A stretch of DNA of 64,000 nt, taken from positions 2,666,001-2,730,000 of the forward strand of contig NZ_CP016477.1 of NCBI RefSeq assembly GCF_001693275.1, read 5' to 3'. Shown piece by piece: positions 1 through 64,000 of this stretch. The DNA is from Picosynechococcus sp. PCC 7117 (lineage in GTDB: Bacteria > Cyanobacteriota > Cyanobacteriia > Cyanobacteriales > MRBY01). Position 1 is the first letter of the stretch, and every line of letters starts with the position of its first letter. Both the position numbers and the translations under genes were made by a program. The notes below the pieces were generated by a model. The model made no database searches and was not told the DNA's origin. It saw only the letters and a program-made list of their open reading frames with translations.

Positions 1-395
1 ACGCCAATGGTTTTTTTGACGGGGGGGTCACTGGGTTTGTCGGCGATTTCAATTTCTAGGTGACCATGCTCAACAATGGGCAGATCGAATTGGGAGATTT
101 GATAGTTTTTGGGTAGGTCTGGATAAAAATATTGTTTTCGGTCAAATTTGCTGTAGGGGCTGATTTTTGCATTGAGGGCCAGGCCCATTTTCACCGCCGA
201 TTCCAGCACCTTTTCGTTTAAAACGGGCAAAACTCCAGGATAGCCTAGGCAGACGGGACAGACATTGCTGTTGGGGTCGCTGTCAAATTTAGTAGAACAA
301 TGACAAAAAATTTTGCTGGCGGTATTGAGCTGACAATGGGTTTCGAGCCCAATAATCGCTTCATACTCGGTTTTGCGGGGTGCTGCAACTGCCAT
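1..395 (-). CDS. gatB: Aspartyl/glutamyl-tRNA amidotransferase subunit B (N-terminal part, runs off window)
   Basis: GatB is the kinase/tRNA-binding subunit of the GatCAB complex, which amidates Glu-tRNA(Gln) and, in many bacteria, Asp-tRNA(Asn) in the cytosol. The visible N-terminus has the family hallmark [13 protein letters not shown], then a CHC...CPVC zinc-binding arrangement, the phrase [11 protein letters not shown], and the downstream [20 protein letters not shown] block. About 131 codons are present and the rest lies beyond position 1. The ATG at 393-395 opens [16 protein letters not shown], a normal GatB start. Family assignment is near certain; completeness cannot be judged. Confidence 0.97.
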
Positions 396-512
396 AGGAC
401 TTTTTTTATTTAGGAAACGTACAAAAATCAATAGCCTCTATTCTATCCTTGGCTGGTTGAGTTACTGTGCTCGGTTAGGGTGATACCAAGGAAAAAGCAT
501 TGTTATTACAGC

Positions 513-1112
513 TCAGAGAGCAAAGAGATCCTGTGGGGTCAGGGTCAATTCAGGAAACTGTTTTGAAACCAGCTTCTCTTCTTGTGTGAAAATCCTTTCA
601 TCGTATAGACCTTCATTAAAAGTCAGAATTGTAATTTTTTCGGCGCTCGGATCAATGAGCCAATATTCCGGAACGGCGATCGCCGCATATTCAGAGCGCT
701 TATAACGGTAATCTCGAATCACCGACTCTGGATTGACAATTTCCACGACCAAGTTGGGTGTCGATTGATAGATGCCAGCTTGATCCACCGCAGCGGCAAC
801 CTTTTGTTGATCAACCACCATCAAATCGGCAATCCGTGATTTTGCGTAACCAACCCGCAACCCTGTTTCCCGGAGGCAGTACAGGGGGAGATTTAAGCGC
901 GTGATTTCTTGTTTCAGGCGATCGCCCAATTTTTCCGCAAGTAAAATATGGCGAAAGGTGGGGGGCGTCATTGCAACTAAATTGCCATCTTCAAGTTCGT
1001 AGCGGGTATCGGTGCCGTCATCATGGCAATACGCTTCAAAGCTATAACGGTTTGTCGAGGTGGCAACCATGGGCGGAAGTTTCTTTAGGGAAATAACTTC
1101 ATTGCTTCCCAT
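513..1112 (-). CDS. Uma2 family (DUF820) PD-(D/E)XK nuclease-like protein
   Basis: This 199-residue protein belongs to the Uma2/DUF820 family, which is greatly expanded in cyanobacteria and has a restriction-endonuclease-like fold. Visible family blocks are YELEDGNLVAM (about 38-48), RIADLMVV with the candidate catalytic Asp near 96, VVEIVNPES with Glu near 124, YKRSEYA with Lys near 138, and YWLIDP near 150. The acidic and Lys residues of a PD-(D/E)XK centre are all there, so the protein could be catalytically competent. It stands alone between gatB and aroH. The biological role of the family is not established; some members sit in or near mobile DNA. An alternative start at the Met near residue 15 is possible. 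Confidence 0.85.
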   Translation of the reverse strand: MGSNEVISLKKLPPMVATSTNRYSFEAYCHDDGTDTRYELEDGNLVAMTPPTFRHILLAEKLGDRLKQEITRLNLPLYCLRETGLRVGYAKSRIADLMVVDQQKVAAAVDQAGIYQSTPNLVVEIVNPESVIRDYRYKRSEYAAIAVPEYWLIDPSAEKITILTFNEGLYDERIFTQEEKLVSKQFPELTLTPQDLFAL

Positions 1113-1146
1113 TGTACTGGACTGTTTTTCCAGACATCGTTAAACG

Positions 1147-1563
1147 TTAACGGCTCGCAATTTGGGCGAGGTGCCAATCGGGGCGGAGGTTTTGGGCGTG
1201 GCGCAGGTAAGAGTGGTAAATCTCCGCCTGGGGTTTGGGGGTATTGAGGTGAATTAAGACGCGAATACAACGCTCCAGGCTTCCTTGGACAGCCATTTGC
1301 TGCACATCGAGGAGGGGCACATTATCCCAGTTGGGCCGTTGCCGGGCGATCGCCGCCGGAAAAATAGCGTCCAAATCGGCAGTGGCAGTGAACACCACAC
1401 TGATAATTTCTTCGGGGTCTAGTTGGTTGCGGACTTCAATGTCATCGAGTAGTTCCCGCACCGCATCGGCGATCGCCTCCTTGGTATTGGCCGTTGCTGT
1501 AATTGCGCCTCGAATAGCCCGCACCTTCCAGTCCACGTTGGTTTCCTCCGCCTCAAGCATCAA
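1147..1563 (-). CDS. aroH: Chorismate mutase, AroH type
   Basis: This is a monofunctional chorismate mutase of the Bacillus AroH fold. It rearranges chorismate to prephenate at the branch to phenylalanine and tyrosine. The 138 residues match the usual AroH length. Diagnostic segments are VRAIRGAITA at the N-terminus, AVRELLDDI, EEIISVVFTATADLDAIFPA, and PLLDVQQMAVQGSLERCIRVLIHLNT, which carries the conserved C-terminal Arg region. It starts 12 bases downstream of the sppA stop on the same strand, so the two genes are probably co-transcribed although functionally unrelated. The first two codons are both Met, so the exact start is uncertain by one residue. Confidence 0.93.
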   Translation of the reverse strand: MMLEAEETNVDWKVRAIRGAITATANTKEAIADAVRELLDDIEVRNQLDPEEIISVVFTATADLDAIFPAAIARQRPNWDNVPLLDVQQMAVQGSLERCIRVLIHLNTPKPQAEIYHSYLRHAQNLRPDWHLAQIASR

Positions 1564-1575
1564 AAATTTTCGAAA

Positions 1576-2394
1576 TTAGGGTCGATAGAGCCACAGGGGG
1601 TGTCCCGCCGTTGCCAGTTCAAATTCTACCCAATTAAGGGCGTTCCCCACGGGCGAACTCAGTTGATTGCGACTCAAAAGGCGAGTAATCAGGGGTTTGG
1701 GTTCCTCAATGGTGCGACATTCTGCCTTATCTGGATCTAAGCCCGCTAATTTTGCGGCCCAAATACGTGCATCTTCTTCAGTGCCGAGGCGATCAACGAC
1801 ACCAAGCTCCTGCGCTTGTTCTCCGGTAAAAATGCGACCATCGGCAAAGGTTTTCACTGTTTCCACATCCAGATTGCGGGCTTCGGCGACGGTTTTGACA
1901 AATTGGCCGTAGCTGACATCGATCATTTCCTGGAGAATATTTTCTTCCGCTTCGGTCAACTCCCGGTCAAAGGACAAAATATCCTTGTAGGGGCCAGACT
2001 TAATCACCTTAAAAGAGACACCAACCTTTTCGAGAAGCCGCTCTAGGTTATTGCCCCGCAAAATAACGCCGATGCTGCCTGTAATTGTCCCCGGATTTGC
2101 AACGATGTGCTGCGCTCCCATGCCGATGTAAACGCCCCCGGAAGCCGAAATATTGCCGAAGCTGGCGACAATCTTTGTTTTTTCCTGGAGTTTTTTGAGG
2201 GCGTAATAAATTTCTTGGGAGTCGCCCACGGTGCCCCCAGGGGAATCGATCCGCAACAGCAGGGCCGGATATTTTTTCTCTTCGACTTCTTCGAGGGCTT
2301 TTAGGACTCGTTTTCGGGTATCAGCGGCGATCGCCCCGGTGATTTCAATACGCGCAACTTGTTTACGGGTTTTCGGAGGAAACGGCCACACCAT
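1576..2394 (-). CDS. sppA: Signal peptide peptidase SppA, short form
   Basis: SppA is a membrane-associated Ser/Lys protease that degrades leftover signal peptides; cyanobacterial forms have also been linked to thylakoid and light acclimation. At 272 residues this is the short single-domain form. The nucleophile lies in ISASGGVYIG (Ser near 85) and the general-base Lys in SGPYKD (near 137). The family blocks LLLRIDSPGGTV and ITGSIGVIL are also present. No convincing N-terminal membrane anchor is visible (the protein begins MVWPFPPKTRK), so membrane attachment may be peripheral. It is followed closely by aroH. Function is confident; the substrates are not known from sequence. Confidence 0.93.
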   Translation of the reverse strand: MVWPFPPKTRKQVARIEITGAIAADTRKRVLKALEEVEEKKYPALLLRIDSPGGTVGDSQEIYYALKKLQEKTKIVASFGNISASGGVYIGMGAQHIVANPGTITGSIGVILRGNNLERLLEKVGVSFKVIKSGPYKDILSFDRELTEAEENILQEMIDVSYGQFVKTVAEARNLDVETVKTFADGRIFTGEQAQELGVVDRLGTEEDARIWAAKLAGLDPDKAECRTIEEPKPLITRLLSRNQLSSPVGNALNWVEFELATAGHPLWLYRP

Positions 2395-2467
2395 AGGGAT
2401 TTGTCAAAAATAAATAATGAAATGTTAGCAGGCCCTGCAGATTAGACGTTGAGGGCACTAATCCCCT

Positions 2468-2575
2468 ATGCTAACTGATCCGCTGGGTTTTACCGTGGTT
2501 TTTCCGGCGGTAGTGGGCAAGTTTTGGGGGCCAGTGGCGGGGGGACTGTACGGGAAAGAACAACAAAAATTATAA
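2468..2575 (+). CDS. Possible 35-residue small ORF, unverified
   Basis: An ATG at 2468 opens 35 codons ending at TAA 2573-2575, in the spacer between sppA and the EamA transporter. The peptide is hydrophobic and Gly/Val-rich, with a charged end (GKEQQKL). I do not recognise it as any small photosynthetic subunit. There is no strong ribosome-binding site, so this may be chance coding. It is listed only because the spacer is otherwise empty. Confidence 0.15.
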   Translation: MLTDPLGFTVVFPAVVGKFWGPVAGGLYGKEQQKL

Positions 2576-2636
2576 ATTTCCCCTATGCTTAACATTACTA
2601 CACATTACCGCGAGTCTTTATAGTTGCCCTGAATTT

Positions 2637-3656
2637 ATGGCCCTCAATCTCTCGAAGTCGAACTTTAGTCAATTTCCCTTGGTACTGATTGCACCCTTTT
2701 TCCTGTGGGGTACGGCCATGGTCGCGATGAAGGGCGTGATCCCCCAAACCACACCTCTTTTTCTAGGAGGGGTGCGCTTAGTGCCAGCGGGATTATTGGT
2801 GTTGCTGTTCGGACTCCTATCGGGACGCGATCGCCACATTTCTTGGCAGGGTTGGCTCTGGATTGGCCTTTTTGCCCTAGTCGATGGCCTCATGTTCCAA
2901 GGCTTTTTAGCAGAGGGACTCGTGAAAACGGGAGCAGGATTGGGTTCCGTGATGATTGATTCGCAACCCCTTGCCGTGGCCCTTTTATCGAGTTGGCTAT
3001 TTGGGGAAGTGATCGGCCTCTGGGGTTGGCTAGGGTTAGGTTTCGGGATTTTGGGGATTAGCTTAATTGGCATTCCTGATGCGTGGATTTTGGCGCTGTT
3101 CCAGGGAGATCTTTCTTTTTTTCAGTGGGAAAACCTCGGTATTAGTGGTGAAGTGTTGATGCTGGGAGCTTCCCTATCGATGGCAGTGGGCACGATTTTA
3201 ATCCGTTATGTCAGTCGCCATGCGGATCCGGTGATGGCAACGGGCTGGCACATGATTCTCGGCGGGATTCCGCTCTTTATTGCTTCGGATCAACTAGAAA
3301 CCCTGCAATGGCAATTTATTAGCACGTCGGGCTGGTGGGCCTTGGCCTATGCCACGATTTTTGGCAGTGCGATCGCCTATAGTTTATTTTTCTACCTGGC
3401 GTCCGAGGGGAATTTAACCAGTCTTAGCGCCCTGACGTTCCTCACCCCTGTTTTTGCTCTAATTTTCGGCAATGTCCTCCTCAACGAAAAATTAAGCCCC
3501 CTGCAATGGGTCGGTGTGGGCTTGACCCTGGTGAGCATTTATTTAATTAACCAACGGGAAAAAATTGCCGCTTGGTTTTCCCAAACTGAAGCTGTAGCAG
3601 GGGTAGGCACGCCCCAGGACAGTAAAATTCCCGTCGAAAGCAGTAAACAAAATTAG
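2637..3656 (+). CDS. EamA/DMT-superfamily transporter
   Basis: This 339-residue integral membrane protein has two EamA repeats, each about five hydrophobic helices, typical of the drug/metabolite transporter superfamily. The first repeat (residues about 14-145) includes FFLWGTAMVAMKG and a GAGLGSVMIDSQPLAVALLSSWLFGE block. The second (about 175-305) includes LSALTFLTPVFALIFGNVLLNEKLSPLQWVGVGLTL, the standard last-helices signature. The C-terminal 30 residues are a soluble tail. Members export amino acids, metabolites or drugs, and the substrate cannot be told from sequence. The last four bases overlap the end of the convergent esterase gene. Confidence 0.9.
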   Translation: MALNLSKSNFSQFPLVLIAPFFLWGTAMVAMKGVIPQTTPLFLGGVRLVPAGLLVLLFGLLSGRDRHISWQGWLWIGLFALVDGLMFQGFLAEGLVKTGAGLGSVMIDSQPLAVALLSSWLFGEVIGLWGWLGLGFGILGISLIGIPDAWILALFQGDLSFFQWENLGISGEVLMLGASLSMAVGTILIRYVSRHADPVMATGWHMILGGIPLFIASDQLETLQWQFISTSGWWALAYATIFGSAIAYSLFFYLASEGNLTSLSALTFLTPVFALIFGNVLLNEKLSPLQWVGVGLTLVSIYLINQREKIAAWFSQTEAVAGVGTPQDSKIPVESSKQN

Positions 3657-4288
3657 GTTTCTTTCTGAAGCAAATGCTGGTTTAGAAACTGGGATATTCG
3701 GGCTAAGGCGATCGCCGGAATTTCGTGGCCCCCAGAAAATTCAAAATAGTCGAGGGGAACGCCCACTTGACCCAGTTGGGTTTTGGCTTGGTGGGCTGCT
3801 TGGATCGGCACCACGGGATCTTGGGTGCCGTGGATTAGTAACGTCGGCGAAAAATCCCCTGGCCGTCTTTGGGGTTCGTAATGGAGATAGCCGCTGCAAC
3901 TACAAAGGGCCGCGAAATTGAACTGTAAACCGACATCGAGGGTCATCGCGCCTCCCTGGGAAAAGCCAATCATCGCGGTTCGTTCCGGAGGAATGCCCGT
4001 ATTTTCTGGTAGGATTTGCAGCCACTGAAAAAGGCGATCACGCGCCTCTGGCAAACCCTGAAAATCTTCCCGTTCCAGGGCATACCAAGCCCGCCCCTGG
4101 GGACTTTGGAAATGGGGAAAAGGTGCATTGGGGAAAAGAAAGTGACAGTGGGGAAGATCCAGCATCCGGGCCAAGGGCTTGAGGTCATGGTAGTTGGCCC
4201 CCCAACCGTGGAGCATCACCACCAAATATTGCGCGGTCTCCGGTGGGCAGTTGGCAAATTCTAAACTTTCTAACGGGGCGATCGCCAT
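3653..4288 (-). CDS. Alpha/beta hydrolase, phospholipase/carboxylesterase family
   Basis: This 211-residue serine hydrolase belongs to the YpfH/carboxylesterase-2 family (Pfam Abhydrolase_2). Visible elements are VVMLHGWGAN with the oxyanion-hole region (about 23-32), the nucleophile elbow IGFSQGGAM (Ser near 110), the acid in HGTQDPVVP (Asp near 157), and the catalytic His in SGGHEIP (near 188). The triad is therefore complete. It is likely a cytosolic esterase acting on short acyl or thioester substrates; the actual substrate is unknown. It converges on the EamA gene with a 4-base tail overlap. Confidence 0.88.
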   Translation of the reverse strand: MAIAPLESLEFANCPPETAQYLVVMLHGWGANYHDLKPLARMLDLPHCHFLFPNAPFPHFQSPQGRAWYALEREDFQGLPEARDRLFQWLQILPENTGIPPERTAMIGFSQGGAMTLDVGLQFNFAALCSCSGYLHYEPQRRPGDFSPTLLIHGTQDPVVPIQAAHQAKTQLGQVGVPLDYFEFSGGHEIPAIALARISQFLNQHLLQKET

Positions 4289-4332
4289 AATTTTCTATTC
4301 TCCAAATTTTCAAAACATTAAATACCGCAAAC

Positions 4333-4361
4333 AAAAAAAGAGAGCCGCCATAGCCCTCTTT
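4333..4361 (-). terminator. Rho-independent terminator of ndhH
   Basis: Read on the minus strand just after the ndhH stop, a 9-bp stem (AAAGAGGGC with GCTCTCTTT, including one G-U pair) closes a 7-base loop. It runs directly into seven T residues. Position, stem and T-tract fit an intrinsic terminator for ndhH. Confidence 0.75.
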
Positions 4362-4382
4362 CACATTTCTCACTCAGAACAA

Positions 4383-5567
4383 TTAACGGTCAACGGAACC
4401 CATAATCACGTCAATGCTACCGAGGATCGCCATAATGTCCGCTACTTTCACGCCCTTTAGCAGGTGGGGCAAAATTTGGAGGTTATTGAAGTCTGCCGAA
4501 CGAATTTTCCAGCGCCAGGGGAACACATTGTTATTGCCCTGGATGAAAATTCCCACTTCGCCTTTGCCACTTTCGAGACGGACATAATGTTCACCGTCAG
4601 GAATTTTAAAGGTCGGCGCAACTTTTTTCGCGATGTATTGGTAATCGAAGTCGTTCCATTCGGATTTTTTCCCTTCTAACATCCGCTTGGCTTCGAGGTT
4701 TTCGTAGGCACCGCCGGGCATTCCTTTCAGGGCTTGGCGAATAATTTTCACTGACTCGCGCATTTCCCGAATCCGCACCAGATAACGGGCAAAACAGTCC
4801 CCAGCAGTTTCCCACTGCACATCCCAGTCAAAATCGTCGTAGCATTCGTAGTGGTCTACCTTGCGGAGATCCCATTTCACCCCAGAGGCCCGTAACATTG
4901 GCCCTGACAGACTCCAGTTGATCGCTTCATCGCGGGTGATCGTGCCGACCCCTTCTACCCGGCGGCGGAAAATGGGGTTATTGGTGATTAGTTTTTCGTA
5001 TTCATCAACTTTGGGATCGAAATAATCGCAAAAATCTAAACATTTATCGTTCCAACCATAGGGCAGATCGACGGCTACACCACCAATGCGGAAATAGTTG
5101 TTGTTAATTAGGCGCATTCCGGTGGCGGCTTCCCACAGATCATAGATCATTTCCCGTTCCCGGAAGATGTAGAAGAAAGGCGTCTGGGCACCGACATCCG
5201 CGAGGAAGGGGCCAAGCCAAAGAAGGTGATTGGCAATGCGGTTCAGCTCCAGCATGATCACGCGGATATATTGGGCGCGCTTCGGTACTTCGATATCGGC
5301 GAGTTTTTCGGGGGCATTAACGGTGATCGCTTCGTTAAACATCCCTGCGGCGTAGTCCCAACGACTCACATAGGGGACATACATGACATTGGTGCGATTT
5401 TCGGCAATTTTTTCCATACCCCGGTGCAGATAGCCGATGACGGGTTCGCAATCAACGACGTCTTCCCCGTCAAGGGTGACGATCAAGCGTAATACGCCGT
5501 GCATGGAGGGGTGGTGAGGCCCCATGTTAATCACCATAGGTTCGGTACGAGTTTCAATTCTTGTCAT
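4383..5567 (-). CDS. ndhH: NAD(P)H-quinone oxidoreductase subunit H
   Basis: NdhH is the 49-kDa-type hydrophilic subunit of the cyanobacterial NDH-1 complex. It sits in the peripheral arm on the cytoplasmic face of the thylakoid and helps form the quinone-binding site for cyclic electron flow, respiration and CO2 uptake. The 394-residue length is standard. Hallmarks are [15 protein letters not shown] (about 14-28), [28 protein letters not shown], and the C-terminal [16 protein letters not shown]. It is a single-gene unit here, away from the ndhAIGE cluster, as in other cyanobacteria, and is followed by a good terminator. Confidence 0.98.
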
Positions 5568-5753
5568 GGATCCGCAGGTCTTCCGTTATGCTTATTTAAA
5601 TTAAATCTGGTGATGGGGTGAGATGGTTTGTTTGTGCATTGCGTTTTTCCAATCTCCTGAATCACCGTTGCTTATGAGTTGCAGTGATTGGCTTTTAGAT
5701 GGTTTGACGCTAGGTTTATTTACTCTCTGAACATTATAAAGTTTCGCTTAACC

Positions 5754-6530
5754 ATGACAAGCTTGCCCACTTTTCGGCGATCGCCTCTTCTGTTACAGGC
5801 GTTGACCCACCGCTCCTTTGCCAACGAACAACCAGAGACAATCCAAGACAATGAGCGTCTGGAATTTTTAGGCGATGCGGTGCTCAAGTTCATCATGGGA
5901 AAGCTGCTGTATGAGCGTTATCCTGACTTTCAGGAAGGGGAACTGAGCCGGTTGCGGGCCAGTTTAGAAAATAATCGCCACCAGCTCGCTGAATTTGCCC
6001 AGGCCTTGGGTCTCGATCAGATCTTGCGCCTCGGCAAAGGGGCCGAAAAGGAAGGGGCCAGGCAAAACCCAGAGATTTTAAGTAATACCTTTGAGGCGGT
6101 CGTCGGGGCTTACTTTCTAGATGCGGGGATCGAAGCGGCGATCGCCTTTGTCGAAACCTTAGTCATTCCCGTGGCCGATCGCCTCGTGCAACAACCAAGC
6201 AATTCCCTCGCCCAAAATTTCAAAGGCCAATTGCAAGAGTGGGCCTTAGCAAACCACGGTGAAATCCCGAAATACAAAACCCTAGAGGAATCCGGGGCCG
6301 ACCATGCAAAAACTTTTACGGTGGCGGTTTATCTCCAAGGACAGGAATGGGGCCGGGGTCAAGCGGCCTCGAAGAAGCAAGCCCAAAAAGCCGCAGCCCA
6401 GGTTGCTTTACAAAAATTAACCTCTTCATCAGTGCCCACCGAGCCGTCTCCTAAACCACCTGCAACAGATGATCGTTTTGCCCTCCTCCAAGCCCTTGCC
6501 ACCCAAATCACCCCGCGCCAATCCCTTTAA
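5754..6530 (+). CDS. rnc: Ribonuclease III
   Basis: RNase III cleaves double-stranded RNA during rRNA and mRNA processing. The catalytic domain (residues about 10-150) contains the signature NERLEFLGDAVL and the downstream acidic block NTFEAVVGAYFLD, which supply the Mg-binding Glu/Asp residues. A double-stranded-RNA-binding domain follows (about 165-235, FKGQLQEWA to KKAAAQVALQKL). The open frame extends upstream to 5688, but the extra residues do not resemble the family. I therefore place the start at ATG 5754 (MTSLPTFRRSP), giving 258 residues. A Pro/Ser-rich tail of about 25 residues follows the RNA-binding domain. Confidence 0.95.
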   Translation: MTSLPTFRRSPLLLQALTHRSFANEQPETIQDNERLEFLGDAVLKFIMGKLLYERYPDFQEGELSRLRASLENNRHQLAEFAQALGLDQILRLGKGAEKEGARQNPEILSNTFEAVVGAYFLDAGIEAAIAFVETLVIPVADRLVQQPSNSLAQNFKGQLQEWALANHGEIPKYKTLEESGADHAKTFTVAVYLQGQEWGRGQAASKKQAQKAAAQVALQKLTSSSVPTEPSPKPPATDDRFALLQALATQITPRQSL

Positions 6531-6658
6531 TTGGGCGAGAAAATGGCTGTCCTTGATCCCCGATGCAGGCTTGGTTTGGTGTCGCTGCGAAAAATTTCGA
6601 TACAATATAGTGTGATTTACTTTACAAAACCACACAATTCATTGACGGCGAAACCACT

Positions 6659-8380
6659 GTGACCCAGTATCCTTCCGTTGCCCCCGACCACAAACTTGGT
6701 TCTACCACCTTGACCCGCTATGACGCCAAGGCGATCGCCAAACATTACCGTTGGCGACCCTGGCAATCCCTATGGCGGGCCTTTACGATTATTTGGTTAT
6801 TTGGGTGGTTTTCCTTCAAATTGTGGCTAGATAGTAAACGCGAAGAAGACCCCGAAACCCGCGCCCGTCGCGCTAACGAACTGCGTGAAATTCTGACCCG
6901 CTTAGGGCCGACATTTATCAAAGTGGGGCAAGCCCTTTCAACCCGGCCGGACTTGATTCGTCCCGACTTTCTCGAAGAATTAATCAAGCTCCAGGATCAA
7001 CTGCCTTCTTTTGATAACGAGATTGCCTTTGCGATTATTGAAAAAGATCTCGGTCGTCCCGTCGATGACATTTACCAAGAAATTTCCCCCCATCCCGTCG
7101 CGGCAGCCAGCCTCGCCCAGGTCTATCGGGCACGTTTGTATAGTGGTGAAGAAGTTGCCGTTAAGGTACAACGTCCCAAATTACTCCCGCTGCTGACCCT
7201 TGATCTGTACCTGATGCGTTTAGGGGCAAGCCTGTTTGCCCCCTATCTTCCCCTCAACTTGGGCCATGACTTGACGTTAATTGTTGATGAATTTGGCACC
7301 AAGCTTTTTGAAGAAATTGATTACATTAACGAAGGTTGCAACGCCGAGAAATTTGCCGCTAATTTTCGCGACGATCCCACCGTTAAAGTCCCTGCCATTT
7401 ATTGGGAATATACAAGCCATCGCCTTCTCACTCTGGAATGGATTCAAGGTTATAAGCTCAACGAATTAGACCGCATCCGTGCCGCTGGCCTAGACCCTGA
7501 CAAAATTATTGAAATTGGCGTAACCACGGGACTGCGACAATTGTTAGAACATGGTTTCTTTCATGCTGATCCCCACCCAGGTAATCTGTTTGCCACCTTT
7601 GATGGACGCATGGCCTACATTGATTTCGGCATGATGGATCAGTTGGATAACACCACCAAAGAGACCATTGCTAGTTCCGTTGTCCAGCTGATTAATCAGG
7701 ATTATCAAACTCTGGCGAAGGATTTTGTGGAATTGGGTTTTCTCGCCCCTAAAACAGATATCCGTCCGATTATTCCGGCCCTAGAAAAAGTATTAGGGAA
7801 AGCGGTGGGGGAAAGTGTCGGTGATTTTAATTTTAAGACGATTACCGATGAATTTTCGGCGCTGATGTATGAATATCCGTTCCGGGTGCCGGCCAAGTTT
7901 GCGCTGATTATCCGCTCCCTTGTGACCCAGGAGGGATTGGCCCTGAGTTTGAATCCGGATTTCAAAATCGTCGAAATTTCCTATCCTTATGTTTCCCGGC
8001 GTTTGTTAACCGCTGAAACCCCAGAGCTACGCCGCAAGCTCCTAGAAGTACTCTTTAAAGACGGAAAATTCCAATGGCATCGCCTCGAAAATATGTTGGC
8101 GATCGCCCAGGCAGATAATCAGTTTGATATTTTACCCACGGCCCAAATGGGTTTTCAATATCTAATGTCCGAAGAGGGTGCAGAAATTCGCCGGATGATC
8201 CTCCTGGCCTTAACGGAAGACGATCGCCTCCATACCGAAGAAGTACAACGACTCTGGGCGCTCCTGAAAGACGAATTTCAACCCCAAAAATTACTGGGGG
8301 CCGCCTGGTCAAACCTCCGTCAATTTTCCGGTGAGCGTTTAACGGCTGTTTTGCCGAGTTTCGCCCAATCTCGGTCATAA
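6659..8380 (+). CDS. ABC1/UbiB-family atypical protein kinase
   Basis: This 573-residue ABC1/ADCK-UbiB family protein is predicted to be membrane-associated. Family members support quinone or other isoprenoid-lipid metabolism and have weak or atypical kinase/ATPase activity. Visible motifs are IKVGQALSTRPD (the KxGQ motif, about 87-98), the Ala-rich loop AAASLAQVYRA, the VAVKVQRP lysine, the catalytic-loop equivalent FFHADPHPGNLF and the DFG equivalent YIDFGMMDQ. The start used is GTG 6659. Cyanobacteria and plastids carry several paralogues, so the exact substrate cannot be assigned. A TACAAT -10-like element lies about 55 bases upstream, at 6601-6606. Confidence 0.93.
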   Translation: MTQYPSVAPDHKLGSTTLTRYDAKAIAKHYRWRPWQSLWRAFTIIWLFGWFSFKLWLDSKREEDPETRARRANELREILTRLGPTFIKVGQALSTRPDLIRPDFLEELIKLQDQLPSFDNEIAFAIIEKDLGRPVDDIYQEISPHPVAAASLAQVYRARLYSGEEVAVKVQRPKLLPLLTLDLYLMRLGASLFAPYLPLNLGHDLTLIVDEFGTKLFEEIDYINEGCNAEKFAANFRDDPTVKVPAIYWEYTSHRLLTLEWIQGYKLNELDRIRAAGLDPDKIIEIGVTTGLRQLLEHGFFHADPHPGNLFATFDGRMAYIDFGMMDQLDNTTKETIASSVVQLINQDYQTLAKDFVELGFLAPKTDIRPIIPALEKVLGKAVGESVGDFNFKTITDEFSALMYEYPFRVPAKFALIIRSLVTQEGLALSLNPDFKIVEISYPYVSRRLLTAETPELRRKLLEVLFKDGKFQWHRLENMLAIAQADNQFDILPTAQMGFQYLMSEEGAEIRRMILLALTEDDRLHTEEVQRLWALLKDEFQPQKLLGAAWSNLRQFSGERLTAVLPSFAQSRS

Positions 8381-8415
8381 TGAAGGCTAGTTAATAAAGT
8401 TTTGTTAAAAAATCC

Positions 8416-8805
8416 ATGGAAGAATATTATTACTATTACATTCCCCAGCCGCCGTTTTTGTTGGTGGGCCTTGGCTTGTTTATTGCCCTAACTAGCGGCT
8501 TTGCGTTCCAGAGTACCCTGAAGCTCAAAGCACGGGGGATTGTTGCCAATAACGACGATATTCGCAAACAGTTATCCACCATTGATTTACAACTGCCTCT
8601 CTTTGGCATTGGTATGGGCATGAGTATTTTTCTCGCCAGTGGTTTAGAAGTCTTTTTTATCCCCGCTTGGTTTGCCTACAGCTTGTCTTTACCTTTAACT
8701 ATCGGCACTGTGGGTCTTTTATGGAAACAATTGGAGCGAGTCTTTGCCATTCTCCGGGAAGGTGGATCAAAAGCCCTAGAAGTTGATTCTTTCAATATTT
8801 TTTAA
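8416..8805 (+). CDS. Conserved hypothetical small membrane protein
   Basis: This 129-residue protein has an unusual N-terminus (MEEYYYYY). It then shows one hydrophobic segment near 13-33, a polar loop (about 35-65), and two further hydrophobic stretches (about 68-85 and 88-105), ending in a soluble tail. That suggests three membrane helices. I recognise no catalytic motif. It begins 35 bases after the UbiB-like gene and reads the same way, so co-transcription and a shared membrane role are plausible but unproven. Confidence 0.7.
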   Translation: MEEYYYYYIPQPPFLLVGLGLFIALTSGFAFQSTLKLKARGIVANNDDIRKQLSTIDLQLPLFGIGMGMSIFLASGLEVFFIPAWFAYSLSLPLTIGTVGLLWKQLERVFAILREGGSKALEVDSFNIF

Positions 8806-8853
8806 GGCCAATTTAGCGCCCAACACAACCGAATTATCGCTCAATCGCCTCCT

Positions 8854-10422
8854 TTAGTCCGGGAAAAAATGCACCAGGTTAAATCCTGAGGCTCGTCCCA
8901 GCAGTTCCAAGGGAGGCAATGCTTCTTTTAGGGCCGGTTGTTCTGTTAACAGATTTTGGTGAATGAGCCAATATTGCTCGCCAACGGGCGCTTCGAGGGG
9001 CTGGGGACGCACAGGGCGATCGCCATAGAAATCTAAGCTGGGCCGACTGTAATCAAAGGTGGTGAAAATAATCGCATCGGCTGGGGTTTCCGCCCGAATA
9101 ATGGCGGCAATGGGTTTGACCGGAAAGACTTCGTTAATTTCCCAGACCCAAGCCTGGGAGCAAAACAGCAGAGCTAAACCGCAATACATTCCTCCCACCA
9201 AAATATAAAGAGCCTGGGGCCGGGGCCAAAGCCAGGTAGTCACGGCAAACATCCCCCCTAGGGTAAGGGCCATTAAAATTAAGGGAATCTGGGGATCTGT
9301 GAAGTAGAGATAAATACCTCCCCCCAAAGCGGCGATCGCCAACAACCCAAATAGCCCCCGCAGAAACATCGCCTTGCGTGGTGGTGCATCCCAGAGTTTC
9401 GCTAAGTAATGTCCCAGCGCAAGGGCCAAAAACGGGTAAACCGGCATCACATACCAGGGCAATTTTGTCCCCATCACAGAAATTAAACCCAGATAAAAGA
9501 TGCTGCCCGTCAAAATTAATTTGCTGCTGGATATTTGGCGGGTCTGCCAAAGATATTGATAACTTTGGGGTAGAAAAAATAACCAAGGGGCCGTGTATTT
9601 GGCTATTTCTAATAAATAAAACCAGGGGGGCTCTTGGTGACTTTCAACGGTACTGGCGACCCGGTCAAACCCTTGGTTGAAAAAATGGACCTGAATAAAA
9701 GTCGCACCATAATGCTGAATTTGCGCCCCATACCAGAGAAGCACCGGGCAAGCGCCGAGACCCAACCCCAGCCAAATATAGGAATTTTTAAAAACAAACC
9801 AGCGACGATCCCAAATCACAAACAACAGGGCGATCGCCCCCAGGGGAAGCATTAATAACCCCTTGACAAAGGTAATGATGCCCAAGCCCAGACCGAAGCC
9901 CAGTCCCCAGATGGGAGATTTTTGCACCTTGAGTAAACACCAGAGACTGAAGATGAGGGCCGTTAAAACCAGACCATCAAGCATCAGCAGACGACCATGG
10001 CGCACCACTGGCAAGAGGGTGAGATAGACCAAGGCACTCCACAGGGTAGGTGATCGCCCCTGGAATAATTGCCGTCCGAGGCAGTAGAGGAGAGGCACTC
10101 CCAGGGCACTGCCGAGAGCCCCCGGTAAGCGACTTGTCCATTCATTCACGCCACCGAGGGTATAGCTACTGGCCACGAGCCAATCCATTAAGGGGGGTTT
10201 CAGCAGGTAAGGATCGCCGAATTGGGTGGGATGCAACCAGTTGCCAGTACGGAAAATTTCCCGCGCCACCAGTGCCCTGGTGCCTTCATCCCAATCCCGG
10301 AGGGGCATATTTCCCAGATTCAGGCAAAACAAAAAAAGGGCCGCTAGGCTTAAACCTAAGATAATTTGGCGATCGCCAAGGGTTTGGCTCCAATCTTCCC
10401 ACCGACGCTTGCTGTGGCTCAT
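8854..10422 (-). CDS. Glycosyltransferase family 39 (ArnT/PMT-like) membrane protein
   Basis: This 522-residue polytopic protein is of the GT39/PMT_2 class, which uses polyprenyl-phosphate sugars to glycosylate lipids or proteins on the outer face of the plasma membrane. Near the N-terminus is the family acidic motif [11 protein letters not shown] (about 40-50), followed by [13 protein letters not shown]. About eleven hydrophobic helices follow, and then a soluble C-terminal domain of about 90 residues ([20 protein letters not shown]). Its start codon overlaps the topA stop by four bases (ATGA), so the two genes are translationally coupled. The acceptor is unknown. Confidence 0.9.
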
Positions 10423-13061
10423 GAAGAAGTTTTTGTTTTACGGCTGGTGGTTTTTTTTGCTGTTGTTTTTTTCGTCGTCGTTTTCTTTTTTGTCGTCGAA
10501 CGCTTCTTCGTTGCTTTGCTACCCGCTTTTTCGGCGATTAGTTCGAGGGCCTTTTCGAGGGTAATTGTTTCTACGGTTTCTCCTTCTGGCAAACCTGCAT
10601 TCACTTTTAGGTGATTCACGTAGATACCATAGGGGCCTTCATAAACATTGACTGGTTCGTTATCAGCGGGATGTTTCCCCAGTTCCTTCAGGGGCGTCTT
10701 TGTTTTGCCCCGGCCACGGGAACGCTTTGGTTGCGCTAATAGTTCCATGGCCCGTTCAAAATCGATCGTAAAGAGATTGTCTTCTTTTTTGAGAGACCGA
10801 TAATCTTTACCTTCTTTCCCTTGGTCGTGGACAACATAGGGGCCAAAGCGACCGAGACCCACTTTGACGGGTTTGTTGGTTTCGGGGTGTTCTCCCAATA
10901 GGCGCGGTAATGCTAACAGATCCACCGCCATCTGTAGGGTGAGCTCTTCAGGCTTAACGGTTTTGGGAAGGGAAGCACGCTTGGGCTTTTTCTTCTCTTC
11001 GGTGACTTCGCCCAGTTGAACGTAGGGGCCATAGCTACCCACAAGTAAATAGATAGGATCGCCTGTTTGAGGGTGCGTCCCCAATTGTTCGGGGCCTTCG
11101 GTTTTTTGTTTGAGGATTGTTTCAACCTGCTCCGGATCGAGATCGGCGGGGGTTAAGTCCGCTGGTAGGGATGCAGTGATCGTTTCTTCGCCGTTAGCAG
11201 CTTCAATGTAGGGGCCAAAGCGACCAATTTTGACTTTCACGGGGAGGTTTTCGATGGCGATCGCCTTCGCAGTGGCCGGATCAATATTTTCCTCGCGCAC
11301 TTTTACTTGGGTACCCAGGCCATCATCTCCGAGGTAGAAATTTTTTAGATAGGGTAACCATTGGGCTTTGCCGGTGGCAATCTCATCGAGGGTCTGTTCC
11401 ATTTGGGAGGTGAAATCTGTATCCACCAGATTGGGGAAATGTTCCTCCAGGAGGGCCGTCACCGCAAAGGCCGTAAAGGTGGGAGTTAAGGCTTTATCGC
11501 GAATTTGCACATAACCGCGATCAACGATAGTGCCGATGATTGTGGCGTAGGTGCTGGGGCGACCAATGCCTTTACTTTCGAGGGCTTTGACCAAACTGGC
11601 CTCGGTATAACGGGCCGGGGGTTGAGTATTGTGATCGACTTCTTCTAATTTTTTGCAGGTGGGTTGGTCTCCTTCCTTGAGATCGGGGAGCACCACTTCT
11701 TGGTTTTCGAGGGCAGCATCGGGATCATCAGAGCCTTCCACATAGGCCCGGAAAAAACCCGGAAAATCAATGCGTTTACCAGCAGAGCGGAACTCGGCAT
11801 CATCGACCTTGAGAATGACCGACAGTTGAGTGAGACGAGCATCGGCCATCTGACAGGCGACGGTGCGTTTCCAAATGAGGTCATAGAGGGCTAACTCTCG
11901 ACCACTGAGGCCGGTTTCCTGGGGCGTACGAAAGCTGTTACCCGCAGGCCGGATCGCTTCGTGGGCTTCCTGGGCTCCTTTACTTTTCGTTTTGTATTGG
12001 CGCACCTTGGGGCTGAGATATTCTGTGCCGTATTTTTCTGCAACGCAACTACGGGCTGCGGCGATCGCCTGCTCGGAAAGATGCACCGAGTCCGTCCGCA
12101 TGTAGGTAATGTAGCCCTCTTCGTAGAGCTTCTGGGCGGTACGCATGGTATCCCGCGCCGAAATACCGAGTTTGCGGTTGGCTTCCTGTTGCAGAGTGGA
12201 GGTGGTAAAGGGGGGCGACGGGCGGCGGGTACTGGGTTTTTCTTCGGTTTTGCTGACCGTCCAAGGTTGATCTTGTAAACGCTCCTTGAGGGCGATCGCC
12301 TCTGCTTGGGAGAGAACGACAACTTTTTTACCCTTGCTGAGTTTCCCCGTGGCCGCATCAAAGTCACTCCCAGACGCTAATTTCTTGCCGCCGAGGGTGA
12401 TCAGCTTGGCCTCAAATTTTGATTTCTTCTGGAGCAGTTCTGCCTTGAGATCCCAGTAATTTGCTGATTGGAAGGCCTGCCGTTCCCGTTCCCGTTGCAC
12501 CAACAAGCGTACAGACACCGATTGTACTCGTCCCGCCGAGAGACCTTTAGCAATTTTGCGCCAGAGTAAGGGCGAGAGGGTGTAGCCCACTAAACGGTCT
12601 AAAATCCGGCGGGTTTCCTGGGCATGGACGAGGTTTTCGTCAATTTCCCGGCAATTAGTTAAAGCTTTTTGGATGGCTTCTTGGGTAATCTCATGGAAGA
12701 CCATCCGTTTAATCGGCACCTTGGGCTTGAGCACTTCGAGCAAATGCCAGCTAATACTTTCCCCTTCGCGGTCTTCGTCCGTCGCCAGAATCAATTCATC
12801 GGCTTCTTTGAGGGCTTGCTTGAGTTCGGTGACAACTTTCTTCTTTTTCTTCGGCACGATGTAGAGGGGCGCGAAGTTGTTTTCCACATTGACCCCAAGC
12901 TGAGACCAGGGCTGCCCTTTTTGTTCCTTGGGGATTTCCTCGGCAGAGGAGGGTAAATCGCGGATATGGCCCATGGATGCCGTCACATGATATCCCTTCG
13001 GTAGATAGTTCCGAATGGTACGGGCTTTGGTCGGGGATTCAACGATGACAAGGGTAGACAT
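10419..13061 (-). CDS. topA: DNA topoisomerase I (type IA)
   Basis: This type IA topoisomerase relaxes negative supercoils. The TOPRIM domain starts at residue 1 ([16 protein letters not shown]) and holds the acidic triad ATDEDREGE. The active-site Tyr is in [11 protein letters not shown] near residue 320. The C-terminal third has no zinc-finger Cys clusters. Instead it carries repeated glycine-rich modules with FGPY or YGPY/YGIY cores ([33 protein letters not shown]), as in many cyanobacterial enzymes. The last 30 residues are a Lys/Thr/Ser tail that probably adds nonspecific DNA binding. At 880 residues the protein is complete. It leads an operon with the GT39 gene. Confidence 0.97.
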
Positions 13062-13496
13062 GGGCTGTCAAAAAAAGTGAGGGTTTAGGTGTTTAGGCTT
13101 CTGATATACCTTACATATCTAATCAATGGCCCATAAGCCCCTGTTTCGTCAAGGATTAAATTTTTCTAAGTCTCCGGCATAGAACTGAGAATTCAGGCGT
13201 TTACCCTGTTTTTAAGGTTTTGTTGCACGGCAACGGGTTGAAATCCCCGTCCTTTGGGGCGTACCATGGGTTGATACATCTTGACCACTGCATCCCGCAG
13301 CGCAAACTTAAGCCCAGCGGGTCGTGTCGCAAGAAAAAGTATTGGGTCTGGGGAACCCGGACGCCTGCCTGTGGAGGCAATGTAAGACCAAAAGAACGAC
13401 TGAGATCTAGAGGCCATTGCTGTCGAATCAGGAAGCTCTGCCCGTCTGTGGTGGGGTAGTTCACTGGAAGTTGGTTCACTAAGCCGAAGAGCAAAG
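13062..13496. other. Spacer between topA and ndhB, mostly transposon relic
   Basis: These 435 bases separate the divergent topA and ndhB genes. The first 130 bases are featureless apart from possible topA promoter sequence. The rest, from about 13200, is the IS200/IS605-type relic described separately, and it reaches to about 26 bases from the ndhB start codon. Confidence 0.6.
13200..13470 (+). mobile_element. Decayed IS200/IS605-type element (TnpB C-terminal remnant and both ends)
   Basis: The stretch reads like a deleted IS200/IS605 transposon. At 13233-13260 lies a left-end-like hairpin (AAATCCCCGTCCTTTGGGGCG), typical of TnpA-recognised ends. At 13370-13400 one frame encodes PACGGNVRPKE, which resembles the tail of cyanobacterial TnpB proteins. 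It is followed at 13430-13463 by a right-end-like segment with a short hairpin (GCCC...GGGG) ending GTAGTTCAC. The reading frame is only 79 codons (13220-13459), with none of the TnpB catalytic core and no transposase, so nothing here can encode a working enzyme. The assignment rests on recall of family ends, not a search. Confidence 0.5.
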
Positions 13497-15074
13497 ATGG
13501 ATTTTTCAAGCACTGTGGCAAGCCAGTTGTACACTGGGGCAATTCTGCCGGAAAGTATCGTTATTTTGACCCTCATCGTTGTTTTGGTGGGGGATTTAAT
13601 TGTCGGACGCGCTCGTTCGGGTTGGATTCCCTACGCGGCGATCGCCGGACTGTTGGGGTCAGTATTCGCCTTGTACCTCGGTTGGGATAATCCCCATCCC
13701 GTTGCCTTTTTGGGGGCATTTAACAGCGATAACCTCAGTATTTTATTCCGGGGCATCATTGTCCTGTCTACGGCCTTCACGATCATGATGTCGGTGCGCT
13801 ATGTGGAACGTTCCGGCACCGCCCTCTCTGAATTTATCTGCATCTTGCTCACGGCCACCCTGGGGGGGATGTTCCTCTCTGGGGCGAATGAGTTGGTGAT
13901 GATTTTTGTCTCCCTCGAAATGCTTAGTATCTCGTCTTATCTACTGACGGGCTACATGAAGCGAGACCCCCGTTCCAATGAGGCCGCCCTCAAGTATTTG
14001 TTAATTGGGGCCGCGAGTTCGGCGATTTTCCTCTACGGTGTGTCTTTGCTCTACGGCCTATCGGGTGGCAAGACAATTCTCAGTGAGATTGCCCTTGGAT
14101 TTACGGATCCCCAGGGGGGCCAGTCTCTTGCGTTGGCGATCGCCCTGGTCTTTGCGATCGCCGGGATCGCCTTCAAGATTTCAGCGGTGCCCTTCCACCA
14201 ATGGACCCCTGACGTTTACGAAGGTTCTCCGACCCCCGTTGTTGCGTTTCTCTCGGTGGGGTCTAAGGCCGCTGGTTTCGCCCTGGCGATTCGTTTATTG
14301 GTAACGGTTTTTAACCCCGTGAGCGAAGAATGGCACTTCATTTTCACAGCTTTGGCAATCCTCAGTATGGTCTTGGGGAACGTGGTGGCCCTGGCGCAAA
14401 CCAGCATGAAGCGGATGTTGGCCTATTCTTCCATTGCCCAGGCGGGTTTTGTGATGATTGGCCTCGTTGCGGGGACTGATGCGGGCTATTCCAGCGTAAT
14501 TTTCTATCTGCTGGTGTATTTGTTCATGAACCTGGGTGCGTTTACCTGTGTGATTCTTTTCTCTCTCCGGACGGGCACAGACCAAATCGCGGAGTATGCA
14601 GGACTTTACCAAAAGGATCCGTTACTGACCCTCGGCCTCAGTGTTTGCCTACTCTCGCTTGGGGGCATTCCGCCCTTGGCTGGGTTCTTCGGGAAAATTT
14701 ACCTATTCTGGGCAGGTTGGCAAGCGGGCCTCTATGGCTTAGTGCTGTTGGGTTTGATCACCAGTGTGATTTCGATCTACTACTACATCCGCGTGATCAA
14801 GATGATGGTGGTCAAGGAACCCCAGGAAATGTCTGATTCTGTGCGCAATTATCCAGCGGTCACCTGGACGGCTGTAGGGATGAAACCTTTACAAGTGGGT
14901 CTGGTACTGTCGGTGATTATCACGTCTTTGGCGGGAATTCTCTCGAATCCGTTGTTTGTGATTGCGGATCAATCCGTCACCAGTACACCAATGTTGCAGG
15001 CGGCAAATCATCCCACAGAACAGGTCGTTGCCCAAGTAGAAAGTGAAATACTTGGAGTGGCGATCGCCGATTAG
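13497..15074 (+). CDS. ndhB: NAD(P)H-quinone oxidoreductase subunit 2
   Basis: NdhB is an antiporter-like membrane subunit of thylakoid NDH-1, present in both the respiratory/cyclic and CO2-uptake forms of the complex. The 525-residue protein has about fourteen hydrophobic helices. Diagnostic stretches are [22 protein letters not shown] (with the conserved Glu), [22 protein letters not shown] (Lys and His of the proton path), and [19 protein letters not shown]. It stands as a single gene. Its promoter and 5' leader must lie in, or pass through, the transposon relic immediately upstream. Confidence 0.98.
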
Positions 15075-15164
15075 AAATTCTTACTCTACAATTTAATATA
15101 GTTCTCTAGCTCCAGTTTTCAATATAAATTGGGGCTTTTTAGTACAGTCTATACGTTGAAAATT

Positions 15165-16559
15165 ATGAAAGAATTATTCCAATGGAAGTTGCCTCTGTCA
15201 AAGGAAAATTATGATAATCTTTGGAGAGAGGCTATATTTATTTTTGATACAAACTTTCTTTTAGATCTGTACAGAGGATCTTCCTCAACAACCGATGATC
15301 TGATAAAAATCTTACAAGAATTAAAAGATAGAATCTGGTTACCATATCAGGTGGCTGATGAATTTTTAGATCGTCGGGAGAAAATATTTAATGAAGGAAA
15401 AAACTCATTTAATGCAGCACTTGAAGCCATTGAAACTTGGAAGTGTTCTCAGCTTAAGTTAAAAGACCTCCAAGAGAAACTCAAGCAGTCAGGTAGGATT
15501 ATCAATGCCGAAATAGAGGAATTCTTCGATCTAAGCCTTGATGAGTATGACAAACAAGTCAATCAAGTAAGTGATGCTATATGCTCAAGAATAGCTGAAA
15601 CCCAAGAAAGCCATCGGATTTATTCTTTAAATGAAGATTCTGTTTTACCTATTCTCCTTGAGCTGTTTGAAGAAAAAGTAGGGCTCAATTACGAACAGAA
15701 AATATTAGAGAATTTGTATAAAGAAGGAGAGACTCGATATGAAAGAGAACAACCTCCTGGCTTTAAAGATAAAAATAAGGAAGATGATAGAAAATATGGT
15801 GACTTAATTCTCTGGAAATAAATCTTGGATTTTGCAAAAGAAAAACGATGTTCTGTGATTTTTATAACAGGAGATAGTAAAGAAGATTGGTGGATAAGAA
15901 ATAATGAAAAAATTGTTGGCCCACATACCGAGTTACGAAAAGAATTTCATGAAGAAGTTGGACAGCTCTTCTGGATGTACCGGACTCAACGCTTTCTGGA
16001 ATTGGCCAAAGAAAAATTAAGTATAAACATTAATGATTCTTCAATTAGCGAAATTGAAAATATTGAAAATTCACAACTACAAGAAAAAAAATCTGCGTTG
16101 CTGTATTCAGACAGAGAAGCTGATTATAATTTACCGGGCTTAGATTTTTTGAAGCCTAATAATTGGTTGGGGTCAAGGTCATTTGCTGATATAGAGCGGG
16201 CAAATAAAAGTGTGAATAAAATACTTGAGTCTTTTCAGCTTTCACAAAAAAATATTAAAGGACTTCAGCCTACCCAAGAAGTATTGGAGGCACTTGGGTT
16301 ATTCAATTCTGATCAAAAAGTACTTGAATCACTTAATTCTACGCAAAAAGCAATTGAAAAAACTCTTAAACTTTCACTCTTATCCGAAAAATTGCAACAA
16401 TCTCTAGCGTATTATCAAAATCTTGAAGATCAACAAAAGAAAATACTTAAACAGATTGTTTTGTTAGATTTACAATCTTCTTTAAACGGTCCAATAACTG
16501 CTATCCGTAATCATCCTGATCCTGGACAAATTTCACAAGATAATTTGTCTGACGATTGA
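15165..16559 (+). pseudogene. PIN-like nuclease (PIN_8-type) gene interrupted by one in-frame stop
   Basis: Two open segments, 15165-15821 and 15825-16559, are in the same frame and separated only by TAA at 15819-15821. Together they make one PIN-like protein of about 464 residues. The first half has FIFDTNFLLDLYR (first catalytic Asp), LPYQVADEFLDRR (Glu) and KYGDLILW (Asp). The second has VIFITGDSKEDWWIRNN (last Asp) and GPHTELRKEFHEEV, the normal end of the domain. The stop thus splits the active site; a single CAA-to-TAA change would explain it. The C-terminal 200 residues are a Gln/Leu/Lys-rich helical extension with loose repeats. The gene is clearly more AT-rich than its neighbours, suggesting acquisition. 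The downstream part could start at TTG 15831 but would lack three of the four acidic residues. Confidence 0.75.
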
Positions 16560-16579
16560 TTAAAACAAAGGTGTGAATA

Positions 16580-16954
16580 TTGAAAAAAACAATCCTTGTT
16601 TGTTGTCACCATACTTGTCCAAAACAGGGTTCAACGGCGATTTTGGCCGCCTTCCAAGCCCAAACTCCGGCGGATGTTGAAGTGCGACAGGCTGGTTGTT
16701 TTGGGGAATGTGGCAATGGCCCCCTGGTGCGCGTGCTGCCCGATGAGGTGTGGTATGCCCATGTACAACAAGCCGATATTCCAGCAATTGTTAAACAGCA
16801 TTTGCGCCAAAACCGACCCGTCAAACAGAAGCTCTATGGCAAATTTCACCAACCCAATCATGGGGCGATCGCCGCTCTCTTTTTATTTTTTTCCTTTTTC
16901 GGCTTTCTGATCGGGCTATGTTGGCTCTTGGCTAGTCACACGGAAGTCTTTTGA
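16580..16954 (+). CDS. Thioredoxin-like [2Fe-2S] protein with C-terminal membrane helix
   Basis: Residues 1-80 match the thioredoxin-like 2Fe-2S ferredoxin family. Cysteines lie in LVCCHHTCPKQGS (8/9 and 13) and in QAGCFGECGNGPLV (40 and 44), the usual four-ligand spacing. The LVRVLPDEVWYAHV strand-helix follows. Unlike the soluble family members, it ends in a strongly hydrophobic segment (about 95-118, ALFLFFSFFGFLIGLCWLL) that should anchor it in a membrane. The start used is TTG 16580, the only one that leaves the first Cys motif intact. It is likely a membrane-bound electron carrier of unknown partner. It follows the broken PIN gene by 20 bases. Confidence 0.8.
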   Translation: MKKTILVCCHHTCPKQGSTAILAAFQAQTPADVEVRQAGCFGECGNGPLVRVLPDEVWYAHVQQADIPAIVKQHLRQNRPVKQKLYGKFHQPNHGAIAALFLFFSFFGFLIGLCWLLASHTEVF

Positions 16955-17055
16955 AAATCATGAAAATAAGCTGGCCGCCAGTGATGTTTACGCGCCAGAA
17001 CTCGCTAAGATGAGGGGCGATCGCCTTTTATTCCCCTTAAACCGCTCTAAAAACT

Positions 17056-17574
17056 ATGGATCTAAAATCCCTGATTCGTGACATCCCTGATTTCCCCAAG
17101 CCCGGCATTCTCTTCCGCGACATTACCACCCTCCTCAACCACCCCGAAGGTATGCGCTACACCATGGATGCCCTAGTGCAACTCTGCCTTGAAGCCAACC
17201 TCAAACCCGATCATGTGGTGGGGATGGAGTCTAGGGGGTTTATCTTTGGGCCGACCCTCGCCTATAACCTCAATGCTGGTTTTGTCCCCGTGCGTAAACC
17301 CGGCAAACTCCCCGCCGCCGTCCACACCGTCGAATACGAACTCGAATACGGCACCGACACCCTCGAAATTCACCAGGATGCCGTGGGGTCTGGGGACAAA
17401 ATTGTCATCGTCGATGACCTGATCGCCACCGGGGGTACCGCCAAAGCCACCGCAGAACTGCTTACAAAAATTGGCTGTGACATCATTGGTTTTGTGTTTA
17501 TCGTCGAACTCCTAGATCTTAAGGGCCGCGATCGCCTGCCAGACGCCCCCGTGCTTTCCCTCATACAATACTAG
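17056..17574 (+). CDS. apt: Adenine phosphoribosyltransferase
   Basis: Apt salvages adenine with PRPP to AMP in the cytosol. The 172-residue length is typical. Visible features are the N-terminal [20 protein letters not shown], the purine-binding [17 protein letters not shown], and the PRPP-binding loop [20 protein letters not shown]. No residue looks missing. A HIP1 octamer lies in the leader. The ABC permease gene begins about 30 bases downstream on the same strand, so read-through is possible. Confidence 0.97.
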
Positions 17575-17606
17575 GCAGGATTTGGAACACCCGATTTAAC
17601 CCCCCA

Positions 17607-18626
17607 ATGAGCATTCGTAATCCCCTGACGATCTTTGATCGAGAAACGATTTTTTATATCTTAAAGCGCCTACTCCAGGCGATTTTTACCCTATTTTTGG
17701 CTTCGATCCTGAGCTTTGTGATTATCCAATTGGCTCCAGGGGATTACCTTGATGCCCTCCGGCAGAACCCAAAAATGACCGAGGAGACGCTCTTAGATCT
17801 CCAAAGTCGTTTCGGCCTCGATCAACCGATTCTGACCCAATATGGCCGCTGGCTATGGCGGGTGGTGCGCTACTTTGATTTTGGCATTAGTTTTGAATCC
17901 TTCCGGCCTGTCCATGAGCTGCTCCTAGAACGGATGCCCGCCACCCTACTCCTGGCGCTCACGTCAATTATCGGTACCTGGGCGATCGCCATTCCTTTAG
18001 GGATTCTCAGTGCGGTGAAGCAAAATACCGTCCTCGATAAATTTTTGCGGGTGATTAGTTACCTCGGCCAGGGTTTGCCCAGCTTTATTACGGCCCTCGC
18101 CTTGCTGATGGTGGCCCAACAGGTTTCCCCGTTACTCCCGGTGGGGGGCATGACCAGTATTAATTTCGTGGATCTCCCCTGGTACGGCAAAATTCTCGAC
18201 ATCGGCTGGCACATGATCCTACCCACTATTGCCTTGAGCTTAACGGGCTTTGCGGGGTTGCAACGGCTGACCCGTGGTCAACTCCTAGATGTGTTGCGGC
18301 AAGATTATATCCAAACGGCGCGGGCCAAGGGCTTACCCGAAAATCGCGTGATCTATGTCCATGCCCTCCGCAATGCGATCAATCCCCTCATTACCCTGCT
18401 GGGCTTTGAATTTGCCAGTCTGTTGAGTGGCTCATTTATTTCTGAATTTTTCTTTAACTGGCCGGGCCTGGGAACTTTGACGTTACAAGCGGTGCAATCC
18501 CAGGATTTGTATTTAGTCATGGCGGCCCTGATGATGAGTGCAACCATGCTCATTGTGGGGAATCTCCTGGCAGATTTGATGTTAAAGTTTGCTGATCCCC
18601 GCATTAAATTAGACGATTTGAAGTAA
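17607..18626 (+). CDS. ABC transporter permease, dipeptide/oligopeptide (DppB/OppB) type
   Basis: This 339-residue inner-membrane permease of the peptide/nickel ABC class has about six helices. The N-terminal FTLFLASILSFVIIQLAPGDYLDAL block is characteristic of DppB/OppB. The EAA-like coupling loop appears as ARAKGLPENRVIYVHALRNAINPLITL, followed by SEFFFNWPGLGTL, the family motif that contacts the ATPase. No substrate-binding protein, second permease or ATPase is encoded beside it, so partners must be elsewhere in the genome, as is usual in cyanobacteria. Substrate (peptide, metal or other) is undetermined. Confidence 0.93.
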   Translation: MSIRNPLTIFDRETIFYILKRLLQAIFTLFLASILSFVIIQLAPGDYLDALRQNPKMTEETLLDLQSRFGLDQPILTQYGRWLWRVVRYFDFGISFESFRPVHELLLERMPATLLLALTSIIGTWAIAIPLGILSAVKQNTVLDKFLRVISYLGQGLPSFITALALLMVAQQVSPLLPVGGMTSINFVDLPWYGKILDIGWHMILPTIALSLTGFAGLQRLTRGQLLDVLRQDYIQTARAKGLPENRVIYVHALRNAINPLITLLGFEFASLLSGSFISEFFFNWPGLGTLTLQAVQSQDLYLVMAALMMSATMLIVGNLLADLMLKFADPRIKLDDLK

Positions 18627-18671
18627 TTGCATCATGGCCTCCAGAAGGCGCTACAGCAGCAAAGATTTATG

Positions 18672-18704
18672 ACCAAGGTTCCCCCGTTGGGGCTTCTTTT
18701 CCTA
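18672..18704 (+). terminator. Possible terminator after the ABC permease
   Basis: A short GC-rich hairpin (CCCC, loop CGTT, GGGG) is followed by CTTCTTTT about 50 bases after the permease stop. The stem is short, so this is only a candidate. Confidence 0.35.
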
Positions 18705-18734
18705 GAGTAGAGAAAACGACGGGGGACTTATTTT

Positions 18735-19964
18735 ATGGTGCGTTGGCTGAAGCGTCTTTGGTGGAATCTTGTCCATAAATCGACCCATGTCCGTCAGGAA
18801 CCACTCAATAAAGTGAGTATTGTAATCCTGATTTTGATCGACATTTTTGTGTTGATCAATGTGTTTCAGGGTCTTGATAGTGTTGGTAACTGGCCCCTTT
18901 CGCCCCAGGAACGGTATCCTTGCTACCGCGTTTATCAGACCTATCAAAATAACAATAACTCCGATAAAGACTTTACCTGGGTAATGGAAATGTTGGGGGA
19001 TTATCCTTCCCAAGACATTCAGCTCGTTGAAACAGAAGGGCGCTTGGGGGAAGTTTCTAGCCAGTGCGATCGCCTTTTGGCCCTCACACCAACGGTAAAA
19101 AATCCGGAAACCCTGGCTTTATCCAAAGAGATTCAGAATTTACAAACCCAAATTAATGAAGTCAACCAACGCATTGCCACCTACAAAGAGCAATATGATT
19201 CGACGCTTTTAGAAGAAATTGCGGGCCAAGATCCGAATCAATCGATCAACGAAACAACGGCAGCCCAAACGAAGGCCGACATTGAGGCCGCCGAAGCCCA
19301 AAAAGCGACCCTGACCGAGACCCTAGATCGTAAAAAAGCCGAGCTTCTTAATCAATCAGAGGTACAGGCTTATTTAACGGCCATTGGCGATCGCCAATTT
19401 TTTGCCACTTTAAAACAGGATTTTGAACGGGCTGAATTTTGGCACCCCAATCGGCAATTCTTTTTGCAGACCCTTTTCCTCTTACCGCTGATTTTGATCA
19501 GCTATTTTTGGCATCGTCAGGCCGTAGAGCGGCACCGGGGAACCCAGGCGCTTTTAAGTTGGCATTTATTACTTATTTTTCTGATCCCCCTGCTCATTAA
19601 AATTCTCCAATTTATCCAGTTTGGGAATCTAGTGCGGGCGATTTTTGATGTCTTGATCGCAATTTTTGGTGGCTTAGTTTTTATTTCTAGCTATCTGCTG
19701 ATCTTGATTATCCCGCTGTTGGGCTTTGGCTTGATTAAATTTCTCCAGCGGTTTGTTTTTAATCCCAAAGTCCAGGCGAAAAGTCGCATTCAAAAACAGC
19801 GCTGCATTCAATGTAGTAGTCGGCTCCGTAAAGACGATCAATTTTGTCCTTTTTGTGGATTTGAACAATGGATTAGTTGCCCAAACTGTGCGGCAAAAAC
19901 CTATAAATACACAGAATATTGTCGCCAGTGCGGGGTGGATTTATCGGATTCTCTGCCCCAGTAA
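18735..19964 (+). CDS. Membrane protein with periplasmic/lumenal coiled coil and C-terminal double zinc ribbon
   Basis: This 409-residue protein is of unknown function. Residues about 30-50 form a first membrane helix. Residues about 110-225 are rich in Glu/Gln/Lys heptads (coiled coil). Four more hydrophobic stretches lie between about 245 and 345. The C-terminus is a double zinc ribbon: CIQCSSRLRKDDQFCPFCGF and CPNCAAKTYKYTEYCRQCG give four CxxC knuckles. This layout suggests a membrane scaffold with a soluble metal-bound head, but I know no assigned role. The stop is 8 bases from the end of the convergent HlyD-type gene. Confidence 0.7.
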   Translation: MVRWLKRLWWNLVHKSTHVRQEPLNKVSIVILILIDIFVLINVFQGLDSVGNWPLSPQERYPCYRVYQTYQNNNNSDKDFTWVMEMLGDYPSQDIQLVETEGRLGEVSSQCDRLLALTPTVKNPETLALSKEIQNLQTQINEVNQRIATYKEQYDSTLLEEIAGQDPNQSINETTAAQTKADIEAAEAQKATLTETLDRKKAELLNQSEVQAYLTAIGDRQFFATLKQDFERAEFWHPNRQFFLQTLFLLPLILISYFWHRQAVERHRGTQALLSWHLLLIFLIPLLIKILQFIQFGNLVRAIFDVLIAIFGGLVFISSYLLILIIPLLGFGLIKFLQRFVFNPKVQAKSRIQKQRCIQCSSRLRKDDQFCPFCGFEQWISCPNCAAKTYKYTEYCRQCGVDLSDSLPQ

Positions 19965-19972
19965 ATCTAAAA

Positions 19973-21397
19973 TTATTCAGGCCGCTCTAGGTTTTCTGGG
20001 AGGTCAATAAAGACCCGGTCTTCTGGGGTGACGCCCCGGACAATCTGGGTGCGATCGCCGACGGTCGCGCCGATGATCACAGGCTTAAATTGGGGGGTGT
20101 TATTCGCATCAGGAATGAGCACCCCGGTTTCGCCATTTTCTGTGGCGATCGCCACCGTGGGCACTGTCATCACATTAGTTAAATTTTGGCCGACGAAAGT
20201 AACGTCAGTATTCATCTTCGAGCGGAGAAATTCCCGACCCGATAACAGGGCAATGCGCACCTCAAAGGAAGTCACATTATTTTCGACAATCGCTTCCGGG
20301 GCCACCAACAACACCCGTCCCCGAAACACCTGGGCGGGATCCGCATCGGCAACAATTTCCACATCCTGACCCGGTTCAATTTGCTGAATATCCACTTCTG
20401 GCACCCTGGCGACCACCTCCAAACCCCGCGCTAGGGCCAAAATAGACGAAGAGGTGGCCGAGGCCGTACTCGAAGCGGCAGTCGTTGGCGTTACAAATGC
20501 CCCTTCGGTGGCGAATTTTTGGGTGATCACCCCATCAAAGGGCGCCCGAATAATGCTGTCTTGGAACTGTACCGCCGCAATTTGTCGCTGGGCCTGGGCC
20601 TGTTCGAGGGCCGCTGTCAGTTGAGTTAACTGGGGTTCAGCGTTGCGTTCGAGGCGATCTAGGCTCGCTCTGGCTTCGACGGTGGCAGCGGTAAGGGCTT
20701 CAAGTTCGGGATTGGCGGTATTTCTGACCTGGGCTAACCGTTGCTGGGCTTCAAAAAAGCGGGCGCTAGCATTGTCAAATTCGTTGCGGACATCGTCATA
20801 GGTTTCCTGGGCGATCGCCCCACTGTCGAGGAGTGTTTCAAAGCGTTCAACCTTGTCCTGGGTGCGCTGGAGATTGGCTTGGGCTGCCGCCAGTTGCGCA
20901 TTGGCTTGATCAATTTCTTTGGGAATACGCTGCTCCGCCTGTTGCAGTTGGGCTTGGGTGCGAATGTAGCGGGCGCGGGCTTCTTCAATTTCTCCCTGGA
21001 TACGGGTTTCTGTGGCCCGAAGTTCGGCAATGCGTTGTTTCGTCAGAGATTCAGCACGAATCCCCTCGGCATACAGTTCACTATTGTCCATAATTGCCAG
21101 TTCTTGGCCTTCGGTGACAACATCTCCCTGTTCCACGAGCAGTTGGGCGAGGCGACCGGGGGTTTTGGGACTAATGTTGACGCTCTGGATCGGTTCGACA
21201 ATGCCGTTGGCCTCGATGCGCACCGCTAAATTTTCCACTTCAACGGGAACGGTCAGGGCTGCCAGTTGTTCTTCATTCACCCCTGCTTGGCGATCGCCAA
21301 ACATTCTCGCCACCGGCAGACCAATGAGTAGCACCCCACCAGCTAAGGCAGCCAAGGACAAAACAACTTTTTTGGGGGTGACAAGGGCACCAATCAT
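19973..21397 (-). CDS. HlyD/RND-type periplasmic adaptor (membrane fusion protein)
   Basis: This 474-residue efflux adaptor would bridge an inner-membrane pump (RND or MacB-type ABC) to an outer-membrane channel. It has an N-terminal membrane anchor (about 10-30). The lipoyl half-motif GRLAQLLVEQGDVVTEGQELAIMD is followed by a long alpha-hairpin coiled coil (about 115-285), and then the second half IIRAPFDGVITQKFATEGAFV. A beta-barrel region (VEIVADADPAQVFRGRV) and a membrane-proximal end complete the usual order. No pump gene is adjacent, so its partner cannot be named. Confidence 0.9.
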   Translation of the reverse strand: MIGALVTPKKVVLSLAALAGGVLLIGLPVARMFGDRQAGVNEEQLAALTVPVEVENLAVRIEANGIVEPIQSVNISPKTPGRLAQLLVEQGDVVTEGQELAIMDNSELYAEGIRAESLTKQRIAELRATETRIQGEIEEARARYIRTQAQLQQAEQRIPKEIDQANAQLAAAQANLQRTQDKVERFETLLDSGAIAQETYDDVRNEFDNASARFFEAQQRLAQVRNTANPELEALTAATVEARASLDRLERNAEPQLTQLTAALEQAQAQRQIAAVQFQDSIIRAPFDGVITQKFATEGAFVTPTTAASSTASATSSSILALARGLEVVARVPEVDIQQIEPGQDVEIVADADPAQVFRGRVLLVAPEAIVENNVTSFEVRIALLSGREFLRSKMNTDVTFVGQNLTNVMTVPTVAIATENGETGVLIPDANNTPQFKPVIIGATVGDRTQIVRGVTPEDRVFIDLPENLERPE

Positions 21398-21568
21398 AGG
21401 AATTTTTGCGGGGGGTTGCGTGAACAGGACTAATCCGTAGTCTACTGTAATCCCTCAAAATTGAAATAGTCCCCCGTGGGGAATCTTTTTACAATGGTTT
21501 TACGTCAATTGCGGGGGAAAGTCGCTAGACTTGGTTTTAAGAATCGTTGTTTCGTGAAGAGTTGAACC

Positions 21569-22453
21569 GTGCCTAAACATCGTTGGTTAGTTGCCCTTGG
21601 AGCCTGTGTTAGTGTGTTGTGGATGGGAAATAGTCCTGTGCGATCGCAGGCGGTACTGCCCCTGAGGCGGGATTTTGACCAGGCCCAAATGGAACAACAG
21701 GGGCTGATGCTCATCGAAGATGCAATTCAACTTTCTCGCTTCCAACAATATGAATGGGCGATTCCCCGGGCCAAACTCGCGACCCAACTGGTGCCAGAAC
21801 GTTTTGAAGCTTGGTACATTTTGGGCACTCTCCTCGTGCAAGAGCGGGAACTTGATGCCGGGATTCAGGCCCTCACCACAGCAAAACGACTCAACCCCCG
21901 TGAAAGTGGTGTCCATAGTATTTTGGGGTCGGCCTATTTCCAACAGGGAGATTACGAAGGGGCACTACGGTCGCTGAAAACGGCTACCCAGCTTGGGGAC
22001 AATTCCATCGAAACCCTCTTTGATCTCGGCAATACCCAGTACAAACTCAAGCAATATGATGCGGCGATCGCCACCTACAACCAAGCCGTTGCCCTCGATG
22101 CCACCTTTTGGCCGGGGATTAATAATATTGGCTTAATCCAGTACGAACAAGGCAAGGTTGATGCTGCCATTGACAGTTGGCAAAAGGCGATCGCCCTCGA
22201 CCCCACCGCCGCAGAACCCCAACTCGCCGTTGCCGTGGCTACCTACACCAAGGGTGATCGCGCGAAGGGCTTAGAACTGACCCGTACCGCCCTAGATCTC
22301 GATGGTCGTTACGGCGAAATTGATTTCCTCGTGGAAAACCTCTGGGGTGAAAAATTGATCCAGGCCACTCAAACTGTTTTTGATACGCCAACCGTCCAGG
22401 CTTTTTTTACAGAACTCGACCGCAGGGCATTTCAACCGGAGATGGAACCCTAG
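21569..22453 (+). CDS. Secreted or membrane-anchored TPR-repeat protein
   Basis: This is a 294-residue protein with a hydrophobic signal-like N-terminus (about 5-27), followed by tetratricopeptide repeats. At least five copies are visible from about residue 60 to 230; they contain the TPR pattern A-W-Y-x-L-G, G-x-Y-x-x-A and A-x-x-L-x-P. The most regular are YKLKQYDAAIATYNQAVALD and YEQGKVDAAIDSWQKAIALD. TPR arrays mediate protein-protein contacts, so this is probably an assembly or scaffolding factor in the periplasm or at a membrane. The start is GTG 21569. Function is otherwise unknown. Confidence 0.8.
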   Translation: MPKHRWLVALGACVSVLWMGNSPVRSQAVLPLRRDFDQAQMEQQGLMLIEDAIQLSRFQQYEWAIPRAKLATQLVPERFEAWYILGTLLVQERELDAGIQALTTAKRLNPRESGVHSILGSAYFQQGDYEGALRSLKTATQLGDNSIETLFDLGNTQYKLKQYDAAIATYNQAVALDATFWPGINNIGLIQYEQGKVDAAIDSWQKAIALDPTAAEPQLAVAVATYTKGDRAKGLELTRTALDLDGRYGEIDFLVENLWGEKLIQATQTVFDTPTVQAFFTELDRRAFQPEMEP

Positions 22454-22511
22454 GGACAAGGGTGCGATACCATAAGCATCACTGCTTCTCTGTTGATGGG
22501 AAAACATTGCC

Positions 22512-23738
22512 GTGGCCCAGGTTGTACTCAACGATATTCACAAATCTTTTGCGGATCGCTCCACCGGAAAAATGACCGCCGTCTTGCGGGGGATTAACCT
22601 CCAGATCCAGGCGGGGGAATTTATGGTGCTGGTGGGAGCTTCTGGGTGTGGTAAGAGTACGTTATTGCGACTCATTGCGGGCCTCGAAACGGTGACAACG
22701 GGACAAATTGCCATTGGCGATCGCCCGGTGAATGATCTTCCGTCTAAACAGCGAGACATTGCCATGGTGTTCCAAAATTACGCCCTGTATCCCCACCTCA
22801 ATGTCTATGACAACATTGCCTTTGGGTTGCGGCGGATGCCCACGGCAGAAACGAAAAGTCATTGGCTGCAAAATACCTGGCGGGGCGTCACCAGACCACT
22901 CCCAAAATCCCTGCGTTATCAACCGACTGCCGAATTACAGATCCGCCAAAAGGTGCAGCAGGTCGCCCAACTGTTGCAGATTGACCATCTCCTCACACGA
23001 CTCCCGAAACAATTGTCCGGTGGCCAAAAACAACGGGTTGCTCTGGGGCGGGCGATCGCCCGCAATCCCCAGGTTTTTCTGATGGACGAACCCCTTTCTA
23101 ATTTGGATGCGGCCCTGCGCAGTGAAACCCGCGCCCAGATCGTTCAACTCCAGCGTCAACTGGGGATTACAACAATTTACGTGACCCACGACCAAACCGA
23201 AGCAATGACCATGGGCGATCGCATTGCAGTGATGCACCAAGGGGAAATTCTCCAGGTGGCCCCGCCCCTTGAAGTTTATAATCGCCCGGTAAATCGCTTT
23301 GTGGCGGAATTTATTGGCTCGCCACCGATGAACTTTCTGTCGGTGCAGTTGACCGTCGCTTGCGTCGTTGAACATCCCCAATTCCGCTTTCCCGTCCCAG
23401 AAGGTTGGCGACCCTTACTCCAGCCCTACCAGGGGCGATCGCTCCTCCTGGGCATCCGGCCCGAACACCTCAGCCTCAGTACCGCCGCCCCCGAAAATCT
23501 TGAAGTGGCGATCAATCTTGTCGAAGCCCTGGGCAATGAAACCTTCCTCTCGGCTCACCCCGTTGACTTGCCGCTACAAAATCTCAAGGTGCGCATTCCC
23601 CCCAAGGCTAAGGTTGCCCCCCAGGAAAAAGTCTGGTTGGCCTTTGATTTAGAGCAACTCCACTTTTTTGATCCAGAGACGGAATTCAGCCTCGGTCAAC
23701 CCCACCCCAAGGGTGAAGCGGAACAACTGATCCGTTAA
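22512..23738 (+). CDS. ABC transporter ATP-binding protein, MalK/UgpC type
   Basis: This 408-residue ATPase belongs to carbohydrate-uptake ABC transporters. Walker A is GASGCGKST (42-50), the Q-loop lies in AMVFQNYALYPHL, the signature is LSGGQKQRVALGRAI, Walker B is VFLMDEPLSNLDA, and the switch His is in THDQTEAM. A C-terminal TOBE-like regulatory domain follows (from about 265, PPMNFLSV). Compared with textbook MalK there is an insertion of roughly 30 residues after FGLRRM and before LLQIDHLL. No permease or binding protein is nearby, so it may serve several sugar transporters. The start is GTG 22512. Confidence 0.92.
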   Translation: MAQVVLNDIHKSFADRSTGKMTAVLRGINLQIQAGEFMVLVGASGCGKSTLLRLIAGLETVTTGQIAIGDRPVNDLPSKQRDIAMVFQNYALYPHLNVYDNIAFGLRRMPTAETKSHWLQNTWRGVTRPLPKSLRYQPTAELQIRQKVQQVAQLLQIDHLLTRLPKQLSGGQKQRVALGRAIARNPQVFLMDEPLSNLDAALRSETRAQIVQLQRQLGITTIYVTHDQTEAMTMGDRIAVMHQGEILQVAPPLEVYNRPVNRFVAEFIGSPPMNFLSVQLTVACVVEHPQFRFPVPEGWRPLLQPYQGRSLLLGIRPEHLSLSTAAPENLEVAINLVEALGNETFLSAHPVDLPLQNLKVRIPPKAKVAPQEKVWLAFDLEQLHFFDPETEFSLGQPHPKGEAEQLIR

Positions 23739-23780
23739 ACTTTGGGATGTTGAGTCGTGTGGCGATCGCCCCAGCACCCT

Positions 23781-24668
23781 ATGAATGAATTGCTGACCAA
23801 AATTCAACACACCACGCGCCACGCCAAACAGGCAGGGGCGCTGCATTCTTTGACCACGGCCCAGGAAGTGATTGTTGACCATGGGATTCCCTTTGTGGTG
23901 CGCATTTTAGAGCAACTCGACCGCAAGGAAAATTATCAAGCGAAGCAAGAAAAAGCGAAGGTGAATCCTTTTTTGCCCTACGAACAGGATTTATTCGTTT
24001 GTGATCTGACGCCCCACCATGTCTGTCTGCTGAATAAATTTAACGTCGTCGATCACCACATTTTGATCATCACCCGGGAGTTTCAGCCCCAGGAAACCTG
24101 GTTAATGGAAGCTGATTTTACTGCCCTGGCCCATTGTCTCCAACGTCTTGATGGCTTGGCCTTCTATAATGCCGGGGCGATCGCCGGGGCGAGTCAACCC
24201 CACAAACATTTGCAATTGATCCCTTTCCAAAGCAATGGGGAAACCTTTTCAGTGCCCATCGACCAAGTGTTATCCCAGCTCAATGATCGGATGCAGCCCC
24301 AGCAAATTCCTCTTTTTCCCTTCATGCACGGGATTATCCCTCTACCCCAGGATTACGACGGCAAGATTTTGTTCGATTGTTACCTCGCCCTGCTGCGTTT
24401 TCTCCGCTTCATTGACGGGCCGCTCAACCCCGGCTGGCAAACCCAAGCCTATAATCTTCTCGTTACCCGCCGTTGGATGTTGCTGGTGCAACGGGCCCAG
24501 GATCAGTATGAAAAAATTCCAGTGAATTCCCTGGGGTTTGCGGGGGCTCTTTTGGTGCGTAATCAGATGCAGTTGAGTTTGCTCAAAAAATTAACCCCCC
24601 TGCAACTATTAGCCTCAGTGGCGGCACAGGGGGATTTATCCCAAAGGGCGATCGCCCCCTTTGAATAA
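23781..24668 (+). CDS. ATP adenylyltransferase (Ap4A phosphorylase)
   Basis: This 295-residue protein is related to yeast Apa1/Apa2. It cleaves diadenosine tetraphosphate with phosphate to ATP and ADP, controlling the alarmone Ap4A. The HIT-superfamily active site is visible as GASQPHKHLQLIP near residue 140, with KFNVVDHHILIITREF before it. The C-terminal block has NLLVTRRWMLLVQR and NSLGFAGALLVR. I place the start at ATG 23781 (MNELLTKIQ), because the upstream extension is not family-like. It lies 42 bases after the ABC ATPase gene and may be co-transcribed. Confidence 0.9.
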   Translation: MNELLTKIQHTTRHAKQAGALHSLTTAQEVIVDHGIPFVVRILEQLDRKENYQAKQEKAKVNPFLPYEQDLFVCDLTPHHVCLLNKFNVVDHHILIITREFQPQETWLMEADFTALAHCLQRLDGLAFYNAGAIAGASQPHKHLQLIPFQSNGETFSVPIDQVLSQLNDRMQPQQIPLFPFMHGIIPLPQDYDGKILFDCYLALLRFLRFIDGPLNPGWQTQAYNLLVTRRWMLLVQRAQDQYEKIPVNSLGFAGALLVRNQMQLSLLKKLTPLQLLASVAAQGDLSQRAIAPFE

Positions 24669-24681
24669 GCCAAAAAACTGG

Positions 24682-25341
24682 CTATGTGGGCTGTACCAAA
24701 TCATCCAGGGAAGCCGTGGGCTGGTTGTACATTGCCTGGAGCACAAGGGCCGGATCGACATAGTTCCCGGAATATTTCAAGCCCCAGTGGAGGTGGGGGC
24801 CAGTGGTGCGTCCGGTCATCCCAACACGACCAATGCGAGTGCCAGCGCTCACTTCCTGACCAAGCCAAAGCTGAATGCCACCGTTGCGATCCATGAGGAA
24901 AGTCCCTTGACCAGAGGAAGAAACATAGCCACTGAGGTGACAGTAGATATGTTCCCAATCACCGGATTTAATCTGGATCATTGTGCCGCAGGCGGTGTTA
25001 TCCGAAAGGCCCACAACTTTACCACTCCACCAGTTACGGATGTAGCTGCCGAGGGGGGCGGCAATGTCTAAGCCTTGGTGAAATTGGCGTTGGCCACTGG
25101 TGGGCGACGTGCGATAGCCAAACCCAGATGTGTAACTTTGAAAATTTTCGACGGGAAAGGAAGCCTGTCGCCAACTGTTGTTGATACTAACGCGGGTTTG
25201 GGCCTGGGCGATCGCCAGGGGTGTTGATTGTGGCTGAGGTAAGAGATTAAACCCCAACACAAGGGCCAAGGTCACAGCCCCCAGCAGGATTGGTTTAATC
25301 CAGCGGCGAGCACGACGGAGATAAAACTGTAGGTTAAGCAT
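24682..25341 (-). CDS. M23-family peptidoglycan endopeptidase
   Basis: This 219-residue LytM/M23 zinc metallopeptidase would cut peptide cross-links in peptidoglycan. It has a signal-like hydrophobic segment (about 18-38), then the metal-site motifs FHQGLDIAAPLGS (HxxxD) and TGPHLHWGLK (HxH), both intact. It should therefore be catalytically active rather than a degenerate NlpD-type activator. No LysM or other wall-binding domain is evident. It acts in the periplasm after secretion or anchoring. Confidence 0.92.
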   Translation of the reverse strand: MLNLQFYLRRARRWIKPILLGAVTLALVLGFNLLPQPQSTPLAIAQAQTRVSINNSWRQASFPVENFQSYTSGFGYRTSPTSGQRQFHQGLDIAAPLGSYIRNWWSGKVVGLSDNTACGTMIQIKSGDWEHIYCHLSGYVSSSGQGTFLMDRNGGIQLWLGQEVSAGTRIGRVGMTGRTTGPHLHWGLKYSGNYVDPALVLQAMYNQPTASLDDLVQPT

Positions 25342-25483
25342 TTACATCAAAGCCTAAAATCCATGGTAAGGGGATGTCCCAGACAAAAAAGATCATGTTG
25401 ACAAACCATTGTAAGTCTAGTCTTTAGTCTGCGCACTTTTGTTTCACAGATTTTTGACCTGCACCACTGCTGGCATGACATTT

Positions 25484-26908
25484 TTAAGACTGTTTTTCCG
25501 ACTGGGAACCCACCAAATTCGGTTCTACCGTCGGGAAAAGGGCCGATTCTGTTCCCGAAATTGCCGCGTGGTGTTCGTAAAGCTCTACTGAGGGCGTGGG
25601 GTGTTCTTCAAGATCAGCCTGGGGATCCCCTGCCGGGAGCCATTTCAAGAAGACAAGGGGCAATAGGGTCGTCAGATTCGTGATCGTGACCAAAAGCCAA
25701 AGTCGGTCAAAATTGGTTTCTGTCACTCCGAGCCACTGGGTGAGAAGAGCCCCCAACTCATGGGAGAGTAAACCCGCCAGGTTCCAACTCGACATCAACA
25801 GGGCAAACATGGTCGCCTCGACACCGGGCGGACAAAGGCGCGCTGACAAAACCAAAATGGGCATCAGGGCAATTTCGCCAGTAACGGTCAAAATCAAATT
25901 ATCCCCCAAGCTAAACCAGCGATCATCAATGCCCAAAGCACGGTTGGCGTGGGTCACAAGAATAAGGGTGGTAAAACCAAGGACGGCGGAAATGACGGTA
26001 CTCCACCCCAACATTTTCCGGAACGAAACTTGCTTGAGATATTTTTGGTAGATGGCAATCCCCGCCAGGGCCGCAAAGCTAGTAACTAGGCGCACCCGCC
26101 CTAAAAATTCCGGGTTAAAGTCTAGCTCGTTGGTGACAAAAAAGAAAAAGGCAGAATCGGCACTGGGGGTGGCCTGCCAGAGGAAAACAAAGGCCGTGGG
26201 CAACAGAATTTTTTTCTGCCGTACTGCTCCCCAGAGGGTTTTCATCTGGTTGCCAATGTTATCGGTGGTAGCTTTTAGGGATATGGCTTCACGGGGTTGC
26301 TCAATAATTAACAAGGCGATCGCCGATACCAACAGCGGAAAAATGGCCGTAATCCCAAACACAACCCGGGTACTAAATTGTTCCAGTAACCAACCGCTCA
26401 AGTAGGCTGTTGTTAAACTCCCCACCGCCGCCACGGCCCAGGTCAAGGACTGGAGTGACCCTACTTTATCTAAAGATTCGGCCCGGGCGCGTTCGACCAC
26501 CACCGAATCGACAATCACATCACTAATTGCCACGGAAATCGAACTCAAGACAATCATCGTTGCTGCCAACCAGGGCGCTTGGACAATGGTGGCCATCGCC
26601 GCCCAAGCACCACAACCGAGTAAGCCCGCCAAAATGAGATAGGAGCGTCGTCGATAACCAAAGATCGGAAAGCCATCCGACAAAAAGCCAAAAAGGGGCT
26701 TGACGACCCAGGGAAATGCCGCGAGTCCCGTAAGGGCTGCCACTTCTGCCGGGGTTAGGCCGAGGTCATCTTTGAGGAAAAAGCTCACCGCAAGCCGGGA
26801 GAGATTGAGAATCCCCTGGACGAAATACACCGTCAACAGAGCAAACAACTCTGGGGTGACAGCATGGCCGAAGAGGGTTGGTTTTTTGAGATTGTCGAGA
26901 AAGGTCAT
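25484..26908 (-). CDS. Folate/biopterin transporter (FBT family, MFS)
   Basis: This 474-residue membrane protein with about twelve helices belongs to the folate-biopterin transporter family, shared by cyanobacteria, plastids and Leishmania. Characteristic blocks are TVYFVQGILNLSRLAVSFFLKDDLGL, ALTGLAAFPWVVKPLFGFLSDGFPIFGYRRRSYL (the loop-2 MFS-type motif) and SISVAISDVIVDSVVVERAR. The last 50 residues are a soluble tail. Its Synechocystis and Arabidopsis relatives transport folates. I chose ATG 26906-26908 over the preceding TTG. It stands as a single gene. Confidence 0.92.
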   Translation of the reverse strand: MTFLDNLKKPTLFGHAVTPELFALLTVYFVQGILNLSRLAVSFFLKDDLGLTPAEVAALTGLAAFPWVVKPLFGFLSDGFPIFGYRRRSYLILAGLLGCGAWAAMATIVQAPWLAATMIVLSSISVAISDVIVDSVVVERARAESLDKVGSLQSLTWAVAAVGSLTTAYLSGWLLEQFSTRVVFGITAIFPLLVSAIALLIIEQPREAISLKATTDNIGNQMKTLWGAVRQKKILLPTAFVFLWQATPSADSAFFFFVTNELDFNPEFLGRVRLVTSFAALAGIAIYQKYLKQVSFRKMLGWSTVISAVLGFTTLILVTHANRALGIDDRWFSLGDNLILTVTGEIALMPILVLSARLCPPGVEATMFALLMSSWNLAGLLSHELGALLTQWLGVTETNFDRLWLLVTITNLTTLLPLVFLKWLPAGDPQADLEEHPTPSVELYEHHAAISGTESALFPTVEPNLVGSQSEKQS

Positions 26909-26977
26909 CAAGGGAACGCTTATGATGAAGTTTTGTAAAGTCTTTTCTCAGTATAGACAACCTTTTCTGAAATCTGT

Positions 26978-27610
26978 TTAGCGTAAACCAAACCCTAAGC
27001 GATTAAATTCGGCTTTGGTTTCTTCCGATAAGGAATGTGTAGTCAGGGTTTTGAGCAGAGCCAAAGGAACGGTAATGTGGTCTGCCCCAGCAATTATGGC
27101 ATGGGTGACTTCGGCGGCGGATTTAAGGCTGGCGGCCAGAATCGTGGTTTTACTTCCTTGTAACAGAGCTTTCATGGCGCGGAGAAGGCTACTACCATCC
27201 CCCTGGAGGTTTGTGGCGCGGTTCACGTAGGCGATCGCATATTTGGCACCACCTTCTGCAGCGATTAACGCTTGGGTCGGCTGATAGATGGCGGTGACAG
27301 AGCAGCTCATTTCCGGGGCGAGTTTGGGCAAAGCCTGAAAGCCGTTGAAAGTGGCGGGAATTTTAAGCACGAGCTGATCGCCAATGATTTCCCGTGCCCG
27401 GTGGGCCTCGCGGAGCATCCCCTCACAGTCTTCACTGACTAACTGGTAATAGAGTTCTCCAGGCGTGATGGCCGCCAAGGTTTTTAGGGTCACTTCCGGG
27501 GGCGCATCACTTTTGGCCAGGAGGGTAGGATTGGTGGTAATGCCCTTGACCCAACCCCAGGCCATGGCTTCGGTGGCTTCGGTGGCGATCGCCGAATCTA
27601 AATAAATCAT
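26978..27610 (-). CDS. Transaldolase / fructose-6-phosphate aldolase-like (TalC/MipB class)
   Basis: This 210-residue single-domain TIM-barrel aldolase is of the small transaldolase class. The Schiff-base Lys is in LVLKIPATFNGFQAL, with GITTNPTLLAK near the N-terminus and AGADHITVPLALL near the end. It would exchange dihydroxyacetone units between sugar phosphates, or cleave fructose-6-phosphate. I place the start at ATG 27610 (MIYLDSAIATEA) rather than six codons upstream, because family members begin this way. It lies 40 bases after fabD and probably shares its transcript. Confidence 0.9.
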   Translation of the reverse strand: MIYLDSAIATEATEAMAWGWVKGITTNPTLLAKSDAPPEVTLKTLAAITPGELYYQLVSEDCEGMLREAHRAREIIGDQLVLKIPATFNGFQALPKLAPEMSCSVTAIYQPTQALIAAEGGAKYAIAYVNRATNLQGDGSSLLRAMKALLQGSKTTILAASLKSAAEVTHAIIAGADHITVPLALLKTLTTHSLSEETKAEFNRLGFGLR

Positions 27611-27648
27611 GGTTCCCTTTGGGCGCAATGGTTTGGTATGCCTTGAGC

Positions 27649-28527
27649 CTAGCCAATACTGGCGAGGGTATCAATGTTTGCCGTGGTCATGTCTTTGCAG
27701 GTGCGTTTAATCAGGCCCGTTAACACTTTACCGGGGCCAATTTCTACGGCCTCTGCAACTTCTAGGGCGCTCAGTTGCTGCATGATTTCGAGCCAACGGA
27801 CAGAACCGGTCATTTGGGCCTTGAGGCGCTCCTTGAGGGCGGCTGCTTGGGTTTCCGGTTGGGGATCGACATTAGACAGTACGGGTACCTGGGCATCGGC
27901 AAAGGTAACGGCATCGAGAATCGCTTCAAATTGGGCGGCGGCTTCGGCCATAAACGGGGAATGGAACGCACCAGAAACATTCAAGGCGATCGCCCGCTTG
28001 GTTTTGACACCATTCATAATCGCATCAACGGCTTCTGGGGTACCGGAAATGACAACTTGTTGTTCGCTGTTGTCGTTGGCGAGGGTCACGCCCTCGGTTG
28101 CCGCAATTTTTTCCATTAATTCAGTACGGTCAAACTTCATCAGGGCCGCCATTTTCCCCCCAGACGCTTGATCCATCAGTTGGGCGCGCTTTTGCACTAA
28201 TTGCAAACCGGCGGCGAAATCATAGACCCCAGCCGCATAAAGAGCGGAATATTCACCGAGGCTGTGGCCCGCCACAAAGTCTACCTGGGGCGCTTTCTCC
28301 CGGTAGCGATCGCAGAGAATCGCCTCTAGCACATAGAGACAGGGTTGGGTGTAAAGGGTGCGGGAGAGGGTCGCTTCATCCCCCTGGCATTTTTCTAGAA
28401 TCGACCAACCGAGGATTGCCTCTGCTTCAGCAAATCTTGCTTTGGCGACGGGATGTTCGGCAAGATCAACACCCATGCCCACCGCTTGAGATCCTTGGCC
28501 CGGAAAGACCCACGCAATTTTACCCAT
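27649..28527 (-). CDS. fabD: Malonyl-CoA:ACP transacylase
   Basis: FabD loads malonyl groups onto acyl carrier protein for fatty-acid elongation. The 292 residues contain the N-terminal VFPGQGSQAVGMG, the nucleophile GHSLGEYSAL (Ser near 89), and the catalytic-His block LNVSGAFHSPFM. The C-terminal AVEIGPGKVLTGLIKRT is also diagnostic. The protein is complete. It is not next to other fab genes here. The gene is probably transcribed with the downstream transaldolase. Confidence 0.97.
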   Translation of the reverse strand: MGKIAWVFPGQGSQAVGMGVDLAEHPVAKARFAEAEAILGWSILEKCQGDEATLSRTLYTQPCLYVLEAILCDRYREKAPQVDFVAGHSLGEYSALYAAGVYDFAAGLQLVQKRAQLMDQASGGKMAALMKFDRTELMEKIAATEGVTLANDNSEQQVVISGTPEAVDAIMNGVKTKRAIALNVSGAFHSPFMAEAAAQFEAILDAVTFADAQVPVLSNVDPQPETQAAALKERLKAQMTGSVRWLEIMQQLSALEVAEAVEIGPGKVLTGLIKRTCKDMTTANIDTLASIG

Positions 28528-28610
28528 TACACACGCTCGTTATTGTTGCTACAAAAATTTTCCAGACTTGATTATAGGGGATGGCGATCGCCCCTCATTT
28601 TTTCCCAGGC

Positions 28611-29960
28611 TTACAAAGCTCCGGCTGCCGTCTGATCAATCACCCCAAAGCCAAGGTGCGACGTAATATTTAGCGCCTGGAGTACCGGTTCACTGTCTGC
28701 CCCCTGGAGATAGTCAATGACCGTCACTGCACAGTTCCCCTGTTTCACCGCCCAAATATCCTGGGGCTGTAGTCCCATCAAGCGACAGAGAATCACCTTG
28801 TTAATGGCATCATGGGCGACCACTAAACCCACTTGATTCGGGGTTTGGCTATACTGCGCCACAATCTCATCCCAGGCTTCGTTGGCCCGGTCCCACACCT
28901 GTTGGAGATTTTCCCCCTCTGGCATCTGGACTGTTTCTGGCTTGGTTTTCCACTGGGCCAGCATGCCGGGGAAGCCCGCTTCAATGTCAGCTTCTAGTTT
29001 GCCTTCCCAGAGGCCATGGCCAATTTCTTCTAATTTAGGGTGGGTACCCAACACCACCCCAGGATGGGCTTGCAGAATGATTTCAGCGGTTTCTTTGGGC
29101 CGACTCATGGGGCTAGTCATGCCGAAATGCAGGGTCACATCCTTAAGGAATGCACGGGCTTTGGCGGCTTGGGCTTGGCCATTCTCATTTAATGGAATAT
29201 CCATGGTGCCTTGGAAACGCCCTTCCTTATTCCAGTTGGTTTCCCCGTGGCGCACGAGCAGCAAACGGAGACCTTTGTGGCCCGGACGGTAGCTGGGGAG
29301 GGGCAGGCCGAGGTGGGCCGTTTGGTTAATTGATTCAAATTGAACAATGTCTCCCAACTGGCCGACAAAATTCAGCACATTGATGCAGCAGTTAGATTGT
29401 TGAATGCTCTGATATTTACTGGGGGGGATGCCCGCCGCACTCATCAATAAACAGCGGTTGATGCCATTGTGGGCGACGATTAAAATAGTCTCCCCTTGGT
29501 GTTTGGCGAGGATTTCCTGCCAAAATTGTCGGGCTTGGTCATAGAGGTCTTTAACCGGAGAGTGCTCGCTCCCATCGGCGTGGGTCATCACAAATTCAGC
29601 GGGATTTTCGTGCCAGAGGCGATAGGCTTCTGGATATTGTTCTTTGACGTCACTTTTGAGGAGTTTTTCCCACTGGGGCAAATTAATTTCTAGCAGACCC
29701 TCACTGGTGATGGGAGCGGGGGCCTTGTCGAGGTGCTGGTGGATAATTCCAGCGGTTTGCTTGGCCCGTTGGAGGGGGCTGCAATAGATCGCAGCAAAGT
29801 CGATGCCCTGGAGGGTTTGGCCTACGGTGGCGGCGTCGGCACAGCCTTTGTCGGTGAGTACTGATTCATCACAACGGCCCTGGATCATTTTGAGGGCGTT
29901 ATAGCTACTTTGTCCGTGACGCACGATTATGACGCGGGTTGCCACCTTGGTTTCCTCCAT
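28611..29960 (-). CDS. Two-domain histidine phosphatase (phosphoglycerate-mutase fold)
   Basis: This 449-residue protein has two complete histidine-phosphatase domains in tandem. Domain 1 has VIIVRHGQSSYN and ILIVAHNGINR. Domain 2, starting near residue 228, has LLLVRHGETNWN, MTSPMSRPKETAE and GLVVAHDAIN. Both RHG catalytic motifs and both second His residues are intact. Annotated relatives are called phosphoglycerate mutase or 2-carboxy-D-arabinitol-1-phosphatase; the latter removes a Rubisco inhibitor and is an attractive but unproven alternative in a photosynthetic cell. The fold is certain, the substrate is not. Confidence 0.85.
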   Translation of the reverse strand: MEETKVATRVIIVRHGQSSYNALKMIQGRCDESVLTDKGCADAATVGQTLQGIDFAAIYCSPLQRAKQTAGIIHQHLDKAPAPITSEGLLEINLPQWEKLLKSDVKEQYPEAYRLWHENPAEFVMTHADGSEHSPVKDLYDQARQFWQEILAKHQGETILIVAHNGINRCLLMSAAGIPPSKYQSIQQSNCCINVLNFVGQLGDIVQFESINQTAHLGLPLPSYRPGHKGLRLLLVRHGETNWNKEGRFQGTMDIPLNENGQAQAAKARAFLKDVTLHFGMTSPMSRPKETAEIILQAHPGVVLGTHPKLEEIGHGLWEGKLEADIEAGFPGMLAQWKTKPETVQMPEGENLQQVWDRANEAWDEIVAQYSQTPNQVGLVVAHDAINKVILCRLMGLQPQDIWAVKQGNCAVTVIDYLQGADSEPVLQALNITSHLGFGVIDQTAAGAL

Positions 29961-30060
29961 TATTTGGGTGTGGTGTTGCGAGGGGGGAATTTTTGCCTAC
30001 ACCATAGTATCTGGTTCGGGGTCAGGGGAAAAGGTGAAGTTCGGGCTATGATTTTGGGGC

Positions 30061-30600
30061 ATGAATACGGGGAAATTTTTTGCAATGGAACGGGCTGTGG
30101 ATGTGGCGATCGCCCTCGGAAGTAACTTGGGTAACTCCTTAGAAATCTTAGAAAATGCCATTCAACATTTGAGCGAACATCCGGCGATCGCCCTAACGGC
30201 TCGGTCTGCTTGGTACCGCACAGCCCCGGTCGGCCCGCCACAACCGGACTACATCAATGGTTGCGTGACTGGTCAGGTGCGCAATCTCAGTCCCGAAGCT
30301 CTCCTCGAAATCCTGTTGGCGATCGAGCAAGTATTTGGACGGGAACGGCGAGAACGTTGGGGGGCGCGGACGTTGGATTTGGATTTGCTTTTGTATGGCC
30401 AGGACATGATTTATCTGCCCCATTTGCAGGTGCCCCACCCCCGGATGCAGGAACGGGCCTTTGTGTTGGTGCCTCTAGCAGAGATTGCGCCCCATTGGTG
30501 TGAACCCCGGACCCAACGAACGATCCAAGCCCTCAAGGAACGGCTTCCCCTCACTGGAATTCAGAGATTAGACAGCGAAACTACGGGGAACCATTATTGA
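30061..30600 (+). CDS. folK: 2-amino-4-hydroxy-6-hydroxymethyldihydropteridine diphosphokinase
   Basis: FolK transfers pyrophosphate from ATP to the hydroxymethyl-pterin in folate synthesis. The 179-residue protein has VAIALGSNLGNSLEIL, SAWYRTAPVGPPQPDYINGC, RERWGARTLDLDLLLYG (the Mg-binding Asp pair) and LQVPHPRMQERAFVLVPLAEIAP, all canonical. The start could be ATG 30061 or ATG 30085 (MERAVDVAIALG); the second removes eight residues that are not conserved in the family. Confidence 0.96.
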   Translation: MNTGKFFAMERAVDVAIALGSNLGNSLEILENAIQHLSEHPAIALTARSAWYRTAPVGPPQPDYINGCVTGQVRNLSPEALLEILLAIEQVFGRERRERWGARTLDLDLLLYGQDMIYLPHLQVPHPRMQERAFVLVPLAEIAPHWCEPRTQRTIQALKERLPLTGIQRLDSETTGNHY

Positions 30601-30696
30601 TTGTAAATATCTCCCCCTAGGAAAAGCAGCGGCAACGGTAATTCTGACTATGATGGAAGATATTGGACGAATGGCAATATTTGGTGGAGTGTTCCC

Positions 30697-31509
30697 ATGG
30701 TGCGTATTTTTTCTAGGCTGTTGGGTGGTATGGGTCTAGCCTTGGTTTTGGGAGGAACATTGACGCCGGCGATCGCCCAAGCGCGCCCCTGTGGTTCGAC
30801 TCCTTGCCTCTTCGCCCAAGGTGCTGGCATGACCGCCGATTCAGTGGATGAATTGGTATTCCAGGGCAATGAATATTACGACCAAGGGCAATATGAACTG
30901 GCCCTCGCCGCCTACGATGCCGCCTTGATTTTGAATGCGAACGATGCAGAGCTTTGGATCTGGCGGGGCGTTACCCTAGGGGCCTTGGGGCAGCACGAAG
31001 AGGAATTGGCCAGCTATGATCAGGCGATCGCCCTTGACCCCGATCAAAACCTGGTGTGGTACAACCGGGGCGTTGTGTTAGGAGCTTTAGAGCGCTACGA
31101 AGAAGAACTGGCTAGCTATGACCGCGCCCTGGAACTGGATCCAGGGGATGTGGATGCTTGGTATAACCGGGGTATTGCCCTGGGCTTTCTGGAACGCTAT
31201 GAAGAAGAATTAGCCAGCTACGATCAAGTACTAGCGTTAGATCCCGCAGATGTGGATGCCTGGTTTAATAAAGGCTATGTTCTGGCCGATCTAGGTCGCC
31301 ATGAAGAAGCGATCGCCACCTATGCCGCCCTCCTAGCACTCGATCCCGACGACGCCGAAGCCTGGAATAATCAGGGTATTTCCCTCGAAGCACTGGGGCG
31401 CTATGCCGAGGCGATCGCCAGCTATGACCAAGCCCTCGCCATTGACCCAGACTACGAAGACGCTTTGATCAACCGAGAAATTGCCCAAGCTGCCCTAGAG
31501 CAACTTTAA
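30697..31509 (+). CDS. Secreted TPR-repeat protein
   Basis: This 270-residue protein has a clear signal peptide (residues 1 to about 28, ending TPAIAQA). About six regular 34-residue tetratricopeptide repeats follow, from 55 to 262. The repeats are unusually alike, with recurring EELASYDQALALDP and AWYNRGIALG, which points to recent internal duplication. The sequence is acidic (many Asp/Glu), unlike the other TPR protein in the window. It is probably a periplasmic or membrane-associated scaffold. Partners are unknown, and it stands alone. Confidence 0.8.
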   Translation: MVRIFSRLLGGMGLALVLGGTLTPAIAQARPCGSTPCLFAQGAGMTADSVDELVFQGNEYYDQGQYELALAAYDAALILNANDAELWIWRGVTLGALGQHEEELASYDQAIALDPDQNLVWYNRGVVLGALERYEEELASYDRALELDPGDVDAWYNRGIALGFLERYEEELASYDQVLALDPADVDAWFNKGYVLADLGRHEEAIATYAALLALDPDDAEAWNNQGISLEALGRYAEAIASYDQALAIDPDYEDALINREIAQAALEQL

Positions 31510-31533
31510 ACTTCAACTAAATCAATCTTTATC

Positions 31534-31565
31534 AAAAAAAATACCCAGCTCCGGTGATGGGTATT
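31534..31565 (-). terminator. Rho-independent terminator of smtA
   Basis: On the minus strand, 45 bases past the smtA stop, an 8-bp perfect stem (AATACCCA with TGGGTATT) closes a 10-base loop. It runs into a tract of T residues, a standard intrinsic terminator. Confidence 0.8.
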
Positions 31566-31609
31566 GCTTCAGCTTATAAATTTGGCTCAACTTTTTTCTA
31601 TTGATGGCT

Positions 31610-31780
31610 CTATTGGTGACAAGTACAGCCCCCATGGCCACAGCCTTCACTCCCTGCGGGATGGCCATCGGCACAGGCTTGGCTGCAATAGCTCTTACCT
31701 TCCTTTTGGATAGCGCTATTGAGATCCACGATGCAAAGACAAGATTCACAGGCACACTTCATTTGGGTCACAGTTACCAT
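31610..31780 (-). CDS. smtA: Bacterial metallothionein SmtA
   Basis: This 56-residue metallothionein binds zinc and cadmium in the cytosol and buffers excess metal. The ATG at 31778-31780 opens MVTVTQMKCACESCLC. Nine Cys and three His are present in the SmtA arrangement (CACESCLC, YCSQAC, GCGHGGCTCH), the same counts as the characterised Synechococcus PCC 7942 protein. A good ribosome-binding site (GGAGG, complement of 31789-31793) lies eight bases before the ATG. The gene is divergent from smtB with two operator palindromes between them, and it ends in a terminator. It is short, which makes it easy to miss in ORF calling. Confidence 0.95.
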   Translation of the reverse strand: MVTVTQMKCACESCLCIVDLNSAIQKEGKSYCSQACADGHPAGSEGCGHGGCTCHQ

Positions 31781-31813
31781 GGTTTAAACCTCCAAGGTAT
31801 TGTCTTAAATAGT

Positions 31814-31827
31814 TGAACGATTGTTCA
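31814..31827. promoter_or_regulatory. SmtB operator palindrome, smtA-proximal
   Basis: TGAACGATTGTTCA is a 14-base inverted repeat (TGAAC / GTTCA) 34 bases upstream of the smtA ATG. It matches the core half-sites bound by SmtB/ArsR zinc sensors. Its location would block smtA transcription. Binding is inferred from family knowledge. Confidence 0.75.
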
Positions 31828-31842
31828 CATTTTTAGATTAAC

Positions 31843-31862
31843 ACATGAACAACTATTCAGGT
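31843..31862. promoter_or_regulatory. SmtB operator palindrome, smtB-proximal
   Basis: ACATGAACAACTATTCAGGT contains TGAAC-4-ATTCA. As I recall, it closely resembles the S1/S2 12-2-12 operator of the PCC 7942 smt locus (CATGAACA..TATTCA). Its centre lies 32 bases from that of the other palindrome, about three helical turns, so both dimers could sit on the same face. It probably also autoregulates smtB. Confidence 0.75.
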
Positions 31863-31882
31863 ATTGTTTGGATCAACGAACC

Positions 31883-32209
31883 ATGACAGACCACAGTGGC
31901 AAAATCTTGAACCAAGTCAAGGCCCAACGGATGGCCGAATTTTTTGGTGTCTTGGGGGATGCCAATCGCTGGCGTATTCTTTCGGCCCTGGCCACCGGAG
32001 AGATGCGGGTGGGGGAACTCGCCGCCGCCGTTGAAATGAGTGAATCGGCTGTCTCCCACCAACTAAGAACCCTGCGCACGGCACGTTTAGTGAGCTATCG
32101 CAAGGAAGGGCGGAATGTGATTTATCGCCTCAAGGATCACCACATTCTTAATCTTTATCGTGACGCTTCGGAGCACCTAGACGAACCAGAGGATGGACAC
32201 ACCCACTAA
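31883..32209 (+). CDS. smtB: SmtB/ArsR-family zinc-responsive repressor
   Basis: This winged-helix dimeric repressor releases DNA when zinc binds. From ATG 31883 ([11 protein letters not shown]) it is 108 residues; a TTG five codons upstream is a less likely start. The recognition helix is [22 protein letters not shown]. The alpha-5 zinc site is conserved exactly: [17 protein letters not shown] gives Asp-x-His and His-x-x-Glu with the spacing of Asp104, His106, His117 and Glu120 in PCC 7942 SmtB. The alpha-3N Cys is replaced by Arg in EMRVGELA, and the whole protein has no Cys. It is divergent from smtA; its stop overlaps the end of gmd by four bases. Confidence 0.93.
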
Positions 32210-33285
32210 TCAACGCGGCTGCCGGTTGCTTGGCGGATATAGGCTTGATCTGCCTCGTAGAGTTTGCCCATCGCTGGATTGTGGGGCGGTAAACCCAAAA
32301 TGGCAAGATCTGCTTCGACCATAATCCCGACGAGGGTCGGAAAATCAATACTCGGCTCCCAGTTCAGTTGTTTTTTAGCCTTTGTGGGATCGCCAATGAG
32401 TAAGTCCACCTCGGCAGGACGGAGATAACGGCGGTCAAAGGCGACATAATCTTCCCAGTTTAGATTAACGTAGGCGAAGGCGGTTTCTAAAAATTGGCGG
32501 ACTGAATAGGTTTCCCCTGTGGCAATGACATAGTCGTCGGGTTTGTCCTGCTGCAACATCAGCCACATCGCCCGCACATAGTCTTTTGCATAACCCCAGT
32601 CCCGCTTGGAATCGAGGTTGCCGAGGTACAGTTTGTCCTGCTGTCCGGCGATAATTCGGGTGATCGCCCTGGTGATTTTCCGAGTAACGAAGGTTTCCCC
32701 CCGGCGTGGCCCTTCATGGTTAAACAAAATGCCATTGCAAGCAAACAGATCATAGGATTCGCGGTAGTTCACCGTTTGCCAGTAGCCATAGACCTTGGCG
32801 CAGGCGTAGGGACTGCGGGGATAAAAGGGGGTCGTTTCCTTTTGGGGCACCTCTTGCACAAGGCCAAACATTTCCGACGAACCGGCTTGGTAGAAGCGTA
32901 CTTCATTGCCCGTCCGTTCCTGGTAGTCCCGAATCGCTTCTAGGATACGCAGCGTCCCCATCGCCACGGTATCCACGGTATATTCCGGCGAATCAAAGCT
33001 CACCCGCACATGGGATTGGGCACCCAGATTGTAAACTTCATGGGGCTGGATTTTTTCGATTAATTTTCCTAGGGATGTGCCATCGGTGAGATCCCCGTAA
33101 TGAAGAAAGAACCGAGCGTCGGGGGTATGGGGATCGACATAGAGATGGTCAATGCGGTCGGTATTAAAGGTAGAAGCGCGACGGATAATGCCATGAACTT
33201 CGTAACCCTTTTCGAGGAGTAGCTCCGCCAAATAGGAGCCATCTTGTCCGGTGATCCCTGTTACCAGTGCTTTTCGATTACCCAT
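32206..33285 (-). CDS. gmd: GDP-mannose 4,6-dehydratase
   Basis: Gmd converts GDP-mannose to GDP-4-keto-6-deoxymannose, the precursor of GDP-fucose or GDP-rhamnose used in surface polysaccharides. The 359-residue SDR protein has the NADP-binding [25 protein letters not shown] at the N-terminus, the diagnostic [17 protein letters not shown], and the catalytic YxxxK in [31 protein letters not shown] and the C-terminal [24 protein letters not shown] complete it. The usual partner fcl is not adjacent. It has a 4-base tail overlap with convergent smtB. Confidence 0.96.
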
Positions 33286-33361
33286 GGAGCTCGTGTTTAC
33301 TCAACATATCAATTAAGCAATTTTAGAACAGTATTCACCGATATGGACTTTAAGACGCCAT

Positions 33362-34252
33362 TTACATGGTGCCCTTAAAAAGACCCTGGGGCCGCACCAA
33401 CAGCAAGACCACCATAATGAACAGCGCAACCCCCAGCTTGTAGTCTGGGCCAAGCCAGGCCACACTGAGTTCTTGGGCAATGCCAATCACAAAAGCACCG
33501 GCGATCGCCCCGTAGGGATTGCCAATGCCCCCCAAGATCACCGAGGCAAACATCGGCAAAATTAAAAACCAGCCCATATTCGGCCGCACCGTGGTGATCA
33601 GCCCGTACATACTGCCGGCGATCGCCGTTAAAGTCCCTGTAATAATCCAAGTCCAGAGCACCACCCGTTCCACATCAATGCCGGACACCCGTGCCAGGTC
33701 AATATTGTCAGCTACTGCCCGCATCGCTTTGCCAACCTTGCTATTTTGCAGGATAAAATGCAGCCCTAAAATTACTAAAACCGTCAGCACCATCACCACG
33801 ACCCGATAGTAGGCAATACGCAAATCTGGCACCGTTTCCGGGAGTCCCACAAGTTCGGTCAAGTTAATGGCCCGTACCACCGGAAGATCATATTGTTGAT
33901 TGCCACTGCCCCAAATAAACAGCACTGCACTACGGATAAACAGTGCCAAACCAATGGAGATGATGATCAAGGTTGTCGGTGTCGCCCGCTTATCTCGCAT
34001 CGGCTGCCAGAGTAATTTTTCTGCCACGAGCATCCCACCAATGGTGCCAAAGGCCCCTACCACCATCGACAGCCAAATATTTAACCCCAGGGAATTACTT
34101 AGCCAGGTAATGTAGGCTCCCAAGGTCATATAATCCCCGTGGGCAAAATTGGATAAGCGCAGAATCCCGTAGGTTAGGGTCAGTCCCACGGCAGCAAGGG
34201 CCAGGATACTCCCGACCGACAGACCATTGAGAACGAGTTGCAGGGTGTCCAT
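33362..34252 (-). CDS. Branched-chain/neutral amino-acid ABC transporter permease (LivH/NatD type)
   Basis: This 296-residue inner-membrane permease of the hydrophobic amino-acid transporter family has about eight helices. It shows LNGLSVGSILALAAVGLTLTYGILRLSNFAHGDYMTLGAY at the N-terminus, and GKAMRAVADNIDLARVSGIDVERV, the cytoplasmic coupling loop that docks on the ATPase. It ends LLVRPQGLFKG, as LivH proteins do. In cyanobacteria the equivalent is NatD of the N-I neutral amino-acid system, whose genes are scattered, as here. The exact substrate range is inferred from family only. Confidence 0.92.
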   Translation of the reverse strand: MDTLQLVLNGLSVGSILALAAVGLTLTYGILRLSNFAHGDYMTLGAYITWLSNSLGLNIWLSMVVGAFGTIGGMLVAEKLLWQPMRDKRATPTTLIIISIGLALFIRSAVLFIWGSGNQQYDLPVVRAINLTELVGLPETVPDLRIAYYRVVVMVLTVLVILGLHFILQNSKVGKAMRAVADNIDLARVSGIDVERVVLWTWIITGTLTAIAGSMYGLITTVRPNMGWFLILPMFASVILGGIGNPYGAIAGAFVIGIAQELSVAWLGPDYKLGVALFIMVVLLLVRPQGLFKGTM

Positions 34253-34408
34253 GGCGAAGGTGAAGGTAAGGGCTAAGGAAATAAAAAATGAATTAATCTT
34301 ACCAAGCCTACCTTGGCAGGGGAAAACTGGGAACGCAGAGGGGAATGCTACAATTTGAAGCCATAAAATCTTCCCTATTTAAACCCATAAAATTCCCCTT
34401 CCGGTGCT

Positions 34409-34615
34409 ATGCAAGAGTTTTTTGAGAACGTCCTCCGCTACCCCCGTTACATGATCAGTTTGATCCTGGGGATTTTTATCAGTGTATTTGAATGGCTGAA
34501 GCCGCTATTTTTTAAAAATAAAGCGACGGCCACCGCCACGATTGGGCTTTTGGTGGGTCTCTTTGCGTTTCTCTACTTCACCCTGCGGGCAATGCTTGGT
34601 TTAAGTGTTGTTTAG
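34409..34615 (+). CDS. ycf33: DUF751 / Ycf33 family small membrane protein
   Basis: This is a 68-residue protein with two hydrophobic helices (about 15-30 and 45-65) and the family pattern NVLRYPRYMISLILGIF...LFAFLYFTLRAMLGLS. Ycf33/DUF751 proteins are encoded in cyanobacteria and some algal plastids and are presumed thylakoid proteins; their role is not settled. It is a monocistronic gene between the LivH permease and the ATP-grasp gene. Confidence 0.85.
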   Translation: MQEFFENVLRYPRYMISLILGIFISVFEWLKPLFFKNKATATATIGLLVGLFAFLYFTLRAMLGLSVV

Positions 34616-34701
34616 CTTTTTTGTAAGCTGGACAGAAAATTTTAAGATCAGACGTAGGGTGGTCAAAAACGATCCTATGAGTTCGATCTGGGCAAAAAAC
34701 G

Positions 34702-36246
34702 GTGCATAATCCTTCTTTCCAGACCTTTGCGGCCTTACAACAGCAACTGCGCCAGCGTTGGCAAGATTCGGCTGATTTTGAGGCGGACGATCAAGATATT
34801 TTAGTGGTGCCTTCTTTTAGTGTGGATCAGCGGGTCGGCCAGAAGGTGCCTGGATTTTTGCATTATGAAGAGCGGTTACTGTTCTCACTGATTCGCCTGC
34901 GCAATCCCCACACGCGCTTGATTTACGTTACTGCCCAACCGCTCGCTCCCTTAATTATTGATTATTATCTCCAGCTCCTATCGGGAATTCCGTTTTCCCA
35001 TGCCCGCGATCGCCTGCTCTTGGTGACCACCTATGACAACTCCTACAAACCTTTAACCCAAAAGATTTTGGAGCGGCCCCGGCTGGTGGAAAGAATTCGC
35101 CGCGCCCTGCGCCCCAACCAGTCCTATATGGTGTGTTACAACTCAACGCCCCTAGAACAGGAACTGTCAGAAAAACTGCAAATTCCCCTCTTTGCCGCTA
35201 GCCCCAGCCTGAACTATTGGGGCTCGAAAAGTGGCAGTCGCGAGATCTTTCAGACGGCGGGTGTTCCGTTTCCCGATGGCAGTGCTTTGGTAAAAACGGT
35301 GCCGGAATTGATCCAGGTTACGGCGCAACTATGGGAGCGACAACCCCACCTCAAACGAATCGTGATCAAACTAAACGAGGGCTTTTCGGGGGAAGGGAAT
35401 GCAGTGTTAAAGTTACCTGCTCTGTCGCCAGGAGCCAGTTTTACGGAACATTGTGAACAGATTGCGGCGGCTTTGCCCAAGCTCAGTTTCCAGGCCAGCG
35501 GCGAAACCTGGGATAATTTTGCCTCGCGCATTCCCGAACTAGGGGCGATCGCCGAAGCCTTTATCGAAGGAGATCCAAAGCGATCGCCCAGTGTCCAAGG
35601 GTTAATTACGCCCAGTGGCGAAGTCCAAATCCTCTCGACCCACGACCAAATTCTGGGGGGACAGGATGGCCAAATTTACTTAGGATGCCATTTTCCAGCC
35701 GCCAGCGAATATCGCCTACAGTTACAGGAACTGGGCCTAAAAGTCGGCAAGATTCTCGCTGAAAAGGGAGCGATGGAACGCTATGGCGTTGATTTTATCG
35801 CCACCGAAAACCCCGACCACAGTTGGGATCTCCAGGCCATTGAAATTAACCTCCGCAAAGGGGGCACCACCCATCCGCTGATGACATTGCAACTGTTAAC
35901 CAACGGCTTCTATGACTGCGCTACAGGGTCATTCTTCACCCCCCAACACCAGAAAAAATACTACATTGCCTCCGACAATCTCCAGAAACCCCAATACCAA
36001 GGCCTCCTGCCCAGTGATTTGATGGATATCATCGCCGCCCATGGCCTCCATTTCGACAGCAGTACGAAAACAGGGAGCGTGTTTCACCTGATGGGCACTC
36101 TTTCAGAATTTGGCAAATTAGGGCTGACCAGCATTGGGAATTCTCCCGAAGAAGCCGCCCAAATTTATCAACAGGTCGAGCAAGCTTTGGATTTAGAGAC
36201 AACCAGTCAACGCCCTGCAACGGTCACGCTTCCCTTGACGTGGTAA
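34702..36246 (+). CDS. ATP-grasp carboxylate-amine ligase (PGM1-related peptide ligase)
   Basis: This 514-residue protein is related to ATP-grasp enzymes described as peptide ligases of the PGM1 type in pheganomycin biosynthesis. The N-terminal half binds substrate and shows HYEERLLFSLIRLRNPHTRLIYVTAQP. The central part has the nucleotide-grasp core RIVIKLNEGFSGEGNAVLKLP (Lys in beta strand plus glycine-rich loop, near 223-243). A C-terminal Mg-binding block YGVDFIATENP...LQAIEINLRKGGTTHPL (near 365-395) has Glu/Asn ligands. No biosynthetic cluster surrounds it, so it may make an intracellular amide or peptide conjugate. The start is GTG 34702. Substrates are unknown. Confidence 0.8.
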   Translation: MHNPSFQTFAALQQQLRQRWQDSADFEADDQDILVVPSFSVDQRVGQKVPGFLHYEERLLFSLIRLRNPHTRLIYVTAQPLAPLIIDYYLQLLSGIPFSHARDRLLLVTTYDNSYKPLTQKILERPRLVERIRRALRPNQSYMVCYNSTPLEQELSEKLQIPLFAASPSLNYWGSKSGSREIFQTAGVPFPDGSALVKTVPELIQVTAQLWERQPHLKRIVIKLNEGFSGEGNAVLKLPALSPGASFTEHCEQIAAALPKLSFQASGETWDNFASRIPELGAIAEAFIEGDPKRSPSVQGLITPSGEVQILSTHDQILGGQDGQIYLGCHFPAASEYRLQLQELGLKVGKILAEKGAMERYGVDFIATENPDHSWDLQAIEINLRKGGTTHPLMTLQLLTNGFYDCATGSFFTPQHQKKYYIASDNLQKPQYQGLLPSDLMDIIAAHGLHFDSSTKTGSVFHLMGTLSEFGKLGLTSIGNSPEEAAQIYQQVEQALDLETTSQRPATVTLPLTW

Positions 36247-36321
36247 GTCTTTTCTAAGGAACCTCAATCCGTATTCTTGGGCAAGATGCCACAGCACCAC
36301 CTTTGAGAAGGGCTGAGGGCT

Positions 36322-38055
36322 TCAATACTTGCGCTCTTTGGGCTCAAAACGATTAATGACGACGGGCATATACTCAATCGTTACACCTGTGTCGTTGCAG
36401 AAACTCAGGGTATGGGCTAGATAGGTTTGATCATCCCTGGTGGGGAAATCTTCCCTGGAGTGCGCCCCCCGGCTTTCTTTGCGGTGGTAAGCAGAGGTAA
36501 GAATGGCTTCTCCGACTTTTAAAATGCTCTGTAACTCTAGGGCTTCAATCAGTTCCGTATTCCAATGGATATCTTTGTCATCAAGAAAAAGATGATTGTA
36601 TTGATCCTTAAGATGTTGAATTTGTTCTAGCCCTGCCGCCATGGTTGCCTCGGTTCTAAAGACACCACAATGGTCGCTCATGGCGTCTTGAAACTGCTGC
36701 CTGAGATTATGGATGCGCAGATTGCCGGATTGATTGAGAAGTTGCCCGATGCGATTTTTCGCTTCGTCTAAATATTGTTGTTCGTTAATCTCTGGAAAAA
36801 GGCGATCGCCAATATAATCGGCAATCTTGCCACCGACCCGCTGGCCATAGACCACACATTCCAAAAGAGAATTGCTGCCGAGACGGTTGGCTCCATGGAC
36901 AGAAACACAGGCGCATTCCCCCGCCGCAAAAAAGCCCTCGGTTAATTCGGTACTGTTGCACCGCACCCGACCATCGGTATTCACGGGGATGCCGCCCATG
37001 GAATAGTGAGCCGTGGGACGCACAGGCATCGGTTCATTAATGGCATCAACGCCGACAAGACGGTAGGCTTCTTCCCAACAAAAGGGTACCCGCTCCATAA
37101 TTTTTTCCTTACCCATGTGGGTGAGATCGAGATGGACAAAATTGCCGCCCGCACTACCATCAGGATGAATGCCCCGTCCGGCCCGAATTTCTAGGGTAAT
37201 CGCCCGGGAAGTAATATCCCGTGGGGCCAATTCCATCTGCTTCGGGGCGTACTTTTCCATAAAGCGATCGCCATCACTATTTCTCAGATAAGCTCCTTCT
37301 CCCCGCACCGCCTCCGAGATCAGAACTCCCACTGGAAAAAGTCCGGTCGGATGGAACTGCACAAATTCCATATCTTCTAAGGGCAACCCCACTGCCGCCG
37401 TCATCGCCAGACCGTCTCCGGTGGAAGCAAAATCATTGGAGGTCGTATTAAACACCCGGCCATAGCCCCCCGTTGCAAACATCACGGCCTTCGTTTGGAC
37501 AATTTCTAAATGTCCAGTTTCGATGTGATACATGACAATGCCCTTCGCCTGATTCTCCTCAAAGATCAGGTTCATCACGTACCATTCGTCGTAGATTGTG
37601 ACCCCATTGCGCCGTAGGTTATTCACCAGTTCATGGAGGATCGCGTGACCTGTTTTATCGGCGGCGTAGCAAGTCCGTTTGTGGGAATGACCCCCGAAGG
37701 CGCGTTGGGCAATGCGACCATCCTCTAGGCGCGAAAACAAAACCCCTAAATGTTCCAATTCGATAATCACATCCGGGGCTTCTTTCGTCAGAATTTCGAC
37801 GGCATCTTGATCGGCGAGGTAATCAGAACCTTTGACCGTATCGAAGGCGTGGGCTTCCCAATTATCTTCTGGATCAACATTTTTCAAGCTGGCAGCAATC
37901 CCCCCTTGGGCCGCCACGGAATGGGAGCGGATCGGATGGGTTTTCGCGACGAGTCCCACATCAAAGTTTGGATTTTTCTTTTTAATCTCAAGGGCAGCGC
38001 GGCAGCCAGCCAAACCACCACCGACAATAATGACGTCGTGTTGCAACATATCCAC
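36322..38055 (-). CDS. sdhA: Succinate dehydrogenase / fumarate reductase flavoprotein subunit
   Basis: This 577-residue FAD subunit oxidises succinate in the respiratory chain shared with photosynthesis in the thylakoid. It has the dinucleotide motif VIIVGGGLAGCRAALEI and the covalent-FAD His in RSHSVAAQGGIAASL. HPTGLFPVGVLISEAVRGEGAYLRN and HGANRLGSNSLLECVVYG follow. The catalytic Arg/His region TAHYSMGGIPV and the C-terminal ESRGAHSREDFPTRDD are intact. The iron-sulfur subunit sdhB is not in the window. The start is GTG 38055 or ATG 38049. It is divergent from ldpA. Confidence 0.95.
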   Translation of the reverse strand: MDMLQHDVIIVGGGLAGCRAALEIKKKNPNFDVGLVAKTHPIRSHSVAAQGGIAASLKNVDPEDNWEAHAFDTVKGSDYLADQDAVEILTKEAPDVIIELEHLGVLFSRLEDGRIAQRAFGGHSHKRTCYAADKTGHAILHELVNNLRRNGVTIYDEWYVMNLIFEENQAKGIVMYHIETGHLEIVQTKAVMFATGGYGRVFNTTSNDFASTGDGLAMTAAVGLPLEDMEFVQFHPTGLFPVGVLISEAVRGEGAYLRNSDGDRFMEKYAPKQMELAPRDITSRAITLEIRAGRGIHPDGSAGGNFVHLDLTHMGKEKIMERVPFCWEEAYRLVGVDAINEPMPVRPTAHYSMGGIPVNTDGRVRCNSTELTEGFFAAGECACVSVHGANRLGSNSLLECVVYGQRVGGKIADYIGDRLFPEINEQQYLDEAKNRIGQLLNQSGNLRIHNLRQQFQDAMSDHCGVFRTEATMAAGLEQIQHLKDQYNHLFLDDKDIHWNTELIEALELQSILKVGEAILTSAYHRKESRGAHSREDFPTRDDQTYLAHTLSFCNDTGVTIEYMPVVINRFEPKERKY

Positions 38056-38187
38056 AAAGATCAGGGGTTATTCTTTCTATTGTGGGTTAGAGGTCGGGGA
38101 GAAAGGCGATCGCCCTTACGGTTTTTTACATCTCTCTCTCCTGATCAAGACTTTCCAAAGGGAAAATTAGAGCGTTACGATAAAGGG

Positions 38188-39252
38188 GTGAAGCAATCTC
38201 TTTTTCCTGCCCAATCCCTCACCGCTGGCCACTGGTTCAAACTCATCTGTGGTGCGAGTTTTCAGCATCTCCCCGCCATCCGTGATTTGACCCTCGTCTA
38301 TAGCTTAGTGGGTGCCGATTGCATTGATGTGGCCGCCGATCCGGCGGTGGTGACCATGGCCCAGGAAGCGCTCACCCAGGCGGAGGCGATCGCCCGTCAA
38401 AATCCCGCAAAATTTCCCCAATGGCAGGGCAAACCCTGGTTGATGATTAGCCTTAATGACGCCGAAGATCCCCACTTCCGCAAAGCGTTTTTTAATCCAA
38501 ATCGTTGTCCCGCCGATTGCCCACGCCCCTGCGAAACCGTTTGTCCTGCCCTAGCGATTGATCACACGGGTGTAATTGGCGATCGCTGTTATGGTTGCGG
38601 CCGCTGTTTGCCCATCTGTCCTTTGGGTTTAATCGAAGCGAAAAATTATATTTCTAGTCCCCACATTGCGGCGGAAATGATCACGACCATGGCGATCGAT
38701 GCGGTGGAAATCCATACCCAAGTGGGCCATTTTGCTGATTTTCAACGGCTTTGGCAGACCCTCAAACCCGTCCACCATCACCTCAAATTACTTGCGATTA
38801 GCTGCCAAGATCATCCCGATGTGTTGTCTTATCTCGAACAATTGCTCATAGAAATTCAGCCCCTAGATTGTCTCCTCCTTTGGCAGACCGACGGACGACC
38901 GATGAGTGGCGACATCGGCAAAGGGACAATCCATGCCAGTATCCAGTTCGCCCAGAAGGTTCTCCAGAGCGGCTTACCGGGTTATGTGCAACTGGCGGGT
39001 GGTACGAATAATCACACCTTCGATAAATTGCGACATCTTGGTCTATTGAATGAAGGGCGATCGCCTTTTATTGCTGGGGTTGCCTTTGGCGGTTATGCCC
39101 GAAAAATACTCCAACCGTTCCTTGAAAATGCCGTTGAAATGCAGCCGCAACCCCTCGAATCTGATCCCGAACGGTTTGACCAGGCGATCGCCCACGCCAC
39201 CCAGTTGATAAATCCATTAAAATCTTCGTTAAACCCAAGCCTTAGTCTATGA
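38188..39252 (+). CDS. ldpA: LdpA, iron-sulfur circadian clock-input protein
   Basis: LdpA (light-dependent period A) senses cellular redox state and feeds it to the Kai clock; in S. elongatus it copurifies with KaiA and CikA. The start of the match is GHWFKLICGASFQHLPAIRDL, then VGADCIDVAADPAVV. The two-cluster ferredoxin-like domain follows: CPADCPRPCETVCPALAI and GDRCYGCGRCLPICPLGL. The open frame runs upstream to 37750 through the start of sdhA, but that part is antisense and not family-like. GTG 38188 is the last in-frame start before the conserved block, giving 354 residues. It overlaps ycf45 by four bases. Confidence 0.9.
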   Translation: MKQSLFPAQSLTAGHWFKLICGASFQHLPAIRDLTLVYSLVGADCIDVAADPAVVTMAQEALTQAEAIARQNPAKFPQWQGKPWLMISLNDAEDPHFRKAFFNPNRCPADCPRPCETVCPALAIDHTGVIGDRCYGCGRCLPICPLGLIEAKNYISSPHIAAEMITTMAIDAVEIHTQVGHFADFQRLWQTLKPVHHHLKLLAISCQDHPDVLSYLEQLLIEIQPLDCLLLWQTDGRPMSGDIGKGTIHASIQFAQKVLQSGLPGYVQLAGGTNNHTFDKLRHLGLLNEGRSPFIAGVAFGGYARKILQPFLENAVEMQPQPLESDPERFDQAIAHATQLINPLKSSLNPSLSL

Positions 39253-41024
39253 CTGCACCCCAATCCCCCGCTTTTCCGGCCCACCGTCGCCTCGTGACGG
39301 ACGATCTCGAAAAACTGCTGACAATTTTGCCCGATGCGATCCGCGATCGCCTCGCCGACCACCCCAATAAAAACGCCCTGATTGAAGTGGTGATGGATCT
39401 CGGTCGCATCCCCGAAGCTCGCTTTGAAAATAGCACCGAAGACCTAGGCGATCGCCCCATTAGCCGCGAAGATTTGCAATATTCCGTAGAGCGGGTGGGG
39501 ATGTTTAGTGGCGACAACCGGGCGGGTATCGAACGCACCCTGCACCGGATCAGTGCCATGCGCAACCGCCAGGGGGACATCGTTGGTTTAACCTGTCGCA
39601 TCGGTCGCGCCGTGTTTGGCACGATTTTGATGATCCAGGAACTCGTTGAAAGCGGTAAATCGATTCTCCTGTTGGGACGGCCTGGGGTCGGTAAAACCAC
39701 GGCGCTGCGGGAAATTGCGCGGGTTCTCGCCGATGACTTTGGCAAACGGGTGGTGATTATCGATACCTCCAACGAAATTGCCGGGGACGGGGATATTCCC
39801 CATTCCGCCATTGGTCGCGCCCGCCGGATGCAGGTGGCTACCCCGGAATTGCAACATAAGGTGATGATCGAGGCGGTGGAAAACCATATGCCTGAAGTGA
39901 TTATCATCGATGAAATTGGTACAGAACTTGAAGCCCAGGCCGCCAGAACCATTGCCGAACGGGGTGTTCAACTTGTCGGGACAGCCCACGGTAATCGCAT
40001 CGAAAACCTGATTAAAAACCCGACTCTCTCGGATCTTGTCGGCGGCATCCAAGCCGTTACCCTGGGGGATGAGGAGGCTCGCAAACGGCGATCGCAAAAA
40101 ACCGTCCTCGAACGAAAAGCGCCTCCAACCTTTGATGTGGCCGTAGAAATGCTAGAACGACAACGGTGGGTGGTTCATAGCGATGTGTCGATCACCATTG
40201 ATACCCTCTTGCGGGGTCACCAACCGTTACTGGAAGTACGCACCGTCGATGATCAAGGCAATGTGAAGATCACCGAGGAAATGGAGCACCCCGTTGAGAT
40301 TCCTAACTGGAACCCCCAAACAAAGATGGCCCCTGAACCCAGCCGTCCACGGGGACTGCGTGCTTCTGGCAAAATGGCTCCTCTCCCTTTCGGTAGCCAG
40401 AAAAAAAAATTAGTTTCCCCGAGAAGCAACGCCCTCGATCCCCTCATTGATCAATCTTGGATTGCCCGTGATCCGCAACAGCAGGAGAAAGTGCGGGTGC
40501 CTGGCCCCAACGGTGAAGATTACCCCGTGTATGTCTATCCCTACGGCGTCGGGCGATCGCAGCTAGAGCAGGTGATCGAAATTTTGCGGCTGCCCATCGA
40601 ACTCACCAAAGATCTCGAAGGGGCCGATGCGGTTTTAGCGTTGCGATCGCAGTTAAAAAATCACTCTAAATTGCGTCAAATCGCCCAAACTTGCCATGTG
40701 CCGATCCATGCGGTGAAGTCCAATACGATCCCCCAAATCACGCGGGGTTTGCGGCGCATTTTGAATTTAGATGATCCCCAAAACCAAGAACCGACGGATT
40801 TACGGTTATTTGCCCAAAGCAATAGTGACGACGAAATCGATGCCCTCGAAGAAGCCCGCCTGGCGGTAGAGCAAATCGTGATTCCCCAGGGTCAACCCGT
40901 GGAACTGCTGCCCCGTTCGGCCAAAATCCGTAAGATGCAACACGAATTGATTGAACATTACCGTTTGCAATCATCGAGCTTTGGGGAAGAACCCAACCGC
41001 CGCCTGCGGATTTTCCCTGCCTAA
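39249..41024 (+). CDS. ycf45: Ycf45-family AAA ATPase with R3H domain
   Basis: This 591-residue cytosolic P-loop ATPase is related to the SpoIIIAA fold and to the plastid Ycf45 family. Walker A is GRPGVGKTTALREIA (near 139-148) and Walker B is VIIIDEIGTELEA. The core ends near DTLLRGHQPLLEVR. A poorly conserved linker follows. A C-terminal R3H-type nucleic-acid-binding segment (MQHELIEHYRLQSSSFGEEPNRRLRI) ends the protein, suggesting single-stranded DNA or RNA binding. Its ATG overlaps the ldpA stop (ATGA), so translational coupling is likely. Its function is unknown; the C-terminus overlaps the end of the macroglobulin gene by four bases. Confidence 0.9.
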   Translation: MTAPQSPAFPAHRRLVTDDLEKLLTILPDAIRDRLADHPNKNALIEVVMDLGRIPEARFENSTEDLGDRPISREDLQYSVERVGMFSGDNRAGIERTLHRISAMRNRQGDIVGLTCRIGRAVFGTILMIQELVESGKSILLLGRPGVGKTTALREIARVLADDFGKRVVIIDTSNEIAGDGDIPHSAIGRARRMQVATPELQHKVMIEAVENHMPEVIIIDEIGTELEAQAARTIAERGVQLVGTAHGNRIENLIKNPTLSDLVGGIQAVTLGDEEARKRRSQKTVLERKAPPTFDVAVEMLERQRWVVHSDVSITIDTLLRGHQPLLEVRTVDDQGNVKITEEMEHPVEIPNWNPQTKMAPEPSRPRGLRASGKMAPLPFGSQKKKLVSPRSNALDPLIDQSWIARDPQQQEKVRVPGPNGEDYPVYVYPYGVGRSQLEQVIEILRLPIELTKDLEGADAVLALRSQLKNHSKLRQIAQTCHVPIHAVKSNTIPQITRGLRRILNLDDPQNQEPTDLRLFAQSNSDDEIDALEEARLAVEQIVIPQGQPVELLPRSAKIRKMQHELIEHYRLQSSSFGEEPNRRLRIFPA

Positions 41025-44000
41025 TTCACCTCTAACGTCGAAGAAGTACTTCTGCCAAAGGTTTCGGCGTTGTATTGCAGTGACACTTCAGCCCCAGGAT
41101 AGTCAAAGCTGCCGGGGGTGATGGCGCGGACTAAATAGTGCAGGTTGTATACGCCCGCATTCAGGCGATCGCCATAGGCAACGACTTTATCTTTATAGAT
41201 TTTCTGGTAACGCAATTGCCATGCGTCCTGTTGGGGTTGGTAATAGGTGGTGGCGGTTTGGAAGGCGGTATCAATCGCCTCGAAGCCGGCGGGCAGGGGA
41301 TCGCTAATCAGCACATGATCGACGGGGTGATCGGTAATTACTTCTAAGCCAATGTCAAAGACTTGTCCGGCTTCGACGCTAAAGGGTTCTTTGAGGTCGT
41401 ACAACCCATATTTACGAACAACCTCGGTTTGGTTGGCGGGGCGGATATAGCGGGTGATGCGCAATCCATTTAATTTGCCGGGTTGGCTGCCCGGGAGACG
41501 GTAGTTAAATTCACTCAGGTAATGGAGTTTGCCGTCGCCGTCTTGTTGAATGATCAGTTGGCGATCGCCTTTGGGGAGATCCTGCATCGGCACATTGACA
41601 GTGGCACTGGGATTTTCGTAGCCTTGGAAATTAAATTCACCCAATTGTTGGCGGTCAAGTTTGACAATACTACTCAAGTTCGGTGGGGTCGTTTCGGTTT
41701 CGCTATAGACGGTCAGTGCGGTGAGGGCTTGGGCGTTGTCATAACTGGTTTGCCATGTGCCATCGCGCCGTTGATCGAGCAACCCTTGTAAGACTTGGCT
41801 GAGGGTGGTGGGGGTTTGCTCAATGTCCACAAAAAGCCGGAGGGCTTGGGACTGGGCGGTGGTGTTGGAGTGATACCAAAACCAGCGTTGGGGCAAATTA
41901 ATCTGGGCGGTGCGTCCGGTTTGATAAATTAACTCGTTGACTTCATCAGCTAACTCCTGGGCTTGGATTTGCCAATCGAGCAGTTGGGAAAGGTGGCGGG
42001 CTAATTTAATGTTGCCGACGGTATCAAACTCCTCGCGGGCATCATACAAAGTTGCCGCAAAGTCGCCGCGCACATCCCCCAGTTGATCGAGGGCTAAGAG
42101 GGTTTCGAGGCGGACGGTATTTTTACAATTGGTGGTGCTGCATTCGCTAAATTGGGCAGGATTGGCAAGGGTTTGATCAAGATAGGTTTTCAGTTTATTC
42201 ACCAAATTTTCATCAACGGATAATCCGGCTTGCTGGGCAAGGGCGATCGCCTCGGCGGCGTAGGGGGTGACATAGGGATCGGGGGTGTCGTCTCCGGGGA
42301 AGGAGGCAAAGCCACCACTGGCGAGTTGCAATTGGCTGAGATGGGTGAGGGCTTGGCTCGCTTCGGTTTGGATATCAAAATTCTCGAAGGCTTGACCATA
42401 ACGCTGTTTGAGGATTTCTAAATTCGCGGCAATGAGTAGTTGACTGGCAGTGGGTTCGAGGAATGGGAAATCGTCGTCGTTAAACGTATCTTGGGCCGGG
42501 GCGGTTAATTCTGGGATTAGGGTACTGGCAACGGTGACCGTTAAACTGCCTTGGTTGGGAACCACCTGCCGATCGATGTTCAGGGGAATTTTTACTTCAG
42601 CCTCGGTCAAAATCCCCGTGGCGATCGCCTGTTCTTTGACCGCTAATTGCTTCACGTCGAGGGGCACTTCCACGGCATCGGCGACCCCATTTTTCTGGGT
42701 TGTAAATTTAAAGGTGGCGGTTCCGGCTTCGTTGGCGACCATCGGGAAACGGTACACCTCGGTATTATTGCCAATTTCGGCGGTTTGCGTTTGCCGTTGT
42801 TTATTCCCTTGGACAAATTCCATCGCCCCCTGTACTTGGGCTTCAATATTTAAGCGACCTTTGGCACCCGTGGTATTGGTGACCATCACGCCCCCCTCAA
42901 GGCGATCGCCCACCCGCGCAAATTGGGGGAGAACGGGATTGGTGAGCAGGGGTTGGGTGGCGATAAAGGTTTCGTCGCCATTACCAAAACGCATTTGATC
43001 ATCCGTTGCCACCACGAGGACGCGCCAGGTGGTCAGGTCATCGGGCAGCATGAAGGAGACGACCGCTTGACCGTTGCTGTCCGTTAAAACGGAACTATCG
43101 TAGAAGGCGATCGCCTTAAAATCGGTGCGGGTGCGGGTATTTGCTAAAGCCGAGGATGCGCCACCGCCATAACCCCAACCTTTTGCTTCGGTCGAGTCCA
43201 TCGGCGCAATGGTCACATCGGGGCGATTGTCTGCCCAGCGGGTGGTGATCGGTTGATCGCGATAAATTTCAGCCAGCAGATCGGGAGGACGATAGCCCGT
43301 CAATTGCAAAATCGCTTCATTGACCACCATCACCGTTAACTGTCCGGCAACGGGTTGATCCGCTTGGTCTTTGAGTTGCAGATTTAAGGTTTGTGCGTCA
43401 CCGGGCATCACCTGATTCTGCTGGGGCTGAATGGCGACGGTTAATTTTTTCTCGGCGAGGCTCGTGCGGAAATCGTCAAAGCCAATTTTCATCAGCTTAT
43501 CCACACCATTTTTGCGGGCAGCTTCAATGGATTCCCCCTTATGAATTAAAACGGCTTCCACCGCAGCATTGGGCAACATCTCCGGCGTGACGGTAAATTG
43601 CACTTGGGGGGCGGCTCCGGTCACGGTTTGCTGGGTTTCGTACAGCACGCCGTGGCGAATCACAGAAAAATATAGTTCTGCTTCGGGGTAGGGGGATTGA
43701 ATTAATGCGGTTGCGGTGTCGCCAATTTTGTATTCATCTTTGTCGAGGGTGACTTCCACGCGGTTATTGTCGAAGCGATCGCCCCAATTAAACCAGCCCG
43801 CACCGCTGACCCAAATGAAACTATCGGTGGCGGCGGCATCGGGTTGCCCGCTAATGGTGGCATGGAGGCGATAGGAACCACTGTCGGGGGCAGTCAGTTC
43901 AACGGTTTGGGGTTTGGCAGCAGATTTAATAGTTTGGCTGGCGATCGCCTCGTATTCCACTTGGGGGCGTTTAACTTGAGATCCCTCGATAATTTGGGAA

Positions 44001-46753
44001 ACTTCGCTGTAATTGACCTTCTGCAATTCTAATTTGACCGTTTGCCCTTCCATCGCTTTCCCGTCGGGACTGGTGACAATCACTTGGGTTTTAAAGGGTT
44101 TTTCCGCATCGGCAACAAAATCATGGTTGATCCCAATCAGGCGATCGCCGGGCAACGCGGTAAAGGTTTGGGTATTGGACACGGATAGATTCGCCGCATC
44201 GGTCACTTCCGTTTCCACGCGATAGGTCACTGGATAGGGCAAATCTTTCGCCACTTCAATTTGCTGAGAACTTTGTCCCCCATCGTTTAAGGTTTTTTGC
44301 GTTTGCAGAACATCGCTACTAATGGACGGCTCCGTTTCCGACCAATGCCACTGCCGCCCAAACTGGAATTCGTCCCACCCCTCCGGTTGAAAATAACCGC
44401 GACTGCGGGTGACGTAATAATTCACCTTGCTGTTGCTCACGGGCGCACCAAACAAATAATCGCTCTGGGTCGTAGCCGTCAGGCGATCGCCCATCTTTGC
44501 AAATTTTTGATCAAGCTTGAGATCCACTTTGAAATTGGGCGGCCGGAATTCAGCCACTCGAAAATCCCCGTAAATATTCACCCCATTCGGTGCTTCGGCG
44601 CGGAGGTAATAACTCCCCAAATCCTGCGTTTTCGGCACATCCCATTCCACCGTAAACGTGCCGTAGCGATTCGTTTGGAAGTTGCCTAAAGTGGTCTCTT
44701 CCCCCTCTGGATTACTCAAGATTACCTTGTAATTTTGGTTAATATCCTGCCGCAATTTCCCATTTTTTAAATAATAGGCAACCCCTGTAAAATAAGCCTT
44801 TTCGCCCGGTTGATACAGTTGGCGATCGCTAAAAATCGTGCCCCGCCCTTGGGTTTCCCCATTATCCCAATCGGCATAAATCCCGTAACCGTAGGAACCG
44901 CTGTACTCATCGGTACGCGTAAAAGCCCAGTCCGAATTTTCGCGGGCAATCACGAGTAATTGCGGCGCATATTCTTGACCCTGCACACATCTGCGCCAAT
45001 CACGTCCCGTCACCAGCAAATTACCACCCCCATCGGTCTGTCCCGTAAAACAAGCTTGGGGATTTCCCTTCGTTTTTTGATCTAACTTGGATTGATAAAT
45101 TTCGATCTGGACATTAGGGACAGCCTCCCCCGTATCCAGATGGTGTACCCGCACAATGCCCGACTCCGGAAACCACTGGGCAAACACCCCCAAATTCGTC
45201 AACTGCACCAAGCCATAATATTGTGGCGATCGCCACTGGGTTTGATTATTCTGATCCTTATAGGTATTGGTTTTTGCCGTAATCCCGTAGGCGAGTAAAC
45301 CCGTATTCCCACCCAATTTTTCCCGAATCGGAATCGGCGTTTTCACCGACTGATTTTTCGGTTGTTTGACTGTAATGCTTTCCCAACTGCCTTCTGACGG
45401 CACTAAATCAGTGCTGTTATTTTGCGGATAAGCCGTTTCCGCATAAACCAAATCCGTCGGTTGCACCACCCGATAACCCACCTGAAACTTGCTTTCGGGT
45501 AAATTAATCGTTTCAATATCAAGATTCAGATCCGTCCCCGCCGGAAAAATATTCAGATCCCGCTGCGCCCAAATATCCGCCGCCACATCACCGGGGTTAT
45601 AGGTAATGGTTTGATCCTTGCCGAGGGTCTGCCCGTATTGATCCTTAAGATTTTTGCTAATCGTGATCGTGTAATCGGTATTCGGTTGGAGCACCCACGG
45701 ATTCAGATCCACCGAGCGGCTACCGGGATAGGTACGAACGGCGAGATCATCCCCCTCCGGTTTTGGGCTAATCGTAATATTTTCTACCGCCGAATCCGCA
45801 TCCAAACCATTATTAAAAACCAGTTGCGCACTCCCTTTCACAAAGCGACCATAGGCTCCCCCCGCATCCGGCTGCCCATAGAAAGTCATTTCTTCATATT
45901 GCAACGGCGCATAGGTTTTAAAGACGGAACGAAAGCTTTTTTCGGTGGGCAAGTTGCCTTGGTCTGGGGCGATTCCCGGTTGAAATTCTAGGGTGTATTG
46001 ACTTGCTTTCTGTAAAGGTTGACGAGGTTTAATAATGTATTGCCAGGTTTTTTCTGGATCGAATTGACCGTCTGAAAGAATATCTGCTGGCGGTTCCTGC
46101 ATCGTAACAGTTGCCTTAACTTTGCTCTGGCCGCTGACAAAAACAGTATGTTGCTTGAGGGAGTCGAGGTCGAGTCGGGTGTTGCTAGTCACTGTGCTTG
46201 CTTCCTCAAGACCCAAGGGTTCTGCATCTTCGGGCAAAGTGCCAACAACCCCGGGTAAATTGCTGAGGCGAATTTGGGGCGTTTGAAATGTCCAAGCTAA
46301 ATCTTCCGTGAGTTGATTATTTTCGAGATCCCCTAAACCGGATTTGAGAGTGACTTGGAAACGGGTAGCTTTGGGTAGGGGTTGGTCGGCTTGAAAACCA
46401 ATCATTTTCGGTGTGAGAAAGCGAAATTGCCCAGAAATGGCGGGAATCAATTCAATCTTTTGGAGGAGGGCTGTTTCCTGGGGGCTTTCGAGTTGGGCGA
46501 CGGGAATCAGGGGATGTTTAAACAGAATCCTGATTTGGGCGAGGTCGGCGGCTTCTCCGGTGGGGCTAATTTCGGTGATCCAGTCGGGTAGTTCTGGTAA
46601 AGGGAGCGCAGCAACGGCGGGAAAAGGCGCGGCTTGGTTGGTGACTTGGCTGATTTGGAGGATTTGTTGGCACCCAGACAATCCGGCGATCGCCAACAGA
46701 CAGCTTAAACAGGCCAGTAAGAGAAATTTAACAAAGCGACGTGGAAACCCCAT
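41021..46753 (-). CDS. Alpha-2-macroglobulin family lipoprotein lacking the thioester
   Basis: This 1910-residue bacterial alpha-2-macroglobulin has a lipoprotein signal peptide whose lipobox is AGLSGC (Cys28), so it should be anchored in the periplasm. Repeated macroglobulin beta-domains fill the N-terminal two-thirds (ending near VSFMLPDDLTTWRVLVVA). The complement-type alpha-helical domain follows, then a C-terminal receptor-like domain. Where thioester-bearing members have CxEQ, this one reads FPFLEPTASQLL (about residue 1430), so both Cys and Gln are gone. It cannot trap proteases covalently but may still bind them sterically. I start at ATG 46753, because upstream residues are not signal-like. 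No penicillin-binding protein pbpC partner is adjacent. Confidence 0.88.
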   Translation of the reverse strand: MGFPRRFVKFLLLACLSCLLAIAGLSGCQQILQISQVTNQAAPFPAVAALPLPELPDWITEISPTGEAADLAQIRILFKHPLIPVAQLESPQETALLQKIELIPAISGQFRFLTPKMIGFQADQPLPKATRFQVTLKSGLGDLENNQLTEDLAWTFQTPQIRLSNLPGVVGTLPEDAEPLGLEEASTVTSNTRLDLDSLKQHTVFVSGQSKVKATVTMQEPPADILSDGQFDPEKTWQYIIKPRQPLQKASQYTLEFQPGIAPDQGNLPTEKSFRSVFKTYAPLQYEEMTFYGQPDAGGAYGRFVKGSAQLVFNNGLDADSAVENITISPKPEGDDLAVRTYPGSRSVDLNPWVLQPNTDYTITISKNLKDQYGQTLGKDQTITYNPGDVAADIWAQRDLNIFPAGTDLNLDIETINLPESKFQVGYRVVQPTDLVYAETAYPQNNSTDLVPSEGSWESITVKQPKNQSVKTPIPIREKLGGNTGLLAYGITAKTNTYKDQNNQTQWRSPQYYGLVQLTNLGVFAQWFPESGIVRVHHLDTGEAVPNVQIEIYQSKLDQKTKGNPQACFTGQTDGGGNLLVTGRDWRRCVQGQEYAPQLLVIARENSDWAFTRTDEYSGSYGYGIYADWDNGETQGRGTIFSDRQLYQPGEKAYFTGVAYYLKNGKLRQDINQNYKVILSNPEGEETTLGNFQTNRYGTFTVEWDVPKTQDLGSYYLRAEAPNGVNIYGDFRVAEFRPPNFKVDLKLDQKFAKMGDRLTATTQSDYLFGAPVSNSKVNYYVTRSRGYFQPEGWDEFQFGRQWHWSETEPSISSDVLQTQKTLNDGGQSSQQIEVAKDLPYPVTYRVETEVTDAANLSVSNTQTFTALPGDRLIGINHDFVADAEKPFKTQVIVTSPDGKAMEGQTVKLELQKVNYSEVSQIIEGSQVKRPQVEYEAIASQTIKSAAKPQTVELTAPDSGSYRLHATISGQPDAAATDSFIWVSGAGWFNWGDRFDNNRVEVTLDKDEYKIGDTATALIQSPYPEAELYFSVIRHGVLYETQQTVTGAAPQVQFTVTPEMLPNAAVEAVLIHKGESIEAARKNGVDKLMKIGFDDFRTSLAEKKLTVAIQPQQNQVMPGDAQTLNLQLKDQADQPVAGQLTVMVVNEAILQLTGYRPPDLLAEIYRDQPITTRWADNRPDVTIAPMDSTEAKGWGYGGGASSALANTRTRTDFKAIAFYDSSVLTDSNGQAVVSFMLPDDLTTWRVLVVATDDQMRFGNGDETFIATQPLLTNPVLPQFARVGDRLEGGVMVTNTTGAKGRLNIEAQVQGAMEFVQGNKQRQTQTAEIGNNTEVYRFPMVANEAGTATFKFTTQKNGVADAVEVPLDVKQLAVKEQAIATGILTEAEVKIPLNIDRQVVPNQGSLTVTVASTLIPELTAPAQDTFNDDDFPFLEPTASQLLIAANLEILKQRYGQAFENFDIQTEASQALTHLSQLQLASGGFASFPGDDTPDPYVTPYAAEAIALAQQAGLSVDENLVNKLKTYLDQTLANPAQFSECSTTNCKNTVRLETLLALDQLGDVRGDFAATLYDAREEFDTVGNIKLARHLSQLLDWQIQAQELADEVNELIYQTGRTAQINLPQRWFWYHSNTTAQSQALRLFVDIEQTPTTLSQVLQGLLDQRRDGTWQTSYDNAQALTALTVYSETETTPPNLSSIVKLDRQQLGEFNFQGYENPSATVNVPMQDLPKGDRQLIIQQDGDGKLHYLSEFNYRLPGSQPGKLNGLRITRYIRPANQTEVVRKYGLYDLKEPFSVEAGQVFDIGLEVITDHPVDHVLISDPLPAGFEAIDTAFQTATTYYQPQQDAWQLRYQKIYKDKVVAYGDRLNAGVYNLHYLVRAITPGSFDYPGAEVSLQYNAETFGRSTSSTLEVN

Positions 46754-47033
46754 ACAATGCCCTCTGATTCTCTCTTCTGTGATAACGAATCCCCCTGGCA
46801 ATAAACGATTTTTCGTATATTTCTTAAAAACGACAAAGATATTAATTCGTGACGAAATTGTGGCGATCGCCGGGGGAGCCATTGGGTAAAATGACGCAAT
46901 CTTGATGAAAAAGTCGGCTGCTCTGCAAATATCCCCTAAAATGGCGGACAAATTGTGAGCAAATGGGCTTGATAACGATGATTCCTCCGGGAATGGATTG
47001 GCGATCGCCCCGTAGCTTTTCCCTACCGATGCC

Positions 47034-48266
47034 ATGGCACCTCTTTTTGTTGACTCCCTCAAACAGCAGTTCCACACCTGGTTTACCCAGCAGCAGGCGA
47101 CCACGGAAGAAGCTGCCGACTTGGTAGAACTCCCCGATACCCTGTCCCTCCAGTTGGCGCGTCAACTGGAAACCCTGGCGAGTCCAGAGGGCTATTGTGC
47201 GCCTGTCAAAACCTCCATTACCGAGGCCATTGAAACTTGGCAAACCAATTTAGAAGCCCCCAATAGTTTTGTGCTCCTGGGCAATCCCGTGGAGCCGCTC
47301 CCGAAAATTTTGAGTGAGAGTATTCCCCGCCAAACTTTCCCTGATCTGGAAATCCTCACTCCCCTCGCCTGTTTGCAGCGCCCCCTCCACCCCAGGCACA
47401 TTAGTCAACAGATCCAAAAGGCCCTAGAGCTCTATCCCCAGATTGATCTCAGCCCAGGCGATCGCCAAGATCAGCCCACTGTGGATCAACTAGAACAACG
47501 ACAAACCCTGGTGATTATTCCCTGTCTAGAGCAATGTTTTCTCCGGTGTATTGGCGGTTGGGAAGGCATCGAGACCCTCCGGGATATCACCATTCAAAAT
47601 CGCCACTGTTTCTGGATCATGAGCTGTAACCATTGGGCCTGGGACTTTCTGGATTTTGTGGGACAAATCAGCGCCTATTTTAGCCATGTGGACACCCTGC
47701 CTAAGTTAAAAGGGGAAATGCTCCAGACTTGGTTAGAACCCATTGCCCAGGTGGTTTTGCCACCCCCTAACGTCCCCGAAGACCCGCCAGAGGATACGGC
47801 TGAATCAGATTCCCCTAAAGGGGAGCGTCTCGATGATTGGCAAAATCTCGCTAGTCAAGCCGACGGCACAGGTCAAATCGCCGCAAATCTTTGGCTCCAA
47901 AGCTTACGGATTCACCAAGAGCAAATCGAGCAACACCCAAACCTCCAATTTGATTTCGACGCAACAGATCCGCACCAACAGCCCCTCACCCTTGAGAGCG
48001 TTAAACCAGCTCTACCCAGTCTGCCCAGCTTAGCCAGTGGTGATCTCTACATTCTCCATTCCGTCTTGATCCATGGCCAAATTAGCCGCGCCCACCTAGC
48101 CTTGAGTTTGGGAGAATCTCGGAATCGCATCCAAGCGCGGATCCAGTGGCTCCTCCGCCAGGGGGTGTTGCGGGAAAATCAAGGGGCCCTCTCCATCCAA
48201 GCGGCCCACTATATCCGCCTCAAAAGTGAGCTGGCCAATAACAATTTTTTTGTGGGGGAAGATTGA
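47034..48266 (+). CDS. Degenerate NTPase-like protein with C-terminal winged helix, next to MscS
   Basis: This 410-residue protein is not one I can name. Near 79-95, SFVLLGNPVEPLPKIL sits where an NTPase would have its P-loop but lacks GK[ST]. Near 158-215, TLVIIPCLEQCFLRCIGGWEGIETL and RHCFWIMSCNHWAWDFLD look like Walker-B and sensor strands of a STAND/AAA-type ATPase, with the acidic residues mostly replaced. Residues about 335-400 (SGDLYILHSVLIHGQISRAHLALSLG...RIQWLLRQGVL) form a predicted winged helix. It ends 3 bases before the ATG of an MscS channel, so the two form a tight operon. It may regulate the channel. Confidence 0.6.
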   Translation: MAPLFVDSLKQQFHTWFTQQQATTEEAADLVELPDTLSLQLARQLETLASPEGYCAPVKTSITEAIETWQTNLEAPNSFVLLGNPVEPLPKILSESIPRQTFPDLEILTPLACLQRPLHPRHISQQIQKALELYPQIDLSPGDRQDQPTVDQLEQRQTLVIIPCLEQCFLRCIGGWEGIETLRDITIQNRHCFWIMSCNHWAWDFLDFVGQISAYFSHVDTLPKLKGEMLQTWLEPIAQVVLPPPNVPEDPPEDTAESDSPKGERLDDWQNLASQADGTGQIAANLWLQSLRIHQEQIEQHPNLQFDFDATDPHQQPLTLESVKPALPSLPSLASGDLYILHSVLIHGQISRAHLALSLGESRNRIQARIQWLLRQGVLRENQGALSIQAAHYIRLKSELANNNFFVGED

Positions 48267-48269
48267 TCG

Positions 48270-49139
48270 ATGGGAGTATCCTTTGTGCCGATGTCTGAAT
48301 GGTTCACCCTCTTAGCCCAGGTTGACCCGCCTGAAAATTTATCCCAAAGACTTTTAACGGATTTCACGATCCAAAAAATCCTCCGGGCCGTGCTGGCGAT
48401 CGCCATTGCCTACGGCACGATGGCCCTGATCCAAGGCACCATTAACTGGCTGTCGGAACGGGTGCCCCGGCGCTTGCGGCTCTTGATTAAACAATCAATC
48501 CCCTTCTGGAAAGGCTTGATCCTAATTTTAATCCTCGCTTATCTGCTGAATTTATTTTTTAATCTCTCCCAAAACAATCTCATCGCCCTAACCGGCACCA
48601 TCGCCGTGGCCTTGGGTTTTGCCTTTAAGGATTATGTAAGCTCAATTATTGCCGGGGCCGTGGCCTTGTTTGAAGCCCCCTACCGCGTTGGCGATCGCAT
48701 TAAAATTGGCGAACATTATGGCGAAGTCGTTGGCTATGGCTTGCGGGGGATTCAGCTCCAGACCCCCGACGATAACCTCGTCACCATTCCCCATAACAAA
48801 ACCTGGACAGAGGCCGTTTCCAATGCCAATAGCGGCCAACTCGAAGCCCAGGTCGCCACGGACTTTTTCTTTGGCCATGGCGTTGATGTGGAGCAGGTGA
48901 TCCAAATTCTCTACCAAGCGGCCTACAGCAGCAAATATACCCAGCTTAAGCTACCGATTGTGGTGGTGATGCAAGAAAAAATGTGGAGCACCCAATTCAA
49001 GCTCCGTTGCTATCCCATGGATGCGAGGGACGAATTTATCTATAAAACGGATTTAATCCGTCGCGCGAAACAAGCCTTCGCCCATCAAGGTCTGCCTTAT
49101 CCGAGGCTTGTGCCCCAAACCATGGATGCCGAGGAATAA
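48270..49139 (+). CDS. MscS-family mechanosensitive channel
   Basis: This 289-residue channel releases solutes on hypo-osmotic shock. It has a short N-terminal region, membrane helices near 35-55 and 75-95, and the pore-lining TM3 segment ALTGTIAVALGFAFKDYVSSIIAGAVALFEAPYRVGDRI, which is the MscS signature. The beta domain HYGEVVGYGLRGIQLQTPDDNLVTIPHNKTW and an alpha/beta cytosolic vestibule follow. Its start codon is only 3 bases beyond the upstream NTPase-like gene, indicating translational coupling. Confidence 0.93.
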   Translation: MGVSFVPMSEWFTLLAQVDPPENLSQRLLTDFTIQKILRAVLAIAIAYGTMALIQGTINWLSERVPRRLRLLIKQSIPFWKGLILILILAYLLNLFFNLSQNNLIALTGTIAVALGFAFKDYVSSIIAGAVALFEAPYRVGDRIKIGEHYGEVVGYGLRGIQLQTPDDNLVTIPHNKTWTEAVSNANSGQLEAQVATDFFFGHGVDVEQVIQILYQAAYSSKYTQLKLPIVVVMQEKMWSTQFKLRCYPMDARDEFIYKTDLIRRAKQAFAHQGLPYPRLVPQTMDAEE

Positions 49140-49171
49140 GTCTTAATTATATTGATCTAAAAATCCGCCCG

Positions 49172-50974
49172 TTAAAACCCGGCGATCGCCTGGGGAAAAT
49201 CCAATAGAAAGCACGTGCGGTAATCATTACGGTGAGGATTGGGGTCACTAGAAACGGTAATGCTACCTTCTAAATGTTCAACAATGGTTTTCACGAGGGC
49301 GAGACCAAGACCAGTACCAGGAATGGCCTGGGCTGTGGCCCCGGTGCCCCGACGAAATTTATCAAAAATTTGGGATTGTTCTTCGGCGTGGATGGCGGCT
49401 CCATCGTTACAAAGGCGAATTTGAATCCGGGCGGGCGATCGCCCCAAATATTCAACGCTGAGGGTAACGTTACTCTTGGGGGTGGCATATTTCCCGGCAT
49501 TGGTGAGGAGTTCACTCATGGCATTGAGAAACTGTTCTGGATCCGTCTCAAATTGCAATTTTGTGCTGAGAGCCTTGGGCTTAAACCGGAGGTGAAACTG
49601 GAGTTGTTTGAGGGGAGTCCAACGATCTTGGAATTTTTGCACAAGCTCTGAGAGGGCCGGGCCGATGGCGAGGCGTTGGGGTTTGAGGGCAAATTCACTG
49701 GCCTCTGCCTGTTGGAGCTGGAGCAGGTCGTGGATGAGTTTGCTTTCTCGGTTGAGTTCTTGATCGAGAATGTTTAAATAAGTCCGTTGTTTTTCTGGCG
49801 ATCGCCCCGGTTGTTTGAGCATTTTAATCGCCAGCTTCATCGTTGCCAGGGGAGTATTGAGTTCGTGACTAACAGTGCTCAAAAAATCATCCTTCAAGCG
49901 ATTAAGGTGCCGCAGTTGTTGAATTTGGTGCCGCATCTGTTGACTAAGTTTCGCCTGGACTTCAAGGCTCCATTTCAATTGACTCGTGCGTTCTTCGACT
50001 AGGGATTGTACCTGCCGGAGGGCCTGGTGGTGGATCATCGTGCGGCCCAATTGGTGAGCAATGCTGGCCATGGTTTGAATTTCTTCGGGGAGCCATTGTC
50101 GGGGCGATCGCTGGGCCAAAATCACAAAACCTAAGACCGGTTGACTGTGCTGGGGAGACAGTTGCCCACCCATTAACGGAGCAAAGAGTAGGCTACGAAC
50201 TGGGGATCCCAGGAGAGGAGATTGCCAGGGATGGGTTGTGGTATCGGCGATCGCCCACACCAGAGGCGCTTTTTGCCAAGCCACCTGACAGAGTTCACAG
50301 TCCTGGAGCGACCATTGGGTCGGCAGCTCAGACCAGCTAGACTTAAGCTCCAAAGTATCCGTCGGATCAGGTTCCTGTCGTTGACGGAGGGGATTCGCCG
50401 ATTTGAGTAAAAGGATACCTCCCTGCTCGACGCCGAAAATTGTTTGGAGTTGGGTACTGGCGGCCTGAAATAATTTTAGTGTGTCTTGAATTTCATCAAT
50501 GAGCTGCTGAATTTCCCGCTGGGCCTGTTGGTACTGTTGGCAGTTGGCGATGCGGTTTTGCTGGGCCAAGATCCCAAGGGCCAACTGGAGCGGTGGACGG
50601 AGTGCCTCAAGGGTGTTTATCTGGGGTAAGGTTTGGGACTGACAACCGAGCCATAGATAACCCTGGGCCTGCTGTGCGGGGAGGGGCACAGTGGCGATCG
50701 CCTCCAGACCCTGGGCCATCAGAGCGTGGTAAGGCGTGTGACGTAAATCGGCATAGGTGCAAATGTCAGGATGAAATTCTTGGGGTAGAACAAAATTGAC
50801 ATCGGCTAGGTTCGTGGGCCAGGTCTCGGTGAGGCTTTGGGATGGGCTTAAATCGACCCTCAAACAAACCCAATCTACCTGTAACTGCCGGGCGATCGCC
50901 GCCGTTAAGCGGGCTAAAAGGCGTGGGGATGAGATGCCAAATTCTAAGCAGTCGTAGAGGGCAGCGGAGACCAT
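49172..50974 (-). CDS. GAF-domain sensor histidine kinase
   Basis: This 600-residue soluble kinase has no transmembrane segment. Two GAF-like regions occupy about 1-150 and 165-335; the second includes CELCQVAW, VRSLLFAPLMGGQL and GFVILAQRSPRQW. A short coiled coil precedes the H-box KDDFLSTVSHELNTPLATMK (phospho-acceptor His near 375). The ATPase domain has the N-box ELLTNAGKYA, the G1 region CNDGAAI and G2 GTGLGLALVKTI. No chromophore-binding Cys stands out clearly, so it is more likely a small-molecule or redox sensor than a phytochrome. No response regulator is adjacent; the cognate partner is unknown. Confidence 0.9.
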   Translation of the reverse strand: MVSAALYDCLEFGISSPRLLARLTAAIARQLQVDWVCLRVDLSPSQSLTETWPTNLADVNFVLPQEFHPDICTYADLRHTPYHALMAQGLEAIATVPLPAQQAQGYLWLGCQSQTLPQINTLEALRPPLQLALGILAQQNRIANCQQYQQAQREIQQLIDEIQDTLKLFQAASTQLQTIFGVEQGGILLLKSANPLRQRQEPDPTDTLELKSSWSELPTQWSLQDCELCQVAWQKAPLVWAIADTTTHPWQSPLLGSPVRSLLFAPLMGGQLSPQHSQPVLGFVILAQRSPRQWLPEEIQTMASIAHQLGRTMIHHQALRQVQSLVEERTSQLKWSLEVQAKLSQQMRHQIQQLRHLNRLKDDFLSTVSHELNTPLATMKLAIKMLKQPGRSPEKQRTYLNILDQELNRESKLIHDLLQLQQAEASEFALKPQRLAIGPALSELVQKFQDRWTPLKQLQFHLRFKPKALSTKLQFETDPEQFLNAMSELLTNAGKYATPKSNVTLSVEYLGRSPARIQIRLCNDGAAIHAEEQSQIFDKFRRGTGATAQAIPGTGLGLALVKTIVEHLEGSITVSSDPNPHRNDYRTCFLLDFPQAIAGF

Positions 50975-51003
50975 GGTTTCGCCTGAAATATCTTGCTCTA
51001 TTT

Positions 51004-51345
51004 TTATTCTTCCCCGTCATCCTCAGAATCATTCTCTAGGGCTTCTGACTCCACCGCCAAAAACTTTTCCAAAATAAACTGTAACTTCGGCCGCGCAATG
51101 TAGGGCCATCCCCCTTCCGTTTCCATGTCCCGCAGGATGTTGTACAGATCCCGCCGTCGTTCCGGGAGACTCGGATAAAAATAATCTTCAGAAATTTGAC
51201 GATGGGTAAATTCTAGTTCGCGCAAAATCTCCAGGAGCCTTTCCCCATTGCCTTCATATTGGGCGGCGATCGCTAATAATTCCTGCTGGATACGGTCAAG
51301 TTGTTCAGAGAGATTAGCGGCAGAATCAGGGGAAACCATGGGCAT
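51004..51345 (-). CDS. Conserved hypothetical cyanobacterial protein
   Basis: This 113-residue, strongly acidic and helical protein ends in a run of Asp/Glu (NDSEDDGEE). The middle part FTHRQISEDYFYPSLPERRRDLYNILRDME looks structured. I recognise no domain. It starts 30 bases upstream of the histidine kinase on the same strand, so the pair may be co-transcribed. Start may be ATG 51345 or the third codon. Confidence 0.65.
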   Translation of the reverse strand: MPMVSPDSAANLSEQLDRIQQELLAIAAQYEGNGERLLEILRELEFTHRQISEDYFYPSLPERRRDLYNILRDMETEGGWPYIARPKLQFILEKFLAVESEALENDSEDDGEE

Positions 51346-51544
51346 CGAAAATCAAAGATAGGACAAAGTAGACCCGTCGATCTTACTATTTATTCCCGCC
51401 AAAATTTGCCAGGGAGTCGCCCATTTCTCCGGTTTTCAGGGGATCAATGCCGCTATTTTCCGATCTAACCCGTCGGGCATTCCAAAAACTTTCCTTTAGA
51501 ATAGGACGAGAATATTTTCTTCAAGATCATCACCAAAAATCTCC

Positions 51545-53092
51545 ATGTTTAAAGGGTTGTTCCGTCGTAGATTACTCGCCAGTTGCTTAATCGCCGTGAT
51601 CAGTTGGCAACTTTCCCCCGCCATCAGTTGGGCCCAGGTTCCTGGTGTGACCCCCTCGATTCAACCCTACCTCGACCAAGTCATTGAAAATATCACCGAA
51701 TTTACCCTCGACAATGGCTTGCAATTTATCGTGCTCGAAGACCGGAGCGCCCCCGTCGTTTCCTTTGTCACCTATGCTGATGTGGGCGGCGTCGATGAAC
51801 CCGACGGCAAAACAGGGGTGGCCCACTTCCTCGAACACCTCGCCTTTAAGGGCAGTACAAACCTCGGCACCACTAACTACGAGGCCGAACAAGTCCTATT
51901 AGATCGCCTTGATCGACTCTTTGACCAAATGCAGCAGGCCAAGGAAGCTGGCGACATGGCCCAGTTCGAGACCCTTGAAACCGAATTTCAGCAGGTGCAA
52001 GCAGAAGCCAACGAATATGTCATCCAAAATGCCTTTGGCCAAGTGGTTGAAGCCGCTGGGGGGGTTGGGTTAAATGCCGCCACGTCCGCCGACTATACCC
52101 AATACTTTTACAGTTTTCCTAGCAACAAATTGGAATTGTGGATGTCCCTCGAATCGGAACGCTTTTTAGATCCTGTTTTTCGGGAATTTTATAAGGAGCG
52201 GGAGGTGATCCTCGAAGAACGGCGGATGCGCACGGACAACTCCCCCATCGGCAAAATGGTCGAAGTCTTTCTTGATACGGCCTTTTCAGCCCACCCCTAC
52301 CGTCGTCCGGTGATTGGTTATGACGAAGATATTCGCAATTTGACTCGCCAAGACATTAAGGATTTCTTTGGGGAACACTACACCCCCGATAACCTCACCA
52401 TCGCCATCGTGGGAGATGTAGACCCCACCCAGGTCAAAGCCATGGCAGAGGTTTACTTTGGTCGTTTTCCCAAAGCTGCAGCCTTGGAGGAACCGCCGCT
52501 TCCCGTGGAGCCGCCCCAAACAGAAACCCGTTCTGTCACCCTCGAACTCCCCAGCCAACCGTGGTACTTGGAAGGCTACCATGCGCCCCAGCTAACAGAT
52601 CCAGATTATGTGGTGTATCAGATTATCGCCTCAATTCTCAGCAATGGCCGCACGTCCCGTTTGTACAAGTCCCTTGTAGAAGAGCAGCAGGTGGCCCTGA
52701 ATGCGGAAGGGTTTAATGGTTTTCCGGGGGAAAAATATCCGAATATTATGTTGCTCTATGCCCTAACGGCTCCAGGAAAAACCGTAGATGATGTGGCAGC
52801 GGCTTTTGCGGCGGAATTGGAACGTTTAAAAACAGAGCCGGTGAGTCCCGAAGAGCTAGAGCGGGTAAAAACCCAAGCCCGGGCCAGTCTATTGCGATCG
52901 CTAGATTCCAATATGGGGATGGCGCGTCTGTTGGCGACCTATGAAGTGCAAACCGGGGACTGGCGGGAGTTGTTCACGGAGCTAGACCGCATTGCTGCGA
53001 TTACGGCGGAGGATGTGCAACGGGTTGCCCAGAAAACCTTTACCCCAGAAAATCGCACCGTTGGGAAGTTGTTGTCGGCACCGACGGAATAG
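51545..53092 (+). CDS. M16-family zinc metalloprotease (processing-peptidase-like)
   Basis: This 515-residue protein has a secretion signal (about 1-31, ending ISWAQ) followed by an inverzincin M16 domain. The zinc motif is VAHFLEHLAFKGS (HxxEH at 94-98), and the distant Glu ligand is in EREVILEERRM near 214. The C-terminal half is the inactive lobe. Relatives are the mitochondrial and chloroplast processing peptidases and pitrilysin. Many cyanobacteria carry two adjacent M16 genes (one catalytic, one not); here the downstream neighbour is missing and a gene-poor stretch follows. Confidence 0.93.
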   Translation: MFKGLFRRRLLASCLIAVISWQLSPAISWAQVPGVTPSIQPYLDQVIENITEFTLDNGLQFIVLEDRSAPVVSFVTYADVGGVDEPDGKTGVAHFLEHLAFKGSTNLGTTNYEAEQVLLDRLDRLFDQMQQAKEAGDMAQFETLETEFQQVQAEANEYVIQNAFGQVVEAAGGVGLNAATSADYTQYFYSFPSNKLELWMSLESERFLDPVFREFYKEREVILEERRMRTDNSPIGKMVEVFLDTAFSAHPYRRPVIGYDEDIRNLTRQDIKDFFGEHYTPDNLTIAIVGDVDPTQVKAMAEVYFGRFPKAAALEEPPLPVEPPQTETRSVTLELPSQPWYLEGYHAPQLTDPDYVVYQIIASILSNGRTSRLYKSLVEEQQVALNAEGFNGFPGEKYPNIMLLYALTAPGKTVDDVAAAFAAELERLKTEPVSPEELERVKTQARASLLRSLDSNMGMARLLATYEVQTGDWRELFTELDRIAAITAEDVQRVAQKTFTPENRTVGKLLSAPTE

Positions 53093-53707
53093 AGACGGAA
53101 TAAAGGCGATCGCCTCAGAATCAAAAAATGCGGTGCGAGTACATCCCAGAGAGTTAAAGGCCTTTGCCTTTGTGTGTAGATACACTCTACTGAAACCATA
53201 GAGGTAACTTATCGTGGGTCAAAACTGACACGCTATTAATTGACTAATGAAATACAGCTAAAGTGTTTATGCACACCAATGCAAACACCTCACAGGGCTA
53301 TGAGTTGTGGGGAGTGTTATGTTCAAATCACGAAATATTAAGAATAGCTACAAAGTGTCACAAACAATTCTCGAAACAGTGATTTACTGCAAGTTTAGGT
53401 GTGGTTTTAAAGTATCAGGACAAAAATTATCGATAAAACTTGCACTTTTCATAACAAATAGTAATCAAGAGCCTAGTTTATCTAGCTATTCACCACCCCA
53501 CATTAACTACTTTGCCAAATAAATAAAAAGCAATCAGTCTAAGGGTAGATTTTCGATCGTCTTGAATTTTTGATGAAGAGTGATTGAAAAATAAAGTAGC
53601 TCATCTAATATGTGAAGAATATTGTTTCACTTGTTAAATAAGTTTGGATTCCCTCGGATTTTTCGGGAAGTCTACGTAAAATAGAAGCATAATTTTGGTG
53701 TGTGGGT
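53093..53707. other. AT-rich gene-poor spacer
   Basis: About 615 bases between the M16 gene and the large outer-membrane protein gene. It holds one HIP1 octamer near 53106, then AT-rich sequence. A 71-codon open frame (53307-53522) has no ribosome-binding site and atypical composition, so I do not call it. An imperfect inverted repeat (TTCCC...GGGAA) lies near 53650, some 50 bases before the downstream start, in the likely leader. No RNA gene is recognisable. Confidence 0.5.
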
Positions 53708-56278
53708 ATGAACTTCAAGAATTTAAAACAAGTCAAAGGTATTAGGGCAGTAGTCTATACTGCGATCCTTCTATCTTGTGGCCCTATCTTCGCGGCTTCA
53801 GCGAATCCGGCAGAGCATCTTCTCTCAGACTCCAGCCCGATCATAGAAAGACAAGAAAACAAAAGACGCGTCAAACCTCAGTCCGTCCCTGAGCTTGAAA
53901 CTCGACAGCAGACAAGTTTAATTGCTCAATCTGGTAGTGGTGCTTCATCGACAGGCCAATCCTCGTTACCAGGAGTCACTGGTGGCGTCGAAGATACGAG
54001 TGTTTCAGAGCCTGGCTCCCCTTCTAATATTAGAAATGTTGATGAAGAATTAGAGCAACTGCTCTCTGAGCCAGACGAAGTATCGCCAGAGTCAGAAGTT
54101 GATGACGAAAGTATCGTCGGGGAAGGAGAGGATCCAGAACAAGAGCTAGAAGATATTCTTTCTGAATCAGACAATCAGAGCGAAGACACTGACGTACAAG
54201 TCATTTCTGACAGTCAGCTTCGAACGTTAAATCCCCGGTATTCCACTGTTTATCTGGACGAACTTCCTGTTTCTCACCTCTCTGACCTAGAGGTATCGAC
54301 TAATATTCTCAGTGGAGATTTCACTATTCGGGACACCGGTTTCCAAATCCTGCAAAATTTAGGGTCTAGTACGAGCGCCAGTGTTGAAGATAATGTCTTA
54401 ACCACAGAATTCCATGGGAATTTTCTCCAAGTCAAGACAGCCCAACAGCTTAGAGAAGTGACGACAACATTGGAAGTGCCTGTAACAATTCAGGGCTTTC
54501 GTATTCGATTTAGTCTTACTGGCTCCTGTGAGCTAGTACCTCAAGCAGGTGAAAATCCACCAGATGGTTCTATCTGCAGCTATACACCACCGGTAAGGCT
54601 TGTTTATGATGAAAATGAACCGACCAATCTAATTCCTACAGATATTCTCCTTGGGGATGACATTCCCGATGGCTATCAATTTAGAGAAGTTGTTCCTGCC
54701 TCAGATGGCGATGGTGAGCCTATCCCGGGATCCTTACTGGCTAGAATTGAAGAATTTGATGGTGATGGTTATATTGGCTCTGTAGAAACCTTGTTGGAAG
54801 GTGAGAAGCAGCTAGGCATTGATGTGGATGTACGCAATTCTGGTTTTGCTGAAGATACGAGCCGCGACCGATTTACCAGAAGATCTGAAGAAATTGATTA
54901 TGTAGTGACCACTAAGGTTGCCAATGTTCGGCAAGTCATTAAGCAGAACAGCGAAGAAGCTGTTTTAGGTCGTACCGTCCGGGCGCTCAACATTATCCCC
55001 AATGATGAAAGTGTTGAGTTAGATATCGTTGCCCAGCTTGCGAGTATCTGGTTACCTGATGCAGAGCCGACTCTAGAGGGAACAGATGAGCCCTACAACG
55101 CTAATATTAACGTTAATATTTTCAGAGCAGCCGATGCAGCTAGAGTGCCGGCGAATAGCTTTGCTTGGTATCATGCGGGTATTGCTAAAGCAGAAAGTCT
55201 ACCTCCATTAGCACCAGGTGAAGAGCGTAAATTCTCAGACATTCCAGTTGGTCGCTACAACGGGATCTGGCTTGGTTTATCACCGGTAATTGATCGCAGT
55301 TTTGAAGTAACCGAGAACGGAACTCGTTTTAGAAATATCTCGGCACCACGTTTAGTAGATTCTGTATTTGAAGAAGCTGGTTCAGGTGATCTCGACGAAG
55401 AGCAAATCAATGTTGATATCTTTGGTTTGTTTTTGGATGAGTTTGGAGAAGTAACAGATATCATCGACTTTGACTTTAGCGATATTCCGGATGCTTATAC
55501 CCAGGTAGGTCTTGACATTTTCGAGAGAGATGCGATCGCCCCTAATACTCTTGTTTATCGTGAACGAACAAACTACATTCCCCATGTAAGTTTCACCGGA
55601 ACTAAAGTTGATGCTCGCAATCGTAAGCGCTATTACACTGGTCTGCTTTGGGACTATACCGAAGGAGAATCAGGGCAAAAGTTCCGTTCTTATCTAGGTG
55701 CTGATTATCAATATCTCAACCCAGAAAGAGGTGTGCGAGCCTTTACTGGTTTGATTGGTTACATTAATCCTGACCGAGACTACTACAGTCAAGTTTGGGG
55801 TGAAATTGCCAAAACGTTTAGTTCAGCTGATAAAAATACCAGCTTTACTCTCGGCACATCTCTCGTTTATGCCATTGACCAAGCAGACGACATTGGTAAC
55901 GATATTTTCGTTGATGCAGACGCCAGTAAGTTTTTATTAAGTGCCGGTGCTCGTTTTGGTTCCATCAGACTGGGTGTGGATCAAAATATTGACTTTTTCC
56001 CGAATTCTGATGATGCAAGCACAGTTTTATCCGCAGGCATTGACTTTGGAGAAAGTGTTACCTTTGCCGGTTTTTATACTCCCTACGATGAAGGCAATAA
56101 TGTCGCTCTAGTGGGAGCAAACCTGGGTTTCCGCTTCGGTACTGACTACAATAGCCCAAGATTATCTCTGGGTTGGAGTCAAAATGAGTATCGATTTGAT
56201 ACTAATAACTTCATTGACAATCGCTACACGTTGACCTTCCGTGTTGGTCGACCTGGCAATCCGTTTGGTCCTCGGTAA
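53708..56278 (+). CDS. Predicted outer-membrane beta-barrel protein with acidic linker, unknown family
   Basis: This 856-residue protein starts at ATG 53708 (MNFKNLKQVKG). A signal peptide (about 10-33, ending IFAASANP) suggests export. Residues about 85-170 are a low-complexity Ser/Glu/Asp/Pro linker. A beta-rich middle domain follows (about 170-610). The last 240 residues have alternating aromatic/small residues and repeated SFTLGTSLVYAID, KFLLSAGARFGSIRLGV, LRFGTD-like strands, ending YTLTFRVGRPGNPFG, which looks like an outer-membrane barrel. I do not recognise the family. Composition is AT-richer than neighbours. It ends in a strong terminator. Confidence 0.7.
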   Translation: MNFKNLKQVKGIRAVVYTAILLSCGPIFAASANPAEHLLSDSSPIIERQENKRRVKPQSVPELETRQQTSLIAQSGSGASSTGQSSLPGVTGGVEDTSVSEPGSPSNIRNVDEELEQLLSEPDEVSPESEVDDESIVGEGEDPEQELEDILSESDNQSEDTDVQVISDSQLRTLNPRYSTVYLDELPVSHLSDLEVSTNILSGDFTIRDTGFQILQNLGSSTSASVEDNVLTTEFHGNFLQVKTAQQLREVTTTLEVPVTIQGFRIRFSLTGSCELVPQAGENPPDGSICSYTPPVRLVYDENEPTNLIPTDILLGDDIPDGYQFREVVPASDGDGEPIPGSLLARIEEFDGDGYIGSVETLLEGEKQLGIDVDVRNSGFAEDTSRDRFTRRSEEIDYVVTTKVANVRQVIKQNSEEAVLGRTVRALNIIPNDESVELDIVAQLASIWLPDAEPTLEGTDEPYNANINVNIFRAADAARVPANSFAWYHAGIAKAESLPPLAPGEERKFSDIPVGRYNGIWLGLSPVIDRSFEVTENGTRFRNISAPRLVDSVFEEAGSGDLDEEQINVDIFGLFLDEFGEVTDIIDFDFSDIPDAYTQVGLDIFERDAIAPNTLVYRERTNYIPHVSFTGTKVDARNRKRYYTGLLWDYTEGESGQKFRSYLGADYQYLNPERGVRAFTGLIGYINPDRDYYSQVWGEIAKTFSSADKNTSFTLGTSLVYAIDQADDIGNDIFVDADASKFLLSAGARFGSIRLGVDQNIDFFPNSDDASTVLSAGIDFGESVTFAGFYTPYDEGNNVALVGANLGFRFGTDYNSPRLSLGWSQNEYRFDTNNFIDNRYTLTFRVGRPGNPFGPR

Positions 56279-56771
56279 GAGTCAATTTAAGTTCCTCCAT
56301 TCAAAAAGCATAAAGATGGCGAAAAGTAAATTTTCGCCATCTTTATTTTTATTCTTAGTACTATTAACAAATAACAGTTTAGATATAGCAACCTTGTTAT
56401 TGACAAGTTATTTTTAAGAGCTTATTTTTGTATTCCTCATTTTTAAGATCGAGGATAAGAGGATAAATTGTCTAACAACAAGCACAAAGATTAAGACACG
56501 GCCAGATAATCTGAGAGAATGTGTTTCTGGAAATTACTTACACATCGAATTTTTAACTAAGACTAAGATCTCTTTAAATTGACTTTTTTATGTCACCATT
56601 CTTAGAAATTAAAATGCCATCTGATTACGGAAAGTAAAAAATCTATTTTCTGCATCAAAGAATAGCTTGGTAATTTCTCATCTTAATCAAGCCATAAAAA
56701 TAAGACTTAGACATAACATCTAAGCCTTTAAAATAATTGATTATTCAATTTCAAGAACTGAATACCTAAAC
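56279..56771. other. AT-rich intergenic region
   Basis: About 490 bases between the convergent ends of the barrel-protein gene and the small secreted-protein gene. Apart from the terminator hairpin at 56312-56344 I see no ORF, RNA gene or repeat. Confidence 0.5.
56312..56344 (+). terminator. Strong intrinsic terminator
   Basis: A perfect 14-bp stem (AAAGATGGCGAAAA with TTTTCGCCATCTTT) closes a 5-base loop and is followed by an AT-rich tail. It lies 34 bases after the barrel-protein stop. The symmetric A/T flanks mean it may also act on the opposite strand. Confidence 0.85.
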
Positions 56772-57131
56772 CTAGGAAGGATCTTCACCAATAGTGAATT
56801 CAACAACTTCTCCTTCATCATCGAAGGGGTTTAGCTCGTTAAGTTCGATAAATACGGAGGTTTCAGAATTACCGATAGCATAACCTTGGGTAATGACAAT
56901 GTCGGGACCAAAAGGAATTTGCACAGCAGCAGCACCGGTTGCAGCAGCAGCGTAGCCGTCACCAAAAGCAACGGAGCCAGAGAAGCCAGTTTGATCAGTG
57001 CCAAAACCACCGACAACTTCCTGATCTACAAAGGAAACGGAAGCAGCGAATTCAGCTTTTGCGGAAGAGGCAAAACCGAGAGAAAGAGCAGCAGCACCAG
57101 CGGCAACAGCAGCGATTTTTACAAAGTTCAT
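56772..57131 (-). CDS. Small Ala/Gly-rich secreted protein, unknown
   Basis: This protein of about 119 residues has a classic signal peptide: MNFVKIAAVAAGAAALSLGFASSAKA, with cleavage expected after residue 26. The mature part is acidic and rich in Ala, Gly, Val and Phe (VSFVDQEVVGGFGTDQTGF), with no Cys. It ends with an acidic stretch (NPFDDEGEVVEFTIGEDPS). I start at ATG 57129-57131, which has GGAGA eight bases before it, rather than eight codons upstream. The function is not known; it may be a periplasmic or secreted structural protein. Confidence 0.65.
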   Translation of the reverse strand: MNFVKIAAVAAGAAALSLGFASSAKAEFAASVSFVDQEVVGGFGTDQTGFSGSVAFGDGYAAAATGAAAVQIPFGPDIVITQGYAIGNSETSVFIELNELNPFDDEGEVVEFTIGEDPS

Positions 57132-57488
57132 TTTTGTTTCTCCAATAATCAAAATTTTGAATGTGTAATTGGATGGAGCTTATACTTAATATATAGCCCC
57201 TTACTCTAGTAAATATACCCCACTTCCCCAAAAAAACGATCATTCTTTATAAGAAATTTACGTTTAATTGTTGTGAGTAATTAATATTTTTTTTGTTAAG
57301 AATCAGTCAAGTTAACAACTACATTGAAAGCTTTTTTTTTTCAAGTATCCCAGGGAATAATCTTTACGTAAGTATAACTTTGACAGCAAGGGCAGTTGGT
57401 TTTCGTGTACTGCTTATGGGTTTGGGTTGTTAATTAGATTGTTTTTGGCCAAAAATAAAGATTGAAGTTTCCATAACACCTTGCATTT
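57132..57488. other. AT-rich spacer with divergent start regions
   Basis: About 357 bases between the small secreted-protein gene and the MscS-like gene. On the minus strand TATATATTAAGTATAAG (around 57180-57197) could supply a -10 element for the secreted protein. A T-tract with short flanking inverted repeats (TTGAAA...TTTCAA) sits near 57325-57345. No gene is visible. Confidence 0.4.
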
Positions 57489-59195
57489 GTGAAAGTTACT
57501 AAATTTTTATATAGTCACTTATTCAAAATTTGGCGATCGCCTTTTTTCCTTTTTCTCTCCTCCTGCCTGCTGGTGATCAGCCTCAGCCTTGGATTGCAGC
57601 AACCAGCGGGAGCAATTTTTGGTCTACCCTTACCGGAAGCAGATCTAGGGGAGGTGTTGCCGAACAATGGTCAGGAGCTAATCGTCGATCGGTGTGTGTA
57701 TTTGGATGGCCACTGTATTTTTAAGGTGGCGGCTCCCCGTTCGGAACTTTCGACACGGCTAAACTATATCCAAACCCAGCTCAACCGAATTAAACGGGTG
57801 TATGACGCGGAAAATGCCCCAAACATTCAAGTGATACCTGTTGGATCTGAGGGGGAAGCGAACGGTGATCTAGAAAACAATATTCAAATCCAGGTGGGAG
57901 ATGATGAATCCATCCGCTTGATGACCGTGACCCGCTGGGACGCACAACTGAGTGGCGAAGATATTGAAGGACGCACCGAGCAGATTATTGGTCAGATTGA
58001 AAGTGCCTTAGACCGGGCTCAGTTTGAACGAACGGACACATTTTTAAAACAGCGGGTGGCGATCGCCATTGGTGTTGCCGTGGTGGCCTTAATCCTAGAA
58101 ATTTTCGGGCGGCGCTGGCAGCGTAAACTCCACAAACAACAGGAGCGGGAAGCAGAATTTCCCCAAGGCAATACGACCCTCATTTCAATTCAACTGAGCC
58201 AACGGCAAAGCAACAACCTCCGGGAAGTCAAAGTTCGTTTGAGCCAACTGCTTCAGGGAGGCGCGATTACCGCAGCCATTTTTATTAACTTGGGCTTATT
58301 TCCCCAAACGCGGATCGCCCAGGTTTGGCTGTTGGGCATTTTTAGATATCCTCTTTGGCTCGCCTTGATTGCCCTAGTGAGTTACTTACTAATCCGGCTG
58401 AGTTATGCGTTGATTGCCAAATTTAACCAACTCCTGGCCGATGGTGCCCTCGAAGCGTTTACATTCATCACCCAAGAGTCGAACCAGCGGCTAGAACTGC
58501 GGGTACAAACCTTTTCCCAGGTGATGCGCAGCGTCGTCACCCTGATTATTTTAGTGATTGCCCTGCTGGTCTTTTTTTGGTCGATTAATATCAATATCGC
58601 GCCTCTCCTTGCTGGGGCTGGGATCATTGGTTTGGCGGTGTCCTTTGCAGCTCAAAATTTACTCAAGGATATTATCAATGGTTTTTCGATTATCCTCGAA
58701 GACCAATATGCCGTTGGTGATGTGATTAATGTGGGCTCGGTGACGGGTTTAGTTGAAAATATCAACCTGCGCATTACCCAAATTCGGGATGCAGAAGGCC
58801 GCTTGATTACGATTCCCAATGGAGAAGTGCGGATCGTCGCTAACCTTTCAAATCAATGGTCACGGGCCGATCTTAATATTCCGGTGCCCTACGAAACAGA
58901 TGTCGATTTTGCCCTCAAGGTGTTGGGGGAAGTGGCCGAACAAATGTATACGGATCGAGATTGGCGATCGCGCATTATTGAAGCGCCCTTAGTCCTGGGG
59001 GTGGATAATTTCAATGAGCGGGGTATGGTGATCAAGCTGTGGATCAAAACTTTGCCCCTCAAACAGTGGGAAGTGTCACGGGAATTCCGGCGACGGGTCA
59101 AAATTGCCTTTGAAAAAGCGGGAATCATTATTCCTGTCTTCCAGAGTGATGTGTGGCTCCACGGTACAGATCAACCCTTAGAGCCTCCCCATTAA
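57489..59195 (+). CDS. MscS-like channel with periplasmic N-terminal domain
   Basis: This 568-residue protein begins at GTG 57489 with a hydrophobic signal/anchor (about 15-40). A soluble, probably periplasmic domain of about 150 residues with two Cys (VDRCVYLDGHCIFK) follows. Helices near 190-210, 265-300 and 350-375 come next, and then the MscS pore helix APLLAGAGIIGLAVSFAAQNLLKDIINGFSIILEDQYAVGDVI. The beta-domain GLVENINLRITQIRDAEGRLITIPNGEVRIV is typical. It belongs with the larger YbdG/YkuT-type MscS-like channels, so gating by tension is expected but not certain. Confidence 0.9.
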   Translation: MKVTKFLYSHLFKIWRSPFFLFLSSCLLVISLSLGLQQPAGAIFGLPLPEADLGEVLPNNGQELIVDRCVYLDGHCIFKVAAPRSELSTRLNYIQTQLNRIKRVYDAENAPNIQVIPVGSEGEANGDLENNIQIQVGDDESIRLMTVTRWDAQLSGEDIEGRTEQIIGQIESALDRAQFERTDTFLKQRVAIAIGVAVVALILEIFGRRWQRKLHKQQEREAEFPQGNTTLISIQLSQRQSNNLREVKVRLSQLLQGGAITAAIFINLGLFPQTRIAQVWLLGIFRYPLWLALIALVSYLLIRLSYALIAKFNQLLADGALEAFTFITQESNQRLELRVQTFSQVMRSVVTLIILVIALLVFFWSININIAPLLAGAGIIGLAVSFAAQNLLKDIINGFSIILEDQYAVGDVINVGSVTGLVENINLRITQIRDAEGRLITIPNGEVRIVANLSNQWSRADLNIPVPYETDVDFALKVLGEVAEQMYTDRDWRSRIIEAPLVLGVDNFNERGMVIKLWIKTLPLKQWEVSREFRRRVKIAFEKAGIIIPVFQSDVWLHGTDQPLEPPH

Positions 59196-59267
59196 GGGCG
59201 ATCGCCTTGCTCAATTCATTTTCTATAATTGAGATAAATACTTATTCCTTTTCCTTATCCAAAAAAA

Positions 59268-59537
59268 ATGGAAATCGCCTTTCCACCGGAAATTCAAGCT
59301 TTTGTACAACGTCAAGTTCAGGCCGGAAAATACGTGAACCAATCCGCCTTAATCGTTGCGGCAGTGCAGTTACTACAACAACAGGAAGATCTTTATCAAG
59401 GTCGCCTGTTGGAATTACAACGGGAAGCACTGATTGGTTGGGATGCTCTGCAACAGGGTGAGGTGATGGACGGAGCAACTGCCCTTAATGAAATCCGACA
59501 TCACATACATGAGCAGTACCGCCACCCAGAAGTATGA
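59268..59537 (+). CDS. parD: ParD-like antitoxin
   Basis: This 89-residue ribbon-helix-helix antitoxin neutralises its partner toxin and usually represses the operon. The DNA-binding N-terminus is IAFPPEIQAFVQRQVQAGKYVNQSALIVAAVQLL. The C-terminal half (LLELQREALIGWDALQQGEVMDGATALNEI) is the helical toxin-binding part. Its end overlaps the next gene's ATG by four bases (ATGA). Confidence 0.88.
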   Translation: MEIAFPPEIQAFVQRQVQAGKYVNQSALIVAAVQLLQQQEDLYQGRLLELQREALIGWDALQQGEVMDGATALNEIRHHIHEQYRHPEV

Positions 59538-59833
59538 CCGCAAGATTTCGGCTCACCAAGCCTGCCCTGAAAGATATTGAGCAAATTGCTGATTACATCG
59601 CTCGGACTGGAGGAGTCGCCCAGGCAGATCTATTTTTGGACGAATTAAACCAGAAATTAGTAAAAGTTGCTCAATTTCCGAAACTTGGCCGCCAAAGAGA
59701 TGAAATTTTGCCCAGTGTACGCAGTTTGTCCCTCAAAACCTATTTGATTCTCTACTTACCAACACAGAACGGCATTGATATCTTGCGAGTTGTGAGTGGT
59801 TACCGCGATCTCACTCATCTATTTGAAAATTAG
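59534..59833 (+). CDS. parE: ParE/RelE-superfamily toxin
   Basis: This 99-residue protein starts MTARFRLTKPALKDIEQIADYIAR, typical of ParE, and ends with the VRSLSLKTYLILYLPTQNGIDILRVVSGYRDL strand set. ParE toxins inhibit DNA gyrase, while RelE relatives cleave mRNA; the length and N-terminus favour ParE. It follows parD with a 4-base overlap, the normal antitoxin-toxin order. Confidence 0.88.
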   Translation: MTARFRLTKPALKDIEQIADYIARTGGVAQADLFLDELNQKLVKVAQFPKLGRQRDEILPSVRSLSLKTYLILYLPTQNGIDILRVVSGYRDLTHLFEN

Positions 59834-59914
59834 GGCGATCGCCTTCCCTTTAAATCGGTACCAGTTTCATCGTCCGAAATGACTATAATGTAACCCTTGC
59901 AGTATTTCTGATGG

Positions 59915-62320
59915 TTGTCCTTGACTGAGATCCAAGCCGAAACCCTTAAACTTCTCGAATGGCAACGCCTATGCCAACATTTATCTACTTTTGCCGCAAC
60001 AAAGTTAGGGGCGATCGCCGCGCAGCATTTGGTTTTTCCCCAGAGCCAAGCAGACAGTGAGATTCTCCTCGCTCAAACCGTCGAAATGCAGGCCTTGGAT
60101 GAAGCAGTGGACAACGGCGTTTCCTTTGAGGGGATTGGCGACATTAGTGATGCTTTGGAACGGGCCACCGTGGGCGGGCTGATCACTGGCAAAGATTTAT
60201 TGCTCATTGCCACCACCCTGGCCGGAGTGCGTCGTTTGCGGCGCTTGGTGGAAAATGCGGAACTAGAACTCCCCCAACTGACGCGCCTGGTAGAGCAGGT
60301 GCGCACCTACCCGGAATTAGAACAAGATATTCACCATTGCATCGATGACCGGGGAGATGTTACAGACCGAGCCAGCCCGAAGCTCGAAGGAATTCGCGTT
60401 AAAATTAAAGGGGCCAGGGAGCAGATTTACCAAACCTTGCAGCGGATCATGCAGCGGCACAGTGGCTCGATCCAGGAAGCGGTCATTACCCAACGGGGCG
60501 ATCGCTTTGTGTTGCCCGTTAAGGCAGGGCAAAAGGAACAAATTCCTGGCATCGTCCACGATATTTCTAGCACGGGCTCGACCCTTTACATCGAACCCAA
60601 GGGGATTGTGGAGCTGGGTAATCGCCTCCGCCAGGCCGTGAAACAAGAGGAGCGGGAAATTGAAATTGTCCTGCGTCAGCTCACCGAAAAAGTGGCCGAG
60701 GTAGTCGAGGATCTCGAAAAACTCCTGGCGATCGCCACCACCCTCGATCTCGCCATGACCCGTGCCCGTTACAGCCTTTGGCTCGATGGGCACCCGCCTA
60801 AATTTATTGCCTCTGATCAACCGACGGTATTGCGGCAGTTGCGCCATCCTTTGCTGGTGTGGCAAGAGAAACAAGAAGAAAGCCTGGAAGTGATGCCGAT
60901 CAATGTGCAAATTCGCCCAGAAATCCGCGTCGTGGCGATCACGGGCCCCAATACTGGCGGCAAAACTGTCACCTTAAAGACTCTGGGAATGGCCGCGCTC
61001 ATGGCGAAAGTGGGCCTTTTTATCCCGGCGATCGCCCCGGTGGAAATCCCTTGGTTTGACCAGGTTTTAGCTGATATCGGCGATGAACAATCCCTCCAGC
61101 AGAGTTTATCGACTTTTTCTGGCCATATTCGCCGTGTAGGTCGGATTATTGAAGCTTTAGACCAGGAGAGTCAGAATAATCTTGTGCTCCTCGATGAGGT
61201 GGGGGCCGGCACCGATCCCACCGAAGGCAGCGCCCTGGCGATCGCCCTGTTGAAATATTTGGCAGACCAGACCCAGCTCACGGTGGCCACCACCCACTAC
61301 GGGGAACTGAAGGCCCTAAAGTACGAGGATGAGCGCTTTGAAAATGCCTCGGTCGAATTTGATGAATATTCCCTGCGGCCCACCTACAAGTTGCTCTGGG
61401 GGATTCCGGGACGTTCCAATGCCTTGGCGATCGCCCAGCGTTTGGGCCTAGATGCGGAGATTGTGGAAACAGCCCAGGATCTGTTGGGGAATACTAATAC
61501 CAATGTCAACGAGGTGATCGCCGCCCTCGAAGCCCAGCGCCGGGAACAGGAACAAAAAGCCAAGGAAGCCGAAGCTCTCCTCAAACAGACCGAACGGTTC
61601 TATACGGAAGTTTCCAGTAAAGCCGCCGATCTCCAACGCCGGGAAGCTGAACTCAAACTCGCCCAAGACCAACAGGTACAAGCGGCGATCGCCGAAGCTA
61701 AAGCCGAGATTGCCCAGGTAATTCGCACCTTACAAAAGGGCCAACCCACCGCCCAAAAAGCCCAGGTTGCCACCGAAGCCCTGGGGGACATTGCCGCCAG
61801 CAAAATGAGTCAACCCAAACGGAAAAAACCGGGTTATCAACCGCAATTGGGGGAAAAAATTCGCATTTCTAAGCTGGGACAAACCGCCGAGGTCATTGAA
61901 CTAGACCCTGACAATAAAACCCTCGTCGCCCGTTTTGGGGTGATGAAAATGTCCCTCGATTGGACAGAAATTGAATCGCTCCAGGGCCAGAAAGTCGAGG
62001 CAGAGCCCAAGCCAAAAACCCCGAAAAAACAAGCGCCACCCAAAGCAAAAACACCTGAGACCGTGACGGTGCGCACCACCCGCAATACCATCGATATCCG
62101 GGGACAACGGATGCACCAAGCAGAAAGTAGCCTCGAACAGGCGATCGCCAATGCCACTGCTGCGGGTTCCCAGGTCATTTGGATTATCCACGGCAAAGGT
62201 ACCGGCAAGCTCCGGGAAGGCGTCCATGAATTTTTGAAATACCATCCCCAAATTCAGCGCTACGAACTCGCCGATCAAAAAGAAGGGGGGGCTGGCGTCA
62301 CCCTGGCCTATTTTTCCTAA
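59915..62320 (+). CDS. mutS2: Endonuclease MutS2
   Basis: This 801-residue MutS2 protein is not a mismatch-repair MutS. It suppresses homologous recombination, and in Bacillus it also acts on collided ribosomes. The ATPase has Walker A GPNTGGKTVTLKT and Walker B LVLLDEVGAGTDPTEGSAL. A coiled-coil clamp and a KOW-like linker precede the C-terminal Smr nuclease domain (about 715-801), with DIRGQRMHQAE and IIHGKGTGKLREGVHEFL. The protein is full length. Start is TTG 59915 or TTG 59921. Confidence 0.95.
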   Translation: MSLTEIQAETLKLLEWQRLCQHLSTFAATKLGAIAAQHLVFPQSQADSEILLAQTVEMQALDEAVDNGVSFEGIGDISDALERATVGGLITGKDLLLIATTLAGVRRLRRLVENAELELPQLTRLVEQVRTYPELEQDIHHCIDDRGDVTDRASPKLEGIRVKIKGAREQIYQTLQRIMQRHSGSIQEAVITQRGDRFVLPVKAGQKEQIPGIVHDISSTGSTLYIEPKGIVELGNRLRQAVKQEEREIEIVLRQLTEKVAEVVEDLEKLLAIATTLDLAMTRARYSLWLDGHPPKFIASDQPTVLRQLRHPLLVWQEKQEESLEVMPINVQIRPEIRVVAITGPNTGGKTVTLKTLGMAALMAKVGLFIPAIAPVEIPWFDQVLADIGDEQSLQQSLSTFSGHIRRVGRIIEALDQESQNNLVLLDEVGAGTDPTEGSALAIALLKYLADQTQLTVATTHYGELKALKYEDERFENASVEFDEYSLRPTYKLLWGIPGRSNALAIAQRLGLDAEIVETAQDLLGNTNTNVNEVIAALEAQRREQEQKAKEAEALLKQTERFYTEVSSKAADLQRREAELKLAQDQQVQAAIAEAKAEIAQVIRTLQKGQPTAQKAQVATEALGDIAASKMSQPKRKKPGYQPQLGEKIRISKLGQTAEVIELDPDNKTLVARFGVMKMSLDWTEIESLQGQKVEAEPKPKTPKKQAPPKAKTPETVTVRTTRNTIDIRGQRMHQAESSLEQAIANATAAGSQVIWIIHGKGTGKLREGVHEFLKYHPQIQRYELADQKEGGAGVTLAYFS

Positions 62321-62392
62321 GAAGGCCGCATACTACAATATTTCCCTGGGAATCCTTTTGTACCAGAACACCACTCTAGCCCCAGGGACTCA

Positions 62393-62851
62393 ATGCTCAA
62401 GCTCTTTAAACGCTACGAAAAATTAATGATTCAAATCTTGCTGGCGATGATGGCGATCGCCATTGGCTTAGCGACCCTGGATTTTGGCTGGTTCCTGTTC
62501 CAAAGTATTGCCGCCCCCCCAATACTGTTGTTAAACGCTGACCAACTGCTAGAAGTTTTTAGTCTCTTTATGCTGATCATTATCGGCATCGAACTTTTAG
62601 AGAGCATTATCAACACCTATCTTTCTAAGGGACGCCCCCATTTTGAGGTGGTTTTATCCGTCGCCATTATTGCGATCGCCCGGAAGGTAATTATCCTAGA
62701 CATCAAAACCACCGATAGCGTGAGTTTATTCGGCATTGCCGCAATTATTCTTTCCCTGACGGTGGGCTATTACTTCATGAAGCAAAGCCACCCCGAAGAT
62801 GGGTATTCCCCCGACCTAGATCCGACCAAAGACCAAAAACCGCCCCAGTAG
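62393..62851 (+). CDS. PsiE-like phosphate-starvation-inducible membrane protein
   Basis: This 152-residue protein of the PsiE (phosphate-starvation-inducible) family has four hydrophobic helices (about 13-35, 50-70, 88-105 and 112-130). Family blocks are LLEVFSLFMLIIIGIELLESI and VVLSVAIIAIARKVIILD. A short hydrophilic tail rich in Asp/Pro/Lys ends it. The physiological role of PsiE is not established; induction by phosphate limitation is known in E. coli only. It follows mutS2 by about 70 bases. Confidence 0.85.
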   Translation: MLKLFKRYEKLMIQILLAMMAIAIGLATLDFGWFLFQSIAAPPILLLNADQLLEVFSLFMLIIIGIELLESIINTYLSKGRPHFEVVLSVAIIAIARKVIILDIKTTDSVSLFGIAAIILSLTVGYYFMKQSHPEDGYSPDLDPTKDQKPPQ

Positions 62852-62927
62852 CGTTCTCAAACATTGAACACGGAGCGGTAATTGACGCTATTTAGAGATT
62901 TCACTCAAACAAAATTAGCCGGACAAA

Positions 62928-63734
62928 CTATAGACCGTTGGCCTGGAGAGGCGCATCTTCAACCTTGACCCGGTGGGTGGTGAGCACCATGCCATCACTG
63001 CGTACCACCAGGGCCGAGTACCACATATCTCCCGCTTCGGTGGGGGCTTCTACCCGTTTAAAAATGCCGCCAGCAGGCAGAATATCCAGGTCAAAGGCCT
63101 CCGGATTCGTGTAGGTGCTACTGGTAATCGGTTCTTCGAGGGCACCCCCCAATAAAATTTCTTCTCCCAAGGGATCCTGCACAATCACATCAAAGCCAAA
63201 ATCAGCGGCAGGGGCAACGGTTTCTGGGATCAAGACTTTCAAGGCGGGGGGATTGTCGCCACTGGTGAGGGTTGACGCTTCAGACAAAATATCTTGGCTA
63301 ATCAGTTTGTCCCCTTGGAATGTCTGTTGGGAACGGATTGTACTTTCATAATGAACCCAGCGGCCTGCTTGTTTCTTGAGGCCCCGCACTTGGGTTTCGG
63401 TTTCGGCCACGAGGCGATCGCCTGTTTGTTCCCAATTGAGGAGCTTGGTGTTGTAGCTCAGGCGGGGATATTCTTCCCAGAGTTGGGTTAACAAGTCCTG
63501 GAGATCCGTTTTGGAGAGTCCGTCGCTGTGGGTAAAATTCTCACCATAAAAATTTAAGAGTTGTTCTAATTGTTGGTCATTGGCGGCTTGGTCAATGTCT
63601 ACCAAAAGATCCGTGAGGGAAGCTGGGGCAGTGGCCGGAGTGCGGGCCTCGCTGCGTAAACCAAATCCCAGGGTTAAAACTCCCGTGGCGATCGCCATGC
63701 CAAAAAACCGTTGCCAAGATTGCCAGTAGCCCAT
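62928..63734 (-). CDS. Secreted hypothetical protein with NTF2-like domain
   Basis: This 268-residue protein has a hydrophobic signal segment (about 10-30, FGMAIATGVLTLGFGL). Residues about 38-145 (LLVDIDQAANDQQLEQLLNFYGENFTHSDGLSKTDLQDLLTQLW...) resemble an NTF2-like/SnoaL-type fold. The C-terminal half is beta-rich, with LGEEILLGGALEEP and MVLTTHRVKVED. No catalytic signature is visible. It is likely periplasmic and of unknown function. It is divergent from murG. Confidence 0.6.
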   Translation of the reverse strand: MGYWQSWQRFFGMAIATGVLTLGFGLRSEARTPATAPASLTDLLVDIDQAANDQQLEQLLNFYGENFTHSDGLSKTDLQDLLTQLWEEYPRLSYNTKLLNWEQTGDRLVAETETQVRGLKKQAGRWVHYESTIRSQQTFQGDKLISQDILSEASTLTSGDNPPALKVLIPETVAPAADFGFDVIVQDPLGEEILLGGALEEPITSSTYTNPEAFDLDILPAGGIFKRVEAPTEAGDMWYSALVVRSDGMVLTTHRVKVEDAPLQANGL

Positions 63735-63829
63735 AAATTTTCGATCACTCCTTCAAGCGGACAAGTTCCCATCAGTTGATCAGAACGTGTAATCTATTCT
63801 AGAACCTGAGACGAAAAACGACTGAAATT

Positions 63830-64000
63830 GTGGCAAAGGCAGTGACCCGAATCTTGATGGCGGCCAGTGGCACCGGGGGACATCTCTTTCCGGCCCTGGC
63901 GGTGGCAGAAAAATTAACGGACTGTGAGATTGAATGGTTGGGGGTACGCGATCGCCTCGAAACGGATTTAGTGCCTAATCAATATCGCCGTCACGCGGTC
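63830..64000 (+). CDS. murG: UDP-GlcNAc:undecaprenyl-PP-MurNAc-pentapeptide transferase (N-terminal part, runs off window)
   Basis: MurG makes lipid II for peptidoglycan on the inner face of the plasma membrane. The frame opened by GTG 63830 gives [29 protein letters not shown], with the GTGGH nucleotide-sugar loop of MurG. It continues [16 protein letters not shown]. Only 57 codons lie within the window. Confidence 0.9.

Follow-up and report, generated by a model that had tools for sequence, protein, structure and literature searches.

The gene pair described here lies in a window of 64,000 nucleotides (i.e., the whole stretch of DNA that was analysed) from chromosomal DNA of a cyanobacterium with a 3.43-Mb genome, and encodes a 410-residue protein with a predicted AAA+-like fold but lost catalytic motifs (referred to as the pseudo-AAA+ protein), followed by an MscS-type channel of a distinct subtype. 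On balance, the pseudo-AAA+ protein is probably a dedicated cytosolic partner of this adjoining channel, which it would bind and influence. Indeed, the strict mutual dependence of both genes, the leading position of the partner gene, the gene overlaps, the persistence of both genes when unlinked, and a single fusion together form the pattern of two subunits or of an obligate partner pair. The two genes are situated as follows:

47034..48266, + strand: pseudo-AAA+ gene (ATG start, 410 aa)
48270..49139, + strand: partner gene for the MscS-type channel (289 aa; distinct subtype), in the same frame as the upstream gene with one TGA in between

The first-pass annotation had described a 410-residue product ending 3 bases before an MscS channel, and both reading frames were recovered accordingly, with 3 nt separating the pseudo-AAA+ stop codon from the MscS ATG in the window sequence. 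One flank of the pair holds an ORF called in the opposite direction (41021–47104, – strand), the real start of which probably lies near 46.76 kb judging from its sequence, and the other flank holds a histidine-kinase-like gene (49172–50974, – strand). Since both flanking genes are on the – strand, the pseudo-AAA+ and MscS genes constitute an isolated two-gene unit. Scanning for promoters and terminators gave no signal above chance. In-frame readthrough between both genes was considered as a mechanism and rejected, since their frame relation differs among relatives. As to the divergent neighbour itself (41021–46760, – strand), it encodes a very large lipoprotein resembling bacterial alpha-2-macroglobulin, and its mechanical ORF call extends into the pseudo-AAA+ gene, so that its start may be miscalled.

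The channel was readily recognized as an MscS protein by its MscS beta domain (PF00924; 71.2 bits, E-value of 8e-20, cut-off of 20.2) and C-terminal domain (PF21082; 47.4 bits, E-value of 3e-12, cut-off of 21), and it matched many solved MscS structures (E-values of ~1e-13 to 1e-10). Six further MscS genes are present in the same genome (seven in total), all without a pseudo-AAA+ partner. A second MscS-domain gene of the window, located 8 kb downstream (57489–59195, + strand), encodes an N-terminally extended protein of 568 aa, likewise without such a partner. The N-termini of the channel subtype (loci L003–L036; 48270–48335 in the window) are short and hydrophobic and mostly end in a conserved LAQ, like a cleavable signal peptide.

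AlphaFold2 modelling of the 410-aa protein on its family alignment yielded, with high confidence, an AAA+ alpha/beta core, a helical lid and a winged helix (pLDDT of 87.5, pTM of 0.85). Foldseek matched this model to ORC/Cdc6, RuvB and archaeal STAND-like ATPases (E-values of 1.6e-5 to 1e-3), and further to NLRs and NSF, and structural alignment via VIA-align matched it to NSF-D2 (Z of 13.9 over 215 residues, at 3.5 Å), TnsC (Z of 13.0, covering model residues 34–410) and Orc1/Cdc6 (Z of 12.3). Because of the model and these matches, the predicted core, lid and winged helix are designated AAA+-like, and the STAND/AAA-like assignment made in the first-pass annotation is thus borne out by an ATPase-like core that matches solved AAA+ structures. 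The winged-helix segment noted there was recovered as well, both in the model and as sequence matches to winged-helix families. The parts of the protein are:

residues 1–25, N-terminal helix; ~35–242, AAA+-like core; ~261–330, lid; 335–402, winged helix; followed by a conserved C-terminal tail
47280..47306, + strand: P-loop position (residues 83–91, GNPVEPLPK), between beta1 (78–83) and a helix (89–96)
47505..47531, + strand: Walker B position (residues 158–166, TLVIIPCLE), with Pro163 at the Asp position
47607..47642, + strand: sensor-1-like strand and start of the next helix (residues 192–203, CFWIMSCNHWAW), with F193, W194 and W203 invariant
48036..48239, + strand: winged-helix domain (residues 335–402), with a family-mean net charge of about 0 and mostly Glu where the recognition helix starts
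48237..48257, + strand: C-terminal tail NNNFFVG (residues 402–408), near-invariant, with N403 and F405 invariant

The protein is probably cytosolic, as no transmembrane stretch is evident on reading its sequence, and the members of its family are acidic (pI of 4.5–5.6). An amphipathic, membrane-binding role of the N-terminal helix was examined and discarded, since its hydrophobic moment clearly exceeded that of shuffled sequences in only 10/29 members and some core helices scored as high. The NNNFFVG tail may serve as a docking peptide, and is regarded as a candidate for that role.

The catalytic motifs proved to be missing throughout the family. Specifically, the Walker A motif (GxxxxGK[ST]) was absent in 29/29 aligned members, in which the P-loop position approximately reads N-S-L-V-I-L-G-S-P-V-E-P-I. 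Likewise, Pro163 replaces the Walker B Asp in all 29 and position 164 is variable, departing from the Walker B pattern hhhhD[DE]. Both losses had been proposed for the window's protein (i.e., no GK[ST] and mostly replaced Walker B acidic residues), and hold for its relatives as well. At the same time, the loop behind Walker B is invariant among these members at L165, F169, L170, R171 and G175. Because the P-loop is missing and the Walker B Asp is an invariant Pro in every member, the 410-aa protein reads as an ancient pseudo-ATPase, shared by the whole family and kept by purifying selection, rather than as a decaying gene, and its dead active site has been retained under another constraint.

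The order was sampled with 148 genomes, and 33 of them, including that of the window, carry a full-length homologue (~28–52% identity). The named loci include Limnothrix, Spirulina, Synechocystis salina and Synechococcus sp. CCY 9618, and a profile search added a few homologues elsewhere in the class. The family alignment (29 members) contains many invariant residues, and dN/dS ranged from 0.11 to 0.24 in five close species pairs, and the gene is therefore constrained and presumably functional. No match to the 410-aa protein alone was obtained in Pfam and NCBIfam scans up to an E-value of 10, and neither the pseudo-AAA+ protein nor the channel matched the anti-phage defence models of PADLOC up to an E-value of 1. 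Since plasmid and phage collections contained no match to the family either, it is not evidently mobile. Within an open-access library, no title or abstract described a pseudo-ATPase/MscS pair.

A possible ancestor was sought as well. A family member with an intact P-loop was found in neither the order (148 genomes) nor the phylum (386 genomes), and hhalign comparison with cyanobacterial AAA_22 and AAA_16 ATPase sets returned probabilities below 1%, no better than those of unrelated controls, and thus demonstrated no sequence-level descent from a specific intact ATPase. AAA+ ancestry is therefore argued from the fold alone. The first-pass annotation had further stated that mscS genes of other organisms also adjoin genes for ATPases. 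A search of 24 genomes did not bear this out in the order, as a P-loop ORF lay within ~1.5 kb of only 1 out of 30 MscS loci, where it ran on the opposite strand and was FtsK-like by eye, and none matched the pseudo-AAA+ family. With no intact-P-loop relative, an hhalign signal at background, and other sampled MscS genes lacking ATPase neighbours, there is no support for the proposed origin from an ATPase encoded beside an MscS gene.

When the same 148 genomes were searched for the channel subtype (E-values up to 1e-60), it was found in 33 genomes, being exactly those with a full-length pseudo-AAA+ gene. There was no genome with an intact homologue and without the channel subtype (Fisher p of ~1e-33, shared ancestry being ignored). 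Within at least three genera (g1, g8 and g33), some genomes carry both genes and others neither, and fragments of the pseudo-AAA+ gene, with no such channel, were encountered in G029, G034, G136 and G027 (75%-complete). Of 36 pairs, 31 are adjacent and in the same orientation, with the pseudo-AAA+ gene first, a gap of at most ~130 nt, and often an ATGA overlap. The linkage to mscS that the first-pass annotation had proposed to survey in related genomes is thus both conserved and specific.

The exceptions comprise a single inserted ORF (G012, G050), a 10-kb insertion (G144), contig ends (G068), and one genome in which both genes are kept ~420 kb apart (G013). Because the genes flanking the pair vary between genomes, its conservation is not a matter of block synteny. 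The pair is duplicated in G003, G120 and G314, and the copies mostly have matching partners in both trees (e.g., the second copy of G003 groups with G063, and that of G314 with G122, in the pseudo-AAA+ and channel trees alike). In one draft genome (G080), both genes lie within a single open frame of 711 aa, a fusion known from that genome only. In G029, of the same genus as the window, one ~13-kb deletion (window 47121–60174 versus 3914/3915 of locus L095) removes both genes and leaves the first 29 codons of the pseudo-AAA+ gene as a remnant at the breakpoint. This joint loss was set aside as evidence for coupling, since a single deletion took out both genes.

Other genes were also observed next to the pair. 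In several lineages (loci L032, L103, L118, L119, L120 and L121), a second MscS gene that is only distantly related lies directly upstream, resulting in MscS–pseudo-ATPase–MscS arrays, and L117 carries a more distant relative (702 aa). In G003 the arrangement is a tandem of an MscS gene and two pairs. A patatin-like gene (RssA/NTE-type, GSGGARG) was noticed at L036 (5015–6001), L113 (679–1674), L154 (3869–4867), L155 (3646–4656) and L156 (3904–4932). It adjoins the pair in one family as well as in Synechococcus sp. CCY 9618, and in the latter shares 1 nt with the pseudo-AAA+ gene.

Since the pseudo-AAA+ protein is probably cytosolic, acidic and devoid of a motor, a scaffold on the cytoplasmic cage of the channel is proposed. 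With touching or overlapping genes on what would be one transcript, the partner could be produced in step with the channel. It would remain a rigid, nucleotide-independent scaffold and dock on the cytoplasmic cage, perhaps via its C-terminal NNNFFVG. Once docked, it might tune gating, inactivation or assembly, or couple the channel to another cytosolic signal. A tandem AlphaFold model, for which the window frame was read through the TGA as a modelling device, reached a pTM of 0.72 without interface confidence. In E. coli, MscS opens with no partner of this kind, so that none is needed in principle.

A stronger version, which we deem possible yet rather doubtful, is that this MscS subtype is an obligate two-component channel, in which the pseudo-AAA+ subunit caps the cytoplasmic cage and tension gating depends on it or is set by it. 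MscS channels are textbook tension-only openers that need no helpers. If the two-component version were true, an AAA+ fold would be employed as an ion-channel subunit, and MscS channels would have what is to our knowledge their first dedicated accessory subunit. The exclusive association of family and subtype suggests that some MscS channels have a built-in controller. The roles of the many bacterial MscS paralogues (seven here) are unexplained, and a dedicated subunit could set one of them apart. The protein moreover offers a clean case of an ATP machine whose fold was retained after its engine was lost.

Instead of acting on gating, the pseudo-AAA+ protein could be an assembly or quality-control factor dedicated to this MscS subtype, supporting membrane insertion or heptamer formation. 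Such a factor would fit the strict co-occurrence, the helper-before-client gene order and the ATGA overlaps, and AAA+-related folds frequently act on other proteins. However, a chaperone without an ATP motor would be unusual, and other MscS proteins, including six more in the window's own genome, manage without it, making this explanation unlikely.

Quite unlikely, too, is a transcription regulator that acts on the mscS operon or on osmotic genes through DNA binding by its winged helix, with the AAA+-like part as ligand-sensing module. Such a role is suggested by the match of the C-terminal domain to the CggR N-terminal domain (E-value of 6e-5), by CggR_N and TrmB matches in 9–10 of the 29 members, and by the location of the gene upstream of its presumed target. 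Nevertheless, a winged helix is a regular component of Orc/Cdc6- and STAND-type ATPases, and the pI of the whole protein (4.5–5.6) argues against a DNA-binding regulator. The net charge of the winged helix averages +0.6 across the family (the window's own copy being more basic, at +4), its recognition helix has a family-mean charge of +0.2, and the residue with which this helix begins (position 363) is Glu in 21/29 members. Because the recognition helix mostly starts with Glu and has no net charge family-wide, DNA binding appears less likely from these sequences. Moreover, if the protein were purely a regulator, one would expect some genomes to carry it without the channel, rather than both genes always being missing together and the regulator never occurring by itself.

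The invariant former active-site loop (P163, L165, F169, L170, R171 and G175) indicates a pocket under selection, and some atypical P-loops do bind nucleotide, which would suit an ATPase or NTP-binding switch with a non-canonical nucleotide site; we consider this very improbable, however, since every member lacks both a GK[ST] P-loop and an acidic residue where Walker B should have one. Finally, neutral linkage, in which both genes merely share an operon and inherited their association, is disfavoured to the point of being hardly credible: adjacency alone can be hitchhiking, and a close relative did lose both genes through the one deletion described above, but the pair is conserved where flanking genes are not, both genes are kept although separated in G013, G144, G012 and G050, and an intact homologue never occurs without the channel.

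The favoured reading of a dedicated channel partner can be placed next to known systems. The pseudo-AAA+ protein has its predicted architecture (core fold, lid, and a winged helix at the C-terminus) in common with Orc1/Cdc6, the archaeal ATPases 2fna and 2qen, TnsC and RuvB, and its core also resembles NSF-D2. In contrast to AAA+ and STAND ATPases, it has no Walker A motif, no Walker B acid, and no sequence similarity detectable by Pfam or by hhalign (against cyanobacterial AAA_16/AAA_22). Inactive AAA+ scaffold subunits such as clamp-loader delta and Orc2/Orc3 have also kept the AAA+ fold and lost the catalytic motifs; these join active AAA+ partners, however, whereas the conserved partner here is an ion channel. 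That channel shares the beta and C-terminal domains of the MscS family, but its subtype was found only with the pseudo-AAA+ gene, whereas the other MscS genes of the genome lack one. A precedent for a cytosolic protein partner is E. coli FtsZ, which binds the MscS cytoplasmic domain (PMC4440785). Unlike the pseudo-AAA+ protein, FtsZ is a general cell-division protein that is neither dedicated nor genetically linked to MscS.
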